From Mycobacterium sp. ITM-2016-00316 (GTDB lineage: Bacteria > Actinomycetota > Actinomycetes > Mycobacteriales > Mycobacteriaceae), in contig NZ_CP134398.1 in the NCBI RefSeq assembly GCF_002968335.2, forward strand, positions 5,332,001 to 5,396,000: 64,000 bases of DNA, given 5' to 3'. Position numbers and translations under genes: made by a program. Positions 1 to 64,000 of the stretch are shown here, piece by piece (the stretch's first letter is position 1; each line of letters opens with the position of its first letter). The notes under the pieces are model-generated. The model was given only the letters and a program-made list of their open reading frames with translations. It was not told the DNA's origin and did no database searches.

Positions 1-111
1 CCGGACCGCCGCACCACCATCGCCTACGTGATGAACAAGATGGGCCCCGGGATCGAGGGCTCCGCGCGGACCGACCGATACTTCCGGCTGATCTACGACG
101 TGCTGGGCTGA
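1..111 (+). CDS. Serine hydrolase (beta-lactamase/esterase fold), C-terminal end only
   Basis: Only the last 36 codons are inside the window, in frame from base 1 to the TGA at 109-111. The segment 'IAYVMNKMGPGIEG' followed by a short helix ending in 'YDVLG' is typical of the C-terminus of class C beta-lactamase-like esterases and carboxypeptidases that are common in mycobacteria (LpqK and LipD/LipL type). The catalytic SxxK and YxN motifs would lie left of the window, so activity cannot be judged. Its last 19 bases overlap the convergent dehydrogenase gene. Confidence 0.6.
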   Translation, partial: PDRRTTIAYVMNKMGPGIEGSARTDRYFRLIYDVLG

Positions 112-1085
112 ACCACGTTCTGCAACGGCTCGTTTCGCACCAGCCTGCCGATATTGGCGGCGATATCGTCGGATCTGCCCTTGAAGGTGTCGGCGGTGAC
201 GCCGGAGGCGTGCGGCGTCATCAACACGTTCGGCAACTCGGCGAACGGCAGTTCACTCGGTGTGCACGCCGCGCCGGCACCGTTCGCGGCGTCCGGATAG
301 CGGTACCACACGTCGATGGCGGCCGCCCCGACGCGACCGGTGAGCAGCGCGTCGTACAGCGCGTTCTCTTCGACGAGCGGGCCGCGCCCGACGTTGATCA
401 GCACGCCTTCGGGCCCCAGCGCGCCGAGCTGGTTTCGGCCGATCATGCCCGCGGTCTCCCGCGTCAGCGGCGCCGACACCACCAGCACATCCGATTCGCG
501 GGCGAGGTCATCGAGTCGGGACGCATCACCGGCCCAGGACAACCCCGCGCCGTCACGCACCCGTCCCGATCCGGTGACCGCAGCTCCCTGGCAACCCAAG
601 GCGCTCAGCAGTTTCCAGCTCTGCTGGCCGATATGGCCGAACCCGACAAAACCGATCCGGGCTCCGTGCAAGGTGGGCGGCTGGACGATGGTGTCGTCAT
701 ACACCGAACTGGCCCACACGTCTCTGCGCAGTGCGCGGTCCTGCTTGAGGAAGCCCCGACGCAGCATGATGGCCGCGGCCAGGATGAACTCGGCGATGGA
801 GCGTTCATGGTGGAAGGTGTTGGCCACCACGACGTCAGCGCCGAGCGCCGCGAAGGCGACACGGTCGGTTCCCGCGCCGGCCACGTGCACCAGGCGTAGC
901 TTCTCGGCGGTGGCGGCCATCTCCGCGGTGAAGCGGCCGCCGACGAAGACCTGCGCGTCCCGCAGCCGCTCCGGGCCGATATCGCCGACCACCCAGGTCA
1001 CCGTGACCTCCGGCGGGAGGGCGGCCTCGAACCGACGACGGTGCGGTACCAGGTTGCGATCGCCGACCAGAACTTTCATCGTCAC
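93..1085 (-). CDS. D-isomer-specific 2-hydroxyacid dehydrogenase
   Basis: A 330-residue NAD(P)-dependent oxidoreductase that interconverts a 2-oxoacid and a D-2-hydroxyacid in the cytoplasm. The Rossmann fingerprint '[10 protein letters not shown]' is in the middle, followed by '[11 protein letters not shown]', which carries the substrate-binding Arg, and 'MTPHASG', which carries the catalytic His. The start is GTG at 1085, overlapping the upstream gudD stop as GTGA; an ATG two codons later is the alternative. It is the last gene of the leftward operon after gudD. It probably handles a hydroxyacid or oxoacid by-product of sugar-acid catabolism, but the substrate cannot be read from the sequence. 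The 3' end overlaps the neighbouring hydrolase gene convergently. Confidence 0.85.
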
Positions 1086-2427
1086 GAGTTACGTTGCAGG
1101 CAGGGGCGTTTGCTGTCGAAGCGCCAGCCAGGGACCAGATACTGCATCGCGACGGCGTCGTCGCGGGCACCGAGGCCCTCGGCCAGGTACAGCTCGTGCG
1201 CGGCGGCCACCCGTTCCTCGTCGAGTTCGACACCGAGGCCGGGTGCGGCAGGCACGTCGAGATAGCCGTCCACGATCCGGTAGGGCTGCTTGGTGATGCG
1301 CTGCCCGTCCTGCCAGATCCAGTGGGTGTCGATGGCGGTGATATCGCCGGGGGCGGCCGCGGCCACCTGGGTGAACATCGCCAGCGACACGTCGAAGTGG
1401 TTGTTGGAGTGCGATCCCCAGGTCAGTCCCCACGCGTCGCACAGCTGGGCGACGCGCACGGAACCGCTCATGGTCCAGAAGTGCGGGTCGGCCAGCGGGA
1501 TGTCGACGGCGCCGGAGCGGATGGCATGGCCCATCTCGCGCCAGTCGGTGGCGATCATGTTGGTGGCGGTCGGCAGGCCGGTGGCCCGCTTGAACTCCGC
1601 CATCACCTCACGGCCGGAGAATCCGCCCTCGGGTCCCACCGGGTCCTCGGCGTAGGCCAGCACGCCGGTCAGTTCACGGCAGGTGGTGATGGCGTCGGCG
1701 AGTAGCCAGCCACCGTTGGGGTCCAGGGTGATCCGGGCATCGGGGAACCGGTCGGCCAGCGCGATGACGGCCTTGGATTCGTCCGCGGCGGGCAGCACAC
1801 CGCCCTTGAGCTTGAAATCACGGAAGCCGTATCGTTCGCGGGCGGCCTCGGCCAGTCGCACCACACCTTCCGGGGTCATCGCCTCCTCGTGCCGGATCCG
1901 CAGCCAGTCGTCGGCCCCGGAATCCTCATCGGCGGGGCTGCGGTAGGCCAGATCGGTGCGGTTGCGGTCCCCCACGAAGAACAGATATCCCAGCGCCTGC
2001 ACCCGGTCTCGCTGTTGCCCGTCGCCGAGCAGGGCCGCCACCGACACGCCGAGATGCCGGCCGAGCAGGTCGAGCATCGCCGATTCCACCGCGGTCACCG
2101 CATGCACCGTGATCCGCAGGTCGAAGGTCTGCGCGCCGCGGCCGCCGGAGTCACGGTCGGCGAAGGCGCGCCGGATGTCGGCGAGCACGGCGTTGTAGGC
2201 GCCGATGCCGCGCCCCTCGACCAGCGGGCGGGCGTCCTGAGCGTGGCCTGGATGGCCGCACCGCCGGGAACCTCCCCGACACCGGTGTTGCCGTCGGAAT
2301 CCTTGAGGATCACCAGGTTCCGGGTGAAGAACGGCCCGTGCGCGCCGCTGAGATTCAGCAGCATGCTGTCGTGGCCGGCGATGGGGACGACCCGCATCTC
2401 GGTGACGATAGGGGTCTGAACGCTCAT
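1082..2427 (-). pseudogene. gudD: Glucarate dehydratase gene broken by a single-base frameshift
   Basis: Glucarate dehydratase (enolase superfamily) removes water from D-glucarate to give 5-dehydro-4-deoxyglucarate. The two halves together match E. coli GudD over its whole length of about 446 residues. The N-terminal half begins '[20 protein letters not shown]' and contains '[10 protein letters not shown]' and 'GVGEVPGG'. After 'AAIQATL' near 2236-2241 the reading frame changes, and the match resumes as '[20 protein letters not shown]' and runs to the end. All active-site segments are in the second half: 'FKLKGG', 'TLDPNGG', 'YAEDP' and 'SHSNNHFD'. One base is missing relative to the family and there is no homopolymer at the site. 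It may be a true pseudogene, a recent mutation or an assembly error. It follows the IclR gene in the same direction. Confidence 0.85.
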
Positions 2428-2524
2428 GTCTGCCAGCTTATAAATCGCGGTTGATGCACGTCCAACACTGTTATCGCATCAATTGATCCAACACTGATAT
2501 GGCCCACCTGGCCCGACACCCACA
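2428..2524 (-). promoter_or_regulatory. gudD upstream region with palindrome and direct repeats (candidate IclR operator)
   Basis: This gap between the IclR gene and gudD holds a perfect 10-bp palindrome, ATCAATTGAT (2478-2487), and two direct copies of TCCAACACTG (2461-2470 and 2487-2496) 26 bp apart. IclR-family proteins usually bind short palindromes next to their target genes. An AT-rich patch nearer the gudD start (about 2438-2450) could hold a -10 element for leftward transcription. The assignment to the adjacent IclR protein is inference. Confidence 0.5.
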
Positions 2525-3334
2525 TCAGCCGAACCACTTGTCACCGTTGGCGACAGGCCGCAGCACCCGGCTGACCTTGTCACCGACCGCGCACAGCGCC
2601 TCGACCAGTGCACGCTCACGTTCGGCCGTCAGCCGGGAGCGCGGCACTGAGGCGCTGATGGCGTCCTGGGCCGGCCGGGTATGGCGCAGCGGCACCGCGA
2701 AACAGCGCACGCCCGCGGTGTTCTCCTCGTCGTCGGTGGCATAGCCGCGGATCCGGACGGTCTCTAGCGCGTCATCGAGTTCACGGTGACAGGTGATCGT
2801 GCTCGCTGTCAGCGCGACCAACTCATCGGGTAGATGACTGCGGCGCTCGGCCCCCACCCGCTCGGCCAGCAGTGCCTTACCGAGAGCGGTGGTGTGCGCG
2901 GGCAGCCGCCTGCCGACCCGACTGGTGGACCGCCGGTACTGCTGGGACTCGCGGGTGGCCAGATAGACGATGTCGGTGCCGTCCAGGCGGCCCAGGTGGA
3001 AGGTCTCGCCCCACTCGGTGCGCAGGTCGTCCAGGAACGGCGCGATCATCGGCAGGTACGGATCCCCGTCGAGATAGCTGGTGCCCACCAGCAGCGCCCG
3101 GATACCGATCCCGTACAAGGTTCCCGTTTCATCCGGTCCGGTGCCCTCGGCGCGTACCCAACCCCGGGCGACCAGGGTGCGCAGCAGTGCGTGGGCACTG
3201 CTGCGCGGCATCCCCAGCGCCTCGCCGATCTCGCGGACACGTGCGGGTTTGTCCTGCCGGGCGGCGAGATACTCCAGCAGTTCGACGGTTCGGACAGCCG
3301 ATTTCACGCCGGCGCGCGTCGTGGATTCGCTCAT
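2525..3334 (-). CDS. IclR-family transcriptional regulator
   Basis: A 269-residue cytoplasmic DNA-binding protein. The N-terminal winged helix-turn-helix includes 'VREIGEALGMPRSSAHALLR', and the C-terminal IclR effector domain follows ('LGKALLAE', 'RGYATDDEENTAGVRCFAVP'). The start at 3334 is chosen because its ATG overlaps the TauE stop as ATGA; a longer reading into the permease gene is unlikely. IclR proteins often control sugar-acid and aromatic-acid catabolism. Its place between a permease and gudD suggests that it regulates this aldarate operon, with a glucarate-type acid or its product as effector (inferred). Confidence 0.88.
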   Translation of the reverse strand: MSESTTRAGVKSAVRTVELLEYLAARQDKPARVREIGEALGMPRSSAHALLRTLVARGWVRAEGTGPDETGTLYGIGIRALLVGTSYLDGDPYLPMIAPFLDDLRTEWGETFHLGRLDGTDIVYLATRESQQYRRSTSRVGRRLPAHTTALGKALLAERVGAERRSHLPDELVALTASTITCHRELDDALETVRIRGYATDDEENTAGVRCFAVPLRHTRPAQDAISASVPRSRLTAERERALVEALCAVGDKVSRVLRPVANGDKWFG

Positions 3335-4056
3335 AGCAGACCCGTCTGTTGAATGATGAGAACCACCGCGCCGATCATCGAGACCGTGATCGCGGTCCAC
3401 CGCTGACGACTCGGGTTCAGGATCCGGTTTGCGTAGCGGGACAACACATATCCCAGCACCGCGGCGGGTATCAGGGCACCGAACATCGCCACGGTGTGCC
3501 GGTCGATGGCGCCGGTCAGGGCGAGCATGGCGATCGACATCAGTGAACCGATCAGGAAGAAGCTGCTCATCGTTCCCCGCAACGTCGGGCCCTCACTGCG
3601 CTGCCAGACCAGCGCCATCGGCGGGCCGCCGATGGACGTCGCGGTGCCCAGGACTCCCGACGTCGCCCCGGCCAGCACCAGATTGCGCCGCCGCGGTGCG
3701 GGCACCCAACCCAGCCCGGTCACCGCGACACCGCCGAGCACCACGACCGCGATGAGGATCGCCAGGGTGTGTTCGGGAATCGCGGCGAGCAGCAGGGCGC
3801 CGGCGATCGTGCCGGGCACCCGACCGAGCAGTGCCCAGCCCGTGCCCGACACGTCGATCGCGCCGCGTTCCTTGATCACCACCATCAGGGTGAGCACGGT
3901 CGCCAGCATGATCAGCGTCCCCGGCACCAGACCGGGATCCACCACGGCGACCACCGGGGCGGCCAGCATTCCCATGCCGAACCCGATGGAACCCTGCAGG
4001 CAGGACGCGAAAAGGACCGCGATCGCCACGACCGCGAATCCCAGGAAGCTGCTCAT
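3331..4056 (-). CDS. TauE/SafE-family membrane permease
   Basis: A 241-residue integral membrane protein of the TauE/SafE (sulfite exporter-like, DUF81) family with about seven or eight hydrophobic helices. The family's repeated motif is visible as 'GSIGFGMGMLAAPVVAVV' near the N-terminus and 'TSIGGPPMALVW' in the second half. Members move small organic or sulfur-containing anions across the inner membrane. Here it lies inside the ABC-importer/gudD operon and overlaps the IclR start by four bases, so an organic acid substrate is plausible. The substrate is not shown by the sequence. Confidence 0.8.
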   Translation of the reverse strand: MSSFLGFAVVAIAVLFASCLQGSIGFGMGMLAAPVVAVVDPGLVPGTLIMLATVLTLMVVIKERGAIDVSGTGWALLGRVPGTIAGALLLAAIPEHTLAILIAVVVLGGVAVTGLGWVPAPRRRNLVLAGATSGVLGTATSIGGPPMALVWQRSEGPTLRGTMSSFFLIGSLMSIAMLALTGAIDRHTVAMFGALIPAAVLGYVLSRYANRILNPSRQRWTAITVSMIGAVVLIIQQTGLL

Positions 4057-4057
4057 T

Positions 4058-4080
4058 TCCCGTCGCTTCGCTCGCCCACG
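4058..4080. repeat. Dispersed GCGAAGC-core element, copy 1
   Basis: The sequence CCCGTCGCTTCGCTCGCCC lies between the TauE and OppF genes. The same core recurs at about 15683, 54446 and 59330, each time at a gene border. The GCGAAGC core can fold as a very stable three-base-loop mini-hairpin. Flanking it here is a local duplication of GCTCATTTCCCG (4051-4062 and 4083-4094). Confidence 0.6.
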
Positions 4081-4095
4081 GCGCTCATTTCCCGC

Positions 4096-5121
4096 TCACG
4101 CGTTGGACAATGCCGACTGTTGCTCGTCGATACGGGGATGGTGGCACTCGGCGGCGTGTCCGGGCACCAGCACATCCAGCGAACGCGGCGGGCGCTGCTC
4201 GGCGCAGATCTCGGTGGCGGCCGCGCACCGGGTGCGGAACCGGCACCCCGACGGCGGGTTGAGCGGTGAGGGCACCTCGCCCTTGAGCAGGATGCGCTCG
4301 CCGCGCTGCTCGTCACGCAGTTTCGGGGCCGCCGACATCAGCGCCGACGTGTAGTGGTGGGACGCACGGTCGAAAACGGCCTCGGTCGGGCCATTTTCGA
4401 TGATCCGGCCGAGATACATGACGGCCACCCGATCGGCGACGTGGCGCACCACCGACAGGTCGTGCGAGATGAAGACGTAGGAGATCTTCAGTTCCTGCTG
4501 CAGATCATTGAGCAGGTTGAGCACCTGGGCCTGCACCGAGAGGTCGAGCGCGGACACCGGCTCATCACAGATGATGACCTCGGGGTTGAGCGCCAGCGCC
4601 CGCGCGATGCCGATGCGCTGGCGCTGACCGCCGGAGAACTCCTGCGGGTACTTACCGAAGGCCTTGGCGCCCAGGCCGACCAGATCGAGCAGGCCACGGA
4701 CCCGCATGTCCCGGTCCGCCCGCGACGCGTACAACGCCTTGTGGGTGCGCCACGGCTCGGCGATGATCTCGGCCGCGGTCATCCGGGAGTTCAGCGAGGC
4801 GTAGGGGTCCTGGAACACCATCTGCACGCGGCGGCGGAACGCGAGCAGATCCTTACCCTTCAGCCCGAACGGGTCGATACCGTCGAAGGTGACCGATCCG
4901 GAGTCCGGGCGTTCCAGCATCATCAGGGTGCGGGCCAGAGTGGACTTGCCGCAACCGGATTCGCCGACCAGGCCCAGCGTCTCGCCGCGGGCCAGGTCGA
5001 GGTCGATACCGTCCAGGGCGCGCAGCGTCTTGCCGCCGGACACTCGGAACGATTTGGTCAGCTCGCGAACCGACAACACCTGATCGGTGCCCTGAGGCAG
5101 AGTGGCATCGATATCAGGCAT
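4096..5121 (-). CDS. Dipeptide/oligopeptide-type ABC transporter ATPase (OppF/DppF-like)
   Basis: A 341-residue ATP-binding subunit. Walker A is 'GESGCGKST', the signature is 'FSGGQRQRIGIARAL', Walker B is 'VIICDEPVSALD', and the switch His follows in 'VFISHDLS'. The C-terminal oligopeptide/dipeptide extension carries the cysteine-containing motif 'GCRFRTRCAAATEIC', which binds an Fe-S cluster in some relatives. It pairs with the OppD-like ATPase encoded just upstream (8-base overlap) to energise the two permeases of this operon. The family imports peptides, nickel chelates, opines or plant sugars. Here, by context, sugar acids or their conjugates are the likely cargo (inferred). Confidence 0.9.
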   Translation of the reverse strand: MPDIDATLPQGTDQVLSVRELTKSFRVSGGKTLRALDGIDLDLARGETLGLVGESGCGKSTLARTLMMLERPDSGSVTFDGIDPFGLKGKDLLAFRRRVQMVFQDPYASLNSRMTAAEIIAEPWRTHKALYASRADRDMRVRGLLDLVGLGAKAFGKYPQEFSGGQRQRIGIARALALNPEVIICDEPVSALDLSVQAQVLNLLNDLQQELKISYVFISHDLSVVRHVADRVAVMYLGRIIENGPTEAVFDRASHHYTSALMSAAPKLRDEQRGERILLKGEVPSPLNPPSGCRFRTRCAAATEICAEQRPPRSLDVLVPGHAAECHHPRIDEQQSALSNA

Positions 5122-6133
5122 TGGAGACCTCCCCGGCGAAATGGCAGGCGGACTTGCGCCGGCTGCCAGCGTCCTGCAGACCCGGACGGGTGCTGCGACA
5201 GATATCGCGGACCAGCGGGCAACGGTCCTGGTAGACGCAGCCGGGCGGGATCGAGTGCAGGTCCGGTGGCGAGCCGCCGATGGACTTCAGTTCGGCCCCG
5301 CGTTCGGCGGCGACGGGCACCGAGTCCAGCAGGCCCTTGGTGTAGGGGTGCTTCGGGTCGCCGAAAACCTCGGCAACCGAACCGGTTTCGACGATGCTGC
5401 CGGCGTACATCACAGCAACCCGGTCGGCCTCCTCGGCGACCAGCGCGAGATCGTGGGTGATCAGCACGACGGCCATGTCGTATTCGGTGCGCAGGCTCTT
5501 CAGCAGCGCCATGATCTGCGCCTGCACCGTGACATCCAGTGCGGTCGTCGGCTCATCGGCGATCAGCACCTTGGGGTTCAGCGCGACGGCCATCGCGATG
5601 AGCAGGCGCTGCCGCATACCGCCGGAGAACTGATGCGGGTAGGCCTTCATCCGCTCCTCGGGCTGCGGGATACCCACGCGCTCCATCAGTTCCATGGCCC
5701 GCCGTTTGGCTTCCTTGGCCTTCATCCCGTGGTGGATGCGGAACGGCTCGGCGAGCTGGGTGCCGACGGTGTAGAGCGGGTTGAGGGCGGTGAGCGCGTC
5801 CTGGAAGACGATCGCGAGCTCGGGGCCGGCCATCTCGCGGCGCTTCTTGCGGTCAGCGGTGATCAGATCGGTGTCACCGATGCGCGCCGATCCGTCCACC
5901 ACCTGGGCGACCGGCTCCAGCAGGCCGACCAGCGCGGTGGCGGTCATCGACTTACCGCAGCCCGATTCCCCGAGCAGCGCCAGCGTCTCACCGCTGCGGG
6001 CGGCGAAGCTGACGTGGTCGACGGCGCGGACGGTGCCGGCGATGGTGCGGATGTCGACGGTGAGATCCTCCACCCGCAACGCGGGGTCGGCGTCCGTCCG
6101 ATCCACGGGCGGGTGTTCGGCGACAGCAGTCAT
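5114..6133 (-). CDS. Dipeptide/oligopeptide-type ABC transporter ATPase (OppD/DppD-like)
   Basis: A 339-residue ATPase with Walker A 'GESGCGKSM', signature 'FSGGMRQRLLIAMA', Walker B 'VLIADEPTTALDVT' and switch His in 'VLITHDLALV'. The C-terminal region has the family's cysteine motif around 'GCVYQDRCPLVRDIC'. The ATG at 6133 directly abuts the TAG stop of the OppC-like permease gene, and its own stop overlaps the OppF-like gene, so the five importer genes are probably one transcript. It forms the heterodimeric motor with the OppF-like protein on the cytoplasmic face of the membrane. Confidence 0.9.
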   Translation of the reverse strand: MTAVAEHPPVDRTDADPALRVEDLTVDIRTIAGTVRAVDHVSFAARSGETLALLGESGCGKSMTATALVGLLEPVAQVVDGSARIGDTDLITADRKKRREMAGPELAIVFQDALTALNPLYTVGTQLAEPFRIHHGMKAKEAKRRAMELMERVGIPQPEERMKAYPHQFSGGMRQRLLIAMAVALNPKVLIADEPTTALDVTVQAQIMALLKSLRTEYDMAVVLITHDLALVAEEADRVAVMYAGSIVETGSVAEVFGDPKHPYTKGLLDSVPVAAERGAELKSIGGSPPDLHSIPPGCVYQDRCPLVRDICRSTRPGLQDAGSRRKSACHFAGEVSNA

Positions 6134-7114
6134 CTACAGAGCCTTTCCGGACTTGGCGAAGCGGGACAGTCGCTTCTGCGGAACAGTCAGCCGCCACCGC
6201 TGGGCGGGATCGGTGGCGATACGTGCCCAGGCCGCCAGGATGGTGGCCGACACCGTGGTGATGACGATGGCGAGGCCCGGCAGGAAGGACAGCCACCACG
6301 CGGTGTGCAGGTAGGTGCGGCCCTGGGCGACCATCAGGCCCCAGCTGACGTCGGGGGGCTGAATTCCGATGCCCAGGAAGCTCAGCGAGCTCTCGGCCAG
6401 CATCACGTAACAGAAGTCCAGGGTGGCCACCGTCAGCAGGGTCGGCAGCACGATGGGCAGCACATGCCGGGTGATGATCGAGGTGCCGCTGGCGCCGAAG
6501 GTGCGGGCGGCGTCGACGAACACCCGGGTGGACAGCTCAGCGGACTCGGCGCGGGCGGTGCGCAGGTAGACCGGGATACGGGTGATCGCCAGCACCGCAA
6601 CAATATTGGCCGCGCTCGGGGAAAACACGTAGAGCACGACCACGGCGAGCAACAGCGACGGGAAGCTCATGATGACGTCGGCGACCCGCATCGCGACGGT
6701 CTCACGCCACCCGCGGTAGTAGCCGGCCCACATGCCGATGATGGATCCGACGACGGCCGAGATCACCACGGCGGGTATGGCCACCGACAGGGTGGTCTGG
6801 CAGGCGACGATGAGACGGGCCAGCATGCTGCGGCCCAGCGGGTCGGTGCCGAGCACGTTGGCCCAGCCGTGGGCGAGGGTGAAGGGCGCCTGGTTGGAGT
6901 TGTCCAGGTCGATGTCGGTGGCCAGATCGCCGACCAGCATCGGGCCGAACAGCGCGGTCAACGCGACCAGGCCGAGGACGGTGGCGGCGACGGCCGCCAC
7001 CCGGTCGTTGACCAGCATGCGGAACCACACCGAGCGACCGGACGTCTTGCGCGATCCCGGTTCTCCGACGATGGCGGTGGTCGGCTTGACCGGCACCAGA
7101 TCGATTTGAGTCAT
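6134..7114 (-). CDS. ABC transporter permease (OppC/DppC-like)
   Basis: A 326-residue inner-membrane permease with an N-terminal cytoplasmic tail, one membrane anchor (about residues 40-65) and a five-helix core. The EAA loop lies around 'VFVDAARTFGASGTSIITRHVLP', where the ATPases dock. The start at 7114 is chosen for the AAGGAAAG Shine-Dalgarno sequence just upstream and its position 10 bases after the OppB stop; a longer in-frame reading would run into the OppB gene. It partners with the OppB-like permease to form the channel. Confidence 0.88.
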   Translation of the reverse strand: MTQIDLVPVKPTTAIVGEPGSRKTSGRSVWFRMLVNDRVAAVAATVLGLVALTALFGPMLVGDLATDIDLDNSNQAPFTLAHGWANVLGTDPLGRSMLARLIVACQTTLSVAIPAVVISAVVGSIIGMWAGYYRGWRETVAMRVADVIMSFPSLLLAVVVLYVFSPSAANIVAVLAITRIPVYLRTARAESAELSTRVFVDAARTFGASGTSIITRHVLPIVLPTLLTVATLDFCYVMLAESSLSFLGIGIQPPDVSWGLMVAQGRTYLHTAWWLSFLPGLAIVITTVSATILAAWARIATDPAQRWRLTVPQKRLSRFAKSGKAL

Positions 7115-7124
7115 CTGTCTTTCC

Positions 7125-8054
7125 TTAAACCTTGGCCGGTTCCCGGACGCGTGCGTCGAGCAACGCGTAGCAGGCGTCGATGGCGATGTTGAGGATGAAG
7201 ATGCTGACGGCGGTGAGCAGAACCGCTGCCTGCAGCACCGCGAAATCACGTTGCAGGATGGCGTCGATCATCAGCTTGCCGATACCTGGCCAGCCGAAGA
7301 TGGCCTCCACCACCACGGCGCCGTTGATCAGCCCGACGGCCAGGTCCCCGGCCACGGTCAGCGCGGGAGCCGCCGCATTGCGCAGCGCGTGGTGGGTGAC
7401 CACCCGAAAATCGCTGGCACCCTTGCTACGGGCCAGCCGGACATAGGGAGCCGACAGTGCCGACACCATGGCGCCGCGCACCACCTGCGTCAGCACGCCG
7501 AGCGGCCGGATCATCAGGGTGGCGATCGGCAGCACCCAGGACAGCACCCCCGCGTCGGTACCCGAGGTGGGCAGCCAACCCATCAGCACCGAGAACAGCC
7601 AGACACCGGTGATGGCGAACCAGAAGTCCGGGATCGATGCCGCGGTCATGGACAGCAGGCTGGAGAACCGGTCGGCCAGCGAGTTGGGCCGGTAGGCGGC
7701 CCAGCAGCCGATGACGACGGCGCCGATGATGGCGAGCAGCATGGTCACGAAGGCCAGCTGCAGGGTGGCCGGAAAGGCGCGCAGCGCCATCTCGGATGCG
7801 GATTCGCCGGTGCGCAGCGAGGTTCCGAAGTCCAGGTGGACGATGCCCTTGAAGTAGTCGAAGAGCTGGACGATCAGTGGGTCGTTGAAGCCGTTGGCGT
7901 CGGCGAAGGCCTGGCGCTGATCGGGTGTCGCGGATTCGGGCAGGTACAGGTTGGTGGGATCGCCGGTGAGCCTGGCAAGCAGGAACACCCCCAGCAGCAC
8001 GATCACCAACGGTAATGCGCTGGTGTACATCCGGCGTCGAACGAAGGAGAACAT
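7125..8054 (-). CDS. ABC transporter permease (OppB/DppB-like)
   Basis: A 309-residue permease with the usual OppB layout: an N-terminal helix ('ALPLVIVLLGVFLLARL'), an extracytoplasmic segment of about 70 residues, then five further helices. The EAA loop 'YVRLARSKGASDFRVVTHHALRN' contacts the ATPases. It is the second gene of the operon, 35 bases after the substrate-binding protein gene, and is followed closely by the OppC-like gene. The substrate is unknown; the sugar-acid context is suggestive only. Confidence 0.9.
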   Translation of the reverse strand: MFSFVRRRMYTSALPLVIVLLGVFLLARLTGDPTNLYLPESATPDQRQAFADANGFNDPLIVQLFDYFKGIVHLDFGTSLRTGESASEMALRAFPATLQLAFVTMLLAIIGAVVIGCWAAYRPNSLADRFSSLLSMTAASIPDFWFAITGVWLFSVLMGWLPTSGTDAGVLSWVLPIATLMIRPLGVLTQVVRGAMVSALSAPYVRLARSKGASDFRVVTHHALRNAAAPALTVAGDLAVGLINGAVVVEAIFGWPGIGKLMIDAILQRDFAVLQAAVLLTAVSIFILNIAIDACYALLDARVREPAKV

Positions 8055-8089
8055 AACGGGCGGGACCCTTCAGGAGAGGATGTTGACTG

Positions 8090-9658
8090 TCAGGACTGGT
8101 CGGTGCGGTCGGATGCGGCGGGCGTCATCGTGGCCAGCAGCATTTCGTCGCCGGTCGCCGGGTTGGGTTCGTAGTCGACCCGCGCAGACTTGCCGAGGAT
8201 GCCCCGCATGTGGGCGATATAGGCGAACTGCAGGATCTTCTCCGGTTCGTCGGCGAAGATCTGGGCGTAGGCCTGTTGGCGCTGTTCGCCGGTGAGCCTG
8301 CCCGCCGCGTCGATCTGCTCATCGAAAGCGGTTGTACCGAAAGCACTCTGGGCACCGTCCGAGCGCATGTACTGATCGACGGAGAAGGCGGCGTCACCGG
8401 CCTGGTTGCCGTGCTGGATCAAGGCCAGGAACGGCCCGGCATTGGCCGGGAACGGCTGTAGCTGGTACTCCAGTTGGGCTGCGGTATCCATCATCTCGAT
8501 CTTGACGTTGAGTCCGGCGTCGGCCAATTCGCTCTGGATCACCTCGACCGTCTCGGTGACGCCCGGGAACTGACTGTTGCGGCCGATCAACCGGATCTGG
8601 CGGTCCACCGGCACCCCGTCGGCCCGCGCCTCGTCGACGAGTTGGCGGGCTTTGTCCGGGTCGTGCGGCCACAGCGCCAGATCGGAGTTGAAACCGACGA
8701 CCCCCTCGGGGATCAGCTGCGCCGCAGGCTCGCCCAGCCCGCGGAACAACGCCTTCACGATGCCGGTGCGGTTGACCGAATAGTTGATGGCCTGACGTAC
8801 CCGCATATCGTTCAGCGGCGCCTCGGTGCCGGTGATGCGCAGCGCGGTGGTCTCGTTGTTCTGGAACGGCACACCGAGATCTCCGGCCCCGTCCTCGGGT
8901 CCGAGCCCGGTCGCGATGTCCACCTCGTCGTTGGTGAGCATCGCGGCGCGCACACTTCCCTCACTGCGCCACTTGTATTCGGCGCGCGCGAAGGCCGGCG
9001 GGGTTCCCCAGTAGGTGGGGTTGCGCGCCAGGGTGAGCTTCTGGCCGTAATCCCAGCGTTCGATCGCGTACGGCCCGGTGCCGATGGGCTCGCGGACCTT
9101 CTCGGTCATGCTGGTGGTCACCGGCACCATCTCGACGAACGAAATGCGCAGCGGCAGAATCGGATCGGGCTCGGTGGTGCCGACGACGACGGTGCGCTCG
9201 TCGGGCGTCTGCAGGGCCAGCACCTCGTCACCGAAGACGTAGCCGTCGACGTTGCACTGCAGATCGGAGTTGACCGCGCGGTCGATGGAGAACGCGGCGT
9301 CGGCTGAGGTGAACGGCGCTCCGTTGGAGAAGGTCACACCGTCGCGCAGGGTGAAGGTCCACTCGTTGGGCGACGTCTGCTCCCACCCGGTGGCCAGCAA
9401 CGGCAGCAGATCGCCGGTGGTGGAATCACGCTCGGCCAGCGGCTCGGTGATGTTGGAGCGGGTCACGATGCCGGTCGAGGTCAGCGAGCCCTCGCACGGC
9501 TCCAGCGTGGGCGGCTCCTGGGGGAGCACGATCCGCAGGGTGTCGGGGTCATAGCCACCGCTGCCGGTATTGGCGACGCTGCACCCGGCGGCCAGCACGG
9601 CCACGCTGGTGAGAAGGGCGAGCCGGCGCAGCGAGGCTCGGGCAACTGTCGCGGCCAT
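8090..9658 (-). CDS. ABC transporter substrate-binding lipoprotein (family 5, OppA/DppA-like)
   Basis: A 522-residue extracytoplasmic solute receptor. A lipoprotein signal peptide with lipobox 'LAAGC' (Cys near residue 26) anchors it to the outer face of the membrane. The family 5 signature is seen in 'EPLAERDSTTGDLLPLLATGW' and 'WTFTLRDGVTFSNGAPFTSAD'. The ATG at 9658 is preceded by GGAGG seven bases away, which decides the start over a GTG further upstream. It is the first gene of the leftward importer operon, so the promoter should lie in 9659-10010. Family 5 receptors bind peptides, heme, nickel complexes and sometimes oligosaccharides or sugar acids. Confidence 0.92.
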   Translation of the reverse strand: MAATVARASLRRLALLTSVAVLAAGCSVANTGSGGYDPDTLRIVLPQEPPTLEPCEGSLTSTGIVTRSNITEPLAERDSTTGDLLPLLATGWEQTSPNEWTFTLRDGVTFSNGAPFTSADAAFSIDRAVNSDLQCNVDGYVFGDEVLALQTPDERTVVVGTTEPDPILPLRISFVEMVPVTTSMTEKVREPIGTGPYAIERWDYGQKLTLARNPTYWGTPPAFARAEYKWRSEGSVRAAMLTNDEVDIATGLGPEDGAGDLGVPFQNNETTALRITGTEAPLNDMRVRQAINYSVNRTGIVKALFRGLGEPAAQLIPEGVVGFNSDLALWPHDPDKARQLVDEARADGVPVDRQIRLIGRNSQFPGVTETVEVIQSELADAGLNVKIEMMDTAAQLEYQLQPFPANAGPFLALIQHGNQAGDAAFSVDQYMRSDGAQSAFGTTAFDEQIDAAGRLTGEQRQQAYAQIFADEPEKILQFAYIAHMRGILGKSARVDYEPNPATGDEMLLATMTPAASDRTDQS

Positions 9659-10010
9659 CGGGACCTCCAGATCAAGGATGTGGGCTGTACTACCTGCGCC
9701 CATCGGCAGTGACGTCTACGTATGTGGACGTTGCCTGTGATGGTAGACACACCGTAGGAGCGGTTCTCGGACAGCGTCAACCGCCCGAAAAGGGGCGCTG
9801 ACCGGTTCGCGCGGCTCGACCGACGCCGCAGATGGGCCGCGGAAATCGCCGTTGAACTGGGAGTTTCACCGAGCGACCGAGGCTTTGATACCCGGGACAG
9901 GCGCAGAATTGCCTAGTCATGCGGGTTCTGCATTAACCCATGCTATTTCCGTGTTGGACAGGTATCCGCAGCTCTCAATACCGTACGTAGTGAGCAGCGA
10001 AGGAGCAGCC
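9659..10010. promoter_or_regulatory. Divergent promoter region between the ABC importer operon and the hydroxyacid dehydrogenase
   Basis: This 352-base gap contains no gene I can support. It holds a CRP-like site, TGTGATGGTAGACACA (9736-9751, one mismatch to TGTGA-N6-TCACA). It also has an interrupted palindrome, GTCTACGTATGTGGAC (9714-9729, 6 of 8 pairs), and a GTGTTGGAC box (9951-9959) that also occurs, on the other strand, before gudD. These are candidate sites for CRP and the local IclR or LysR proteins. Function is inferred from position and symmetry only. Confidence 0.4.
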
Positions 10011-10979
10011 ATGCCCGATTCAGCCAACATCCTGCAGGTCGGCCCCCTCAAGCCGTCCCTGGCCGAGACCCTGCGCACCCGTTATCGGGCGCAGATCCTC
10101 CCCGACGATGCCGCTGAGCGGGCGGAGTTCCTCGCCCATTCCGGCGCCGACATCACCGCCGTCGTCACCTCCGGGCGCACCGGCGTGGACGCGGCGCTGA
10201 TGGCCGAGTTGCCTCGCCTCGGGGCGGTGGTGAACTTCGGCGTCGGCTACGACACCACCGATGTCGAGGCCGCCGAAGCTCGGGGCGTCGGGGTGAGTAA
10301 CACCCCCGACGTCCTGACAGACTGCGTCGCCGATACGGCGGTGGGCCTGTTGATCGACACCATGCGCCAGTTCTCCGCAGCCGACCGCTACGTGCGGGCC
10401 GGCCAGTGGTCGGCCGGCGGCAACTACCCGCTGACCCGACAGGTGAGCAACACCCGGGTGGGGATCATCGGGCTGGGACGCATCGGCGGTGCAATCGCCA
10501 AGCGGCTCAGCGCGTTCGGATGCACGATCAGCTACCACAACCGCCGCGAGGTCACCGACTCTGCCTACACCTACGTCGGTTCGCCGGCCGAGCTCGCGCA
10601 GCGGGTCGACGTGCTGGTGGTCGCCGCGGCCGGCGGCAGCAGCACCGAGAAGCTGGTCGACGCCGCGGTCCTCGACGCGCTCGGGGCCGACGGCTACCTG
10701 ATCAACATCGCCCGCGGCAGCGTTGTCGACGAGGCCGCCCTGGTGGCGGCCCTGCGCGACGGCCGACTGGCCGGCGCCGGGCTCGACGTGTTCGCCGACG
10801 AGCCCAACGTCCCTTCCGAGTTGCTCGGACTGGACAACGTGGTGCTGCTCCCCCATGTCGGCAGCGGCACCGTGCAGACCCGCGCGGCGATGGAGGACCT
10901 CACGCTGCGCAATCTCGACGAATTCCTGGCCACCGGCAGGTTGGTCACCCCCGTGCTGCAGCCCGGCGCACGCGTCTAG
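10011..10979 (+). CDS. D-2-hydroxyacid dehydrogenase (hydroxypyruvate/glyoxylate reductase-like)
   Basis: A 322-residue NAD(P)H-dependent reductase. The substrate-binding loop is 'VNFGVGYDTTD', the cofactor fingerprint is 'GIIGLGRIGGAIAKR', the conserved Arg is in 'INIARGSVVDE', the Glu is in 'DEPNVP', and the catalytic His is in 'LLPHVGSGT'. These fit the GhrB/hydroxypyruvate reductase group. The ATG at 10011 follows AAGGAG by six bases, whereas a longer upstream reading has no support. It is divergent from the importer operon and convergent with a LysR gene whose end it overlaps by four bases. Reduction of tartronate semialdehyde, hydroxypyruvate or glyoxylate from sugar-acid breakdown is a reasonable role (inferred). 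Confidence 0.88.
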   Translation: MPDSANILQVGPLKPSLAETLRTRYRAQILPDDAAERAEFLAHSGADITAVVTSGRTGVDAALMAELPRLGAVVNFGVGYDTTDVEAAEARGVGVSNTPDVLTDCVADTAVGLLIDTMRQFSAADRYVRAGQWSAGGNYPLTRQVSNTRVGIIGLGRIGGAIAKRLSAFGCTISYHNRREVTDSAYTYVGSPAELAQRVDVLVVAAAGGSSTEKLVDAAVLDALGADGYLINIARGSVVDEAALVAALRDGRLAGAGLDVFADEPNVPSELLGLDNVVLLPHVGSGTVQTRAAMEDLTLRNLDEFLATGRLVTPVLQPGARV

Positions 10980-11902
10980 ACGATCACCTGTTCCACCAGG
11001 TCATCGGTCGTCCACTCGCGGGGCGGCAGCACATCGCGCAGCAGCCTCAGCAGCGCCGGGTTGGTGCTGTCCCCGCGCCACGCGGCGTCGAGTTCGACCG
11101 GGCGTTCCCGGAACACCCCGATGGTCCGGAACACCACCCCCTCGGGGTGCAGCGTCGCCGCCGAGGCCGGGACCAGCGCGATCCCGATCCCGGAACGCAC
11201 CAGCACGAGCATGGTGTGCACCTGGGTGACGAACTGCACGAAGCGCGGCGTCGCGCCGGCGATGGTGAACGTGCTGATCAGCAGTTCGTTGAAATACCGC
11301 GCCTGCACCGGCGAGTACATCACGAAGTCCTGGCCGTCGAGATCGTTGAGGGTGAGCTGACGTGCCTGCTCGGTGAGCGGGTGCCCGGCGGGCAGCGCGG
11401 CCACCAACTGCTCGTGCAGCAACGGACGGGACACGATGCCGGGCCGCTTCAGGGGTGGCCGCGCCATCCCGAGATCGATCTCGCCGCTCATCAGCGCCTC
11501 GATCTGCACCGATGAGACCATCTCGCGCAGTTCGAGTTTCACATCGGGAAGGATGCTGCGCGTCTGCTCGAGCAGGCGCGGGAGCACCGCATGCGCGGAG
11601 GCCGCGGTGAATCCGACCACCACCGTGCCCAGGTCACCCGCCGGCACCCGGCGCACGGTGAGCGCGGCGCTCTCGGCCAGCGCCACGATGCGGCGCGCGT
11701 CGGGCAGGAAGGCCACTCCGGCCGGGGTCAGGGTCACCGAGCGGGTGGTCCGGTCGATGAGTTGCACGCCGAGTTCGGCTTCCAGCTGCTGGATCTGGCG
11801 ACTCAGCGGGGGCTGGGTCATGTGCAGACGCTCGGCGGCGCGGCCGAAATGCAGTTCCTCGGCGACGGCGATGAAACAGGACAGCCGGGCCAGTGAGAAC
11901 AT
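10976..11902 (-). CDS. LysR-family transcriptional regulator
   Basis: A 308-residue regulator. The N-terminal helix-turn-helix reads 'FGRAAERLHMTQPPLSRQIQ', and the periplasmic-binding-like effector domain covers about residues 90-300 ('GTVVVGFTAASAHAVLPRLL', 'IDLGMARPP'). That pattern resembles the BenM/CatM/ClcR subgroup, which responds to organic acids. It lies convergent to the hydroxypyruvate reductase-like gene and downstream of the MpaB-like gene on the same strand, 53 bases away. Its targets are not evident; the nearby dehydrogenase and sugar-acid genes are candidates. Confidence 0.88.
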   Translation of the reverse strand: MFSLARLSCFIAVAEELHFGRAAERLHMTQPPLSRQIQQLEAELGVQLIDRTTRSVTLTPAGVAFLPDARRIVALAESAALTVRRVPAGDLGTVVVGFTAASAHAVLPRLLEQTRSILPDVKLELREMVSSVQIEALMSGEIDLGMARPPLKRPGIVSRPLLHEQLVAALPAGHPLTEQARQLTLNDLDGQDFVMYSPVQARYFNELLISTFTIAGATPRFVQFVTQVHTMLVLVRSGIGIALVPASAATLHPEGVVFRTIGVFRERPVELDAAWRGDSTNPALLRLLRDVLPPREWTTDDLVEQVIV

Positions 11903-11955
11903 CCATGCACTCCTCGTATCACCGCACCGATGCGGGACGTCAGCAGTGCATCAGT

Positions 11956-12915
11956 CTAGCTCGCGGCCGGCGCGAAGGACTCCAACTCGTATTTGTGGTG
12001 GAAGGCGCGCAACTGTTCATAGCGGTACCGGTTATAGGCCATCGGTTCCAGCAGTGCCCACTTCGGCAACCACCGCCGCGCGGCCCGGATGCCGGCCCGG
12101 TAGCAGGCGAATTCGAGCTGCTTTCGCGAGTTCCAGCTGCTGCCCAGCAATTCCATCATCTTCGGATGAGTGGTCGACTCCGCGCAGATACGGGCCGGCC
12201 GGGCCAGCACCGGGGCCGCCAACCGCCAGGCCGGCGCGATGGCCCGGTGCAGCCAGCGCGGGCCGAACAACGTCGGCACCGGTGGCGCGCCGAACTGGTC
12301 GGCGGCCCAGAGCAGGAACGGATTGACCGCCAGTTCGGTGGCCGCAATCTCGTCGTAGTAGGCCTGCATCTCGGCCACCGTCGGCGGGACTTCGGATACG
12401 GCGCTGGGCAACCCGAAATCGGCCATGGCGCATACCGTTCGATACACGACCTCGCACTGCTCGGCGGTCAGATCCTTACCGTAGACCGCGACGTAGCCGG
12501 CGTAGAAGATGTTCAGCGATGTGGTGCCGACCCATTTCCACAGTGCGGGATCCAGCGCGCTGAAACGTTCGCCCTCGAAATCGCCTGTGCCGACACCGCG
12601 AACCGCCCCGTGTTTGGACTTCAGCCGGTCCTGGGCGGCGCGGCGGTCGGCGTCATCGCCGAAGGTCAGCGGGCCGTTCCACAGATAGCTGTTCAGCCCA
12701 CGGTCGGTGAAGTTCGAGGCGAAGCGCCCACTGGCATCGACGGCGGCGGCGACCTTGCGGTAGGCCACCTGGTCGAGCGCCAGCCGTCCGAACAGACCGA
12801 ACGCCAACGGCATCCCCATCCACCAGCGGACATCGGCGGCCAGCTCGTGATGCGGCTGCCCGGGGTCCCAGGGCTTCGGAGCTGCCGTGCTCGTTTCGAT
12901 TGCGGTGCCGGTCAT
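11956..12915 (-). CDS. Oxygenase MpaB-family protein (DUF2236)
   Basis: A 319-residue protein of the MpaB/DUF2236 family, a group related to heme oxygenases such as the latex-clearing protein. The visible family pattern includes 'MPLAFGLFGRLALDQVAYRKV', 'FSALDPALWKWVGTTSLNIFYAGY', which has the Trp and Thr common to the family, and a C-terminal basic stretch. No signal peptide is seen. The ATG at 12915 follows GGGAG by five bases; two starts 12-15 bases further upstream are possible. Mycobacterial genomes carry many paralogues, often beside TetR genes, as here. Substrate unknown. Confidence 0.75.
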   Translation of the reverse strand: MTGTAIETSTAAPKPWDPGQPHHELAADVRWWMGMPLAFGLFGRLALDQVAYRKVAAAVDASGRFASNFTDRGLNSYLWNGPLTFGDDADRRAAQDRLKSKHGAVRGVGTGDFEGERFSALDPALWKWVGTTSLNIFYAGYVAVYGKDLTAEQCEVVYRTVCAMADFGLPSAVSEVPPTVAEMQAYYDEIAATELAVNPFLLWAADQFGAPPVPTLFGPRWLHRAIAPAWRLAAPVLARPARICAESTTHPKMMELLGSSWNSRKQLEFACYRAGIRAARRWLPKWALLEPMAYNRYRYEQLRAFHHKYELESFAPAAS

Positions 12916-12933
12916 CTGATCTCCCATCACAAA

Positions 12934-12948
12934 ACAGGAAACACCTGT
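12934..12948. promoter_or_regulatory. Inverted repeat between MpaB-like and TetR genes (candidate TetR operator)
   Basis: ACAGG-AAACA-CCTGT lies in the 82-base divergent gap, where a TetR protein that represses both its own gene and the neighbouring oxygenase gene would bind. The rest of the gap shows GATATG (12972-12977) as a possible -10 element for the rightward gene. Assignment is by position and symmetry. Confidence 0.4.
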
Positions 12949-12997
12949 GTGCAGATTGAGGAAACCAGCCTGATATGCACTGTGTCAAGATGGTTCG

Positions 12998-13642
12998 ATG
13001 GTTACCCGGCGGTATGGTGGGCAGACCGCCGGTGACCGGATCGCCGAACGCCGCGCCCGGTTGCTCGCCGCCGGACTCGACCTGATGGGCACCCGCGGTA
13101 TCGCGGGCACCACGGTGCGTGGCGTCACCGAGGCCTCGGGGGTCGCGGCACGCTACTTCTACGAGAGTTTCCCCGACATCGAGGCGCTGCATCTGGCCGT
13201 CTACGACATGGTCGTCGAGGAGAGCGCGCGCCGGTCGGTCACTGCGCTGGCCGAAGCGCCCGATGACGGCCTCGCGAGAACCCGCGCGGTGCTGGCCGAA
13301 CTGGTCGACCTGATTCTGGCCGACCCACGCAAGGGCCGGATCCTGGTGTTGGAGGCCACCGCATCGCCGGCGTTGGGCCGGCGCAGCCTGCAGGAATCCA
13401 GCCGGTTCGCCGGCATGCTGGCATCCACGGCATCCAGTGGCGATCCGAGCCTGCCCACCGACGATCTCCCCACCGACCTGCGGTTGGTCTCGCAGTTCCT
13501 GGTCGGTGGCGTCATCAGCACCATCGGAGCGGTGCTGCTCGGCGATGTCGAGGTCGACCGCGAGCACCTGGTGGAGGTGCTGGTGCGACTGTTCGAAGCG
13601 GTGCGCGCGCCGGCCGCACGCCAACCACGAGATGACGACTGA
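12998..13642 (+). CDS. TetR-family transcriptional regulator
   Basis: A 214-residue repressor-type protein. The N-terminal helix-turn-helix is 'GIAGTTVRGVTEASGVAARYFYESFPDIEAL', interrupted here only by reading; the remainder is a helical ligand-binding domain with no assigned ligand. It is divergent from the MpaB-like oxygenase gene with an 82-base gap containing an inverted repeat, the usual arrangement of a TetR gene and its target. The PhoD gene follows 61 bases later on the same strand and might be co-transcribed. Confidence 0.85.
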   Translation: MVTRRYGGQTAGDRIAERRARLLAAGLDLMGTRGIAGTTVRGVTEASGVAARYFYESFPDIEALHLAVYDMVVEESARRSVTALAEAPDDGLARTRAVLAELVDLILADPRKGRILVLEATASPALGRRSLQESSRFAGMLASTASSGDPSLPTDDLPTDLRLVSQFLVGGVISTIGAVLLGDVEVDREHLVEVLVRLFEAVRAPAARQPRDDD

Positions 13643-13703
13643 CGGAGAGACACCGGACGACTGCGCGTCACCTGCGGGCAAGGTCGGCATCTGACACTGC
13701 GGC

Positions 13704-15206
13704 GTGTCGACGAATCTCAGCCGCCGGGCGTTGCTCGGCGGGGCCCTGGCCGTCGCGGCGGTTCCGCTGGTCGGCTTCGGCCGGTCCGGTTCGCCCGCCG
13801 ACCCGTTCACCCTCGGGGTGGCCTCCGGTGAACCGGTCCCCGATGGCGCGGTGATCTGGACGCGACTGGCGCCGGTCCCGCTGGCCGATGACGGCCACGG
13901 CGGAATGCCCTGGCGGACGGTCGATGTCGAGTGGGAGGTCGCCACCGACGACCGCTTCCGCGGTGTCGAACAGCGCGGGATGGCGGTGGCCGCACCGGAA
14001 TCGGCGCATTCGGTGCGCATCGAACTCGCCGGCCTGCGTCCGGGCACCGAGTACTTCTACCGGTTTCGCACCGGTGGGTACCTGTCGGCGACCGGGCGGA
14101 CCCACACGGCACCGGAGCCCGGCGCGCTCGCGCCCCTGACGATGTGTGTCGCGTCGTGCTCGAACTATGAACAGGGCTGGTTCACCGGCTACCGACGACT
14201 CGCCGAGGACCACCCGGATCTCGTGGTGCACCTGGGTGACTACCAGTACGAGTACGCCGGCCGTGACGGCGGTGTGCGCAGGCACATAGGACCGGAAACC
14301 GTCACGCTGGCCCACTACCGCCAGCGGTTCGCGCAGTACAAGACCGATCCCGATCTGCAGGCCGCACACGCCGCCGCACCGTGGCTGGTGGTGTTCGACG
14401 ACCACGAACTGGACAACAACTGGGCCGCCGATACGCCCGAGGAACCACAACCGGGCTTCCCCGCCCGGCGCGCCGCGGCGATGCAGGCCTACTACGAGAA
14501 CATGCCGCTGCGGGCCCCGGCACGGCCGCAAGGGGCCGCGATGCAGCTCTACCGGCGCGTGCAGTGGGGCGCGCTGGCGACCATTCACATGCTCGACACC
14601 CGCCAGTACCGGACCGATCAGGCCTGCGGCGATGCGTATGACGCCGACTGCCCGGAGCTCAACTCCGCGGGACGCACACTGACCGGGGCCGCGCAGGAAC
14701 GCTGGCTGCTCGACGGCCTGCGGGATTCACGGGCCCGCTGGGACATCCTCGGCCAGCAGGTGTTCTTCGCGCCGCTGGATGTGGTGGCGGGACCCCGACG
14801 CGGCGTCAACGCCGACGCATGGGACGGATACACAGCCGGCCGCGACCGGATCACCGCCGGGCTGGCGGGTGCGCGCAACCCCGTCGTGCTGACCGGCGAT
14901 GTGCACTCGCATTGGGCCGCGGAGATCAGCGATCCCCGGACGGGGCCGGTGGCAACGGAATTGGTGACGACATCGATCTCGTCGGGTGGAGACGGTTCGG
15001 ACTCCCGCCCGGATGTGGACGCGATCCTTCCGGAGAATCCGCACATCAAATATTTCAGCAACCGCAGGGGCTACGTCCGCACCCGCATCACGGCCGACGA
15101 ACTGCGAGCCGACTTCCGGACGCTACCGTTCGTGACCCGTCCCGGTGCGCCGGCACGCACGGATGCGACGTTCGTCATCGCCGACCGCGCCCCGGTCCTC
15201 ACGTGA
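13704..15206 (+). CDS. phoD: Alkaline phosphatase D (PhoD-family metallophosphoesterase)
   Basis: A 500-residue secreted phosphodiesterase/phosphomonoesterase that releases phosphate from organic esters outside the membrane, using Fe and Ca ions in characterised relatives. The N-terminus 'SRRALLGGALAVAAVPLVGF' looks like a Tat signal peptide, with the twin Arg close to the start. A fibronectin-like N-terminal domain is followed by the catalytic domain, with metal ligands in 'HLGDYQYEY', 'VVFDDHELDNNW' and 'LTGDVHSHW' and a Cys in 'CVASCSNYEQGW'. The start is GTG at 13704. No PHO-box-like repeats were recognised upstream. The last 8 bases overlap the convergent Ddn-like gene. Confidence 0.9.
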   Translation: MSTNLSRRALLGGALAVAAVPLVGFGRSGSPADPFTLGVASGEPVPDGAVIWTRLAPVPLADDGHGGMPWRTVDVEWEVATDDRFRGVEQRGMAVAAPESAHSVRIELAGLRPGTEYFYRFRTGGYLSATGRTHTAPEPGALAPLTMCVASCSNYEQGWFTGYRRLAEDHPDLVVHLGDYQYEYAGRDGGVRRHIGPETVTLAHYRQRFAQYKTDPDLQAAHAAAPWLVVFDDHELDNNWAADTPEEPQPGFPARRAAAMQAYYENMPLRAPARPQGAAMQLYRRVQWGALATIHMLDTRQYRTDQACGDAYDADCPELNSAGRTLTGAAQERWLLDGLRDSRARWDILGQQVFFAPLDVVAGPRRGVNADAWDGYTAGRDRITAGLAGARNPVVLTGDVHSHWAAEISDPRTGPVATELVTTSISSGGDGSDSRPDVDAILPENPHIKYFSNRRGYVRTRITADELRADFRTLPFVTRPGAPARTDATFVIADRAPVLT

Positions 15207-15669
15207 GCTTGATGGCCGCGATCTTCATCCGGCGCACGGATTCCTCCCACTCGGCGAGGGTGGGATACGCCCCGCCGCGGAAGGCCATCCCCATCTGCCG
15301 TTGCGCCTTCTTCGGGCTGTAGGACCTGGCGATCCGGTCGGCGATGCCGGCGACGGTGGCGGGTTCGGTGATGAGTTCGCCGCGCATGGTGCTGGTCTTA
15401 CCGCGGTAGGACACCTGTGCGTCGGCGCCGTCGCGGAAGTTGTACTTCCACTGCGCCTCCAGCACGACATAGAGCGCACCGTCGAGCGCATGCGCGCTCA
15501 CCGGCGTCGCATAACGCTTCCCGGTCTTGCGACCGGTGAAGGCCACCAGCATGAAATCGCCGACGACGCCGCCCAGTGGGGTCTTGAGGGCAACCTTCAA
15601 CACCCGGTTGACGGCGTTGAGCAGCAACTGCGGTGGGTGGGCGACGTCAACTGCCGGCTGGTCTTCCAT
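15199..15669 (-). CDS. Ddn-like nitroreductase family protein (split beta-barrel, FDOR-type)
   Basis: A 156-residue protein with the pattern of the deazaflavin (F420)-dependent nitroreductase/quinone reductase family: 'FTGRKTGKRYATPV', then 'YVVLEAQWKYNFRDGADAQV' and 'YPTLAEWEESV'. Members form a split beta-barrel that binds F420, FMN or a fatty acid, and many mycobacterial paralogues have no known substrate. It ends convergently with phoD. The start at 15669 sits just downstream, in its own direction, of the dispersed repeat at 15683-15705. Confidence 0.78.
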   Translation of the reverse strand: MEDQPAVDVAHPPQLLLNAVNRVLKVALKTPLGGVVGDFMLVAFTGRKTGKRYATPVSAHALDGALYVVLEAQWKYNFRDGADAQVSYRGKTSTMRGELITEPATVAGIADRIARSYSPKKAQRQMGMAFRGGAYPTLAEWEESVRRMKIAAIKLT

Positions 15670-15682
15670 CCACCCACCGTAA

Positions 15683-15705
15683 CGGGGCGAGCGAAGCGAC
15701 GGGAG
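15683..15705. repeat. Dispersed GCGAAGC-core element, copy 2
   Basis: GGGGCGAGCGAAGCGACGGGA lies between the Ddn-like gene and the enolase-superfamily gene. It is the reverse-complement orientation of the copies at 4058 and 54446 and matches the copy at 59330. Confidence 0.6.
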
Positions 15706-15717
15706 AAAAGACAGGAC

Positions 15718-16977
15718 CTACCAGCGTGGGCTGACCAGTTCGAAGTTCGGGTCGACCGTCTGCATGTAGCCGGTGTCGTCGCGATCCCGGATCCCACAGC
15801 GCAGGTACTGCTCGTGCAGTGCGGCCAGCGAGTCCTCGTCGATCTCGACGCCCAGGCCCGGCGCGGTGGGCACCGGGACGGAGCCGTCCACGAAGCACAG
15901 CGCACCGTCCTTGACGACCTCTTCGGTCTTCCACGGCCAGTGCGTGTCACAGGCGTAGCTGAGGTTCGGTGTCGCGCCGGCCAGGTGCACCATCGCGGCC
16001 AGGCTGATGCCCAGATGGGAGTTGGAATGCATGGACAGGCCGAGACCGAACGTCTCGCAGATCCCGGCGAGCAGCCGGGATCGTTGCAGCCCGCCCCAGT
16101 AATGGTGATCGGAGAGCACGACTTTCACCGAGCCCTTGGCCACGGCGGGTGCCAGCTGATCGAACGCGACGACGCACATGTTGGTGGCCAGTGGAAGCGG
16201 CGACTCACTGGCCACGGAGGCCATCCCGTCCAGGCCCGGCGTCGGATCCTCCAGATACTGCAGGATGCCTGCCAATCCGGAGGCGACCTTCACCGAGGTC
16301 TGCGGGGTCCACGCGGCGTTGGGATCCAGCCGCAGCGGCATGCCGGGGAACGCCTCGGCCAGCGCCTCGATGGCCGCCATCTCCTCCTCGGGAGGGAACA
16401 CCCCGCCCTTGAGTTTGATTGCGGTGAAACCGTATTCGTCGATGATGCACCGCGCCTGGGCCACCAGGCCGGCCGGATCGAGGGCTTCGCCGAAGCGATC
16501 GGGCTGCCGACCGGGGTGGGCGCCCCATTTGTAGAACAGGTAGGCGCTGAACGGGACGGCATCGCGGACCTTGCCGCCCAGCAGATCCGATACCGGCCGG
16601 CCCAGGATGTGGCCCTGCACATCGAGGCAGGCCACCTCGAACGGCGAGAACACCTGATCCACCGCACTGGCCGTGGTGATCATGCCCGCTGTGCCGACGG
16701 CGGCGTCATCACCGGCCAGCCGGACGGCGATGGCGGCCCGGATCCCGTTGAGCGCAAACACATCCAACCCGATGATCGCCTCGGCTGCGGCGTTCAGCCT
16801 GGCCAGATGACGGGTGTCTGCGTAGGTCTCGCCGAGGCCCACCAGGCCCGCATCGGTGTCCAGCTGGATGATCGCGCGCAGCGCGTAGGGCTGGTGCACC
16901 CCGACCGTGTTGAGCAACGGCGGGTCGACGAACGCGACCGGGGTGATGCGGGCGCCGGTGATCCTGATCGGCGCCAT
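15718..16977 (-). CDS. Glucarate dehydratase-like enolase superfamily protein
   Basis: A 419-residue acid-sugar dehydratase of the glucarate dehydratase subgroup. The KxK catalytic pair is in 'AIKLKGG' (about residue 188). Metal ligands are in 'LRLDPNAAW' and 'YLEDPTPG', a further acidic position is in 'VVLSDHHYWGG', and the catalytic His is in 'MHSNSHLGIS'. It overlaps nothing and is three bases from kdgD, whose product uses 5-dehydro-4-deoxyglucarate, so dehydration of glucarate, galactarate or a close relative is the likely reaction. It is clearly diverged from the frameshifted gudD at 1082-2427, so it may prefer another aldarate, or it may carry the pathway alone. Confidence 0.85.
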   Translation of the reverse strand: MAPIRITGARITPVAFVDPPLLNTVGVHQPYALRAIIQLDTDAGLVGLGETYADTRHLARLNAAAEAIIGLDVFALNGIRAAIAVRLAGDDAAVGTAGMITTASAVDQVFSPFEVACLDVQGHILGRPVSDLLGGKVRDAVPFSAYLFYKWGAHPGRQPDRFGEALDPAGLVAQARCIIDEYGFTAIKLKGGVFPPEEEMAAIEALAEAFPGMPLRLDPNAAWTPQTSVKVASGLAGILQYLEDPTPGLDGMASVASESPLPLATNMCVVAFDQLAPAVAKGSVKVVLSDHHYWGGLQRSRLLAGICETFGLGLSMHSNSHLGISLAAMVHLAGATPNLSYACDTHWPWKTEEVVKDGALCFVDGSVPVPTAPGLGVEIDEDSLAALHEQYLRCGIRDRDDTGYMQTVDPNFELVSPRW

Positions 16978-16979
16978 GC

Positions 16980-17909
16980 TCAGCGGGCCTCGCTCAACGA
17001 TGCGGCCAGCACCGCACGACCGGCGGCGATGATCGAATTCAGCTGGGCAAGGTCATCGGCGTGCGGCATCACCAGCGGCGGACGCACCGGACCCGCAGGC
17101 ACGCCCTCCATGGTCACGCCTGCCTTGACCAGCGAGACGGCGTAGCCGGGAACGGTGTCGCGCAGCTGGACCAGCGGGATGAAGAAGGCGTTGAGCAGCG
17201 CGTCGGTCAGCGCGGTGTTCCCGGATTCCAGTGAGTTGTAGAACGCCAGCGCCAGGTCGGGCGCGAAGGCGAACGTCGCCGACGAGTACAGCGGCACGCC
17301 GATGGCGCGGAACGCCAGCTGGGTGGTCTCGGCGGTGGGCAGACCGTTGAAGAACAGGAAGTCGGGGTCGACCTCGCTCTTCACCGCCGCCACGATGCGC
17401 GCCACCTGGTCGAAATTGCCGGTGCCGTCCTTGAATCCGATGACGTTTCCGATCTTGGCTACGGCGACGGCGGAGGCCTCGGTGAACTTCGCGTTGTTGC
17501 GGTTGTAGACGATGACCGGCAGGTCGGTCGCCCCGGCGACGGCGGCGACGAAGTCGACCAGACCGGGCTGCGGTACCTCGACGAGGTAGGGCGGTAGCAG
17601 CAGCAGGCCGTCGGCGCCGGCTTCCTGCGCGGTGACGGCGAAGCGCTTGGCCTGGGCCACTGAGCCACCCGCACCGGCGTACACCGGGACGCGGCCGGCG
17701 ACGACCTTGACCGCGGTGGTGACGATGTCGCGGAACTCGTCCTCGTCGATGGCGTGGAATTCGCCGGTGCCGCAGGCGATGAAGATCCCGCCGGGGCCGG
17801 CCTCCAGACCCTTGGTGAGGTGGGCGGCCAGGGCGTCGAGATCGACGGCACCGGATTCGGTGAAGGGCGTGACGGGAAAGAACAGGACGCCGTCAAAGTT
17901 CGGACGCAT
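16980..17909 (-). CDS. kdgD: 5-dehydro-4-deoxyglucarate dehydratase (decarboxylating)
   Basis: A 309-residue DapA/NAL-superfamily TIM-barrel enzyme that converts 5-dehydro-4-deoxy-D-glucarate to 2,5-dioxopentanoate with loss of water and CO2. The Schiff-base Lys is in 'VIGFKDGTGNF', the conserved Tyr in 'VIVYNRNNAKF', and the phosphate-like carboxylate loop in 'FIACGTGEFHAI'. It lies between the aldehyde dehydrogenase gene and the enolase gene on the same strand with gaps of 33 and 2 bases. That supports an operon for the whole aldarate-to-2-oxoglutarate route. Confidence 0.92.
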   Translation of the reverse strand: MRPNFDGVLFFPVTPFTESGAVDLDALAAHLTKGLEAGPGGIFIACGTGEFHAIDEDEFRDIVTTAVKVVAGRVPVYAGAGGSVAQAKRFAVTAQEAGADGLLLLPPYLVEVPQPGLVDFVAAVAGATDLPVIVYNRNNAKFTEASAVAVAKIGNVIGFKDGTGNFDQVARIVAAVKSEVDPDFLFFNGLPTAETTQLAFRAIGVPLYSSATFAFAPDLALAFYNSLESGNTALTDALLNAFFIPLVQLRDTVPGYAVSLVKAGVTMEGVPAGPVRPPLVMPHADDLAQLNSIIAAGRAVLAASLSEAR

Positions 17910-17942
17910 GGGCGGGCCTTTCGAGTGTGGTGTGGGTGTGTG

Positions 17943-19532
17943 TCAGTCTTGGGAGAGTCGGCCGTCGACGCGACGCCAGATCTGCTCGGGGTTCCCGTCG
18001 GCAATGGCGCTGGGCAGCAATGTCTTCGGGACGTCCTGGTAGGCGACCGGACGCAGGAAGCGCTCGATGGCGCGGGCCCCGACCGAGGTGGTCCGGGAAT
18101 CCGAGGTGGCGGGGAACGGGCCTCCGTGCACCATGGCGTGGCACACCTCGACACCGGTCGGCCAGCCGTTGAACAGAATCCGGCCCGCCTTGAGTTCGAG
18201 CAGCGGCAGCAACTCGCGTGCGGCGTCGAGATCGGAGTCGTCGGCGTGCACGGTCGCAGTCAGCTGACCCTCGATGCCCTGGGCGACAACGGCAACCTCC
18301 GCCGCGTCGGCGCAGCGCACGATCAGACTCGTCGCCCCGAACACCTCGGCCTGCAGGTCCTCCGACGCCAGGAAGCTCTTCGCATCGGTGGTGAAAAGTG
18401 CGGCCTGGCCGCAGGTTTCACTTCCTTCGACGCCGCGCGCGACCAGCGCGGCGGCGGCCGCCAGCGACTCCACGCCGGACGCGTAGCTGCCGGCGATGTT
18501 CGGCGTGAGCATCGGGGTGGCGGGGGCGGCCGAGACGGCCTCCCGGGCGGCGGCGACGAAGGCGTCCAGGCCGGGGCCGTCGACGGCGATGACCAGGCCC
18601 GGGTTGGTACAGAACTGGCCCGAGCCCATGGTGAGCGAGCCGATGAACGCCGTGCCGAGTTCGGCGCCGCGGGTGCTCAGCGCCCCGTCGAGCAGGAACA
18701 CGGGGTTGATCGAGCTCATCTCGGCGTAGACCGGGATGGGTTCGGGCCGCGCCGCGGCAGCGGCGACCAGAGCCGTTCCGCCGGTGCGGGATCCGGTGAA
18801 GCCGACGGCCTTGATCCGCGGATCGGTGACCAGATCGATGCCCAGTCCCGGACCGCTGCCGAACAGCAACGAGAAGGTGCCCGCGGGCAGGCCGCTCTCG
18901 GCGACGGCGTCGGTAATGGCCCGCGCGACGATCTCGGAGGTGCCGGGGTGCGCGTCGTGACCCTTGACGACCACGGGGCACCCGGCGGCCAGCGCCGAGG
19001 CGGTGTCACCGCCGGCGACGGAGAACGCCAGCGGGAAGTTCGAGGCGCCGAACACCGCGACCGGGCCCAGCGGGATGAAACGCTGACGGATGTCGGGGCG
19101 CGGCAGCGGCGCACGATCGGGCAGCGCGTTGTCGATGCGGGCGCCGTTCCAGCTGCCCTCGCGCAGCACTTCGGCGAACAGCCGCAGCTGGCCGGTGGTG
19201 CGCCCGACCTCGCCGGTGATGCGGGCCTGTGGCAGACCGCTCTCGGCGACGGCGCGGGCGATCAGGGTTTCCTTGACCGCTTCGATGCGCGCGGCGATTG
19301 CCTCGAGGAACTGGGCGCGCTGCTCGGACGTGGTGGCCCGGTAGACCGGGAACGCGGCGGCGGCCGCGGCGGCGGCGGCCTCGACGTCGGCGCTGTCGCC
19401 GTGCCGGTAGGCCGGTTCGAGCGGTTGACCGGCGGCGGGGTCGAATCCGCGGATCTCGGCACCGGTTCCGCTGACGGGCGATCCCGCGATGATCATCTGT
19501 CCGGTCAGCTGATGGGCGAGGGTGGCAGTCAT
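17943..19532 (-). CDS. 2,5-dioxovalerate (2-oxoglutarate semialdehyde) dehydrogenase
   Basis: A 529-residue aldehyde dehydrogenase that would oxidise 2,5-dioxopentanoate to 2-oxoglutarate, feeding the TCA cycle. The catalytic Cys is in 'SGQFCTNPG', the general-base Glu in '[11 protein letters not shown]', and the cofactor loop in 'GFTGSRTGG'. The length and the extended N-terminal segment ('[20 protein letters not shown]') fit the long KGSADH group. The ATG at 19532 is preferred over one nine codons earlier because AAGG precedes it. It is the first gene of the leftward kdgD operon. Confidence 0.9.
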
Positions 19533-19621
19533 GGCCTTAACGCTAAGACGCCGATCCATTCATGTCCAAGACCGATTCAGCGCCAACTAATGCAGTGGAT
19601 GAATCAATCTATGGCCCTGCG
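19533..19621. promoter_or_regulatory. Upstream region of the aldarate degradation operon
   Basis: This 89-base gap should carry the leftward promoter. An inverted pair ATTCAT (19558-19563) and ATGAAT (19599-19604) is visible, as well as a GTTAAGG stretch near the dehydrogenase start. No CRP-like or GTGTTGGAC box was seen here. The 135-residue hypothetical gene ends immediately to the right. Confidence 0.3.
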
Positions 19622-20029
19622 CTAGGCGCAGATTCGGCGGCGCTGCTCGAGAACCGCCAGCACGGTACGGCCGATCTCAGCCAGGTCCAGCGGTGTGGCG
19701 CTCGGCGGTGACGCGACGCCCACCAGCGTGACGCCGTCGGCCACCCCGGCGGTCTCGATATCGGCGATCAGACCGGCCAGCCCGCGCACGGTCCCCGCAT
19801 AGCGCACACCGCGGCCGGACTCGTCGGCGCCGAACGAGGCACAGGCGGCACGCACATCCCCGGCCACCGCCACGGTGACGTCCAGGATCACCGCCACATC
19901 GGCGTCGTCATCGCGGAGCCGGGCCCGGGTCCGGCGGGCTTGCTGCAGGTCGGCGGCGGCCACCCGGACCACCGGCTCGGGACCGCAGGTCAGTTCACTC
20001 CACGCTTCATCCGCCACGAATAACCGCAC
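19622..20029 (-). CDS. Hypothetical protein, 135 residues
   Basis: I do not recognise a characterised family. The protein starts 'MRLFVADEAWSEL' and is mostly short alternating hydrophobic strands and helices. Its C-terminal part, 'DGVTLVGVASPPSATPLDLAEIG', vaguely resembles the end of luciferase-like flavin oxidoreductases, which could mean it is a remnant or a small stand-alone relative. There are no membrane helices or signal peptide. It is divergent from the Pls-like NRPS gene (121-base gap) and upstream of the aldarate operon on the same strand, 89 bases away. High-GC codon use matches its neighbours, so it looks like a real gene. Confidence 0.6.
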   Translation of the reverse strand: MRLFVADEAWSELTCGPEPVVRVAAADLQQARRTRARLRDDDADVAVILDVTVAVAGDVRAACASFGADESGRGVRYAGTVRGLAGLIADIETAGVADGVTLVGVASPPSATPLDLAEIGRTVLAVLEQRRRICA

Positions 20030-20150
20030 CCCGCCACGCTACGAAGAGGGGCGCGAGCGGCCCATGGTTGCGATCAGCACGACGTGAACGCAACATGGCG
20101 GGGCAGCGCGCCGCGCGCGGGCCGGTCGGGTGGCTTAGTAGTTTGTAACA

Positions 20151-23100
20151 GTGACAGCGGAGCCCGGGCAGGCCATACCTCCCCAGTACCTACTTTCCCC
20201 GGCGGCAGCTCCCCCGCGGACCCTGATCGACGTCCTCTACGACACCGCGAACCGTTTCCCGGATGCCCCCGCGATCGATGACGGCGACGTGCAGCTGACC
20301 TATTCGGAACTGGTCAGCGATATCGAAGAGAGCGTGCAGTGGCTCGCCGCCCGCGGCGTCGGCCGCGGCGATCGCGTCGGCATCCGGATGGCCTCGGGCA
20401 GCTACGCGCTCTACACCGCGATCCTGGCCACCCTTGCCACCGGGGCCGCCTACGTCCCGGTCGACGCCGACGACCCCGAAGAACGGGCCGCACTCGTGTT
20501 CGGGGAGGCGCAGGTGGTGGCCATCATCACCGACGCGGGCCTGGTGCGCGGCCCGGGATCCTCGCGCGGCTGGCGAGCGGCGGCACCGCTGACCCGCGAT
20601 GACGCCTGGATCATCTTCACCTCCGGATCGACCGGTACACCCAAGGGTGTGGCGGTCACCCACCGCAACGCGGCCGCCTTCGTCGACGCCGAGGCCCGGA
20701 TGTTCCTCGCCGGCGCGCCGCTGGGCCCCGGTGACCGGGTGCTCGCCGGGCTGTCGGTCGCCTTCGACGCATCCTGCGAGGAGATGTGGCTGGCCTGGCG
20801 CCACGGCGCCTGCCTGGTGCCCGCTCCGCGGTCGCTCGTGCGCAGCGGTATGGACCTGGGTCCGTGGCTGGTGACCCGCGACATCACCGTCGTCTCGACC
20901 GTCCCGACCCTGGCCGCGCTGTGGCCCGCCGAGGCGCTGGAAGCCGTCCGGCTGCTGATCTTCGGCGGCGAGGCCTGCCCACCCGAACTGGCCGAACGCC
21001 TCGCCGTCGACGGTCGCGAGGTATGGAACACCTACGGCCCCACCGAGGCGACCGTGGTGGCCTGCGCGGCGCCGCTGGACGGAAGATCCGCGGTGAGCAT
21101 CGGGCTGCCGCTGGCCGGCTGGGACCTCGTCGTCGTCGACAAGGACGGGCTGCCGGTCGGGCTGGGCGAAACCGGCGAACTCGTCATCGGCGGTGTCGGG
21201 CTGGCCCGGTACCTGGACCCCGAGAAGGACGCCGAGAAATACGCACCGATGCCGACGCTGGGCTGGGCACGCGCCTACCGCAGCGGGGACCTGGTGCGGC
21301 TGGAGGCCGACGGCCTGTACTTCCAGGGTCGCGCCGACGACCAGGTCAAGGTCGGTGGACGCCGCATCGAACTGGGCGAGGTGGACGCCGCGCTGGTGAA
21401 CCTGCCCGGCGTCAGCGGCGGGGCGGCCGCGGTGCGCCGTACCACCAGCGGCACTCCCCTGCTGGTCGGCTACATCGCCAGTGCCGATCCGGGCTTCGAC
21501 GTGGCCGCGGCCCGCACCGCGCTGTCGGAGGCCCTGCCCGCGGCGTTGGTGCCCCGACTGGTCCTGCTCGACGAACTGCCCACCCGGACCTCGGGCAAGG
21601 TCGACCGCAACGCGCTGCCGTGGCCCCCGCCCGGAGCAGCCGCGGAGGAGGAACCCGACCTCGGCGGCACCATGGGCTGGCTGGCCGGCCTGTGGCGCGA
21701 TGTGCTGGCCGCGGCGGTGGATGGCCCGGAGGCCGATTTCTTCGCCCTCGGCGGTGGATCCCTGTCGGCCGCGCAACTGGTCACCGCGGTCCGCGGACGC
21801 TACCCGCAGGTGACCGTCGCCGATCTGTACGACCACCCCCGGCTCGGCTCACTGGCCGGTTACCTCGACGAGCTGGCCCCGCCGCCGGAGGTGGTGCGCC
21901 GCGATGTGAAGCCGACACCGGTGCTGACCCAACTGGCGCAGGTGGCGATGTCGTTGCCGCTGGCGACGCTGACCGGCCTGCAGTGGGTGATCTGGCTGGC
22001 GATCCTCAACAACATCGCGGCCGCCACCGAGCTGGTGCCGTGGGCGGCAACGGCGAACTGGTGGTGGATCGTCGCCGGCTTCCTGCTCTTCATCACCCCG
22101 CCGGGCCGGATGGGCATCGCCGTACTCGGCGCCCGCACCCTGCTGTCGGGATTGCAGCCGGGCAGCTACCGCCGCGGCGGTAGCGAGCATCTGCGCGTCT
22201 GGTTCGCCGAGCGACTGGCCGAGGCCAGCGGTGCGGAGAATCAGGCCGGCGCCCCGTGGCTGGTGTATTACGCTCGCGCCCTTGGCAATACGGTCGGCAA
22301 AGGGGTCGACCTGCACTCGGCGCCGCCGGTCACCGGCATGCTGACCCTGGGCCACCGTTGTTCCATCGAACCCGAGGTCGACCTGACCGGACACTGGATC
22401 GACGGCGACGTGTTCCATGTCGGACCGATCACCGTCGGCAACGACTCCACCATCGGCGCGCGCACCACCCTCTTCCCGGGCGCGGTCGTCGGCAAGAACG
22501 CCGATGTCGCCGCGGGCTCCGGCGTGGTCGGCAAGGTGAAGAACGGCCAGTACTGGAAGGGTTCGCCGGCAGCGAAATCCGGTAAGGCACGCCACCCCTG
22601 GCCGCAGGAGCGGCCCGGCCGCGCACCGGTGTGGGTGGCCTTCTACAGCGTGACATCGATGCTGCTGGGTGGGCTGCCGCTGGCCGCGCTGGCCGCCGGG
22701 CTCGCCGTGCTTGGCTGGGCCATCCGCGGCACCGCCACCCCGGCCGACGCCCTGCTCCCCGCCCTGGCCTGGACACCGGTGGCGGCACTGGTGGCAATGG
22801 TGGTGTACGCGGGGCTGACGGTGATCGGGGTGCGCCTGCTCTCGGCAGGCCTGACCGAGGGCTATCACCCGGTGCGCAGCCGCGTCGGCTGGCAGTTGTG
22901 GGCCACCGAGCGGCTGATGGATGCCGCGCGCAACTACCTGTTCCCCATCTACGCCAGCCTGCTGACACCGTGGTGGCTACGCCTGCTCGGCGCGAAAATC
23001 GGTAAGGACACCGAGATCTCGACAGCGCTGCTGACCCCGAAGTTCACCGAGGTGCAGGACGGCGCGTTCCTGGCCGATGACACCATGGTGGCCTCCTACG

Positions 23101-24035
23101 AACTCGGCGGCGGATGGATCCACGTCGCGAAGGCGACGATCGGCAAACGCGCATTCCTCGGCAACTCCGGCATCACCCAGCCGGGACGCCGGGTCCCCGA
23201 CGACGGTCTGGTGGCGGTGCTGTCGGCGGCACCGCACAAGTCCAAGGCCGGCTCGTCGTGGCTGGGCAGCCCGCCGATCCGGTTGCGCCGCAAACCCACT
23301 ACCGCCGATGTGATCCGCACCTTCAATCCGTCGGTCAAGCTGCGGGTGATGCGCTCGGCCGTGGAGACCTGCCGCCTCATCCCGGTCATCGTGACCTTCG
23401 CGATCGGCGTCGCGGTGCTGGCCGCGCTGCACCAGCTGGCCGATGCCATCGGCTACGGCTGGACCGCGCTGGCCGGCGGGCTGGTGCTCCTGATCGCCGG
23501 AGCGGTGGCCGGAGCCATCGCGGTGGCGGCGAAATGGCTTGTGGTGGGCCGTATCGACGCCATCGAGCACCCGTTGTGGTCATCGTTCGTGTGGCGCAAT
23601 GAGGTCTCGGACACCTTCGTGGAGACGGTGGCCGCACCGTGGTTCGCCCGGGCCGCCACCGGCACTCCGGTGATGAACATCTGGCTGCGCGGGCTCGGTG
23701 CGAAGATCGGCCGCGGGGTGTGGTGCGAGACGTACTGGCTGCCCGAGGCGGACCTGATCACCCTGGGCGACGGCAGCACCGTCAACCGCGGCTGCGTGGT
23801 GCAGACCCACCTCTTTCACGACCGGATCATGCGGATGGACACCGTCATCCTCGACGAGGGCGCGACACTGGGCCCGCACTGTGTGGCTCTGCCGGCATCG
23901 CGGATCGGCGAGGGCGCCACCGTCGGACCGGCATCGCTGGTGATGCGCGGTGACGAGGTGCCGCGGTGGACCAGGTGGCAGGGCAACCCGATTGCGCCGT
24001 GGACGATCAAACGGCCGAAGAAGCACGACCGGTGA
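20151..24035 (+). CDS. Pls/PosA-family single-module non-ribosomal peptide synthetase with membrane domain
   Basis: A 1294-residue protein with the architecture of Streptomyces epsilon-poly-L-lysine synthetase (about 1319 residues). An adenylation domain spans about residues 20-505, with A3 'FTSGSTGTPKG' near 156, A5 'NTYGPTEAT', A7 'YRSGDLV', A8 'KVGGRRIELGEV' and A10 'SGKVDRNALP' with Lys483. A thiolation domain carries 'LGGGSLSA' with Ser537 for phosphopantetheine. Six membrane helices lie in three pairs (about 590-660, 825-885, 1065-1115), alternating with three tandem left-handed beta-helix-like domains (about 680-820, 895-1055, 1120-1290). No condensation or thioesterase domain is present. 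In Pls the tandem domains join activated amino acids into an isopeptide chain. The start is GTG at 20151; the stop overlaps the next gene as GTGA. The amino acid used cannot be stated. Confidence 0.9.
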   Translation: MTAEPGQAIPPQYLLSPAAAPPRTLIDVLYDTANRFPDAPAIDDGDVQLTYSELVSDIEESVQWLAARGVGRGDRVGIRMASGSYALYTAILATLATGAAYVPVDADDPEERAALVFGEAQVVAIITDAGLVRGPGSSRGWRAAAPLTRDDAWIIFTSGSTGTPKGVAVTHRNAAAFVDAEARMFLAGAPLGPGDRVLAGLSVAFDASCEEMWLAWRHGACLVPAPRSLVRSGMDLGPWLVTRDITVVSTVPTLAALWPAEALEAVRLLIFGGEACPPELAERLAVDGREVWNTYGPTEATVVACAAPLDGRSAVSIGLPLAGWDLVVVDKDGLPVGLGETGELVIGGVGLARYLDPEKDAEKYAPMPTLGWARAYRSGDLVRLEADGLYFQGRADDQVKVGGRRIELGEVDAALVNLPGVSGGAAAVRRTTSGTPLLVGYIASADPGFDVAAARTALSEALPAALVPRLVLLDELPTRTSGKVDRNALPWPPPGAAAEEEPDLGGTMGWLAGLWRDVLAAAVDGPEADFFALGGGSLSAAQLVTAVRGRYPQVTVADLYDHPRLGSLAGYLDELAPPPEVVRRDVKPTPVLTQLAQVAMSLPLATLTGLQWVIWLAILNNIAAATELVPWAATANWWWIVAGFLLFITPPGRMGIAVLGARTLLSGLQPGSYRRGGSEHLRVWFAERLAEASGAENQAGAPWLVYYARALGNTVGKGVDLHSAPPVTGMLTLGHRCSIEPEVDLTGHWIDGDVFHVGPITVGNDSTIGARTTLFPGAVVGKNADVAAGSGVVGKVKNGQYWKGSPAAKSGKARHPWPQERPGRAPVWVAFYSVTSMLLGGLPLAALAAGLAVLGWAIRGTATPADALLPALAWTPVAALVAMVVYAGLTVIGVRLLSAGLTEGYHPVRSRVGWQLWATERLMDAARNYLFPIYASLLTPWWLRLLGAKIGKDTEISTALLTPKFTEVQDGAFLADDTMVASYELGGGWIHVAKATIGKRAFLGNSGITQPGRRVPDDGLVAVLSAAPHKSKAGSSWLGSPPIRLRRKPTTADVIRTFNPSVKLRVMRSAVETCRLIPVIVTFAIGVAVLAALHQLADAIGYGWTALAGGLVLLIAGAVAGAIAVAAKWLVVGRIDAIEHPLWSSFVWRNEVSDTFVETVAAPWFARAATGTPVMNIWLRGLGAKIGRGVWCETYWLPEADLITLGDGSTVNRGCVVQTHLFHDRIMRMDTVILDEGATLGPHCVALPASRIGEGATVGPASLVMRGDEVPRWTRWQGNPIAPWTIKRPKKHDR

Positions 24036-25372
24036 CGCCCGCCAAGAAAGCTGCCCGCAAGGCGGCACACCAACCCCCGGTCATCGACCCCTACCTGCCC
24101 CGCAACGGTAACTTCGGCTACCGGGTGTCGCGGTACGAATTGGATCTCGAATACAAGGTGGCGATCAACCGTCTCGCCGGGACCGTCACGATCACCGCGG
24201 CGACGCTGGCCGCCCTGCGCACCTTCACCCTGGACCTGTCCGACGCGCTGTCGGTGTCGAAGGTGACGGTCAACGGCCGGCGCCCCGCCCAGTTCCGGAC
24301 GTCGGCGGGCAAGCTACACATCACGCTCGGCGCCACGCTGCCCGCCGGTGCGGCGATGACCGTCGCGGTCCGCTACGGCGGAACCCCCAAGCCGCTGCGA
24401 ACCCTATGGGGCGAGGTCGGTTTCGAGGAGCTGTCCAACGGCGCCCTGGTGGCCGGACAGCCCAACGGCGCGGCCTCCTGGTTCCCCTGCGACGATCATC
24501 CGGCCGCCAAGGCCAGCTTCCACATCCGGATCAGCACCGAAAGCCCGTACTACGCGCTGGCCAACGGTGAACTGCTGTCCAAGCAGGTGCGGGCCAGCTT
24601 CACCACCTGGGTCTACGAGCAGACCGAGCCGACCTCGACCTACCTCATCACCCTGCAGATCGGCGAGTACAACCGCCACCGGCTGCAGAAGAGCCCGGTA
24701 CCCATGCACGCCGTCCTCCCGGACCGGTTGCGGCGCAACTTCGAACACGATTTCGGCCGGCAGCCCCAGATGATGAAGCTGTTCACCCGCCAGTTCGGCC
24801 CCTACCCGCTCGCGGGCGGTTACACCGTCGTCGTCACCGATGACGATCTGGAGATACCACTTGAGGCGCAAGGGCTTTCGATATTCGGAGCCAACCATTG
24901 CGACGGCAGGCGCAGCGCGGAGCGGTTGATCGCCCACGAACTCGCCCATCAGTGGTTCGGCAACTCGGTGACGGTGCGCCGCTGGCGTGACATCTGGTTG
25001 CACGAGGGATTCGCCTGCTATGCGGAGTGGCTGTGGTCCGAGGAGTCCGGCGGCCCCAGCGCCGACGAGCGGGCGCGGTCGTATCACCGCAGGCTGAAGG
25101 ACTCACCCCAGAACCTGCTGCTGACCGACCCGGGCCCGGCCGATATGTTCGACGACCGGGTGTACAAACGGGGTGCGCTCACCCTGCATGCGCTGCGCGG
25201 CGTGATCGGCGACGACAACTTCTTTGCGCTGCTTCGTGATTGGACCACCCGGTACCGGCACAGCACAGCCGTCACCGATGACTTCACCGGCCTGGCTGCC
25301 AATCACGCCGACGTGTCGCTGCGCACACTGTGGGACCGCTGGCTGTACTCCAAGGACGTACCGGACCTGTGA
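24032..25372 (+). CDS. M1-family zinc metallopeptidase (aminopeptidase)
   Basis: A 446-residue M1 peptidase with the zinc motif 'HELAHQWFG' at about residues 302-310 and the third ligand Glu in 'WLHEGFACYAEW'. It has the N-terminal beta-sandwich and the catalytic domain but not the large C-terminal helical domain, as in short actinobacterial members. The family exopeptidase motif GxMEN is replaced by 'LEAQG' near 276. No signal peptide is seen; the N-terminus is Lys/Ala-rich. The GTG start at 24032 overlaps the NRPS stop. In Streptomyces, an aminopeptidase of this kind degrades epsilon-poly-lysine, which suggests turnover of, or self-protection from, the NRPS product (inferred). Confidence 0.88.
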   Translation: MTPAKKAARKAAHQPPVIDPYLPRNGNFGYRVSRYELDLEYKVAINRLAGTVTITAATLAALRTFTLDLSDALSVSKVTVNGRRPAQFRTSAGKLHITLGATLPAGAAMTVAVRYGGTPKPLRTLWGEVGFEELSNGALVAGQPNGAASWFPCDDHPAAKASFHIRISTESPYYALANGELLSKQVRASFTTWVYEQTEPTSTYLITLQIGEYNRHRLQKSPVPMHAVLPDRLRRNFEHDFGRQPQMMKLFTRQFGPYPLAGGYTVVVTDDDLEIPLEAQGLSIFGANHCDGRRSAERLIAHELAHQWFGNSVTVRRWRDIWLHEGFACYAEWLWSEESGGPSADERARSYHRRLKDSPQNLLLTDPGPADMFDDRVYKRGALTLHALRGVIGDDNFFALLRDWTTRYRHSTAVTDDFTGLAANHADVSLRTLWDRWLYSKDVPDL

Positions 25373-26619
25373 CCGACGCCAGCGCGGCGGTGCCGGCCCG
25401 CGGTCCGGTGACGCGGGGAAGCGTCGCCCGCGTCGGGGTCGCCACCGCACTGTCCGCGCTGTGCGGGTACGCCGTGCTCTATCTGGCCGCCCGTGACCTG
25501 GACCCGGCCGGGTTCTCCCTGTTCGGGGTGTTCTGGGGGGCGTTCGGGCTGGTCAGCGGCGCCGCCAACGGCCTGCTGCAGGAATCCACCCGCGAGGTCC
25601 GCGCGATGCGCGGGCAACACCGTCCCGCCGCCACCACGCGGCCCATGCGGATCGCCGCCGTCGTCGGCATCGGCTCCGCGGTGCTGATCGCGGTCACCGC
25701 GCCGCTGTGGTCGGCCCGGGTGTTCACCGAGGACCAGGTGCTGAGCGTGGTCCTGTTGAGCATCGGGCTGGCCGGATTCTGCTTGCACGCAACGCTGCTC
25801 GGGATGCTCGCCGGGGTGGACCGCTGGACGCAGTACGGGTCGCTGATGGTGACCGATGCGGCGTTTCGGGTGGCGATCGCCGCAACCGCCTTCGTGCTGG
25901 GGTGGGGGCTGGCGGGTTTCCTGTGGGCCACCGTCGCCGGGTCGGTGGCCTGGCTGATCCTGTTGGCGCTCTCGCCGGCGACTCGCGACGCGGCCCGGCT
26001 GACGGCCGCGGGCAGCGCCCGTACCTTTCTGACCGGAGCCTTCCACTCGGTGGCCGCGGCCGGCGCCAGCGCCGTCCTCATCATGGGTTTCCCGGTGCTG
26101 CTCAAGGCCACCACCGGTGAACTCGGCGCGGCAGGGGGCGTGGTGATCCTGGCGGTGACGCTCACCCGGGCACCGCTGCTGGTACCGCTGACCGCCATGC
26201 AGGGCAACCTGATCGCGCACTTCGTGGACCAGAGCCACCGTCGTCTGCGGGCGCTGGTGGTGCCGGCCGTGGCGGTGACCACGATCGGCGGCCTTGGTGT
26301 GGTAGCCGCCTGGTCGGCCGGACCGTGGCTGCTGCGCAGCGCCTTCGGCCCCGACTATCAGGCCGCGGGCGGGCTGCTGGCCTGGTTCACCGCGGGTGCA
26401 GTGGCCATCGCCCTGCTCACCCTCACCGGTGCGGCTGCCGTCGCGGCGGCGCTGCACCGCGCGTATGCGGCGGGGTGGGTTGGCGCCACGCTGGCCGCGG
26501 TGGCGCTGCTGCTCCTCCCGCTGGACCTGGAGACCCGGACCGTCATCGCGTTGTTGTGCGGGCCGATCGTGGGCATCGCCGTGCACCTGTACGCACTCGC
26601 CGCGGCCGATCGCGGGTAG
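25369..26619 (+). CDS. Polytopic membrane protein, polysaccharide flippase (Wzx/MATE)-like
   Basis: A 416-residue membrane protein with about 12 hydrophobic helices spread over the whole length and no large soluble domain. The opening 'VARVGVATALSALCGYAVLYLAARDLDPAGFSLFGVFWGA' pattern and the internal arrangement fit the MOP superfamily (Wzx-like flippases). The GTG start at 25369 overlaps the M1 peptidase stop as GTGA, so all three genes are translationally coupled. A flippase or exporter for the NRPS product, or for a lipid-linked intermediate, is a sensible guess but unproven. A relationship to the mycobacterial Rv3630 membrane protein is possible from synteny. Confidence 0.75.
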   Translation: MTDASAAVPARGPVTRGSVARVGVATALSALCGYAVLYLAARDLDPAGFSLFGVFWGAFGLVSGAANGLLQESTREVRAMRGQHRPAATTRPMRIAAVVGIGSAVLIAVTAPLWSARVFTEDQVLSVVLLSIGLAGFCLHATLLGMLAGVDRWTQYGSLMVTDAAFRVAIAATAFVLGWGLAGFLWATVAGSVAWLILLALSPATRDAARLTAAGSARTFLTGAFHSVAAAGASAVLIMGFPVLLKATTGELGAAGGVVILAVTLTRAPLLVPLTAMQGNLIAHFVDQSHRRLRALVVPAVAVTTIGGLGVVAAWSAGPWLLRSAFGPDYQAAGGLLAWFTAGAVAIALLTLTGAAAVAAALHRAYAAGWVGATLAAVALLLLPLDLETRTVIALLCGPIVGIAVHLYALAAADRG

Positions 26620-27204
26620 TCAGTAGCGGCCGAGCATATCGGCCAGCATCGCGAGTTTGCGCTCCTCGAACTCCGGGTCGGCCATCACCGGCCGCAGGAT
26701 GGCCGCACCGTCGAAGGTGTTGGTCAGGATCGCCGTCAGCACGGCCCTGGCGTCGTCGGGGAGTCCATCTGTGGGCGTGACCGCGCCGGCGGCATCGAAG
26801 ATCTTGGCGCTGTACTCGGTGAGCACGACATGCAGGGTGGCGCGCAGCTTTTCATCGGTACGGGCGGCGACCATCAACTCGTAGAGCACAGCGTTGGTGT
26901 CGCTGGCCGTGATATCGCGCAGCACGGAGAGCACTGCGGGCAGCGCCGGTTCGCCGCTCGGGATCTGAGCCACCTGCTTGCTGAACGATTCGAGCTGCCT
27001 ACGCAGCACCTCATACCCGGTGGCGGCCATGAAGTCCCCCATCGTCGGGTAATGCCGGAACAACGCACCGACCGAAAGGCCGGCCCGTTTGGCGATGACC
27101 GCCGCCGATGCCCGCGCGTAACCCATCTCGACGATGGTCGCGATGCTGGCGTCCAGAAGCCGCGCAATGGTGTCCGCGCGGCGCTGCTGCTGGGTGCGGG
27201 CCAT
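26620..27204 (-). CDS. TetR-family transcriptional regulator
   Basis: A 194-residue regulator with an N-terminal helix-turn-helix ('ASAAVIAKRAGLSVGALFRHYPTMGDFMAA') and a helical effector domain. The start at 27204 is taken because it lies one base after the stop of the amidohydrolase gene, which suggests co-transcription; the longer reading would run through that gene. Its likely operator is the palindrome at 29026-29035 in front of the amidohydrolase gene. It converges on the flippase-like gene, whose stop is adjacent. Confidence 0.85.
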   Translation of the reverse strand: MARTQQQRRADTIARLLDASIATIVEMGYARASAAVIAKRAGLSVGALFRHYPTMGDFMAATGYEVLRRQLESFSKQVAQIPSGEPALPAVLSVLRDITASDTNAVLYELMVAARTDEKLRATLHVVLTEYSAKIFDAAGAVTPTDGLPDDARAVLTAILTNTFDGAAILRPVMADPEFEERKLAMLADMLGRY

Positions 27205-27205
27205 C

Positions 27206-29005
27206 TCAGACGGTGGCCGAGCCGGTCGAGCGCAGCGACGGGGAATCCGATGCGCCGGCGCGCAGGTAGCGCCCGGATCGCACCGTCGTGCCGTAGCCGT
27301 CGCGGAACTCACCCCGGGTGAACACCACCTGGCCGTTGACTCCGGTGGCGATGACGGTGGCGTCGTTGCGGTTCACCATGCGGCTCAGGTCACCATAGAA
27401 GGGCACCGTCGCCTCGTGATAGGCGTTGACCGAATCATCCAGCGCGCTGACGTCTATCACCACGAAGTCGGCACGGTCACCGCGGCGCAGGGTGCCGGCG
27501 TCCAGCCCGAACCAATCGGCCACCTCGGCCGTCAGCCGGTGCACCGCGCGCTGCGGGGTGAGAAACGGCCGACCCGCCTCATCGGCATCGCGCACCCGCT
27601 TGAGCAGCCGCAGCGCATAGTTGTAGAACGCCATATTGCGAAGGTGCGCACCGGCATCCGAGAACCCCATGTGCACCGACGGCTCGTCGGCGAGCTTGTC
27701 GAGCTGCTCCGGGCGATGGTTGGCCACGATGGTCGTCCAGCGCACATTGCGCTCGCCGTTCTCCACGAGCACGTCCAGGAAGGCGTCGAGCGGGTGGATA
27801 CCGCGCTCATCGGCGATCTGACCGAAACTCTTGCCGATCAGCGATGCATCGGGGCAGCCCACGATCTTGGCGTCGTGGAAGTCGCGGTGCCACAACGCGG
27901 GTCCGAGCTTGCGGCGGTCGAAGGACCTACGGAACCGGCGGCGGTACTCGGGGTCGGCGAGCAGCGTGTTGCGCTCCAGCTGATCGCGCAGGTGCAGCGC
28001 CGCCGTACCAGCCCCGAACTCCTCGAACACCGGCAGATCGATTCCGTCGGAATACAGTTCGAACGGCACCGGCAGATGCTGGAACCGCACCTTCGCGTCC
28101 AGCACCCGGTTCAACAGCCGGGTGCCGCGGCCCAGCACGTGCACGGCCCCGGGTGCGGACTTGGCGTCGGCCGAGACCAGCAGGCTCATCTTCACCCCGC
28201 GCCGACGGCCGAACATTGCGCTGCTCTCCAGGAAGAAGTTCAACGCCTCGTGGGCCTTGGCGACGTTCGGTGCGCTCTGCAGGATGCGGCCGCGCCGGCG
28301 CAGCACCTTGATCAGCCGGCGACGCTCCCGCCATGTCGCGAAGGTGGAGGGCAACGCGCGGGACCGGAACCGGTCGCCGTCGAGCTTGTCGATGGCGGCG
28401 TCCATCCCGGACATGCCGAGCATCCCGGCGTCCAGCGCGGCATCGAGGCGCTGCGCCATCGTCTCCAGCTCGGCCTCGGTGGGCGTCACGCCACGGGTGG
28501 TGGCACGGTCGAGTCCCAGCACCGAGGCGCGCAGGTCCGAGTGCCCCAGCAGCGAGGCGATGTTCGGGCCCAGCGGCAGGGCGTCGATGGCGGCCACGTA
28601 CTCGGCGGGGTTCGACCACGTCTTGTGGGCGGCCAGCGCACCGAGCACGAACTGCCGCGGCACGGCCTCGACGCGGCTGAACAGGTCGGCGGCGTCCTCG
28701 GTGTCGGCGTACACGGTGGACAGTGAGCACATGCCGAGCAGCACGGTGGTGACACCGTGGCGCACCGATTCGCGCAGACCCGGGTCGAGCAGCACCTCGG
28801 CGTCGTAGTGGGTGTGCACATCGATGAAACCGGGGGTCACCCATTTGCCGGTCGCGTCGATGACCTCGGGGCAACCGGTCTCGTCCAGCGCAGCGGCCGA
28901 CACCTCGGCGACGAGGCCATCGCGAATACCCAGGGAGCGGGTCAGCGGCGGGCGCCCGGTGCCGTCGAACCACAGACCGTTGCGGATGATCACGTCATAG
29001 GGCAT
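27206..29005 (-). CDS. Amidohydrolase family protein (N-acyl-D-amino-acid deacylase-like)
   Basis: A 599-residue metal-dependent hydrolase of the amidohydrolase superfamily, close to the D-aminoacylase/dihydroorotase-like group. The first metal motif is 'GFIDVHTHYDAEV' near residue 60, and the metal-binding Asp lies in 'MGFSDAGAHLRNMAF'. The composite beta-sandwich is built from both ends ('NGLWFDGTG', 'ADFVVIDVSALDD'). It is cytoplasmic, since no signal peptide is seen. It is followed directly by a TetR gene in the same direction. The substrate, an N-acylated or cyclic amide, is unknown. The last codons contain a weak variant of the dispersed GCGACGGGG repeat. Confidence 0.82.
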   Translation of the reverse strand: MPYDVIIRNGLWFDGTGRPPLTRSLGIRDGLVAEVSAAALDETGCPEVIDATGKWVTPGFIDVHTHYDAEVLLDPGLRESVRHGVTTVLLGMCSLSTVYADTEDAADLFSRVEAVPRQFVLGALAAHKTWSNPAEYVAAIDALPLGPNIASLLGHSDLRASVLGLDRATTRGVTPTEAELETMAQRLDAALDAGMLGMSGMDAAIDKLDGDRFRSRALPSTFATWRERRRLIKVLRRRGRILQSAPNVAKAHEALNFFLESSAMFGRRRGVKMSLLVSADAKSAPGAVHVLGRGTRLLNRVLDAKVRFQHLPVPFELYSDGIDLPVFEEFGAGTAALHLRDQLERNTLLADPEYRRRFRRSFDRRKLGPALWHRDFHDAKIVGCPDASLIGKSFGQIADERGIHPLDAFLDVLVENGERNVRWTTIVANHRPEQLDKLADEPSVHMGFSDAGAHLRNMAFYNYALRLLKRVRDADEAGRPFLTPQRAVHRLTAEVADWFGLDAGTLRRGDRADFVVIDVSALDDSVNAYHEATVPFYGDLSRMVNRNDATVIATGVNGQVVFTRGEFRDGYGTTVRSGRYLRAGASDSPSLRSTGSATV

Positions 29006-29025
29006 GGGCCCAGGCTAGGTTAGAT

Positions 29026-29035
29026 AGTGATCACT
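29026..29035. promoter_or_regulatory. Palindrome before the amidohydrolase/TetR operon
   Basis: The perfect palindrome AGTGATCACT lies 21 bases upstream of the amidohydrolase start. It overlaps a possible leftward -10 hexamer, TATCTA (29020-29025 region on the minus strand). This is the right place for repression by the TetR protein encoded in the same operon. Confidence 0.45.
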
Positions 29036-29142
29036 CACAATCTTTTTCACCGGTCTCATCGCGCTGGCACCCGGAGCCGTTTGCCTGCCACAGCCCTGTG
29101 ACAGCATGGTGACCTCGGACGATCCGCAGATAGGGAGATCAC

Positions 29143-30126
29143 GTGACCTGGTTGGTGACCGGAGGCGCAGGCTATATCGGATCGCACGTCGTCCGGGCGC
29201 TCACCGATGCGAACACCCCGGTGGTCGTGATCGATGACCTCTCCACCGGGTTGGCGCAGTTCGTCCCCGACGGAGTCGAACTCGTCAGAGCAAATCTGCT
29301 CGATGCCGACACCGTCGAGTCGACGCTGCGCGATCACCGGGTGACCGGAGTGGTGCACGTCGCCGGATACAAGTATGCGGGCGAGTCGGTGAAGCACCCG
29401 CTGCACACCTACCAGCAGAACGTCACGGCCATGACGGTGCTGCTCGCAGCGATGGCCAAGACCGGCGTGAACCAGATCGTCTTCTCCAGCAGCGCGGCGA
29501 CCTACGGAACCCCCGATGTCGAGGTGGTCGACGAGCGAACCCCCACTTCGCCCGAATCACCCTATGGCGAAAGCAAACTCATCGGGGAATGGCTCCTTCG
29601 CGACGTGGCCCGCTCCCGAGAACTGCGCCACACCAGCCTGCGGTATTTCAACGTGGTCGGGTCCGGCTCGCCCGACATCTACGACCGCAGCCCGCACAAC
29701 CTGTTCCCCAAGGTATTGGACATGCTCTTCCACGGCCAGATCCCGCAGATCAACGGCGGGGACTACGCCACACCCGACGGAACCTGCGTGCGCGACTACG
29801 TGCATGTCTCGGATCTGGCCTCGGCACACGTCGCGGCCGCGCACCGACTGGCGACAGGTGAACCCGTCGAGGCCGTGTACAACTTGGGCAGCGGCTCGGG
29901 CACATCGGTACGCGAGATCATGACGGCCATCCGCGATGTCACCGGAATCGATTTCGATCCTGCGGTCACCCCGCGCAGACCTGGAGATCCAGCCCGCATC
30001 GTGGCGGCCGGGGAGCTGGCGGCGCGCGATCTGGACTGGCGGATGCGACATTCGCTGACCGATATGGTGGCATCTGCATGGGCGGCCCGCCAGGCCGCCG
30101 GCGAAAGCTATCCGACCGCGGGCTGA
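29143..30126 (+). CDS. galE: UDP-glucose 4-epimerase
   Basis: A 327-residue short-chain dehydrogenase fold epimerase that interconverts UDP-glucose and UDP-galactose, supplying galactose for arabinogalactan. It has NAD-binding 'TGGAGYIGSH' at the N-terminus, the catalytic Ser in 'FSSSAATYG', 'SPYGESKL' with the Tyr-Lys pair, and 'RYFNVVGSG'. The GTG start at 29143 follows AGGGAG by five bases. It corresponds best to mycobacterial GalE1 (Rv3634c), although here it runs in the same direction as the Rv3635-like gene instead of away from it. Confidence 0.9.
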   Translation: MTWLVTGGAGYIGSHVVRALTDANTPVVVIDDLSTGLAQFVPDGVELVRANLLDADTVESTLRDHRVTGVVHVAGYKYAGESVKHPLHTYQQNVTAMTVLLAAMAKTGVNQIVFSSSAATYGTPDVEVVDERTPTSPESPYGESKLIGEWLLRDVARSRELRHTSLRYFNVVGSGSPDIYDRSPHNLFPKVLDMLFHGQIPQINGGDYATPDGTCVRDYVHVSDLASAHVAAAHRLATGEPVEAVYNLGSGSGTSVREIMTAIRDVTGIDFDPAVTPRRPGDPARIVAAGELAARDLDWRMRHSLTDMVASAWAARQAAGESYPTAG

Positions 30127-30154
30127 AGGCAACGGCTCCGTACAGTCGCAACCG

Positions 30155-31915
30155 ATGAACTGGGTCGCTAGGGGTGCCGTCGCGCTGATCGCGGTGCAGC
30201 TGCTGGTCCGGTCCGCGCTGGCCTTCGGCGGCGACTTCTACTGGGATGACCTGATCCTGATCGGCCGGGCCGGCACCCAGAGCCTGCTGTCCGCGCAGTA
30301 CCTGTTCGACGATCATGACGGGCACGTGATGCCGGGGGCCTTCCTGGTGGCCGGCGCCATCACCCGGCTGGCGCCACTGGAATGGGCAGGCCCGGCGATC
30401 AGCCTGCTGGTGCTGCAGCTGCTGGCGTCGGCGGCGCTGCTGCGGGCACTGCACGTGATCCTGGGCTGGCGCCCGGTGCTGCTGATACCGCTCACCTTCG
30501 CGCTGTTCACCCCGCTGACGGTGCCCGGTTTCGCCTGGTGGGCGGCCGGATTGAACTCGTTGCCCATGCTGGCCGCGCTGGCCTGGGTATGCGCCGACGC
30601 GATCCTGTTGGTACGCACCGGGAATCGCCGCTACGCCGCGACCGGCATCCTGGTCTATCTCGGCGGGCTGCTGTTCTTCGAGAAGTCCGCAGTCATCCCG
30701 TTCGTCGCGTTCACGGTGGCGGCGCTGCTGGCCTGGGTGACCGGCGCCTCCGTCGCGGAGGTCTGGCGCCGCGGAATCCGGCTCTGGAGTGGTCTTCTCG
30801 CGGTGACCGCCGCCTGGATCGGGGTGTACCTGATCGTTGTCGACCAGCAGCGGTGGTCGCTGGACCTCGGCATGACCTGGGATCTGCTCCTGCGTTCGGT
30901 GACCCACGGCATCGTTCCCGGGTTGGCCGGTGGGCCGTGGGACTGGCAGCGCTGGGCGCCGGCATCCCCGTGGGCCACGCCCTCGGTGATGGTCATGGTG
31001 CTGGGTTGGCTGGTAGTGGCCGCCGTGGCGGCGGTGTCGCTGGCCCGCAAGGAGCGCATCGGCCCGGTGTGGCTGGCCGCCGTCGGCTATGCGGTGGCCT
31101 GCCAGGTGCCGATCTACCTGATGCGCTCATCGCAGTTCACTGCCCTGGAGCTGGCCCAGACCCTGCGCTATCTGCCCGATCTGGTGGTGGTCCTGGCCCT
31201 GCTTGCCGCGGTGGCCTTCTGTGCCCCGAACCGCGCGTCGTCGCGGTGTCTGGATGCCTCACCCACCCGATCCGTGGCGGTCACCGTCCTCGCGGCGGCT
31301 TTCGTCGGCAGCAGCCTGTACTCGACGGCGACCTTCCTGCGGGCCTGGCAGGACAGCCCGGTCCCGGCCTACCTGGACAACGCCCGCACCGGGTTGGCCT
31401 CGGTGGACCCACTGGCGGCGCCACTGTTGGATCAGGAGGTCGACCCCATGATCATGCAGCGGGTGGCCGCCCCGGAGAATCTGGCCAGCCACATGTTCGC
31501 GCTGCTGCCCGAACGCCCCGAATTCAACAGTGCCACCACAGAACTGAGAGTTCTCGACAGCACAGGCCGGCTGCGCGACGCGCTCGTCACCTGGGTACGC
31601 ACCATCGTCCCCGGGCCCGCGCCCAACTGCGGATACCTGGTGCAGACCGAGGACTCCGAGGTCGTCATGCCGCTGGACGGGCCGTTGCTGCCTGCGGACT
31701 GGACGGCGGAGATCAACTATCTGGCCAACAGCGAGGGATCGCTCACCATGTCGCTGGCCGAGGGCCTGCCGGTGAAGGTTCCGGTGCATCCCGGGCTGAA
31801 CCGGGTGTTCGTGCGGCTGTCCGGCGCGGGTGACGCCGTCCGCGTGAGCGCGAACACCGCAGCGCTGTCGGTGTGTGTCGCCTCCGGTCCGATCGGATTC
31901 GTGGCGCCCCGATAG
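30155..31915 (+). CDS. Conserved mycobacterial polytopic membrane protein (Rv3635-like)
   Basis: A 586-residue protein with around ten to eleven transmembrane helices in the first 400 residues and a C-terminal extracytoplasmic domain of about 190 residues. An early acidic motif, 'FGGDFYWDDLILIGRAG', sits in the first external loop, as in GT-C-type glycosyltransferases, where such acidic residues bind the lipid-phosphate sugar donor. The position between galE and holB matches Rv3635 of M. tuberculosis. A role in cell-envelope glycosylation is plausible but not shown. It starts 28 bases after galE. Confidence 0.75.
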   Translation: MNWVARGAVALIAVQLLVRSALAFGGDFYWDDLILIGRAGTQSLLSAQYLFDDHDGHVMPGAFLVAGAITRLAPLEWAGPAISLLVLQLLASAALLRALHVILGWRPVLLIPLTFALFTPLTVPGFAWWAAGLNSLPMLAALAWVCADAILLVRTGNRRYAATGILVYLGGLLFFEKSAVIPFVAFTVAALLAWVTGASVAEVWRRGIRLWSGLLAVTAAWIGVYLIVVDQQRWSLDLGMTWDLLLRSVTHGIVPGLAGGPWDWQRWAPASPWATPSVMVMVLGWLVVAAVAAVSLARKERIGPVWLAAVGYAVACQVPIYLMRSSQFTALELAQTLRYLPDLVVVLALLAAVAFCAPNRASSRCLDASPTRSVAVTVLAAAFVGSSLYSTATFLRAWQDSPVPAYLDNARTGLASVDPLAAPLLDQEVDPMIMQRVAAPENLASHMFALLPERPEFNSATTELRVLDSTGRLRDALVTWVRTIVPGPAPNCGYLVQTEDSEVVMPLDGPLLPADWTAEINYLANSEGSLTMSLAEGLPVKVPVHPGLNRVFVRLSGAGDAVRVSANTAALSVCVASGPIGFVAPR

Positions 31916-31976
31916 TTTCCGCCCGTCACGGCGTGTGCGGACCCGACATGTCGGTAGGTGTCCCTAGCCTGATCAC

Positions 31977-32345
31977 ATGGACCGGACAGACTCGCGACCG
32001 TCGGCGGTCGCGCCGTGCAAGCACTGCGGCACCGATACGGTCTGGTTGCAGATGGCCTATGGCGGCTGGCGACTGTTCCACGCCGAGATGGTCGCCACCG
32101 ATGAGAGCGCGGCCGGTAACCGGTTCGCGATCCGGCGTTCGACGCGTCAGGTCATCGACCTCGACGACGAGTACGAGCCGCGCTGGCCGGCAAAATGTCT
32201 GCAGCTGCACCGTTTTCACTGCCCGGCCAGCCACGACGACTCGCTGTTCCATCACCGTCGGCCGCGCCAGCCCAACGATATCGATCTCGAGGACCTGTGG
32301 CGGCGGCTCGCCGAGCGCAAGGAATCCCAGCGCAGGGCCGGTTAG
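31977..32345 (+). CDS. Small zinc-ribbon-like hypothetical protein, 122 residues
   Basis: Not assigned to a characterised family. It carries 'CKHCGTDTVW' at about residues 14-23 and a second Cys/His group, 'CLQLHRFHC', at about 74-82, which together could bind one zinc ion. The rest is polar, with a C-terminal basic helix. Its ATG at 31977 is 61 bases after the membrane protein gene, and its end overlaps the convergent TetR gene by four bases. It is probably a real gene on the basis of codon composition and the paired metal-binding motifs. Confidence 0.65.
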   Translation: MDRTDSRPSAVAPCKHCGTDTVWLQMAYGGWRLFHAEMVATDESAAGNRFAIRRSTRQVIDLDDEYEPRWPAKCLQLHRFHCPASHDDSLFHHRRPRQPNDIDLEDLWRRLAERKESQRRAG

Positions 32346-32911
32346 GGCCGAGTCGCGATCAGTCGGCGTGCGGCGTCGACCGCGACGGCACGCCGGTGGG
32401 CAAGGATCCCGGAATCGTCGGTGGTGGCGTCGGGGTGGGGCGAATGCGCCCAGGACAGCCCGATGGCGAACAGCAGCACGATCAGATCGTCCGGCCGCCA
32501 CGCGGGATCGACATGCCCGGCATCCTGGGCCACCTCGATGGCCCGGATCGCCTGATCCGGAAAGGGTTGACCCTCGACTTCCGGCGGACCGAGGGCGAAC
32601 CCCTCGAGCTGGGCCCACGTGATCATCCGGAGGTGGGCGGGTTCGCGGCAGGCCAGGTCGAAGATTCCGCCGACGAATTCCTCGACGGCCTCCGGCCGCA
32701 GCGTGACCGAGCGGTAGAACTCGGCGGCGTCGGCGGCAAGGACCTCCCTGAACAACGTCTCTTTGTCCCCGAAATGCGCGTACAACCGTTCCTTGCTGGC
32801 GTGGGCCGCACGCGCGATGCGATCGATCCGGGCGCCGGCCAGTCCGTGCTGCGCGAACTCGGTGCGCGCCGCGGCGAGGATCTCGGCGCGCAGTTCGGTC
32901 GTGGTTCTCAC
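32342..32911 (-). CDS. TetR-family transcriptional regulator
   Basis: A 189-residue repressor-type protein with the helix-turn-helix 'GARIDRIARAAHASKERLYAHFGDK' and a C-terminal TetR ligand domain. The GTG start at 32911 lies about seven bases after a -10-like TATGCT (32918-32923, minus strand), so the mRNA is probably leaderless. The operator at 32929-32942 sits between this gene and the divergent acyltransferase gene. That is the classical layout for autoregulation and control of the neighbour. Confidence 0.88.
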   Translation of the reverse strand: MRTTTELRAEILAAARTEFAQHGLAGARIDRIARAAHASKERLYAHFGDKETLFREVLAADAAEFYRSVTLRPEAVEEFVGGIFDLACREPAHLRMITWAQLEGFALGPPEVEGQPFPDQAIRAIEVAQDAGHVDPAWRPDDLIVLLFAIGLSWAHSPHPDATTDDSGILAHRRAVAVDAARRLIATRP

Positions 32912-32928
32912 AGCGAAAGCATAACCAG

Positions 32929-32942
32929 ACGAACCAGTTCGT
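32929..32942. promoter_or_regulatory. Palindromic operator shared by TetR and acyltransferase genes
   Basis: ACGAAC-CA-GTTCGT is a perfect 6+6 inverted repeat. On one side it borders TATGCT (minus strand, 32918-32923) and on the other TATTGT (plus strand, 32947-32952). Both -10-like elements are six to seven bases from the start codons, so both mRNAs look leaderless and the operator would block both promoters. Confidence 0.65.
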
Positions 32943-32958
32943 TCGGTATTGTGAAGCC

Positions 32959-33813
32959 ATGACAGTCATGACGAACACCGAGAGATTGATGGACCAGCCG
33001 ACTCGCATTCAGGCGATTCGGCGGGTGGTCGAGACGGTCGCCGACAACGCCGCCCCGCTCATCGACCTCTGGCGACCCTTTGTCGACGGACTCGAGCACC
33101 TCCCCCGCGACGGACGATTCCTGTTGGTGGGCAATCACACCCAGTCCGGCACCGAGGGATTCCTGATCCCGTATCTGGTGCGTCGCGAAATCGGCACGTT
33201 GGTGCGCCCGCTGACCGATCGCCGGTTCGGCACCATGCCCGGGCCCGCGGCCGACCTGCTGGCGGCCTGCGGTGCGACGGTCGGCTCCCCGGAATCCGCG
33301 GGCGAGTTGATGCGCCATGGCCAGACGATCCTGGTGTTCCCCGGCGGCGGACGTGAGATCGCGAAGTTCAAGGGCGAGGAGAACACCCTGCGCTGGCAGG
33401 ACCGGGCCGGATTCGCGCGCATAGCGGCCGAACACGACTATCCGATCGTGCCGGCCGGGCTCATCGGCGGCGACGACGTATACCGCAGCCTGACCTCCCG
33501 CGACGGGCTGTTCGGGCGGTTCAGCCAGCGCATCGCCAAGGCGCTGGGTGCCCCCGGCGATATGGCGATGCCGCTGTTGCGCGGTATCGGCCCCACCCTG
33601 ATACCGCGCCCGCAGCGGATGTACCTGCGCTTCGCCGAGCCGATCGACACCGCCAGGCCGGCCGGCGTATCCGCGCCGGAGTGGGCGGACACCGTGAAAC
33701 AACGGACCCAGACATCGCTGGAGGCGGTACTGGCCGACGTGCAGGAGATCCGGGCAGGCGACCCCTACCGCGAGTTGAATCCGCTGGCCTGGCGCGATGC
33801 CGTGCAGCCGTGA
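32959..33813 (+). CDS. Lysophospholipid acyltransferase/DGAT2-like family protein
   Basis: A 284-residue acyltransferase-fold protein. The conserved block 'LLVGNHTQSGTEGF' is the family catalytic His position with a modified HxxxxD/E motif. 'VFPGGGREIAKFKGEENTLRW' and 'YPIVPAGLIGGDDVY' follow, as in plant phytyl-ester/DGAT2-like and bacterial PlsC-related proteins. It likely transfers an acyl chain to a lipid acceptor at the membrane surface. It is divergent from a TetR gene and controlled through the operator at 32929-32942. The ATG at 32959 fits a leaderless transcript. Confidence 0.75.
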   Translation: MTVMTNTERLMDQPTRIQAIRRVVETVADNAAPLIDLWRPFVDGLEHLPRDGRFLLVGNHTQSGTEGFLIPYLVRREIGTLVRPLTDRRFGTMPGPAADLLAACGATVGSPESAGELMRHGQTILVFPGGGREIAKFKGEENTLRWQDRAGFARIAAEHDYPIVPAGLIGGDDVYRSLTSRDGLFGRFSQRIAKALGAPGDMAMPLLRGIGPTLIPRPQRMYLRFAEPIDTARPAGVSAPEWADTVKQRTQTSLEAVLADVQEIRAGDPYRELNPLAWRDAVQP

Positions 33814-33834
33814 CGGCCGCGGTGCACGAGAACG

Positions 33835-33910
33835 TGGAGCCACCCAGGGGAATCGAACCCCTGACCTATTCATTACGAGTGAATTGCTCTACCGACTGAG
33901 CTAGGGTGGC
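33835..33910 (-). tRNA. tRNA-Thr (anticodon CGT)
   Basis: On the minus strand the 76-base cloverleaf is complete. The acceptor stem is GCCACCC/GGGTGGC, the D-arm is AGCTCAGTCGGTAGAGC, the anticodon stem ATTCA/TGAAT encloses the loop CTCGTAA with anticodon CGT (reads ACG, Thr), the T-arm is CAGGGGTTCGATTCCCCTG, and the discriminator T is followed by an encoded CCA. Confidence 0.97.
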
Positions 33911-33932
33911 GCGCTCTTTTCAGAGCGGCATG

Positions 33933-33962
33933 AGTCTACGGCAGGGTCCATCCACCGCCCAA
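33933..33962 (-). promoter_or_regulatory. Promoter for tRNA-Thr
   Basis: On the minus strand, TTGGGC (33957-33962) and TAGACT (33933-33938) are 18 bases apart, a good primary sigma-factor promoter, 22 bases before the mature tRNA end. The leader between them contains a small CGCTC/GAGCG hairpin (33912-33927). Confidence 0.6.
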
Positions 33963-34000
33963 GTTGATCCCCGGGTCGCTGCGCTCCTGCCCGCCGAACC

Positions 34001-35212
34001 TCAGTTCCGAAGCGCCTGCCCCACGGTCGCCACCATCGCGTCCACGGCGAACTTCGGTTTCACGTTGACCGCGAGCGCCTCCCGGCAGTCCAGCACTGCC
34101 TCGATACAGCGCAGCAGCTTGTCCGGCGCCACGTGCGCGGCCATCGCCCCCACCTTCTCGGCCATGTCCGGATGGTTGGCCGCCACCCCGCCGGCGCCCG
34201 CCGACACCACCAGCGCGTCGCGAAAGTAGGTGGCCAGGTCCATCAGCGCCCGGTCCAGCGCGTCCCGCCCGGCCCGGGTCTGGCGGGATTTCTGCCGCGC
34301 CTCGAGCTGTTTCATCGCGCCGCTGGCACCGCGCATCGTGCCCGCGGTGCCCTTACCGGTGCCGCCGGCACCCAGCGCGGTCCGCAGTTCCTCGGCCTCG
34401 CTCTCATTGCGGTCGACGGTCAGTGCCTTGGCCTCCGCCTCGGCGGTGGCGACCAGCTCCTCGGCAGCACCGAAGGCACGTGACGGCGTCGCGGCATCAC
34501 GCGCCAGGCTCAGCGCGCGTTCGCGGCGCAGCCGGGACTCCGGATCGGTCGCCAACCGCCGGGCGCGGCCCACATGTCCGCCGCAGACCGACGCCGCCCA
34601 GGCCGCCGTTTCGGCGTCGATCCCGTCACGCCCGGTCAACACCTCGGCGATCGACGCGGTCGGCGGGGTCACCAGCGGGACATGCCGGCACCGCGACCGC
34701 AGGGTGACCGAGATGTCCTCGGGATCCACCGACGGCGCACACAGCAGGAACACCGTCGACTGCGGCGGCTCCTCCACCACCTTGAGCAGCGCGTTCGCCG
34801 CCCCCTCGGTGAGACGATCGGCATCTTCGACCACCACGATCTGCCAGCGCCCGGTGCCGGGCCGCCGCGACGCGATCTGCACGATCTCGCGCATCTCCTT
34901 CACCCCGATGGACAGCCCCTCCGGGATGATCCGGCGGACATCGGCGTGGGTGCCCGCCATGGTCGTGGTGCACGGGCGGCACTCCCCGCAGCCCGGCTCG
35001 CCCTCTGACGTGCATTGCAGCGCGGCGGCGAAGCACAGCGCAGCGATCGAACGACCGGAACCGGGTGGGCCGGTGATCAGCCAGGCATGGGTCATACCGC
35101 CGGCTGTGAGTCCGCTGTGAGACTTTTCACCACGGGCGGATCTGGCGGCCGCGAGCAGCTCCTCCTCGACGAGGTGTTGGCCCACCAGACGCGAAAAAAC
35201 ACCGCTATGCAC
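34001..35212 (-). CDS. holB: DNA polymerase III delta-prime subunit
   Basis: A 403-residue clamp-loader subunit, the stator of the complex that loads the sliding clamp onto primed DNA. The P-loop is modified ('TGPPGSGRS'). A zinc-binding set lies in 'CTSEGEPGCGECRPC', the acidic box in 'VVEDADRLTEGAANALLK', and an SRC-like motif in 'TLRSRCRHVPLV'. The position next to the adenylate cyclase gene matches Rv3644c. The protein is longer than E. coli HolB (334) because of a mid-protein Lys/Arg- and Gly-rich insertion ('GAGGTGKGTAGTMRGASGAM'). Confidence 0.92.
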   Translation of the reverse strand: MHSGVFSRLVGQHLVEEELLAAARSARGEKSHSGLTAGGMTHAWLITGPPGSGRSIAALCFAAALQCTSEGEPGCGECRPCTTTMAGTHADVRRIIPEGLSIGVKEMREIVQIASRRPGTGRWQIVVVEDADRLTEGAANALLKVVEEPPQSTVFLLCAPSVDPEDISVTLRSRCRHVPLVTPPTASIAEVLTGRDGIDAETAAWAASVCGGHVGRARRLATDPESRLRRERALSLARDAATPSRAFGAAEELVATAEAEAKALTVDRNESEAEELRTALGAGGTGKGTAGTMRGASGAMKQLEARQKSRQTRAGRDALDRALMDLATYFRDALVVSAGAGGVAANHPDMAEKVGAMAAHVAPDKLLRCIEAVLDCREALAVNVKPKFAVDAMVATVGQALRN

Positions 35213-35292
35213 CGGTCAACAGTAGTGGCACCACCCGACACGACACGGACTCACCGGCGCGACACGTCGCCGGTGACCGATACGGTGAACGG

Positions 35293-36867
35293 GTGAGTGC
35301 GGAGGTGACACTGGTCGGACGCGTCAGCGCGTTCCTCCGTTGGGTCGCCCGCACGCCATGGCCGGTGTTCGGCCTGGGCATGGTGCAGGCCGATATCATC
35401 GGTGCGCTGCTGGTCCTGGGCTTCCTGCGCTACGGCCTGCCACCCGAGGACCGTATCCAGCTCCAGGAGCTTCCGGCGTTCAACCTGGCGGTGTTCCTGG
35501 CCTACCTGTTCGTCTCGTTCACCATCGCCGCCTACATCACGCTGCGGATGCTCATCCCGGTGATCCGCTGGCAGCGCCGCGACACCTTGCTGGGTGACAC
35601 CTCCACCACCATCACCGAGGTGGCCCGGGTCCGGGCGCTGAAGATGCCCTTCTACCGGTCGGTCATCAACGTCACCAACTGGTGCCTGGGCTCCGTCGTC
35701 TTCATCGTCGCGAGCTGGCCGGTGGCCAGTAAGTCGGCGCCCGTCGTCGCGGTCGCCACCGCCCTGGGCGCCACCGCGGTGGCGATCATCGGTTACCTGC
35801 AGTCCGAACGGGTGCTCCGCCCGGTGGCGGTCGCCGCCCTGCGTACCGGCGTGCCGGAGAACTTCCGGGCACCCGGGGTCATCCTGCGCCAGGTGCTCAC
35901 CTGGGTGCTGTCCACCGGCGTGCCGATCCTGGCCATCGTGCTGGCCGTGGTGGCGAGCAAGTTCGAGATCCTCAACGCGCCCGCCGAGAAGCTGACCACC
36001 CCGATCCTGCTGCTGGCCATCGCCGCCCTGCTGATCGGTCTGGTCGGCACCGTTCTGGTCTCCATGTCGATCGCCGACCCGCTGCGCCAGCTGCGCTGGG
36101 CGCTGGGCGAGGTGCAGCGCGGAAACTACAACGCGCACATGCAGATCTATGACGCCAGCGAGCTGGGCCTGCTGCAGGCCGGCTTCAACGACATGGTGCG
36201 CGATCTGGCCGAACGGCAACGCCTGCGGGATCTGTTCGGCCGCTACGTCGGCGAGGACGTGGCGCGGCGCGCCCTGGAACGCGGCACCGAACTGGGCGGC
36301 CAGGAACGCGATGTCGCGGTGCTGTTCGTCGACCTGGTCGGCTCGACGCAGCTGGCCTCCACCATCCCCGCCTCCGAGGTGGTGAACCTGCTCAACGAGT
36401 TCTTCCGCGTCATCGTCGACACCGTGAACAAGCACGGTGGGTTCGTCAACAAGTTCCAGGGTGACGCCGCGCTGGCCATCTTCGGCGCCCCGATCGAGCA
36501 CCCCGACGCCTCCGGGGCCGCACTGGCGGCCTCCCGTGAGCTGCACGACGAATTGGTGAATGTGTTGGGGCAGACCGAGTTCGGCATCGGCGTGTCCGCC
36601 GGACGGGCGATCGCCGGTCATATCGGCGCCCAGGCCCGCTTCGAATACACCGTGATCGGTGATCCGGTGAACGAGGCCGCCCGGCTCACCGAGCTGGCGA
36701 AGCTGGAGGTGGGCCACGTACTCGCCTCGGCCATCGCGGTCAGCGGTGCGCTCGACGCCGAGGCGCTGTGCTGGGACGTCGGCGAGATCGTCGAACTGCG
36801 TGGCCGGCAGGCGCCCACTCAGCTGGCCCGGCCCGCGCGGTCATTCCACCGCGCGGTATCGAGCTAA
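35293..36867 (+). CDS. Membrane-bound class III adenylate cyclase (Rv3645-like)
   Basis: A 524-residue cyclase that makes cAMP from ATP. Six transmembrane helices span about residues 15-260, followed by a HAMP linker ('DPLRQLRWALGEVQRGNYNA') and a C-terminal cyclase domain (about 325-500). Metal-binding Asp residues are in 'VLFVDLVGSTQLA' and 'KFQGDAALAIFG', and the late-domain substrate and transition-state residues are near 'FEYTVIGDPVNEAARL'. The start is GTG at 35293. It is the likely source of cAMP for the CRP encoded at 59797. Its last four bases overlap the convergent topA stop. Confidence 0.92.
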   Translation: MSAEVTLVGRVSAFLRWVARTPWPVFGLGMVQADIIGALLVLGFLRYGLPPEDRIQLQELPAFNLAVFLAYLFVSFTIAAYITLRMLIPVIRWQRRDTLLGDTSTTITEVARVRALKMPFYRSVINVTNWCLGSVVFIVASWPVASKSAPVVAVATALGATAVAIIGYLQSERVLRPVAVAALRTGVPENFRAPGVILRQVLTWVLSTGVPILAIVLAVVASKFEILNAPAEKLTTPILLLAIAALLIGLVGTVLVSMSIADPLRQLRWALGEVQRGNYNAHMQIYDASELGLLQAGFNDMVRDLAERQRLRDLFGRYVGEDVARRALERGTELGGQERDVAVLFVDLVGSTQLASTIPASEVVNLLNEFFRVIVDTVNKHGGFVNKFQGDAALAIFGAPIEHPDASGAALAASRELHDELVNVLGQTEFGIGVSAGRAIAGHIGAQARFEYTVIGDPVNEAARLTELAKLEVGHVLASAIAVSGALDAEALCWDVGEIVELRGRQAPTQLARPARSFHRAVSS

Positions 36868-39686
36868 GCCTTCTTGACGGCCTTCTTGGCGGGCGCCTTC
36901 TTCGCGGCGGCCTTCTTGACGGCCTTCTTCGCCGGCGCCTTCTTGGCCGCCTTCTTCACCGGGCCACGGGCACGGCGGTCGGCAAGCAGTTCGGAGGCGC
37001 GGGCGTCGGTGATCGACAGCACGTCATCACCCTTGCGCAGGCTGGCGTTGGTCTCGCCGTCGGTGACGTACGGACCGAACCGGCCGTCCTTGATCACCAT
37101 CGGCTTCTCCGACACCGGGTCGTTGCCGAGTTCACGCAGCGGCGGGGTGGCCGCACCCTGGCGACCGCGCCGCTTGGGCTCGGCGTAGATCTTCAGCGCC
37201 TCGTCGAGGGTGATGGTGAACATCTGCTCTTCGGTGGCAAGCGAACGAGAATCGGTGCCGCGCTTCAGGTATGGGCCGTAGCGGCCGTTCTGCGCGGTGA
37301 TCTCCTCGTTGTTCGCGGGGTCGACGCCAACGACGCGCGGCAGCGACAACAGCTTGAGGGCATCCTCCAGCGTCACCGTCTCCAGGTCCATCGTGCGCAG
37401 CAGCGAGCCGGTACGCGGTTTCGGGCCGGTCGGCTTCTTGCCCTTCTTGGCCGCCACCCCGTCTTCGGGATCCTCCGGCGGCTCGGGCAGCACCTCGGTG
37501 ACATACGGGCCGTAGCGGCCGTCCTTGGCCACGATCTCGTGGCCGGACTCCGGATCGACACCCAGTGAGCGACCCTCTTGCGGTGTGGCGAAAGCCTTTT
37601 CGGCCAACTCCAGAGTCAGCTCGTCGGGCGTCAGCTCGTCCTTGAGGTTGGCGCGCTGCGGCTTGAGCTCACCGGGATTGTCCGGATCGGCGATCATCCG
37701 CTCCAGGTACGGGCCGTTGCGGCCGACCCGGACGTTGACGGCACGTCCCTCTTCGTCGTCGAACAGCTTGATGGAGTTGACCAGTCGTGCGTCGATCTCC
37801 TCGAGGTTGCCGCCCACGAGCTGCTTGAGACCACCCGCGCGGGCGATCGAGCCCTCGACGCCGTGCTCACCGCCGAAGTAGAAGTTGTTGAGCCAGTTGG
37901 TACGTCGCTCATTGCCCGAGGCGATCGCGTCGAGCTCGTCCTCCATGGCGGCGGTGAAGTCGTAGTCCACCAGACGGCTGAAATGCTGCTCGAGCAGGCC
38001 GATCACCGCGAACGCCACCCAGGACGGCACCAGCGCGCTGCCCTTCTTGTGGACGTAGCCGCGGTCCTGGATGGTCTTGATGATCGAGCTGTAGGTCGAG
38101 GGGCGCCCGATGCCCAGTTCCTCCAGCGCCTTGATCAGCGAGGCCTCGGTGTAGCGCGCCGGCGGGCTGGTGGTGTGGCCGTCGGCGGTCAGATCGGCGG
38201 CGTCCACCCGCTGGCCCTCGGTGAGGTTGGGCAGCCGGCTCTCGGCGTCGTCGGCCTCACCGCCGGCCTGCTCGTCGAGGCTCTCGACGTAGGCCTTGAG
38301 GAAGCCCGGGAAGGTGAGCGTACGACCGCTGGCGTTGAACACCACCTGCTCGCCCGAGGCCGCCTGCCCGGCGATGCGCAGGCTCAACGTGGTGCCGCGC
38401 GCGTCGGCCATCTGCGAGGCCACCGTGCGCTGCCAGATGAGTTCATAGAGCCGGAACTCGTCGTTGTCCAGGGCGCTGTGCAGCTGGCCCGGGGTCTGGA
38501 ACACGTCACCGGAGGGCCGGATCGCCTCGTGGGCCTCCTGCGCGTTCTTCACCTTGCGGGTGAACTGGCGCGGGGTCGGATGCACGTATTCCTGGCCGTA
38601 GAGCTGGCCGGCCTGATTACGCGCCGCCGTGATCGCCGACTCCGACAGCGTCGTGGAGTCGGTTCGCATGTAGGTGATGTAGCCGTTCTCGTACAGCCGC
38701 TGCGCGATGCTCATGGTGCGCTCGGAGGAGAACCGCAGCTTGCGACCGGCCTCCTGCTGCAGCGTGGAGGTCATGAACGGTGGGTAGGGCTTGCGGGTGT
38801 AGGGCTTCTGTTCCACCGACGAGACGGCCAGCTGGGCCCCGCGCAGGCCACTGGCCAGCGCCGCGGCCGCGGCCTCGTCGAGCACCAGCACCTCGTCGGG
38901 CTTCTTGACCCCACCCAGGGAGTCGAAATCGCGCCCGGCCGCGACCCGGCGTCCGTCGACGGTGTTGAGTTTCGCGGTGAATCGCGGCGGGGTGGCCTGC
39001 GGGTCGGACACGCTGGCATCGAGTTCGGCGGTGACATCCCAGTACCCGGCGCTGCGGAAGGCCATCCGCTCGCGCTCGCGCTGGACGATGATGCGGGTCG
39101 CCACCGACTGCACCCGGCCGGCCGACAGCTTCGGCGCGACCTTCTTCCACAGCACGGGGGACACCTCGTAGCCGTAGAGGCGGTCCAGGATACGGCGGGT
39201 CTCCTGCGCGTCGACCAGGTCGATGTCGAGGTCGCGGGGGTTTTCGGCGGCCGCACGGATGGCCTGCTCGGTGATCTCGTGGAACACCATCCGCTTGACC
39301 GGGATGCGCGGCTTGAGGGTTTCGAGCAGATGCCAGGCGATGGCCTCACCCTCGCGGTCACCGTCTGTTGCGAGGTAGAGCTCGTCGACATCCTTGAGCA
39401 GCGCCTTGAGCTCGGTGACCGTGCTCTTCTTGTCGGGGCTGACGATGTAGAGCGGTTCGAAATCCGCATCGACGTTGACGCCCAGGCGCGCCCACGGCTC
39501 GGATTTGTACTTCGCGGGCACGTCGGCCGCCGCTCGCGGCAGGTCCCGGATGTGGCCGCGCGAGGACTCGACGACGTAGTTGGAGCCGAGGTAGCCCGCA
39601 ATCTTGCGCGCTTTGGTCGGCGACTCGACTATCACGAGCCGCCGAACGTTACCGGCGCCTGCCCGGCTCCGGTCGTCGTCAGCCAC
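36864..39686 (-). CDS. topA: DNA topoisomerase I
   Basis: A 940-residue type IA topoisomerase that relaxes negative supercoils. The TOPRIM domain starts 'RLVIVESPTKARKIAGYLG', with acidic residues in 'YLATDGDREGEAIAWHL'. The active-site Tyr is in 'GYITYMRTDSTTLSES'. Mycobacterial C-terminal repeats follow ('NGRYGPYLKRG', 'KDGRFGPYVTDG'), in place of zinc fingers. The protein ends in a basic Lys/Ala tail with two near-identical units around 'AKKAPAKKAVKKA', typical of mycobacterial TopA. The start is GTG at 39686. A large imperfect palindrome lies just upstream. Confidence 0.97.
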   Translation of the reverse strand: MADDDRSRAGAGNVRRLVIVESPTKARKIAGYLGSNYVVESSRGHIRDLPRAAADVPAKYKSEPWARLGVNVDADFEPLYIVSPDKKSTVTELKALLKDVDELYLATDGDREGEAIAWHLLETLKPRIPVKRMVFHEITEQAIRAAAENPRDLDIDLVDAQETRRILDRLYGYEVSPVLWKKVAPKLSAGRVQSVATRIIVQRERERMAFRSAGYWDVTAELDASVSDPQATPPRFTAKLNTVDGRRVAAGRDFDSLGGVKKPDEVLVLDEAAAAALASGLRGAQLAVSSVEQKPYTRKPYPPFMTSTLQQEAGRKLRFSSERTMSIAQRLYENGYITYMRTDSTTLSESAITAARNQAGQLYGQEYVHPTPRQFTRKVKNAQEAHEAIRPSGDVFQTPGQLHSALDNDEFRLYELIWQRTVASQMADARGTTLSLRIAGQAASGEQVVFNASGRTLTFPGFLKAYVESLDEQAGGEADDAESRLPNLTEGQRVDAADLTADGHTTSPPARYTEASLIKALEELGIGRPSTYSSIIKTIQDRGYVHKKGSALVPSWVAFAVIGLLEQHFSRLVDYDFTAAMEDELDAIASGNERRTNWLNNFYFGGEHGVEGSIARAGGLKQLVGGNLEEIDARLVNSIKLFDDEEGRAVNVRVGRNGPYLERMIADPDNPGELKPQRANLKDELTPDELTLELAEKAFATPQEGRSLGVDPESGHEIVAKDGRYGPYVTEVLPEPPEDPEDGVAAKKGKKPTGPKPRTGSLLRTMDLETVTLEDALKLLSLPRVVGVDPANNEEITAQNGRYGPYLKRGTDSRSLATEEQMFTITLDEALKIYAEPKRRGRQGAATPPLRELGNDPVSEKPMVIKDGRFGPYVTDGETNASLRKGDDVLSITDARASELLADRRARGPVKKAAKKAPAKKAVKKAAAKKAPAKKAVKKA

Positions 39687-39709
39687 CTGCTCTTACACTC
39701 CACTTCTCT

Positions 39710-39741
39710 GTTGCCAAGCTGCCGTACGGCACGCTGGCAAC
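39710..39741. repeat. 32-bp imperfect palindrome in the topA leader
   Basis: GTTGCCAAGCTGCCGT and its imperfect complement ACGGCACGCTGGCAAC abut with no loop (13 of 16 pairs), 24 bases upstream of the topA start. There is no T-run in either direction, so it is not an obvious terminator. It could be an operator or a supercoiling-sensitive structure. The rest of the 111-base gap shows nothing else clear. Confidence 0.5.
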
Positions 39742-39797
39742 TGACAATTTCGCATCCTGGGCGAACCAACGCAAACTGGCTCGCCCGTCAGCATTCC

Positions 39798-40379
39798 TTA
39801 TATTCGCGGCCATTGTGCAAACGCATCGGTGTCCCCGGGAGGTTCCCCGACGTTCTCTACCAGCCGTGATAGTCGTCGTCTACCACTGATCCGCAACGCC
39901 GGACGCGACCCCCTGGTGCCGATCAATGTCGGTGCGATACCTACCCGCATCAGCGCCGATGCCAGCACCGGGTGGGTGTCGGGTGCGTGTGGATCCAATC
40001 CCAGCAAGTACCGGTCGGACGCCTCGGGGGTGCCCGCGGCCAGCGTCCAGGCACGTAATTCCCGCGCACCGGGCAGCCAATCGCCGGGCACGGTCTTCAC
40101 CGCGCCGCGAGTCCACTCGGCGGCGATGCCGACCAACCGGCTGTCCATTCCGGTGCGCACCAGCGGTGTGCTCTCGTCGGTGCGCGCGATCTCGGGCTCC
40201 AGCCCGACCTCGGTGATCATCGCGGCCAGTTCCCGGGCCCGCCAGAGCTGGTCGACCACGATCGACAGGCGCGCCTGACCGCCGTGGATCACCACCTGAC
40301 CGTGGGCAGCCAGCAGCCCGGTCAGGTCCTCGACGGCCGGCGGTACCGACTCTGCCGAGAAGAACGACAGCTGGCTCAC
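39798..40379 (-). CDS. Conserved mycobacterial hypothetical protein (Rv3647c-like)
   Basis: A 193-residue protein conserved beside topA and cspA in mycobacteria; no function is assigned. It begins 'MSQLSFFSAESVPPAVEDL', has a mixed alpha/beta core including 'VVIHGGQARLSIVVDQLWRA', and is rich in Arg and Leu near the C-terminus ('ALRISGRRRLSRLVENVGEPP'). No signal peptide or membrane helix is seen. A terminator separates it from cspA upstream, and topA follows 111 bases downstream. The conserved neighbourhood hints at a DNA-related role, but this is only a guess. Confidence 0.75.
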   Translation of the reverse strand: MSQLSFFSAESVPPAVEDLTGLLAAHGQVVIHGGQARLSIVVDQLWRARELAAMITEVGLEPEIARTDESTPLVRTGMDSRLVGIAAEWTRGAVKTVPGDWLPGARELRAWTLAAGTPEASDRYLLGLDPHAPDTHPVLASALMRVGIAPTLIGTRGSRPALRISGRRRLSRLVENVGEPPGDTDAFAQWPRI

Positions 40380-40407
40380 ACGGACGACACTATCGGCGTC
40401 CGATACG

Positions 40408-40435
40408 AAAACACCCCCGGCTGGGCCGGGGGTGT
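40408..40435 (-). terminator. Rho-independent terminator of cspA
   Basis: An 11-bp perfect stem, ACACCCCCGGC/GCCGGGGGTGT (40411-40421 and 40425-40435), with a three-base loop is followed on the minus strand by TTTT. It starts 17 bases after the cspA stop and ends before the Rv3647c-like start. Confidence 0.85.
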
Positions 40436-40452
40436 CTTCCTAGTGCGATTGC

Positions 40453-40656
40453 TCAGACGGCGCGAACGCCGGTGGCCTGCGGCCCCTTGGGGCTCTGGCC
40501 GACCTCGAACTCAACCTTCTGGTTCTCCTCCAGGGTGCGGAAGCCCGACCCCTGGATCTCCGTGTAGTGGACAAACACGTCAGCGGAGCCGTCCTCGGGG
40601 GCGATGAAGCCGAAGCCCTTCTCCGCGTTGAACCACTTCACAGTTCCCTGTGGCAT
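40453..40656 (-). CDS. cspA: Cold-shock protein A (RNA chaperone)
   Basis: A 67-residue single cold-shock domain. RNP1 is 'KGFGFI' and RNP2 is 'VFVHY'; the N-terminus '[17 protein letters not shown]' is the family signature. It binds single-stranded RNA and DNA and melts secondary structure. The 285-base upstream gap suggests a long regulated 5' leader. A strong terminator follows the gene. It corresponds to Rv3648c. Confidence 0.97.
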
Positions 40657-40941
40657 CTCTCGTACATTCCTTCTCTTACCGGGTGCGGTTCACCGACTTC
40701 CGGTGTACCGGGCCCGTTCCGACCGCCATACCAACGCGTGTGTCGCCGGAACTCGACCCGACCTACAACCTCGCAGGAACCGCGATCGCAACGTTCGATC
40801 CTGCGGGTGCTGAAACACGAACACAGAAGCTGCGACCACGTTCAGTCAACCACGTTCAACGCGCCAGCGACAGTCTCGGAAATGATCATGTAGTTAACAA
40901 TTCACCTGGGTACACATCAAAACGATCTTGAGAGGCGACAG
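40657..40941. promoter_or_regulatory. Divergent region between cspA and the helicase gene, including the cspA leader
   Basis: No gene is seen in these 285 bases. A 9-bp direct repeat, CCACGTTCA (40836-40844 and 40850-40858, period 14), lies in the middle, with a TTGACT that could be a leftward -35 on the minus strand between the two copies. GTTAAC at about 40892 and TACACA at about 40911 are possible rightward promoter parts for the TTG-started helicase gene. Cold-shock mRNAs usually have long leaders, so most of this may be transcribed. Confidence 0.4.
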
Positions 40942-43290
40942 TTGTCTGGTTCCGCGGCAGATTCCGGGTCCGATTTCGGTCGGGACCTGCTGTCGCGTGC
41001 GATAGAGGGCACCCCCGCCGACGAGCATCCGGTGCGCCACGTCGAGCACCTGCCACCGCGCCGCAGCGAGCACCGGGACTGGCCGCAGTGGGCCGATCCG
41101 CGCATCGTGGCGGCGTTCGCCGACCGCGGCATCGGCACACCCTGGTCGCATCAGGCCGTGGCAGCCGATCTGGCCCACGCCGGACGGCACGTGGTGCTGT
41201 CCACCGGTACGGCGTCGGGCAAGTCGCTGGCGTATCAGCTCCCCATCCTGACCGCGCTGGCCGCCGACCCGCGGGCCCGCGCGTTGTACCTGTCCCCCAC
41301 CAAGGCCCTCGGGCACGATCAGCTGCGCGCGGCGCAGGCGCTGACCGATGCGGTGCCCAGCCTGCGCGATGTCGCACCCAGCGCCTACGACGGTGACGCG
41401 ACCACCGATCTGCGCCGATTCGCCCGCGAACGGTCGCGGTGGATCTTCTCCAACCCGGACATGATTCACCTCTCGCTGCTGCGCAACCACGCCAGGTGGG
41501 CGGTGTTCCTGCGGAATCTGCAGTTCATCGTTGTCGACGAATGCCATTACTACCGGGGTATTTTCGGCTCCAACGTGGCGATGGTGCTGCGGCGTCTGTT
41601 GCGCCTGTGCGAGCGGTACTCGGGCTCGCCGACGGTGTTCTTCGCCAGCGCCACCACCGCCGCACCCGCCGAGACGGCATCCGAGCTGATCGGGCAGACC
41701 GTCACCGCGGTCACCGAGGACGGTTCGCCGCAGGGCGGACGGACGGTGGCGTTGTGGGAGCCGGCCCTGCTCGACGATCTGGTCGGGGAGAACGGCGCGC
41801 CGGTGCGGCGCTCGGCCGGGGCAGAGGCGTCGCGGGTGATGGCCGATCTGATGGCCGAGGGAGCGCGCACCCTGACCTTCGTGCGGTCCCGCCGCGGCGC
41901 CGAGCTGACCGCACTCGGCGCGCGCACCCGCCTCGAGCAGGTCGCCCCGGACCTGGTCGACCAGGTCGCCTCCTATCGCGCCGGCTACCTCGCCGAGGAT
42001 CGCCGGACGCTGGAGCGCGCGCTGTCGGACGGTGCATTGCGCGGCCTGGCCACCACCAACGCCTTGGAGCTCGGGGTGGACATCGCCGGCCTCGACGCGG
42101 TGGTGCTGGCCGGCTTCCCGGGAACCGTCACGTCGTTCTGGCAGCAGGCCGGACGGTCCGGACGGCGCGGGCAGAGCGCGCTCATCGTGTTGATCGCCCG
42201 CGACGATCCGCTGGACACCTATCTGGTCCATCATCCGCAGGCCCTGTTGAACAAGCCGATCGAGCGCGTCGTGATCGACCCACGGAATCCCTACGTGCTG
42301 GGCCCACAGCTGCTGTGCGCGGCCACCGAACTGCCGCTCACCGACGCCGAGGTACGTAGCTGGGATGCCGAGACGGTGGCGGCGGCGCTGATCGATGACG
42401 GCCTGCTGCGCCGCAGGCCGGGCGGCTACTTTCCGGCTCCCGGAGTCGATCCGCACCCAGCGGTCGACATCCGCGGCTCATCGGGCGGCCAGATCGCCAT
42501 CCTGGAGACCGGGACCGGCCGCGTGCTGGGCACCACAGGGACCGGGCAGGCGTCGGCATCGGTGCATCCCGGGGCGGTGTATCTGCATCAGGGCGAGACC
42601 TACGTCGTCGACGCACTGGATTTCGAGGACGGTATCGCCCTGGTGCACGCCGGGGACCCCGGCTACACCACCTCGGCACGGGAGCTGACCGACATCGCGG
42701 TGACCGGAGACGGCGAGCTGCACGGCCACGGCCCGGTGACCGTCGGTGTGGTGCCGGTGTCGGTGTCCAACACCGTGACGGGCTATCTCCGGCGGGCGCT
42801 GGACGGCGAAGTCATCGATTTCGTCGAGCTCGAGATGCCGACCCGCACCCTGGACACCGTCGCGGTGATGTGCACGATCACGCCGGAAGCATTGGCGGAC
42901 AACGGCGTCGAAGCGCTGTCGGTGCCGGGCGCCCTGCACGCCGCCGAGCACGCGGCGATCGGTCTGCTGCCGCTGGTGGCCAGTTGCGACCGCGGCGATA
43001 TCGGCGGTGTGTCCACGGCCGCGGGACCAGGACCGGGCGAGCTGGCCGGCCTACCGACGATCTTTGTGTACGACGGATATCCCGGCGGGGCCGGGTTCGC
43101 CGACCGGGGCTACCGGCAGATCGGAACGTGGTGGGCGGCGACCGCCTCGGCCATCGAGGCCTGCGAGTGCCCGGCCGGCTGCCCGTCGTGTGTGCAGTCC
43201 CCCAAGTGCGGCAACGGCAATGACCCACTGGACAAGGCCGGGGCGGTGCGGGTGCTGCGCCTGGTGCTCGACGCGCTGGCGCGGCACTGA
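40942..43290 (+). CDS. DEAH-box helicase with DUF1998 and zinc motif (MrfA/YprA-like, Rv3649)
   Basis: A 782-residue superfamily 2 DNA helicase. Motif I is 'LSTGTASGKSLAYQLP', motif II 'FIVVDECHYYRGIFG' (DECH), motif III 'FFASATTAA', and motif VI 'QQAGRSGRRGQ'. The C-terminal DUF1998 region ends with a four-Cys zinc site, 'CECPAGCPSCVQSPKCG'. Bacillus MrfA with this layout repairs mitomycin C-type DNA lesions. In actinobacteria the gene sits next to a Tad-type secretion locus ('helicase/secretion neighbourhood'), as here. Translation appears to start at TTG 40942 after AGAGG. No MrfB-type nuclease gene is visible nearby. Confidence 0.9.
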   Translation: MSGSAADSGSDFGRDLLSRAIEGTPADEHPVRHVEHLPPRRSEHRDWPQWADPRIVAAFADRGIGTPWSHQAVAADLAHAGRHVVLSTGTASGKSLAYQLPILTALAADPRARALYLSPTKALGHDQLRAAQALTDAVPSLRDVAPSAYDGDATTDLRRFARERSRWIFSNPDMIHLSLLRNHARWAVFLRNLQFIVVDECHYYRGIFGSNVAMVLRRLLRLCERYSGSPTVFFASATTAAPAETASELIGQTVTAVTEDGSPQGGRTVALWEPALLDDLVGENGAPVRRSAGAEASRVMADLMAEGARTLTFVRSRRGAELTALGARTRLEQVAPDLVDQVASYRAGYLAEDRRTLERALSDGALRGLATTNALELGVDIAGLDAVVLAGFPGTVTSFWQQAGRSGRRGQSALIVLIARDDPLDTYLVHHPQALLNKPIERVVIDPRNPYVLGPQLLCAATELPLTDAEVRSWDAETVAAALIDDGLLRRRPGGYFPAPGVDPHPAVDIRGSSGGQIAILETGTGRVLGTTGTGQASASVHPGAVYLHQGETYVVDALDFEDGIALVHAGDPGYTTSARELTDIAVTGDGELHGHGPVTVGVVPVSVSNTVTGYLRRALDGEVIDFVELEMPTRTLDTVAVMCTITPEALADNGVEALSVPGALHAAEHAAIGLLPLVASCDRGDIGGVSTAAGPGPGELAGLPTIFVYDGYPGGAGFADRGYRQIGTWWAATASAIEACECPAGCPSCVQSPKCGNGNDPLDKAGAVRVLRLVLDALARH

Positions 43291-43572
43291 TGCCGCGCAG
43301 CGGTCCACCCCTCGCCGACCGCCCCGTCCAGCAATGTGCCGATACCAGCGACGCCGAGCACACAGGCTTCGCGAAAAAACGGTCGGACAACGCGATCCGT
43401 TTTCAATCCCGGAGATCCGGGCGCAGAGGGAAAAGTACCTCCTGAGCTCCGCAATCTGCAAGTCAGAATCGGTGCGCGGAGGTGTCCGAATCGGGCTTAC
43501 AATCGGCGCCCGGCCGCGGTGGACGACTGATTCCGCAGGTGGGAAAACCGCGGGTGGACCACCGCCTGCCAG

Positions 43573-43586
43573 CTAAACTGCCCCCA
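43573..43586 (+). promoter_or_regulatory. -10 element of the Rv3651-like gene (leaderless transcript)
   Basis: TAAACT (43573-43578) lies seven bases before the ATG at 43586, so transcription would begin at the start codon. A second candidate -10, TACAAT, is at about 43497. The rest of the 295-base gap from 43291 shows no gene or convincing repeat. Confidence 0.45.
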
Positions 43587-44689
43587 TGGACCACGACTGG
43601 TTGCTCGTGGAGACACTCGGGGACGAGCCTGCCGTCGTCGCGCAGGGGTCCCGGACCAAGAACCTGGTACCGACCAGCAGTTTCCTGCGTCGCAACCCGC
43701 ATCTGATGGCCATCCAGTCGGCCATCGGCGAAACCGTGCGCGCGGGCCACGCGCTGAGCATCATCACGCCCAAACACGATCGTGTGATCCGCACCGAGGT
43801 CGTGCACATGTCGGACGGGGTGATCCACGGCGTGCATCTGTGGATCGGGCCGCCCGATGCCGAACCTCCGGAGCGCCCGATTCCGGGACCGCTCAAGTGG
43901 GACCTGACCTCTGGGGTCGCCACCGACACGCCGGAATCACTGGCCAACGCGGGCCGCGATATCGCCACCGAGGCGACCCATGGCCGGGCGTTCGCCGAGG
44001 ATCTGCCCGCGCGGGCGCTGAACCCCAATGAGTCCAAGGTCCTGTCCATGGTCATCAAGGCGAAACCGGGCATGACGCTGTGCAGCACCTGGAATGTCAC
44101 TGACTACCAGGGGCAGCCGATCACCGTGGGTTTCGTCGCCCGGGCGGTCCAGGAGCAGCAGGAGGACGGCAGCGAGCGGCTGATCTGCCGGGCCATGAAC
44201 TGGCGCAGTGTGCGCGAGGGCCCGGTGGTGCGCCCCGACGATCTGGCGCAGCGGATTCTCAACGGACTGGCCGCCCCCGGCGTGCACCGGGCACTGGTCG
44301 ACATGAAGCACTGGCGGCTGCTCAAATGGCTGGATCGGCCGAGTCCGCACTACGACTGGCGCGCCCGCGAGCGCGGCGAGCCGGCCCTGGATCCGGCGGA
44401 CGAGCACCTGATCACGTCCATGATGCAGGAATTCATGCACGGCCCGACCGCGCGGGTGCTGCGCCTGCCGGCCGTCGGCGGCGGCTACACCCCCATCCAC
44501 ATCACGGCCAACAAGGTCGAACTCGACGATGACACCTACGCCGCGCTGCTGTCCATGCGATTGCCGACCGACGAGGAGCTCGCCGCGTCTCAGCAGGAAG
44601 CCACGGGGCTCGACGGCGCCGAGCCCACCGCCCGCCCCACGCTGAAATCGATACTGCGGATGGGAAAATCGGCGGAAACGGCCGGCTAG
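43586..44689 (+). CDS. Conserved mycobacterial sensor-like protein (Rv3651 family)
   Basis: A 367-residue cytoplasmic protein conserved in mycobacteria at this locus; the M. tuberculosis orthologue was solved as a PAS/GAF-type multi-domain fold of unknown signalling role. It begins 'MDHDWLLVETLGDEPAVVAQ'. PAS-like strands appear around 'TWNVTDYQGQPITVGFVARAV' and a GAF-like region before them. No kinase or output domain is seen. Its stop overlaps the convergent TadE-like gene by four bases. The ligand is unknown. Confidence 0.8.
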   Translation: MDHDWLLVETLGDEPAVVAQGSRTKNLVPTSSFLRRNPHLMAIQSAIGETVRAGHALSIITPKHDRVIRTEVVHMSDGVIHGVHLWIGPPDAEPPERPIPGPLKWDLTSGVATDTPESLANAGRDIATEATHGRAFAEDLPARALNPNESKVLSMVIKAKPGMTLCSTWNVTDYQGQPITVGFVARAVQEQQEDGSERLICRAMNWRSVREGPVVRPDDLAQRILNGLAAPGVHRALVDMKHWRLLKWLDRPSPHYDWRARERGEPALDPADEHLITSMMQEFMHGPTARVLRLPAVGGGYTPIHITANKVELDDDTYAALLSMRLPTDEELAASQQEATGLDGAEPTARPTLKSILRMGKSAETAG

Positions 44690-45120
44690 CGGCCGGTCTC
44701 GGCCGGTCCGGCCCGCGCCCGTGCGGAGGCCCGCCAACCCGGCACCCCCGCGTCGGCCGCCACGATGACGACGGTGTCCAGGCCCTGCACCGCACAGTCG
44801 CTCAGCGTCGTGCGCATCGCGGTGGCCACCGATAACGCACGGGCACATGCGATCTGGTGACCGGAGGCGATCCACGCAGCCGCCGAGAGTGCGGCCAGGT
44901 CGGCCGCGGACTGGGCGCGGTGCCGCGCGATCACCGCCGAGCCCAGCACCGCCACACCGGCCGTCACCGCCAACAGCACCATGATCATGCCCAGCGCGAC
45001 CAGGCCGGCCGATCCGGTGTCCTCAGCGGCCCTGCTCGGCCACCGACACCGCTTCGGCGGTGATGGTGATCCCGGGCAGCAGAGCCGATGTCGTACTGAT
45101 TCTGGCCACCAGCAGGTCAC
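44686..45120 (-). CDS. Helicase/secretion-neighbourhood TadE-like pilus protein (Rv3654c-like); start uncertain
   Basis: The family body begins at 'EDTGSAGLVALGMIMVLLAV' (codons from about 45018), a Gly-Ser motif followed by one membrane helix. 'ARHRAQSAADLAALSAAAW' follows, then a small extracytoplasmic domain ending near 44689. This is the second TadE-like protein of actinobacterial Flp loci. There is no ATG, GTG or TTG at the expected N-terminus. The coordinate given uses the nearest upstream canonical start that keeps the whole helix, GTG 45120, which adds about 34 untypical residues read in another frame of tadE. ATG 44988 would cut into the helix. Confidence 0.65.
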   Translation of the reverse strand: MTCWWPESVRHRLCCPGSPSPPKRCRWPSRAAEDTGSAGLVALGMIMVLLAVTAGVAVLGSAVIARHRAQSAADLAALSAAAWIASGHQIACARALSVATAMRTTLSDCAVQGLDTVVIVAADAGVPGWRASARARAGPAETGR

Positions 45121-45346
45121 CCTCGCGATGCACCGACACCACGGCCCCGGCCGGGCCGACGCGTCGTGCGGCCGCGACACCGTCATCCCCGCGGGCGGCG
45201 AGCCTTGCCGCCTCCCGGGCGGCGTCGACGCACCGGATCTGCAGCACCGCGGCATTGAGCCCGGCCAGGCAGACCACCAGAACCGATACCAACGCGGCGA
45301 TCGCGAACGCGGCCTCGACGGTGACGGCACCGCTGTCACCGCTCAG
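45023..45346 (-). CDS. TadE-family minor pilin (Rv3655c-like), probable CTG start
   Basis: A protein of about 107 residues with 'GDSGAVTVEAAFAIAALVSV' at the N-terminus, i.e. the TadE signature with a pilin-like Glu and one membrane helix. A small domain follows ('CVDAAREAARLAARGDD', 'TITAEAVSV'). In this frame there is no ATG, GTG or TTG between the Flp gene's upstream region and the signature. The codon in the correct place is CTG at 45346, which overlaps the Flp stop as CTGA, just like the ATGA/GTGA overlaps elsewhere in the locus. Coupled initiation at CTG is therefore likely. Confidence 0.75.
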   Translation of the reverse strand: MSGDSGAVTVEAAFAIAALVSVLVVCLAGLNAAVLQIRCVDAAREAARLAARGDDGVAAARRVGPAGAVVSVHREGDLLVARISTTSALLPGITITAEAVSVAEQGR

Positions 45347-45543
45347 ACGCTGGTGTTCAGCGCACGGGTGATGATGTTGGACAGCGCACCGACGATGGAG
45401 TCGCCCGTGACCACCGTGTACAGGATCGCGCCGAAGGCCGCCGCGGCGATCGTGCCGATGGCGTACTCGACGGTGCTCATCCCGGACTCGTCGACCGCCG
45501 CCACCAGCAGCCGCGCCTGCAGCTCTCGAATTCTGTTGAGCAT
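45343..45543 (-). CDS. Flp-type pilin-like protein (DUF4244, Rv3656c-like)
   Basis: A 66-residue prepilin-like protein. A short basic leader ('MLNRIRELQARLLV') precedes 'GMSTVEYAIG', which holds the prepilin cleavage site after Gly and the conserved Glu at position +5. One hydrophobic helix follows ('TIAAAAFGAILYTVV'). It would be the main subunit of a mycobacterial Flp/Tad pilus. No prepilin peptidase gene lies in the window. It starts 15 bases after the TadC-like gene with AAAGGGAAAG upstream. Confidence 0.9.
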   Translation of the reverse strand: MLNRIRELQARLLVAAVDESGMSTVEYAIGTIAAAAFGAILYTVVTGDSIVGALSNIITRALNTSV

Positions 45544-45558
45544 GTTTGTCTTTCCCTT

Positions 45559-46119
45559 TCACCACAGTCCTGACCACATCAGGTCACCGGCCAGTCCGGC
45601 GACCACCGGGACGATTCCCAGGCATATGAACGCCGGCAGATAGCAGAGTCCGAGCGGACCGGCGATCAGGACCGACGCCCGCTCGGCGGCGGCGTCCGCC
45701 TCGGCCCCGGCATCGACACGGACCTGATCGGCCAGTTCGGCCACGCTGCCCGCCAGGGCGGCACCAGAGCTCGCCGACCGCCGCGCCAGCCGGGCCAACG
45801 CCGCGCCGTGCCGGTCGCCCGAGTCACCCGGATCGGCCCAGGCCCGGTCTGCTCCGGCGCCGAGGGCGAGCAGGTGCGCGGCCCGGGTCAGCTGATCGGC
45901 CAGCGCCGGTGGCGCGAGGCCTGCGGACGCGGCGGTGGCCGAGGCCGTCGCCATCCCCGCGGTCAGGCAGGCCGCCAGCACGTCGAAACAAGAGGCCGCC
46001 GCCAGCGGATCGACCCGGGGGCCGAGCGGCACAGCGGCATCGGTGCCGCTTCCGCGGATCCGGTGGGGGCCGGCGCCGACCAAGAGTGCGGCAGCCAGGA
46101 GCAGCGCGGCCCAACTCAT
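45559..46119 (-). CDS. Type II/IV secretion F-family membrane protein (TadC-like, Rv3657c)
   Basis: A 186-residue membrane protein with an N-terminal helix ('SWAALLLAAALLVGAG'), a cytoplasmic T2SF helical domain ('FDVLAACLTAGMATASAT') and two C-terminal helices ('GPLGLCYLPAFICLGIVPVVAGL'). It is short, as in mycobacteria. With the TadB-like protein it forms the membrane platform contacted by the TadA ATPase. The ATG at 46119 overlaps the preceding stop as ATGA. Confidence 0.85.
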   Translation of the reverse strand: MSWAALLLAAALLVGAGPHRIRGSGTDAAVPLGPRVDPLAAASCFDVLAACLTAGMATASATAASAGLAPPALADQLTRAAHLLALGAGADRAWADPGDSGDRHGAALARLARRSASSGAALAGSVAELADQVRVDAGAEADAAAERASVLIAGPLGLCYLPAFICLGIVPVVAGLAGDLMWSGLW

Positions 46120-46898
46120 CTGGGCAATCCCGTGACGATGCGGTCCGACCACAACAGGCCCAGGCAGGACAACGTGATCCCGATGACCAGCAGGACACCC
46201 CCGGCTCCCCCGGAGAGCAGGAACGCCAGCGGATCGGCACCGATCGCCTGTCCCAGCGCGATGCCGAGCAACGGCATCCCGGCCAGCACCGCGGCCGTCG
46301 TCCTCGCCCCCGCCAGCCCGGCATCGACCCGGACACGGAATCTCTCCCGTTCGACGATGTCATGGTGCGCGGCCCTCATCAGGGTGGCGATCGCCAGACC
46401 ATGCGACTGCGCCAGCTCCCAGCACACCGCCAGCCGCACCCAACATTCCGGCTGCGCGGAAACTGCTGCCACCGAACGGATCCCGGAACCGACATCGGCA
46501 CCGAGACGCCCCCGTGCGGCCACCGCCCGCAACCTTTCACCCACACCGGCACCGACCTCGGTACCGGCCGCGTCGAAGGCTGCCACCGGGTGCGCGCCCG
46601 CCCGCAATTCACCGGCGAGGATGTCCAGCCCGTCCCGTAAGGCTGCTGCTTCGGCGCACTGCCGCCGCTTCGCCGATGAGCCGCGCCGGCGGACGAGTAC
46701 GGTGCCGAGCAGGATGGCCGCCGCCAGCACCACGGTCGGTTCCAGGGCGATGACCGCGATCAGGGCGAGCGGCACGACCGCACACCACAGCGCCCGGATC
46801 GGCGGTCGGCCGGGCCCGCCCGGGCCGATCAGCCTGGCCCGGGCCGGCGCCGGGGCCACCACCAGCGCCACGGCCAGCAGGGCCGCCGCGGCGCTCAT
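46116..46898 (-). CDS. Type II/IV secretion F-family membrane protein (TadB-like, Rv3658c)
   Basis: A 260-residue platform protein. Membrane helices lie near the N-terminus (about residues 5-20 and 45-75) and two lie at the C-terminus. The T2SF domain between them includes 'LRDGLDILAGELRAGAHPVAAF' and 'CWELAQSHGLAIATLMRAA'. The ATG at 46898 overlaps the TadA stop (ATGA), which rules out the longer upstream reading. It works with the TadC-like protein in pilus assembly. Confidence 0.87.
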   Translation of the reverse strand: MSAAAALLAVALVVAPAPARARLIGPGGPGRPPIRALWCAVVPLALIAVIALEPTVVLAAAILLGTVLVRRRGSSAKRRQCAEAAALRDGLDILAGELRAGAHPVAAFDAAGTEVGAGVGERLRAVAARGRLGADVGSGIRSVAAVSAQPECWVRLAVCWELAQSHGLAIATLMRAAHHDIVERERFRVRVDAGLAGARTTAAVLAGMPLLGIALGQAIGADPLAFLLSGGAGGVLLVIGITLSCLGLLWSDRIVTGLPR

Positions 46899-48055
46899 CG
46901 CGGGCTCCGCGCGTCGATCAGCGCGGTCAACGTTTTTGCGCCGGAGCAGAACCCGCGATCGGCATGCCATGCGGTGCGGGTCCCCACCCAGCCGTCGGGT
47001 CCGCGGTCCAGCACTGCGATCTCGGTGAGCCGCCGGCGTCCGGCGGGGTCCCGCCCCACCTGCAACACCACCTGCACCGCTGCGGCGAGCTGACTGTGCA
47101 GCGCTGCCCGGTCCAGTCCACCGAGGGCGGCCAGCGCCTCCAGGCGGGCGGGCACCTCGGCAGCGCTGTTGGCATGCACGGTGCCCGCTCCGCCGTCGTG
47201 CCCGGTGTTCAGCGCGGTGAGCAGGTCGACCACCTCGGCGCCGCGCACCTCACCGACCACGATGCGATCGGGGCGCATCCGCAATGCCTGACGCAGCAGG
47301 TCGCGTACCGTCAACTCGCCGATGCCCTCCACATTGGCGCCCCTGGCCAACAGGTTGACGACGTGCGGGTGCCGTGGCGCGAGTTCCGGTGCGTCCTCGA
47401 CGCAGACGATGCGTTCTGCGGTGGGGACCGCACCCAGCGCGGCCGACAGCAGAGTCGTCTTTCCGGACCCGGTTCCGCCGCAGATGAGGAACGCTAGCCG
47501 GCCGGCGATGACCCCCCGCAGCAGTTCGGCGGCCGGGCCGGCGATGGCACCGGTGGAGATCAACGCCGTGAGGTCCTGGCGCGCCGGGCGCAGCACCCGC
47601 AAGGAGATGCAGGTCCCGGCGGCCGCGACCGGGGGCAGCACGGCATGCAGCCGGACCAGATCGTCCCCGAGGCACCTGAGCTGCCCATCCACCCAGGGCC
47701 GGCTGTCGTCGAGTCGGCGGCCCGCCGCCAGCGCCAACCGCTGGGCCAGTCTGCGTACCGCAGCCTCGTCGGGGAACCGGATCTGGCTGCGCCGCAGCCC
47801 GTTTCCGTCATCAATCCATATCGAATCGGGTGCGGTGACCAGCACGTCGGTGGTGTCCGCGCTGCGCAGCAGCGGGTCGAGTATGCCTGCTCCGGTCAAC
47901 TCGGTCTGCAGGGTCCGCATCCCGGCCAGCACCTCGGTGTCACCGAGGAGTCCGCCGGATTCCGCACGGATGGCCTCGGCCACGACGGTGGGATGCAGCG
48001 GAGCCTGCTCGGCCGCGAGCCGCTCCCGGACCCGGTCGATCAGAGACCCGGTCAC
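46895..48055 (-). CDS. tadA: Tad pilus assembly ATPase (TadA/CpaF-like, Rv3659c)
   Basis: A 386-residue secretion ATPase that powers pilin assembly on the cytoplasmic face. Walker A is 'ICGGTGSGKTTLL', the Asp box is near 'IVCVEDAPELAPRHPHVV', Walker B is 'RIVVGEVRGAEVVDLL', and the His box is 'GTVHANSAAEVPARLEAL'. The N-terminal domain has 'DVLVTAPDSIWID'. The GTG at 48055 overlaps the upstream stop (GTGA). It belongs to the family named helicase/secretion-neighbourhood ATPase. Confidence 0.93.
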   Translation of the reverse strand: MTGSLIDRVRERLAAEQAPLHPTVVAEAIRAESGGLLGDTEVLAGMRTLQTELTGAGILDPLLRSADTTDVLVTAPDSIWIDDGNGLRRSQIRFPDEAAVRRLAQRLALAAGRRLDDSRPWVDGQLRCLGDDLVRLHAVLPPVAAAGTCISLRVLRPARQDLTALISTGAIAGPAAELLRGVIAGRLAFLICGGTGSGKTTLLSAALGAVPTAERIVCVEDAPELAPRHPHVVNLLARGANVEGIGELTVRDLLRQALRMRPDRIVVGEVRGAEVVDLLTALNTGHDGGAGTVHANSAAEVPARLEALAALGGLDRAALHSQLAAAVQVVLQVGRDPAGRRRLTEIAVLDRGPDGWVGTRTAWHADRGFCSGAKTLTALIDARSPR

Positions 48056-49092
48056 AACAGCATCCCCAAGACATCCGCCGCGGCCCGTGCCAGCGGGGAC
48101 CGCGCCCGCAGGCACAGGCCACCCCGCTCCAGGGTGTCGGCCAGTCCGGGTTGCGGCCGCATCGCCGCGACCAGCGGCAGCGCGACGGTCGCGGCGATAT
48201 CGGCCGCGCGCAGCCCGCCGGGTGCCGGGCCACGCACCACCAGCGCGACGTTCGGATTGACCGTCCGGGCCCATCCCGCGAGCGCACCGGCGGCCGCCGC
48301 CGCGCGCACGTCGGCCGGGACGATCATCACGACCAGATCCGCCGATGCCAGCGTGACCTCGACCGCGGGGGCGACCCGCCGCGGCACGTCACATACGACC
48401 GTCACCCCGGCGGTGCGGCCCGCATCGATGACCGCGCTCAGCGCTCCGACGTCGATATCGGTGCCATGGCGCCCGCCGGAGAGCACCGTGACGCCACGGC
48501 GCCGAGGCAGTGCGCCCCGCAGGGCGTCGAACCCGAGCCGGCCCTCGCGCAGCGTGAGGTCCTGCCACCGCAGTCCGGGTACCCTCTCGGTCCCCATCGC
48601 GAGGTCCAGGCCGCCGCCCCAGGGGTCGGTATCGACGAGCAGCGATTGCGGTGCGGCCTGCGCCAGCGCCGCGGCGAACAGCGAGGCACCTGCCCCTCCG
48701 CACCCGCCGAGCGTCGCGACGACCGCACCTCGGTGGGTGTTCGGACCGGTGCCCTGTGTTGCCGTGGCGAACGCGTCGATCAATTCGCCGCCCTGCTCGG
48801 GCAATTGGATAACCCGTTGTGCGCCAACAGATACCGCGGCTTTCCAGTCGTCGCCGCCAGGTTCGGCCAGCCCCACCAGGAAGACCCGGTCACGACGCGG
48901 CATGCCGTCGTGAACGCACCGGCCTGCCGCTGCCGCATCGAGCACCACCGCCTGAGCACTCATCCAGACCGTGCGACTGGACGGGCGGTGGGCGTGGACC
49001 ACCCGCACCGCAGCGGCGGCCGCCACCCGGTCGACGTCATCGCGCAGCGCACGGTCATCGACCAGGGCGAGTACTGCGGTCGCGGGTGTCAT
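48052..49092 (-). CDS. ssd: CpaE/MinD-like protein of the Tad locus (septum-site determining, Rv3660c)
   Basis: A 346-residue protein with a receiver-like N-terminal domain and a MinD/ParA-like C-terminal domain (from about residue 120). The P-loop position reads 'LGGCGGAGASLFAAALA', so the catalytic Lys of KGGxGKT is missing. The switch Asp motif 'LLVDTDPWGGGLDLAMG' is kept. The M. tuberculosis orthologue, Ssd, affects septum formation. CpaE proteins place the pilus machine at the cell pole. ATG 49092 is the first good start. It heads the leftward pilus operon; the 6C sRNA gene lies upstream on the same strand. Confidence 0.88.
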   Translation of the reverse strand: MTPATAVLALVDDRALRDDVDRVAAAAAVRVVHAHRPSSRTVWMSAQAVVLDAAAAGRCVHDGMPRRDRVFLVGLAEPGGDDWKAAVSVGAQRVIQLPEQGGELIDAFATATQGTGPNTHRGAVVATLGGCGGAGASLFAAALAQAAPQSLLVDTDPWGGGLDLAMGTERVPGLRWQDLTLREGRLGFDALRGALPRRRGVTVLSGGRHGTDIDVGALSAVIDAGRTAGVTVVCDVPRRVAPAVEVTLASADLVVMIVPADVRAAAAAGALAGWARTVNPNVALVVRGPAPGGLRAADIAATVALPLVAAMRPQPGLADTLERGGLCLRARSPLARAAADVLGMLL

Positions 49093-49261
49093 GCATCCAC
49101 CGTGCAGAAGCGGGTGCCGACGGCACCAGAGGGTGCGGCCGATCTGTGGATGAATCGGCGTTTGTGCACAACTCAACGGGCGTCTGATCTTGTGAAAATC
49201 GCGTTCCGCAACGATTCGCAGCTGTGCTGGAAACTTCGGCGCGGGCGGTGAACTTACCCGG

Positions 49262-49355
49262 AAAAAGGGACGACCCCCGCCAGGGGGAGGAGGCGGAGGT
49301 CGTCGTGTATCAGCCCCGGGGGGTCGGGCTGATCCACACTCGGACATAGCCGAGT
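49262..49355 (-). ncRNA. 6C small RNA (B11), with its own promoter and terminator
   Basis: On the minus strand, a TATAGT -10 (49363-49368) is followed about seven bases later by a roughly 94-base transcript with three hairpins. They are ACTCGG/CCGAGT (49337-49354), ATCAGCCC/GGGCTGAT with a C-rich loop (49310-49334), and GACGACCTCCGCC/GGCGGGGGTCGTC with a C-rich loop (49269-49304), ending in TTTTT. Two hairpin loops rich in C are the hallmark of the actinobacterial 6C RNA. The location between ssd and the HAD gene is that of B11 in M. tuberculosis. C-rich loops are thought to pair with G-rich ribosome-binding sites. Confidence 0.9.
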
Positions 49356-49503
49356 AAGGCCCACTATACACACGGAATTGCCTGGCGGCGCAAGTAGCGA
49401 TGCAGGACATTTGCCCGAAATGCGAAAATTTGTGCAGTTTGCGACACGTGTCGTGAGCTGCCACTTTCCCAGGGTTGGGAAAGTACTCCCGAGGACTCCC
49501 CCT
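49356..49503. promoter_or_regulatory. Divergent region: 6C promoter and HAD gene upstream sequence
   Basis: Besides the 6C -10 element (49363-49368, minus strand), this stretch has the perfect 12-bp palindrome CGACACGTGTCG (49442-49453), 50 bases before the HAD start, a possible operator. The remaining part of the 411-base gap, 49093-49261, lies downstream of the 6C terminator and before ssd. I see no further gene there. Confidence 0.4.
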
Positions 49504-50394
49504 ATGCTGGATTCCGTGACGGCATCCGAGGGGCCCGCCGACGAATCCAGTGCGCCGGGACCCGCAGCGCACACCGGTCAACCTGTCCGCACGGCCGCCT
49601 TTTTCGACCTCGACAAGACGGTCATAGCAAAGTCGAGCACCCTCGCGTTCAGCAAACCGTTTTTCGATCAGGGTCTGCTCAACCGCCGCGCCGTGCTGAA
49701 GTCGTCCTACGCCCAGTTCCTCTTTCTGATGTCCGGGGCCGATCACGATCAGATGGATCGGATGCGCACCTATCTGACCGACATGTGTACAGGTTGGGAC
49801 GTCGAGCAGGTGCGCTCCGTGGTCCGTGAGACCCTGCATGAGATCGTCGATCCACTGGTCTTCGCGGAGGCCGCCAACCTGATCGCCGACCACAAGCTGT
49901 GCGGCCGGGACGTGGTGGTGGTGTCGGCATCCGGCGAAGAGATCGTGGCGCCGATCGCCCGCGCCCTCGGCGCCACCCACGCGATGGCCACCCGGATGGT
50001 CGCGGAAGAGGGAAAGTACACCGGCGAGGTTGCCTTCTACTGCTTCGGCGAAGGCAAAGCCGAGGCGATCCGTGAGCTGGCCACCCGCGAGGGGTATGCG
50101 CTGGAACATTGCTACGCCTACTCCGATTCGATCACCGACCTGCCGATGCTCGAAACCGTCGGGCACCCCACTGTCGTCAATCCCGACCGCGGCCTGCGCA
50201 AGGAGGCCACCGCGCGCGAGTGGCCGGTGCTCACCTTCAGCCGCCCGGTGCCGCTGCGGGACCGGCTGCCCGCCGCTCCGTCGGGCGCGGCCGTCGCCAC
50301 GACGGTCGCGGTCGGGCTGAGCGCGCTGGCCGGCGGTGCGCTCACCTATTCCCTGCTCCGTAAGGTGCTGCCGCGCACCACTAACCGCCGGTAG
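49504..50394 (+). CDS. HAD-superfamily IB hydrolase (Rv3661-like)
   Basis: A 296-residue phosphatase-like protein of HAD subfamily IB (SerB/CicA-like). The nucleophile motif is 'FFDLDKTVIAKSST', motif II is 'VVVVSASGEEIV', the Lys is in 'GEGKAEAIREL', and motif IV is 'YSDSITDLPMLE'. A C-terminal membrane helix ('GAAVATTVAVGLSALAGGALTY') probably anchors it. ATG 49504 is used; GTG 49516 is an alternative closer to the M. tuberculosis protein's N-terminus. It is flanked by two sRNA genes, 6C upstream and Ms1 downstream. The substrate is unknown; related proteins act on phospho-lipids or lysophosphatidic acid. Confidence 0.88.
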   Translation: MLDSVTASEGPADESSAPGPAAHTGQPVRTAAFFDLDKTVIAKSSTLAFSKPFFDQGLLNRRAVLKSSYAQFLFLMSGADHDQMDRMRTYLTDMCTGWDVEQVRSVVRETLHEIVDPLVFAEAANLIADHKLCGRDVVVVSASGEEIVAPIARALGATHAMATRMVAEEGKYTGEVAFYCFGEGKAEAIRELATREGYALEHCYAYSDSITDLPMLETVGHPTVVNPDRGLRKEATAREWPVLTFSRPVPLRDRLPAAPSGAAVATTVAVGLSALAGGALTYSLLRKVLPRTTNRR

Positions 50395-50439
50395 CTACAC
50401 ACGCCGGCGTAACGATCCGGATTCACACCCGATTGGTAC

Positions 50440-50468
50440 TTGCTGTGACCGCGGTCACGGAGTACAAA
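50440..50468 (+). promoter_or_regulatory. Ms1 promoter with a CRP-like site in the spacer
   Basis: TTGCTG (50440-50445), a 17-base spacer and TACAAA (50463-50468) form a primary sigma-factor promoter. The spacer region carries the perfect 14-bp palindrome GTGACCGCGGTCAC (50445-50458). Read as TGTGA-CCGCGG-TCACG (50444-50459), it fits the CRP consensus with one mismatch. Confidence 0.6.
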
Positions 50469-50474
50469 GGGAGG

Positions 50475-50804
50475 CACGGAAGCACGGCAAGGCCAAGGCC
50501 ACACCGGAAGAGAAGGTGTGATCTCCCGAGCCGGGCATCCCAGCACGGATCACCGGAACCCACGCGGAGCACATGCCGCCATACAGGCAGAAGCGTTGTG
50601 GGCCTGCGGAATTGCGAAAAGCGAATGACGTCGACAACCTCTTGGGTGGGGTTGCAGTCGTAGCGCATCGGAAGAACGCCGAGGCCACCCACACAACCCA
50701 CCAGAGCACGCTTGGTAACCGGAGTCCGTGCTAGCGGGCGGCGAGCCGAATCGGACGAGAGTTCGATCACGGACCGTCGCCCGCTTCATTTGCTGGACGG
50801 TCCG
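50475..50804 (+). ncRNA. Ms1 (MTS2823) RNA polymerase-binding small RNA; ends approximate
   Basis: The 412-base gap between the Rv3661-like HAD gene and the Rv3662c-like gene is where mycobacteria encode Ms1/MTS2823, an abundant RNA of about 300 bases that binds core RNA polymerase. A good rightward promoter lies just upstream. The region has no credible reading frame. Near the 3' side a long hairpin, CGGACCGTC/GACGGTCCG (50770-50778 and 50796-50804), flanked by GATC on both arms, may end the RNA. The identification rests on gene order, promoter and size; the internal sequence was not compared. Confidence 0.65.
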
Positions 50805-50806
50805 GA

Positions 50807-51547
50807 TCAGCCCTTCGCGGCCTGGGCGATCGAAAGCGCCTCGCGCGCACCGGCATGCAGCCCTTGGCTGCTGAGCACCAACCACGCACCCAACCCGTTC
50901 GGCGTTCCCGAGGCGAATCCACGAGCGGCCGCCCGGTAGTTTCCGGACTGCTTCATCCAGAACATCTCCGGCACCCCGAGACCGTGCGGGTCCAGTCCGC
51001 TCGACATCGTGATGAGCCGCGACACCGCCCGCGCCACCACACCGTCCGCGGTGCCGAACGGCTCCAGCGTCAACAGCTCCCCGTGCGCGACGGCCGCCAG
51101 CACAAAGGCCGGCACATTGGTCCCGCCGGTAACCAGCTCGGCCAGCGTCTCCAGTCGGGGCCCCACCTCCGGCGCCAGGCGCGGACGGCCCAGATGCTCG
51201 TCATCGACCAGATCCGCCGCGGCCAACGCGTGCAACCTGGCCAGCGCCTGCAGCGGCGCACGCTGCCATACCCCGGTCAACGCATTCGCCCCGCCCTCCA
51301 GCGCCTCGGACACCCGCAGCGCACCGGCCAGCACCGGATCGGGCTCGCCGTTCTCGGACAGACTGAGTGAGCCGCCGTCGAGCACCGACGACGCCCGTGC
51401 CGCCCGCAGCGCCGCTTCGGCGGCCGTGGCCGGCCATCCGCGGAGGTTGGTCCGGTGACGATGGGCCCGGCCCAGCTCCTCGCGGGCCTCTTCGCCGGCG
51501 GCCGCTACCCCTTCGAGTGCCACCAGCGGGGCAAGTGGATCGGTCAT
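50807..51547 (-). CDS. Conserved hypothetical protein with a degenerate Fic-like motif (Rv3662c-like)
   Basis: A 246-residue mostly helical protein. Two segments recall Fic/AMPylase proteins: 'AALRAARASSVLDGGSLSL', like the Fic inhibitory-helix region, and 'LLTLEPFGTADGVVARAVSRL', like HPFxxGNGRxxR but with Glu in place of the catalytic His and an altered anion-hole sequence. If the relationship is real, it would not AMPylate by the known mechanism. The ATG at 51547 is chosen since earlier codons are Cys/Arg-rich and untypical. It converges on Ms1 and is divergent from acs. Confidence 0.65.
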   Translation of the reverse strand: MTDPLAPLVALEGVAAAGEEAREELGRAHRHRTNLRGWPATAAEAALRAARASSVLDGGSLSLSENGEPDPVLAGALRVSEALEGGANALTGVWQRAPLQALARLHALAAADLVDDEHLGRPRLAPEVGPRLETLAELVTGGTNVPAFVLAAVAHGELLTLEPFGTADGVVARAVSRLITMSSGLDPHGLGVPEMFWMKQSGNYRAAARGFASGTPNGLGAWLVLSSQGLHAGAREALSIAQAAKG

Positions 51548-51653
51548 TGCCGTAACGCTAGCCGACCGCTGGGCTCGCAATCTTCGACGTTCGGCGCAGT
51601 ACGCGCACCGCCCGCAGCGCATGTTGTGAGGCACCAACGCCCGTGCAACGTTT

Positions 51654-51669
51654 GGTGACTAGGCTCACA
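51654..51669. promoter_or_regulatory. CRP-like site directly before acs
   Basis: GGTGA-CTAGGC-TCACA has one mismatch to TGTGA-N6-TCACA and ends four bases before the acs ATG. It covers TAGGCT (51660-51665), which could be the -10 of a leaderless acs mRNA; CRP bound there would block rather than activate. Confidence 0.5.
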
Positions 51670-51673
51670 CACC

Positions 51674-53635
<1,962 letters not shown>

Positions 53636-53677
53636 CTACGGCGGGCCGGAGCGCAGCGACCCGGGGATTCGGTCAGC

Positions 53678-54391
53678 TCAGGCGACCGGCACGAATCCGG
53701 CGCCCGGGCGGTTCTTGGTCGTGATGTCTGCCAGCACCGTGTTGATCGACACGGTGACGGCAGGGGTGTGCAGCGGCACAAACTTGACCACGCACGTCGG
53801 CAGTTCCTCGGTGAAGGCGCCGTGGATCATGCCGACGAGCCGGTTGTTCACCGTCACCGGCGCGCCGGAGTCGCCGGGCTGCCCGCACACCTGATTCAGG
53901 ATGGTGCCCGGGTCCTGACCCGGGCCCCAGGTCACGCCGCAGGAGTATCCGGTGGTGCGGCCCAGCTTGCAGGCCACCTCACCGAACGACGGGTCTGGAC
54001 CGAGCCCGAAGATCGAGAATCCGTTGACGGTGTTCACCGGACGCACCCGCTGCGGATCGAATTCGATGACGGCGTAGTCGAGGCCGTCATTGCCGGCGAC
54101 CATGACGCCGACCGTGCCCGCCTTCGGCGCCGCCTCGGATGCGACGACCGCTCCCGGTCCGCCGCAGTGCGCAGAGGTGAACCCGATGAGCTTTCCCGCT
54201 GCGTCGTGACCGATCGAGGTGAGCGTGCAGAACGCATGCCCGTCGATGACGATGCCGGATCCGCCGCCGAGATCGACCGGCCCTTCGGCGTGGGCGGCCG
54301 GTCCCGTCGACAACGCGAGGGGGGCCAGCACCGCGAGCGAAACGAAACGCGCCAGGTACCGCCAGCGGTGTCTCAAGGTCTCCCCGTTCAA
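53678..54391 (-). CDS. Secreted trypsin-like serine protease (Rv3668c-like)
   Basis: A 237-residue S1-type protease with a signal peptide ('YLARFVSLAVLAPLALSTGPAAHA'). The catalytic His is in 'GFTSAHCGG', the Asp in 'NDGLDYAVIEF', and the Ser in 'QPGDSGAPV', with Cys residues set for disulfides ('AFCTLTS', 'SAHC', 'VACKLG', 'GYSCGV'). It would act outside the cell membrane; the substrate is unknown. The start is a TTG at 54391; another TTG five codons on follows GGGGAG closely and is an alternative. It is convergent with acs. Confidence 0.88.
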   Translation of the reverse strand: MNGETLRHRWRYLARFVSLAVLAPLALSTGPAAHAEGPVDLGGGSGIVIDGHAFCTLTSIGHDAAGKLIGFTSAHCGGPGAVVASEAAPKAGTVGVMVAGNDGLDYAVIEFDPQRVRPVNTVNGFSIFGLGPDPSFGEVACKLGRTTGYSCGVTWGPGQDPGTILNQVCGQPGDSGAPVTVNNRLVGMIHGAFTEELPTCVVKFVPLHTPAVTVSINTVLADITTKNRPGAGFVPVA

Positions 54392-54445
54392 TCGGTGCTC
54401 GCCATTCTATGTCGGCCGGGAGAAAACCTGGGCTGCTGGAACCTT

Positions 54446-54466
54446 CCCCGTCGCTTCGCTCGCCCC
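54446..54466. repeat. Dispersed GCGAAGC-core element, copy 3
   Basis: TCCCCGTCGCTTCGCTCGCCC lies between the divergent protease gene and the holin-like gene, 24 bases before the latter's start, in the same orientation as copy 1. Confidence 0.6.
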
Positions 54467-54489
54467 CGGACCATGGCAACATAGCCCCC

Positions 54490-54996
54490 ATGAGCTCGAG
54501 CAACGGGGACCGCAAGAACGGCGTGCCTGCGACCGTCACATCGATTCCGCTCGTGGACCCGCACGCCCCGAAGGTTGATCCGTCGATCGGTGACCTGGTC
54601 AAGGATGCGACCGCGCAGGTTTCGACGCTGGTGCGCGCCGAAGTAGAACTGGCCAAGGCCGAGATCACCCGCGATGTGAAGAAGGGCCTCACCGGCAGCG
54701 TCTTCTTCATCGCGGCGCTGGTCGTGCTGTTCTACTCGACCTTCTTCCTGTTCTTCTTCGTCGCGGAGCTGCTGGACACCTGGCTGTGGCGGTGGGCGGC
54801 GTTCCTGATCGTGTTCGGGATCATGGTGCTGACAACGGTGGTGCTGGCGCTGTTCGGCTACCTCAAGGTGCGCCGCATCCGAGGCCCGCAGCAGACCATC
54901 GAGTCGGTGAAGGAAACCAAGGAGGCGCTGACGCCGGGCCACGACAAGCCCGAGGCGCCGCGTCCCGCGCTCACCACCGATCCGTCGGGCTGGTAG
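54490..54996 (+). CDS. Phage holin-family (Holin-X like) membrane protein (Rv3669-like)
   Basis: A 168-residue protein with a polar N-terminus and an amphipathic helix, 'LVRAEVELAKAEITRDVKKG'. It has two strong membrane helices ('SVFFIAALVVLFYSTFFLFFFVA' region and 'AAFLIVFGIMVLTTVVLALFGY') and a polar C-terminus. This is the actinobacterial putative holin superfamily III pattern; such proteins are common chromosomal membrane proteins and do not imply a prophage. No lysis genes are nearby. ephE follows after 12 bases, so the two are probably co-transcribed. Confidence 0.8.
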   Translation: MSSSNGDRKNGVPATVTSIPLVDPHAPKVDPSIGDLVKDATAQVSTLVRAEVELAKAEITRDVKKGLTGSVFFIAALVVLFYSTFFLFFFVAELLDTWLWRWAAFLIVFGIMVLTTVVLALFGYLKVRRIRGPQQTIESVKETKEALTPGHDKPEAPRPALTTDPSGW

Positions 54997-55008
54997 CCCA
55001 CGCCCCTC

Positions 55009-55953
55009 ATGGCACCCCGGCCGGATCCGTCTGTTGTACGCATCGACGGACCGTGGCGACACCTGCAGATCCACGCCAACGGAATCCGCTTCCATGTCGT
55101 GGAGGGGCTCGCCGGTTCCGAGCAGACCGACCGCCCGCTGGTGATCTTGCTGCATGGCTTCGGGTCCTTCTGGTGGTCCTGGCGCCATCAACTGCGCGGC
55201 CTGAGCGGTGCACGGGTCGTCGCCGTCGATCTGCGCGGCTACGGCGGTAGCGACAAACCGCCTCGCGGGTATGACGGGTGGACGCTGGCCGGTGACACCG
55301 CCGGCCTGGTGCGCGCGCTGGGCCACAGTTCGGCGACGCTGATCGGCCATGCCGACGGCGGGCTGGTCTGCTGGGCCACCTCGATCCTGCATCCCCGGGC
55401 GGTCGACGCCGTCAGCCTGGTCAGCTCGCCGCACCCGGTGGCACTTCGCGAATCAGTGCTCGCCAACTCCGCGCAGCGCCGGGCGCTGCTGCCATGGCTG
55501 TTGCGCTATCAGCTGCCCATCTGGCCGGAGCGCAAGTTGATGCGCCACAACGCAATAGAGGTCGAGCGGGTGGTGCGCAGTCGCGCCGGTGACGCCTGGC
55601 TGGCCACCGAGGACTTCGCCGAGACGGTCCGGCACCTACGGCAGGCGATTCAGATCCCGGGCGCGGCCCATTCCACCCTGGAGTACCAGCGCTGGGCGGT
55701 GCGCAGCCAGCTGCGCACCGAGGGACGACGATTCATGCAGTCGATGAAGCGACCGCTGGACATTCCGCTGCTCCATCTGCGCGGCGCGGCCGATCCGTAC
55801 GTGCTGGCCGACTCGGTGCGCCGCACCGAGTCCTTCGTCTCGCGCGGCCAGTTCGTCTCGGTGCCCGGCGCTGGACATTTCGCGCACGAAGAGACACCGG
55901 TGCCGGTCAACGCCGCGCTACAGCAGTTTCTGGCTGAGGTTCATCCCGGCTGA
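55009..55953 (+). CDS. ephE: Alpha/beta hydrolase, epoxide hydrolase type
   Basis: A 314-residue alpha/beta hydrolase. The oxyanion loop is 'LLHGFGSFWWSWRHQL'. The nucleophile elbow is 'IGHADGGLVCW', with Asp rather than Ser, as in epoxide hydrolases, which form an alkyl-enzyme ester. The second acid is in 'RGAADPYVLADS', and the catalytic His is in 'PGAGHFAHEE'. It matches the position of EphE (Rv3670). Its end overlaps marP by 13 bases. The natural epoxide is unknown. Confidence 0.87.
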   Translation: MAPRPDPSVVRIDGPWRHLQIHANGIRFHVVEGLAGSEQTDRPLVILLHGFGSFWWSWRHQLRGLSGARVVAVDLRGYGGSDKPPRGYDGWTLAGDTAGLVRALGHSSATLIGHADGGLVCWATSILHPRAVDAVSLVSSPHPVALRESVLANSAQRRALLPWLLRYQLPIWPERKLMRHNAIEVERVVRSRAGDAWLATEDFAETVRHLRQAIQIPGAAHSTLEYQRWAVRSQLRTEGRRFMQSMKRPLDIPLLHLRGAADPYVLADSVRRTESFVSRGQFVSVPGAGHFAHEETPVPVNAALQQFLAEVHPG

Positions 55954-57131
55954 CCGATACAGGTACCGGTGGGCACCGGCGCGGTGTTACCGACCTCGAG
56001 CCGCTGCGGCAGGACCTCCTGGGCGGTCAGCACGAATCCGGTGTCCGCGTCGTCGACGGCGGCCCCGAACACCACACCGAGGACCCTGCCGTCCTTGTCG
56101 ATCATCGGACCACCGGAATTGCCTTGCCGGACAGTCCCCCTGATGGTGTACACGGTCCGATTCACCGTCGTCGAGTTGTAGATGTCGGGACCGTTGAGCT
56201 CGATGGTCTCGCGCACGCGCGCCGGGGTCGCGGTGAAGTCCCCGCCGCCCGGATAGCCCATCACGATGGCGTCCGTGGTCGGCTCGGCCTCGGAATCGTC
56301 GAAGATCAGCGGGACAGACGGCAGTTCCGGGACGGCCAGGATGGAGATGTCCTGGTTGGGGTCGTAGGCGACCACGCTGGCGTCATAGGACTGCCCGCCC
56401 ACCTCCACGGTGACGGTCTCCGCGCCGGCGACCACGTGTGCGTTGGACATCACCCGGTTCGGGGCGATGACGAAGCCGCTGCCCTCCAACACCTTCTGGC
56501 AGCTGGGTGCGACTCCGCGGATCTTCACCACACTGTTCCTGGTGGCCTCGACAACCGGTGATGCCGACAGTGCCGCATCCGGTGCGTCGACCGCGACGAT
56601 CGGGGTGCGGCTGAAGGGTTCGAGCACCGCGGGCAGGCCCGAGGTGTCCAGCAGACCGGCCAGCCGGGCGGGCACCTTCTTGAGCCACTCCGGTGCGAGG
56701 GCGTCGACCTCGCTGAGCACCTTGGAGCCGCGGACGGCCCCGGCCAGCGTGGGCTGGCTGGTCAGCGGGGTGGCCAGCAACCAGGCCGCCACCAGCACGG
56801 TGACCAGCTGCAGGGCCGCACCGATGATCGAGTCGATGGTGCGCAGACCACGGTTGCGCATGGCACCGCGCACCGCGCGGCCCAGCACCACACCGGCGAT
56901 CTCCCCGATGACCACCAGAGCCAGGATGAGAAACAGCGTCGCGAACAGTTTCGTGCGGGGCCCGTCGATGTTGCCGACGACATGTGGTGCCAGCAGCACG
57001 CCCGCGACGGCGCCGAGCACCACCCCGATGAACGACAGCAGCGAGCCGAGCGCGCCGGAGCGCCAGCCCGATACCGCGGCCACGAAGGCGACGGCGAGGA
57101 TGGCGAGGTCGAGCCACTGTGACGGTGTCAT
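55941..57131 (-). CDS. marP: Membrane-anchored periplasmic serine protease MarP
   Basis: A 396-residue protease needed in M. tuberculosis for acid resistance. Four CvpA-like membrane helices (residues about 5-120) precede an HtrA-like chymotrypsin domain. The triad is His232 ('SNAHVV'), Asp261 ('NQDISIL') and Ser339 ('QGNSGGPM'). Cys211 and Cys391 ('SCQKV', 'GTCIG') match the redox-sensitive disulfide of the orthologue. The ATG overlaps the Nudix stop (ATGA). It is the last gene of the nth-tlpA-nudix-marP operon. Confidence 0.96.
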   Translation of the reverse strand: MTPSQWLDLAILAVAFVAAVSGWRSGALGSLLSFIGVVLGAVAGVLLAPHVVGNIDGPRTKLFATLFLILALVVIGEIAGVVLGRAVRGAMRNRGLRTIDSIIGAALQLVTVLVAAWLLATPLTSQPTLAGAVRGSKVLSEVDALAPEWLKKVPARLAGLLDTSGLPAVLEPFSRTPIVAVDAPDAALSASPVVEATRNSVVKIRGVAPSCQKVLEGSGFVIAPNRVMSNAHVVAGAETVTVEVGGQSYDASVVAYDPNQDISILAVPELPSVPLIFDDSEAEPTTDAIVMGYPGGGDFTATPARVRETIELNGPDIYNSTTVNRTVYTIRGTVRQGNSGGPMIDKDGRVLGVVFGAAVDDADTGFVLTAQEVLPQRLEVGNTAPVPTGTCIGQPG

Positions 57132-57898
57132 TGTTGGGCCTCACGGTACTGGCTGGCGCGTCCGACAAGCGCCATTGCCTCGTCCAACTCACGCACGTTG
57201 TCGGCGTCCCACGGCTGCGCCCACCCGGCGACGTCGAGAATCGCCGAGATCACCTGACCGGTGAAACCCCACACCAGCATCTGGTTCAGCAGGAATGCCG
57301 GGCCGGCGAAACGGCTGGTGTTGGCCTCGCGGTAGACCATCAACCGGTTCTCCGGATTGATGAACGCGCGCAGCGGAACCCGCGCGACGATGGCCGCCTC
57401 CCCTGGGTCCACCACCCGGACAGGACCCGGGTCCGGCGAATAGGCCAGCACCGGAACAACGTGAAAACCGGTCGGCGGGATGAACATCCGGTCCAGGACG
57501 GCCAACGGGGTCAACCGACCGGTGTCGACGCCGGTCTCCTCGCGGGCCTCGCGCAGCGCGGTGGACACCGGGCCGTCGTCCTCCGGGTCGGACACCCCAC
57601 CGGGAAATGCGGCCTGCCCGGAGTGGTTTCGCAGTGTGGAGGCCCGCACGGTGACCAACAGGTCGGTGTCCGGCGGCGGTCCGCCGACCGGCGCCTCGGC
57701 GGGGCCGGAGAACAGCACCAGCACCGCGGCATCGCGTTTGGTGCCCGCGCGGGTGGCGGTTTCGTTGGCGGCGGTGATGGCGGCGAGCACGTCGGCGGGC
57801 ACACGGCTGCGGTAGGCATCGGGCACCGCGGCGACATTGTCGACCAGCGGCTGCAGCCAGCGCGGCGCGGCGTCCGGCGCCAGAACACTGCTACTCAA
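57128..57898 (-). CDS. Nudix hydrolase, CoA pyrophosphatase-like (Rv3672c)
   Basis: A 256-residue Nudix protein with the Nudix box 'VSTALREAREETGVD' preceded by 'AFPGGVSDPEDDG'. The CoA-specific NuBaM-type signature seems present as 'LLTVRASTLRNHSGQAAFPGG' (approximately). It would hydrolyse CoA or acyl-CoA to phosphopantetheine and 3',5'-ADP. The TTG start at 57898 is well supported by AGGAG six bases upstream and overlaps the TlpA-like stop by eight bases. Confidence 0.88.
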   Translation of the reverse strand: MSSSVLAPDAAPRWLQPLVDNVAAVPDAYRSRVPADVLAAITAANETATRAGTKRDAAVLVLFSGPAEAPVGGPPPDTDLLVTVRASTLRNHSGQAAFPGGVSDPEDDGPVSTALREAREETGVDTGRLTPLAVLDRMFIPPTGFHVVPVLAYSPDPGPVRVVDPGEAAIVARVPLRAFINPENRLMVYREANTSRFAGPAFLLNQMLVWGFTGQVISAILDVAGWAQPWDADNVRELDEAMALVGRASQYREAQQ

Positions 57899-58541
57899 CC
57901 GGAACTCCTATCGACGGATTCACCGCCGCGGCGATCTCGTCGGCGTCGGTGAACGGTCGCGGCAGGATTTCGGCCACGCTACCGTCCGCGCGCAGGACGA
58001 CGGTCGCAGGCATCACGTTGGGCACCTTGAGCGCGGCCGCGACGAGGCGCCGCCCGTCCTGCACCGTCGGCAGCCGGACACCCAACTCGGCGAGGCGCAG
58101 CAGACCGGCGGTCTCGTTCTCGTCCTGGTGCACCGTCAGGACCGTCACCCGATCGCCCATCCGCCGCTGGTATTCGGCGAGTGCGGGAAGCTCGTCCGCG
58201 CACGGTCCACACCAGTACGCCCACAGGTTGAGCAGCACCGGCCGGCCCGCCAACCCCGCTGCGAGATCCATCGGGGTGCCGTCACCCGCGCATTCCAGGG
58301 TGATACCGCGCAACGCCTGCGGCCCGGGACCGGCCTCCGCGCTGGGGCAGGGCGCCAGGTCGGCACGCGCCCGGGGCTGGGCCAGCGCCTGCGGGGTATC
58401 GGCATCGCGGTGATCTCGCGCGGCGGGGCTGCCCGCATCGACCGGTCCGGCGGCGTCGGTGTCGAGTTCACGCCACAGCGCGTAGCCCAGCGCCACCAGG
58501 ATGATCAGTACTGCCGCGGTCCAGCGGGCCGAGCGGCTCAC
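57891..58541 (-). CDS. Membrane-anchored thioredoxin-like protein (TlpA/ResA type, Rv3673c)
   Basis: A 216-residue protein with an N-terminal membrane anchor ('[17 protein letters not shown]') and an extracytoplasmic thioredoxin fold whose redox motif is '[11 protein letters not shown]'. Two more Cys ('[10 protein letters not shown]', 'ITLECAGDG') may form a second disulfide. The cis-Pro-like segment is '[12 protein letters not shown]'. It may be an oxidoreductase for cytochrome c maturation or for disulfide exchange with periplasmic proteins such as MarP. The GTG at 58541 overlaps the nth stop (GTGA). Confidence 0.88.
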
Positions 58542-59302
58542 AGCCCGGCCAGCGCCAGCAGGTGCTCGGTCTCGGGACCTTTCACCAGCGCCGCCGCGGT
58601 GACCGGATCGGTGGGGCCGGCACCGAAGGACGGGCAGTCCTTGGCCAGCACGCACACCCCGCACGCCGGGCGACGGGCATGGCAGACGCGGCGGCCGTGA
58701 AAGATCACGCGATGGCTCAGCAGGGTCCATTCGCGGCGTTCGATCAACTCACCGACGATGTGCTCGACCTTCACCGGGTCCTCTTCGGCGGTCCAGCGCC
58801 AGCGCCGCACCAACCGGCCGAAGTGGGTGTCGACGGTGATGCCGGGGATGTCGAAGGCATTGCCCAGCACCACGTTGGCGGTTTTACGGCCGACACCGGG
58901 CAAGGTGACGAGGTCGGCGAGGTTGTCCGGCACCTCACCGTCGAACCGGGCCTCCAACTCCTGGCCCAGGTTGATCAGCGAGTTGGTCTTGTTGCGGTAG
59001 AAACCGGTGGGCCGGATCAGCTCTTCGAGTTCGGTCCGGTCGGCCTGCGCGTAGTCCAGCGCGGTGCGGTACCGCTTGAACAACGCCGGGGTGGTCAGGT
59101 TGACGCGTTTGTCGGTGCACTGGGCCGACAGGATGGTCGCGACCGTGAGTTCGAGCGGGTTGGTGAAATCCAGCTCGCAATAGACGTGTGGGAAGGCCAC
59201 CGCGAGCGCACGGTTCATCCGCCGCGCCCGGCGGACCAGACCGAGAGGGGTCTCGCGGTCCCATGCGGCGGACGACTTGCTCCGGACGGTGCTCGCGCTC
59301 AC
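58538..59302 (-). CDS. nth: Endonuclease III (DNA glycosylase/AP lyase)
   Basis: A 254-residue base-excision repair enzyme that removes oxidised pyrimidines. The helix-hairpin-helix '[16 protein letters not shown]' carries the catalytic Lys, '[10 protein letters not shown]' the catalytic Asp, and the C-terminal '[17 protein letters not shown]' gives the CX6CX2CX5C 4Fe-4S cluster. The start at GTG 59302 is taken from comparison with Mtb Nth; ATG 59329 is possible but overlaps the dispersed repeat. It is the first gene of the operon that ends with marP. Confidence 0.95.
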
Positions 59303-59329
59303 CCGATCAGCGTACTGACATGCGGACAT

Positions 59330-59352
59330 GGGCGAGCGAAGCGACGGGGAAG
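59330..59352. repeat. Dispersed GCGAAGC-core element, copy 4
   Basis: GGGCGAGCGAAGCGACGGGGA lies between nth and the divergent Rv3675-like gene. It is 19-20 bases identical to the reverse complement of copy 3 and close to copy 2. Confidence 0.6.
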
Positions 59353-59427
59353 AGGGCCCAACAGCCCGCTTCCGACCGGTGACAAACCGTAATCGCGCTG
59401 AGACCTTCGCCGTGTTTACTCACCTGT

Positions 59428-59679
59428 GTGTCTTGGTTGCTGGTCGCCTTCGTCCCCGGGTTGCTGATGCTGGCGACCTTCGGGCTCGAGCGCCTGGAGG
59501 CAAGCCTGGAGACCGAGGAGACCACGACGCTGCGCCGCAATGTCGGCACGGATTTGCTGGAACGCAAACGCCCGGCCCCCCGCGAACCGCAGGCGTTCAC
59601 CGGTCTGCCGACCCGATTGGCGACGTCCAGCACGGCCAATCCGCAGTTTCCTGCGACTCGCCAGCCCAATCGTGTGTAG
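59428..59679 (+). CDS. Small membrane-anchored hypothetical protein (Rv3675-like)
   Basis: An 83-residue protein with one N-terminal membrane helix, 'SWLLVAFVPGLLMLATFGLE', followed by an acidic patch ('EASLETEETTTL') and a Pro-rich tail. The GTG start at 59428 follows TTTACT by a few bases and may be leaderless. The conserved position before crp corresponds to Rv3675. No function is known. Confidence 0.72.
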   Translation: MSWLLVAFVPGLLMLATFGLERLEASLETEETTTLRRNVGTDLLERKRPAPREPQAFTGLPTRLATSSTANPQFPATRQPNRV

Positions 59680-59796
59680 CGTTGGCTCGTCGTCGGCGGG
59701 CCAACCTCTAGACTGATTTCGCTAACAAGCTAGGCGGTCAGCCACCGCAGGTTTGATACGCATGACATATCACCCGATGAGCTTAAGAGGGGCAAC

Positions 59797-60471
59797 GTGG
59801 ACGAGATCCTGGCCAGGGCCGGAATCTTCCAAGGGGTAGAACCCACTGCGGTCGCTGCGCTGACCAAACAGCTGCAGCCCGTCGACTTTCCGCGCGGACA
59901 CACGGTGTTCGCCGAAGGCGAGCCCGGTGACCGGCTCTACATCATCACGTCCGGCAAGGTGAAGATCGGCCGGCGTTCCCCTGACGGCCGGGAGAACCTG
60001 CTGACGATCATGGGCCCGTCCGACATGTTCGGCGAGCTGTCGATCTTCGACCCCGGCCCCCGTACCTCCAGTGCCACCACGATCACCGAGGTGCGTGCGG
60101 TCTCGATGGACCGCGAGGCGCTGCGCGCGTGGATCGCCGACCGCCCGGAGATCGCCGAGCAGCTGCTGCGCGTGCTGGCCCGCCGCCTGCGCCGCACCAA
60201 CAACAACCTGGCCGACCTGATCTTCACCGACGTGCCCGGCCGGGTCGCCAAGCAGCTGCTGCAGCTGGCCCAGCGCTTCGGTACGCAGGAGGGTGGCGCC
60301 CTGCGCGTGACCCACGACCTGACGCAGGAAGAGATCGCCCAGCTCGTCGGCGCCTCCCGCGAGACCGTGAACAAGGCGCTGGCCGATTTCGCCCACCGCG
60401 GCTGGATCCGGCTCGAAGGCAAGAGCGTCTTGATCAGCGACTCCGAGCGGTTGGCCCGCCGAGCGCGCTAG
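59797..60471 (+). CDS. crp: cAMP receptor protein (CRP/FNR family regulator)
   Basis: A 224-residue global regulator. The N-terminal cyclic-nucleotide domain includes '[17 protein letters not shown]' and '[19 protein letters not shown]', with the phosphate-cassette Glu and Arg. The C-terminal winged helix reads '[23 protein letters not shown]'. It matches Rv3676, which binds TGTGA-N6-TCACA. The GTG start at 59797 follows AAGAGGGG. It would bind the cAMP made by the cyclase at 35293 and act at sites such as those near acs and Ms1. Confidence 0.97.
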
Positions 60472-60491
60472 CGTTCTCCCGCCGAGACTGT

Positions 60492-60530
60492 ATTCCAGAC
60501 GCAAAACTCCGAGTACCGGCCTTCTGGAAT
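60492..60530. terminator. Inverted repeat between convergent crp and MBL genes (possible terminator)
   Basis: ATTCCAGA (60492-60499) and TCTGGAAT (60523-60530) are perfect complements with a 23-base loop in the 72-base convergent gap. There is no long T-run, only TGTTTCGG on the plus side, so termination in either direction is a guess. Confidence 0.35.
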
Positions 60531-60543
60531 GCTGTTTCGGCAG

Positions 60544-61329
60544 TCAGCTGCGTAGGTAGTCCAGCTGGGCCTGCGTCGATTTCTCGGCCGCGGGCCACAG
60601 CTTCTGGTCCACATCGGTATAGACGTGGGCGACGACCTGCTTCGCGGTGGCGTCCTCACCCAGCACCTGCAGGGCGCCGCGAACCTGTTCGAGTCGTTGT
60701 TCGCGATGGGCCAGGTAGGCGGTGGCGACACCGGCCAGATCGTCGAGTTCGGGGCCGTGTCCCGGCAGCACGGTGCGCGGCCCCAGCCCCTGTAGCCGAC
60801 GCAGCGATTCCAGGTAGGCCGCCAGACTTCCGTCCTCGTCATCGATGACGGTGGTGCCGCGTCCGAGCACGGTGTCGGCGGTCAGGACGGCGTCATCGAC
60901 GAGGAACGACAACGAGTCCACGGTGTGGCCGGGCGTGGCCATCACCGTGATGCGCAGACCGGCCGCGTCGATCACCTCGCCGTCGGTCAGCGGTCCGCCC
61001 ATACCCCGCAGAAATCCGCTGCCCACCGCGCGGACCACCGCGCCGGTGCGCTCCACCAGCATGTCGATACCGTCGGTGTGGTCGCCGTGCTTGTGACTGA
61101 TCAACACCAACGGGATCTTCCCCAGTGCCGCGATGCGCTCGATGTGCTCGGTGTCGTCGGGGCCGGGATCGACGATCACCATCTCGTCGCTGCGCGGGCC
61201 GCGCAGCACCCAGGTGTTGGTGCCGTCCAGCGTCATGATGCCCGGGTTGTCGCACAGTAAAACGGAGGCCGTCACAGTCTCCGTTTCCAAGACCGGCCTC
61301 AGCACGCCGTACGCGGGATGGGTCGTCAC
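60544..61329 (-). CDS. Metallo-beta-lactamase-fold hydrolase (LACTB2-like, Rv3677c)
   Basis: A 261-residue MBL-fold protein with the zinc motif 'SHKHGDHTDG', further ligands in 'ATPGHTVDSL' and 'VLTADTVLG', and a C-terminal winged-helix-like segment. It resembles LACTB2, a single-strand RNA endonuclease, although thioesterase-type hydrolases share the fold. The GTG start overlaps the RidA stop (GTGA). It is the third gene of a coupled leftward operon with the RidA and DUF4177 genes. Confidence 0.85.
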   Translation of the reverse strand: MTTHPAYGVLRPVLETETVTASVLLCDNPGIMTLDGTNTWVLRGPRSDEMVIVDPGPDDTEHIERIAALGKIPLVLISHKHGDHTDGIDMLVERTGAVVRAVGSGFLRGMGGPLTDGEVIDAAGLRITVMATPGHTVDSLSFLVDDAVLTADTVLGRGTTVIDDEDGSLAAYLESLRRLQGLGPRTVLPGHGPELDDLAGVATAYLAHREQRLEQVRGALQVLGEDATAKQVVAHVYTDVDQKLWPAAEKSTQAQLDYLRS

Positions 61330-61784
61330 GCGACCTCGACGATCACTTCCACTTCCACCGGGGCGTTGCGGGGCAGCTCGGACACCCCGACCGCGGAGCG
61401 CGCGTGTGCGCCGGCCTCGCCGAAGATCTCACCGAACAGTTCGGAGGCCCCGTTGATGACGCCGGGCTGTCCGTCGAATCCGGACGCCGAGGCCACGAAG
61501 CCGACGACCTTGACCACCTTGACGACCGCGTCGATGCCCACCAGCGCGTGCACGGCCGCCAATGCGTTGAGCCCACATTGGCGGGCCAGGTCCTTGGCCT
61601 GCTCGGCGGTGACCTCGGCGCCGACCTTGCCGGTCGCCAGCAGTGCACCGTCGCTGATCGGCAGTTGTCCTGCGGTGTAGACCAGGTTGCCGGTGCGCAC
61701 CGCGGGTACGTACGCGGCCAGCGGCGCGACCACGGCGGGCAGCTCGATGCCGAGCTCGGCCAGCTTTGCCGAGACGGGGCTCAC
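61326..61784 (-). CDS. RidA family protein (Rv3678c)
   Basis: A 152-residue YjgF/YER057c/RidA-fold protein, likely a trimer. It has the family pattern 'VRTGNLVYTAGQLPI', 'AVVKVVKVVGFVASASGF' and 'GAHARSAVGVSELPRNAPVEVEV', with the substrate-carboxylate-binding Arg in 'ARSAVGV'. RidA members hydrolyse reactive enamine/imine intermediates, though the subgroup here is not the canonical one. GTG 61784 overlaps the DUF4177 stop. Confidence 0.88.
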   Translation of the reverse strand: MSPVSAKLAELGIELPAVVAPLAAYVPAVRTGNLVYTAGQLPISDGALLATGKVGAEVTAEQAKDLARQCGLNALAAVHALVGIDAVVKVVKVVGFVASASGFDGQPGVINGASELFGEIFGEAGAHARSAVGVSELPRNAPVEVEVIVEVA

Positions 61785-61942
61785 TTGGGCCGCTTCAGGT
61801 AGGCGACATGCTGCTCACCGGTGGGGCCGGGCAGCACCGACACCAGTTCCCAGCCGTCGACACCCCAGGTATCCAGGATCTGCTTGGTGGCGTGCGTCAG
61901 CAACGGAACTGTGGCGTATTCCCAACGGGTTAACTCGCTCAT
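61781..61942 (-). CDS. DUF4177 small protein (Rv3678A-like)
   Basis: A 53-residue protein, 'MSELTRWEYATVPLLTHATK' then 'ILDTWGVDGWELVSVLPGP', the compact DUF4177 pattern with conserved Trp and Glu in 'DGWELV'. No function is known. The ATG at 61942 gives the expected length. It is the first gene of the leftward DUF4177-RidA-MBL operon and is divergent from the ArsA-type genes (48-base gap). Confidence 0.85.
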   Translation of the reverse strand: MSELTRWEYATVPLLTHATKQILDTWGVDGWELVSVLPGPTGEQHVAYLKRPK

Positions 61943-61990
61943 GTGGGCGAGCTTATCCGGCCACCCCTCACGCATGGATAGCATGCAGGC

Positions 61991-63019
61991 GTGGAACAAG
62001 AATCCAACGACCGCAAACCGGTCGGCTGGCCGTCCCGCCTGACCAAGGCACGGCTGCACTTCGTCACCGGCAAGGGCGGCACCGGCAAGTCGACGATCGC
62101 GGCGGCGCTGGCACTGGCGCTGGCCGCCGGGGGCCGCAAGGTACTGCTGGTGGAGGTCGAAGGACGCCAAGGCATCGCCCAACTCTTCGACGTGCCCCCG
62201 CTTCCCTACAAGGAAGTCAAGATCGCCACCGCCGACGGTGGCGGGCAGGTCAACGCGCTGGCCATCGACACCGAGGCGGCGTTCCTGGAATACCTCGACA
62301 TGTTCTACAACCTCGGCATCGCCGGTCGCGCGATGCGCCGCATCGGTGCGGTCGAGTTCGCCACCACGATCGCTCCGGGCCTGCGCGATGTGCTGCTCAC
62401 CGGCAAGATCAAAGAGATCGTGGTGCGCAACGACAAGCCGGCCAAGACCGGCCAGACCGCCTACGACGCGATCGTGGTCGATGCTCCCCCGACGGGGCGC
62501 ATCTCACGCTTTCTCGATGTCACCAAGGCGGTGTCCGAGTTGGCCAAGGGCGGTCCGGTGCACTCGCAGGCCGAGGGCGTGGTCAAGATCCTGCATTCGG
62601 ATCTGACCACCATCCACCTGGTGACCCTGCTGGAGGCGCTGCCCGTGCAGGAGACCATCGAGGCGATCAGCGAACTGCGCGAACTCGATCTGCCCATCGG
62701 CAGCGTGATCGTCAATCGCAACATCCCCTCCTACCTGTCCGCCGCGGACCTCACCAAGGCCGCCGAGGGTGACATCGACGCCGATGCCGTCCGCGCCGGA
62801 CTCGAGGCCGCCGGGATCACGTTGTCGGACAGCGATTTCGCCGGACTGCTCACCGAGTCCATCCAGCATGCCACCCGGATCGCCGCACGCGCCGAGAGCG
62901 CGGAACTGCTCGAAGATCTCGACGTGGCCCGGCTGGAACTTCCCGCCATCGCCGACGGCGTCGACCTCGGCAGTCTGTACGAACTCGCCGAAGCACTTGC
63001 CGCCCAAGGAGTCCGATGA
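61991..63019 (+). CDS. ArsA/Get3-family ATPase, first subunit (Rv3679-like)
   Basis: A 342-residue P-loop ATPase with '[20 protein letters not shown]' (signature Lys present), a switch I region near '[13 protein letters not shown]', and switch II '[16 protein letters not shown]'. It lacks the arsenite-binding Cys triad, so arsenite pumping is unlikely. In M. tuberculosis Rv3679 pairs with Rv3680 in one complex. The GTG start at 61991 is followed by the second ATPase gene with an ATGA overlap. Confidence 0.9.
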
Positions 63020-64000
63020 GTACCACGCCTCCCACCCTGAACCTGGGTGCGATTCTCGCCGACACCGCCAACCGGGTGATCGTGTGCTGCGGCGCCGGCG
63101 GCGTCGGTAAGACAACCACCGCCGCCGCAATGGCGCTGCGCGCAGCCGAAAGTGGCCGCACCGTGGTGGTGCTGACCATCGACCCGGCCAAACGACTGGC
63201 GCAGGCACTGGGCATCGAGAGCCTGGGCAACAACCCGCAGCGGGTGCCGCTGGCCCCCGAGGTGACCGGCGAACTGCACGCCATGATGCTCGACATGCGC
63301 CGCACCTTCGATGAGATGGTGCTGCAGTACTCATCGGATTCCGAACGCGCAGAAGCGATTCTGGAGAACCAGTTCTACCAGACGGTGGCCACCTCACTGG
63401 CGGGCACGCAGGAGTACATGGCGATGGAGAAGCTCGGCCAGCTGCTGGCCGAGGACAAATGGGACCTGATCGTGGTGGACACCCCACCGTCGCGCAACGC
63501 GCTGGACTTCCTGGACGCACCCAAACGGCTCGGCAGCTTCATGGACAGCCGGCTGTGGCGACTGCTGCTGGCCCCCGGCCGCGGGATCGGCAAGCTCGTC
63601 ACCGGCGCCGTCGGACTGGCGATGAAGGCACTGTCAACGGTGCTCGGATCCCAGATGTTGGCTGACGCAGCAGGTTTCGTGCAGGCGCTGGACGCCACCT
63701 TCGACGGGTTCCGGCAGAAGGCGGACAAGACCTACGAGCTGCTCAAGCGCCGCGGCACCCAGTTCGTGGTGGTGTCGGCGGCCGAACCGGATGCGCTGCG
63801 CGAGGCTTCGTTCTTTGTCGACCGGTTGTCGCAGGAGAAGATGCCGCTGGCCGGGCTGATTCTCAACCGCACCCACCCGACGCTGACCAGCCTGGCCGGC
63901 GAGAAGGCCGCCGAGGCCGCCGATCAGCTCGATGCCGAGCAGGGTGCGGGCGGGTTGACCGCTGCGGTGCTGCGGGTGCACGCCGCGCGGGCGGCCACCG
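63016..64000 (+). CDS. ArsA/Get3-family ATPase, second subunit (Rv3680-like), cut by window end
   Basis: 328 codons are visible, from ATG 63016, which overlaps the previous stop (ATGA), to the window edge. The P-loop is '[20 protein letters not shown]', in which the ArsA/MinD signature Lys is replaced by Ala. Switch I is '[14 protein letters not shown]' and switch II is '[16 protein letters not shown]', both close to Get3. It probably forms a heterodimer with the upstream subunit. The C-terminus lies outside the window. Confidence 0.9.

Follow-up and report, generated by a model that had tools for sequence, protein, structure and literature searches.

The window analysed here, a stretch of 64,000 nucleotides from the environmental mycobacterium Mycobacterium sp. 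ITM-2016-00316 (positions 5,332,001 to 5,396,000 of contig NZ_CP134398.1, assembly GCF_002968335.2), probably carries a unit of the pls-pldII type that makes and cleaves epsilon-polylysine, a natural cationic antimicrobial polymer known as a food preservative, followed by a MOP-fold flippase gene that would serve a separate cell-envelope glycan pathway. Three genes lie head to tail on the forward strand: a Pls-family synthetase (20151..24035; 1294 aa, GTG start), an M1 zinc peptidase (24032..25372; 446 aa), and a flippase-like membrane protein of the MOP superfamily (25369..26619; 416 aa). As the first-pass annotation had stated, the start of the peptidase gene overlaps the stop of the synthetase gene (GTGA, 24032-24035) and that of the third gene overlaps the stop of the peptidase gene (GTGA, 25369-25372).

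Judged by its sequence, the 1294-aa protein is a Pls-family synthetase. Residues 596-1281 match the equivalog-domain model TIGR02353 with 744 bits (curated cut-off 423.1), which bears out the Pls layout assigned earlier. A Pfam search of the protein returned four matches in all (PF00501, PF00550, and two weak hexapeptide matches), and no condensation or thioesterase domain was found in it, in agreement with the original description of an A and a T domain without either. The adenylation domain spans 20217..21638 and the thiolation (carrier) domain 21678..21866 (residues 510-572, motif GGGSLS, PF00550 E 8e-12).

In the AlphaFold2 model of the C-terminal part (m27b954e5e39d; residues 585-1294, mean pLDDT 84.8), three pairs of long helices alternate with three strand-rich domains, the latter predicted as left-handed beta-helices placed between the helix pairs; the membrane helix pairs and tandem LbH-like domains read from the letters at the outset are therefore recovered. 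The predicted membrane helix pairs occupy residues 591-664 (21921..22142), 827-898 (22629..22844), and 1076-1132 (23376..23546). The beta-helix-like domains extend over about residues 671-820 for C1 (22161..22610; limits taken from the model, parts of which fall below pLDDT 70 here, with weak Hexapep matches at 759-792), 904-1038 for C2 (22860..23264), and 1139-1274 for C3 (23565..23972). A simple hydropathy scan flagged five of the six predicted helices, missing the first and thus marking only the second helix of pair 1, and also flagged one stretch in the A domain. When the whole C-terminal part was submitted to Foldseek, the top PDB matches were hexapeptide acetyltransferases, all of them weak (best E 5e-4, TM 0.45 normalised to the first target). 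Within C3, residues T1219, H1220, H1223, D1224, and R1225 are invariant across 78 sequences.

L-lysine is the predicted substrate of the synthetase, because ten pocket residues match those of the crystallised epsilon-poly-L-lysine synthetase 7wew. The two A domains are 63.8% identical over 500 columns, and the phmmer alignment gives D206, A207, E210, S249, I270, G272, T294, V302, V303, and K483 (protein numbering) as the pocket, where positions 5, 6, 8, and 9 were placed by motif spacing. The resulting code, DAESIGTVVK, equals that of 7wew at 10/10 positions, so the earlier assignment to Pls extends to the specificity residues. Outside the own-genome loci L001 and L082-L084, 84 rows were aligned; 80 of them carry this code unchanged, three run into the end of a contig, and one is decayed. 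The lysine contacts given for 7wew in part of PMC11253843 (D213, E217, S256, T301, and K495) align with D206, E210, S249, T294, and K483 of the synthetase. Several other polymers of diamino acids are made by the Pls/PosA family, as passages of PMC10522769 recount; however, it is very unlikely that the enzyme takes ornithine, diaminobutyrate, or another diamino acid, since the same passages associate alanine at code position 2 with lysine and report Met there in PosA and Phe in the PDAP/PDAB enzymes, and such substrates were discarded on the pocket letters. The delta-poly-L-ornithine synthetase PosA shares the family TIGR02353 (named Pls/PosA) with the window's protein but has the code DMEHNGTVSK, and posA is reported to stand alone in its operon (PMC10522769).

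The distribution of these genes was surveyed in 198 genomes of the genus, comprising 151 Pls-positive (E <= 1e-20; three weaker matches included, G045 at 7e-103, G126 at 4e-22, and G176 at 9e-125) and 47 Pls-lacking ones; 149 of the 198 pass the curated TIGR02353 cut-off. Gene positions were counted among the matches listed, which covered 149 places for Pls (the second Pls copy of G030 excluded), 150 of the 153 for M1, and the best 150 of the 206 for the flippase-like gene, those with the highest scores and hence closest in sequence to the gene of the window. The M1 gene (E <= 1e-60) is present in 150/151 Pls-positive and 0/47 Pls-negative genomes. In 148/148 genomes with both places among the matches listed, M1 directly adjoins pls on the same strand, and chance is therefore not the explanation of this layout. 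These data support the M1 gene as a constant partner of pls, resembling, in gene order, the pls-pldII pair of Streptomyces described in parts of PMC8117764 and PMC9223678. Outside the genus but within the class, pls adjoins M1 in 47 of the 48 sampled genomes with an M1 at least 44% identical; the search for Pls there was confined to genomes with a match to M1, 26 of the 72 genomes with only weaker M1 matches serving as controls, and Pls may thus also occur in the class without M1. Among 12 genomes of one genus of the class (7.3-11 Mb), the M1 adjoining pls is 50-54% identical to the window's. Several genomes of the class carry extra Pls copies apart from M1.

The peptidase (PF01433 and PF17900) has an HEXXH-x18-E zinc site formed by H302, H306, and E325, and E278 is presumably the Glu of a GxMEN-type motif. 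Together with E303, these residues are conserved in 79/79 M1 rows over 400 aa (81 rows, two shorter ones dropped). The only Pls-positive genome without M1 (locus L087) has a decayed A domain: signature motifs are gone from it, as are the Glu that binds lysine and the catalytic Lys; this one case of decay within the genus is what would speak for silent genes without a product. It is nevertheless highly improbable that the genes are relics, given the intact M1 catalytic residues and the pN/pS of 0.22-0.34 for the A and C parts of the synthetase in three intact within-genus pairs.

As for its location, hydropathy revealed neither a signal peptide nor a membrane segment in the M1 of the window, and neither was evident by eye in the N-termini of nine distant relatives, whose letters were judged without known true starts; a secreted peptidase was rejected on these grounds. 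By contrast, passages of PMC9223678 place PldII outside the membrane. According to part of PMC8506220, inactivation of Pld and PldII left both production and polymer length unchanged, and hence a trimming role of M1 may be wrong.

In the mechanism that we propose, the A domain would adenylate L-lysine and the carrier domain would keep it as a thioester, after which the membrane-bound C-terminal part would link lysines via their side-chain amines into epsilon-poly-L-lysine or a short epsilon-oligolysine, with release at the membrane or through it needing no thioesterase; the product and its direction of release are what we infer from family, pocket, and fold. The co-translated M1, predicted to be cytosolic, may degrade this polymer to lysine, for self-protection or turnover. 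A lysine-activating relative could instead attach a single lysine, or a few of them, to a lipid or to a component of the wall, from which M1 would remove them. The presence of the synthetase gene in 151/198 genomes, broader than expected for an optional antibiotic, is consistent with such a role, as is our literature search, in which, among the papers listed, no description of mycobacterial polylysine was found and nothing contradicted the first-pass annotation in regarding the product as undescribed there. We nonetheless hold this alternative to be unlikely, as the similarity at 744 bits is full-length and includes the C-terminal polymerising part, and a Corynebacterium enzyme of the same architecture made epsilon-polylysine 26-35 residues long when expressed in Streptomyces coelicolor, according to passages of PMC8117764. 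The same passages report no detectable polymer in the organism's own culture (Corynebacterium variabile), so that an organism may have the genes and yet form no product.

The model of the third protein (pLDDT 88.9) has the fold of the MOP superfamily (MATE/WzxE/MurJ), and its 46 PDB matches at E <= 0.001 are titled MATE, MOP transporter, WzxE, or MurJ, with one exception ('protein A'). That it exports the poly(amino acid), or flips it, making the three genes one make-trim-export operon, had been the reading of the first-pass annotation. The GTGA overlaps at both junctions invite it, and the MOP fold takes in MATE exporters; of the 111 genomes with both places among the matches listed, 83 have the flippase-like gene next to M1, and an NTGA overlap joins the two in 28 of the 31 adjacent loci read. 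However, the gene is found in 45/47 Pls-lacking as well as 150/151 Pls-positive genomes, and of the 28 non-adjacent cases among the matches listed, 17 have both genes on the same contig at least 15 kb apart and 11 have them on different contigs, a situation in which adjacency may be masked by the end of a contig. No flippase-like match (E <= 1e-8) occurs in 31 Rhodococcus, Nocardia, and Tsukamurella loci, some of whose contigs end soon after M1. The gene also outlives the decayed synthetase in L087, and Pls itself is membrane-bound and described as both synthesising and excreting the polymer (passages of PMC8117764). A single make-trim-export system of all three genes is accordingly unlikely. 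What stands of the earlier proposal is the synthetase with its lysine pocket and the M1 partner in unvarying order, whereas a dedicated exporter is not supported, and the third gene does not keep to the pair.

The flippase-like gene probably belongs instead to a cell-wall sugar pathway, in which it would normally partner a glycosyltransferase, a DUF2304 protein, and an epimerase, its position downstream of pls-M1 being due to inherited gene order. In the three loci read without an adjacent pls (two Pls-lacking, one with Pls distant), the gene is followed by precisely these three. In the window, an NAD-dependent, galE-like epimerase (29143..30126, forward strand; PF01370) and a 586-aa protein without any Pfam family at E <= 1 (30155..31915, forward strand) lie further downstream; an epimerase is often found near the flippase-like gene, and the 586-aa protein near that gene and an epimerase. 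A similar series is known from M. tuberculosis, where we take Rv3630-Rv3631-Rv3632-Rv3634c-Rv3635 to encode a membrane protein, a glycosyltransferase, a small membrane protein, an epimerase, and a membrane protein. The order flippase-like, GT2, DUF2304, epimerase, 586-aa protein in L004, L085, L086, and L089 resembles it, orthology being judged by order; the window's genome differs in lacking the GT2 gene. This M. tuberculosis region is described in part in passages of PMC6487176 and PMC8562490, and Rv3630 has been reported to be MATE-like in structure.

A dedicated role in polymer export is not supported for the third gene, and the presence/absence survey, the gene positions, and the neighbours in Pls-lacking loci ruled it out as the main reading. 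The glycosyltransferase is absent (no match at E <= 1e-40) from 48/151 Pls-positive and 3/47 Pls-negative genomes (Fisher p 0.0002, phylogeny ignored), and all 48 of the former, having lost it, keep the flippase-like gene, so the gene may export polymer there, the window's genome included. The glycan pathway by itself leaves this retention unexplained. A broader proposal would make polylysine, or a lipid-borne lysine oligomer, an old and regular part of mycobacterial physiology, with the cytosolic M1 as obligate partner and the flippase co-opted for the polymer or its lipid-linked form where the glycosyltransferase was lost; we regard it as quite unlikely in this full form.

Pairs of pls and a peptidase gene are already published for Streptomyces and Corynebacterium, and the window adds one more example of this established type. 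Synthetases are also on record in Nocardia, where pls has been predicted (PMC4035055), and in Rhodococcus, where a cluster has been termed epsilon-poly-L-lysine (PMC10819586), next to the Corynebacterium case (PMC8117764). Streptomyces albulus Pls has the same succession of A, T, and three tandem domains with six membrane helices, and, taken together with PldII, it also has the order of synthetase and peptidase, the translational coupling, and the lysine pocket residues in common with the window (parts of PMC8117764 and PMC9223678); its A domain is, however, 64% identical, and in the window a MOP-fold gene follows the pair. The Corynebacterium variabile operon, from a coryneform actinobacterium, is alike by description in both architecture and gene pair, but it belongs to another genus, and its product was shown by heterologous expression (passages of PMC8117764), whereas that of the window is predicted. 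Nocardia and Rhodococcus (antiSMASH class NAPAA) contribute 28 loci with a pls-M1 pair, whose Pls are 66-72% identical to the window's; they differ in that the flippase-like gene occurs in 0/28, some contigs ending soon after M1. A Pls/PosA-like domain within a hybrid cluster is treated in PMC13291983, whose passages on mycobacterial clusters mention none.

Setting the flippase-like gene apart from the pls-M1 pair corrects a tempting operon-based inference: the two probably serve separate pathways despite the GTGA overlap, and an overlap of start and stop therefore need not imply one pathway. The strict pairing of pls with M1, together with the single genome that lacks M1 and has a decayed synthetase, makes the role of the peptidase directly testable. 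If the prediction is true, roughly three in four of the species sampled from the genus (151/198) could make epsilon-polylysine.

Three open reading frames on the forward strand encode a Pls-family synthetase (pls, 1294 aa, 20151-24035), an M1 peptidase (446 aa, 24032-25372) and a flippase-like protein (416 aa, 25369-26619), and both GTGA overlaps described in the first-pass annotation are present. Residues 596-1281 of the synthetase match TIGR02353, the Pls/PosA family of NCBIfam, with 744 bits (cut-off 423.1), and this is the only such match in the single-contig genome of 5.99 Mb. PF00501 and PF00550 were found in a Pfam search and no condensation or thioesterase family appeared among the matches, which bears out the proposed Pls layout of adenylation (A) and thiolation (T) domains.

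The top PDB match of the synthetase is 7wew, the A domain of epsilon-poly-L-lysine synthetase (623 bits; 63.8% identity over 500 columns). The lysine contacts reported for this domain (D213, E217, S256, T301 and K495; PMC11253843, whose numbering is one behind the chain index of 7wew) are all matched, aligning with D206, E210, S249, T294 and K483, the first four of them within one gap-free stretch. The comparison of specificity residues that had been proposed therefore favors lysine, and 80 of 84 aligned rows, including that of the window, share the ten-letter code DAESIGTVVK (of the others, three are truncated at contig ends and one, the locus L087, differs). Code positions 5, 6, 8 and 9, which we placed by the usual motif spacing, carry the same letters as 7wew. 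At code position 2, Ala has been associated with lysine, Met with ornithine and Phe with shorter diamino acids (PMC10522769).

The C-terminal part was modeled by AlphaFold2 from 44 sequences (mean pLDDT 84.8, pTM 0.86), and three pairs of long helices are predicted to alternate with three strand-rich domains, as had been claimed. A hydropathy scan flagged five of the six helices, missing the first, as well as one stretch of the A domain. Foldseek returned hexapeptide-repeat acetyltransferases, including galactoside and serine acetyltransferases and GlmU, with weak scores (best E 5e-4; E <= 0.001 in 3 of 410 matches). The model agrees with the published description of Pls as having six membrane helices and three tandem domains related to acetyltransferases (PMC8117764). 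In the third tandem domain, T1219, H1220, H1223, D1224 and R1225 do not vary among 78 sequences and are candidates for the condensing site.

Both M1 Pfam domains are present in the peptidase, and its HEXXH-x18-E site and Glu 278, presumably that of the GxMEN motif in M1 peptidases, are kept in 79/79 rows longer than 400 aa (two shorter rows were dropped). By hydropathy, it has no signal peptide or anchor-like hydrophobic segment, and it is therefore predicted to be cytosolic. In contrast, the Streptomyces peptidase PldII, translationally coupled to pls, is reported to sit outside the membrane (PMC9223678). A second, distant M1-type match (28% identical) lies elsewhere in the same genome (G000:C1:4009181-4010446).

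Linkage of the two genes is tight in the genus. Pls was detected at E <= 1e-20 in 151 of 198 genomes (149 above the curated cut-off) and the M1 gene at E <= 1e-60 in 150, namely in 150/151 Pls-positive versus 0/47 Pls-negative genomes (Fisher p 5e-45, with genomes treated as unrelated). The genes adjoin on the same strand in 148/148 genomes with both places among the matches listed. The M1 gene was found in 79 of 80 named loci, the exception being L016, whose contig stops where the pls match stops. In 57 of 80 loci read, an NTGA overlap joins the pls stop to a possible M1 start. The M1 match starts about 0.5-2.2 kb downstream in L045, L053, L077 and three Tsukamurella loci; in the latter (L037, L041 and L042; 0.6-2.2 kb 3′ of pls), an insertion between the pair is possible. 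One genome with the usual pair, G030, also has a second, 73% identical Pls copy, with no M1 match within the stretch fetched (G030:C82:1-8000).

A class survey covered 296 sampled genomes, with Pls sought only in those with an M1 match. Outside the genus, an M1 gene of at least 44% identity occurred in 48 sampled genomes; TIGR02353 was matched in 48/48 and adjoined the close M1 gene in 47, the two being on different contigs in G332. Second Pls matches in seven of these genomes do not adjoin it. Among 26 controls drawn from 72 genomes with weaker M1 matches only, five had a TIGR02353 match; in four of these, the matched domain ends 950-978 bases before a downstream M1 gene (40-42% identical). 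One control matching above the curated cut-off is the common laboratory species Corynebacterium glutamicum. A predicted lysine-polymer synthetase with its own peptidase is a well-supported reading of the gene pair.

The only Pls-positive genome of the genus without M1, G183, carries a full-length, decayed-looking homologue with an open reading frame (L087; G183:C1:4366000-4381000, positions 3263-7153), in which the A-domain signature motifs, the lysine-binding Glu and the catalytic Lys are all lost. Among positions that never vary in the 78 remaining sequences, 36/169 are changed in A, 35/178 in the C-terminal part (C) and 0/14 in T. Its pN/pS against three others is 0.40-0.42 (A) and 0.53-0.65 (C); three intact pairs from within the genus, at comparable dS, give 0.22-0.28 and 0.27-0.34. 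Relaxed constraint is suggested but not proven, because the intact, more distant L071 and L081 also give raised values against the window (0.38-0.41 and 0.49-0.57, at higher dS); the loss of the motifs carries more weight. Directly 3′ lies the flippase-like gene, followed by an epimerase gene and one for a 586-aa protein. This single genome fits a peptidase of use only beside a working synthetase.

The third gene behaves differently. Its product is 98% identical over the full length to a Mycobacterium frederiksbergense protein (P0014), has no Pfam family at E <= 1, and is modeled with a MOP fold, the best matches being MATE transporters and the lipid III flippase WzxE (TM to query 0.50-0.73 among the matches listed). 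It had been proposed as the polymer exporter, which is not supported, as the gene occurs in 195/198 genomes, including 150/151 Pls-positive and 45/47 Pls-negative ones. Judged from the best 150 of 206 places, it directly follows M1 in 83 of the 111 genomes for which the places of both genes were listed, lies elsewhere on the same contig in 17 (eight at ~15-17 kb, eight at ~185-230 kb and one farther), and is on another contig in 11, where contig ends may hide adjacency. In L085 and L086 (no pls) and L089 (pls distant), as well as in L004 (pls-M1 upstream), it is followed by genes for a family-2 glycosyltransferase, a DUF2304 protein, an epimerase (other strand) and the 586-aa protein, an order that we take to be that of Rv3630 to Rv3635 in M. 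tuberculosis.

In the window, an epimerase and the 586-aa protein (30155-31915, without Pfam match), which accompanies the flippase-like gene and an epimerase in many of the mycobacterial loci read, still lie 3′ of the flippase-like gene, beyond an inserted TetR regulator and amidohydrolase (26620-29005, reverse strand; same in L078). The glycosyltransferase was not matched in this genome (best candidate 33% identical), nor in G096 and G121 (98% and 89% identical in the flippase-like protein); it is kept directly behind in G187 and G034 (93% and 88%). Because the flippase-like gene is retained in 48/48 Pls-positive genomes that lack a glycosyltransferase match, it may have another role in such lineages, export included. 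Rv3630 has been described as MATE-like (PMC8562490) and Rv3631 and its neighbours connected with arabinogalactan (PMC6487176).

A pls-peptidase operon has been published for Streptomyces and Corynebacterium variabile, the product of the latter having been shown by heterologous expression (PMC8117764), while Pls was predicted in Nocardia (PMC4035055) and called NAPAA by antiSMASH in Rhodococcus (PMC10819586). No paper on a mycobacterial polylysine synthetase was among the matches listed in the literature searched, which is thin on subscription journals. The enzymes, the gene order and the likely product are already known from relatives; the predicted polymer would be a first for a genus of medical prominence, and could readily be tested for.
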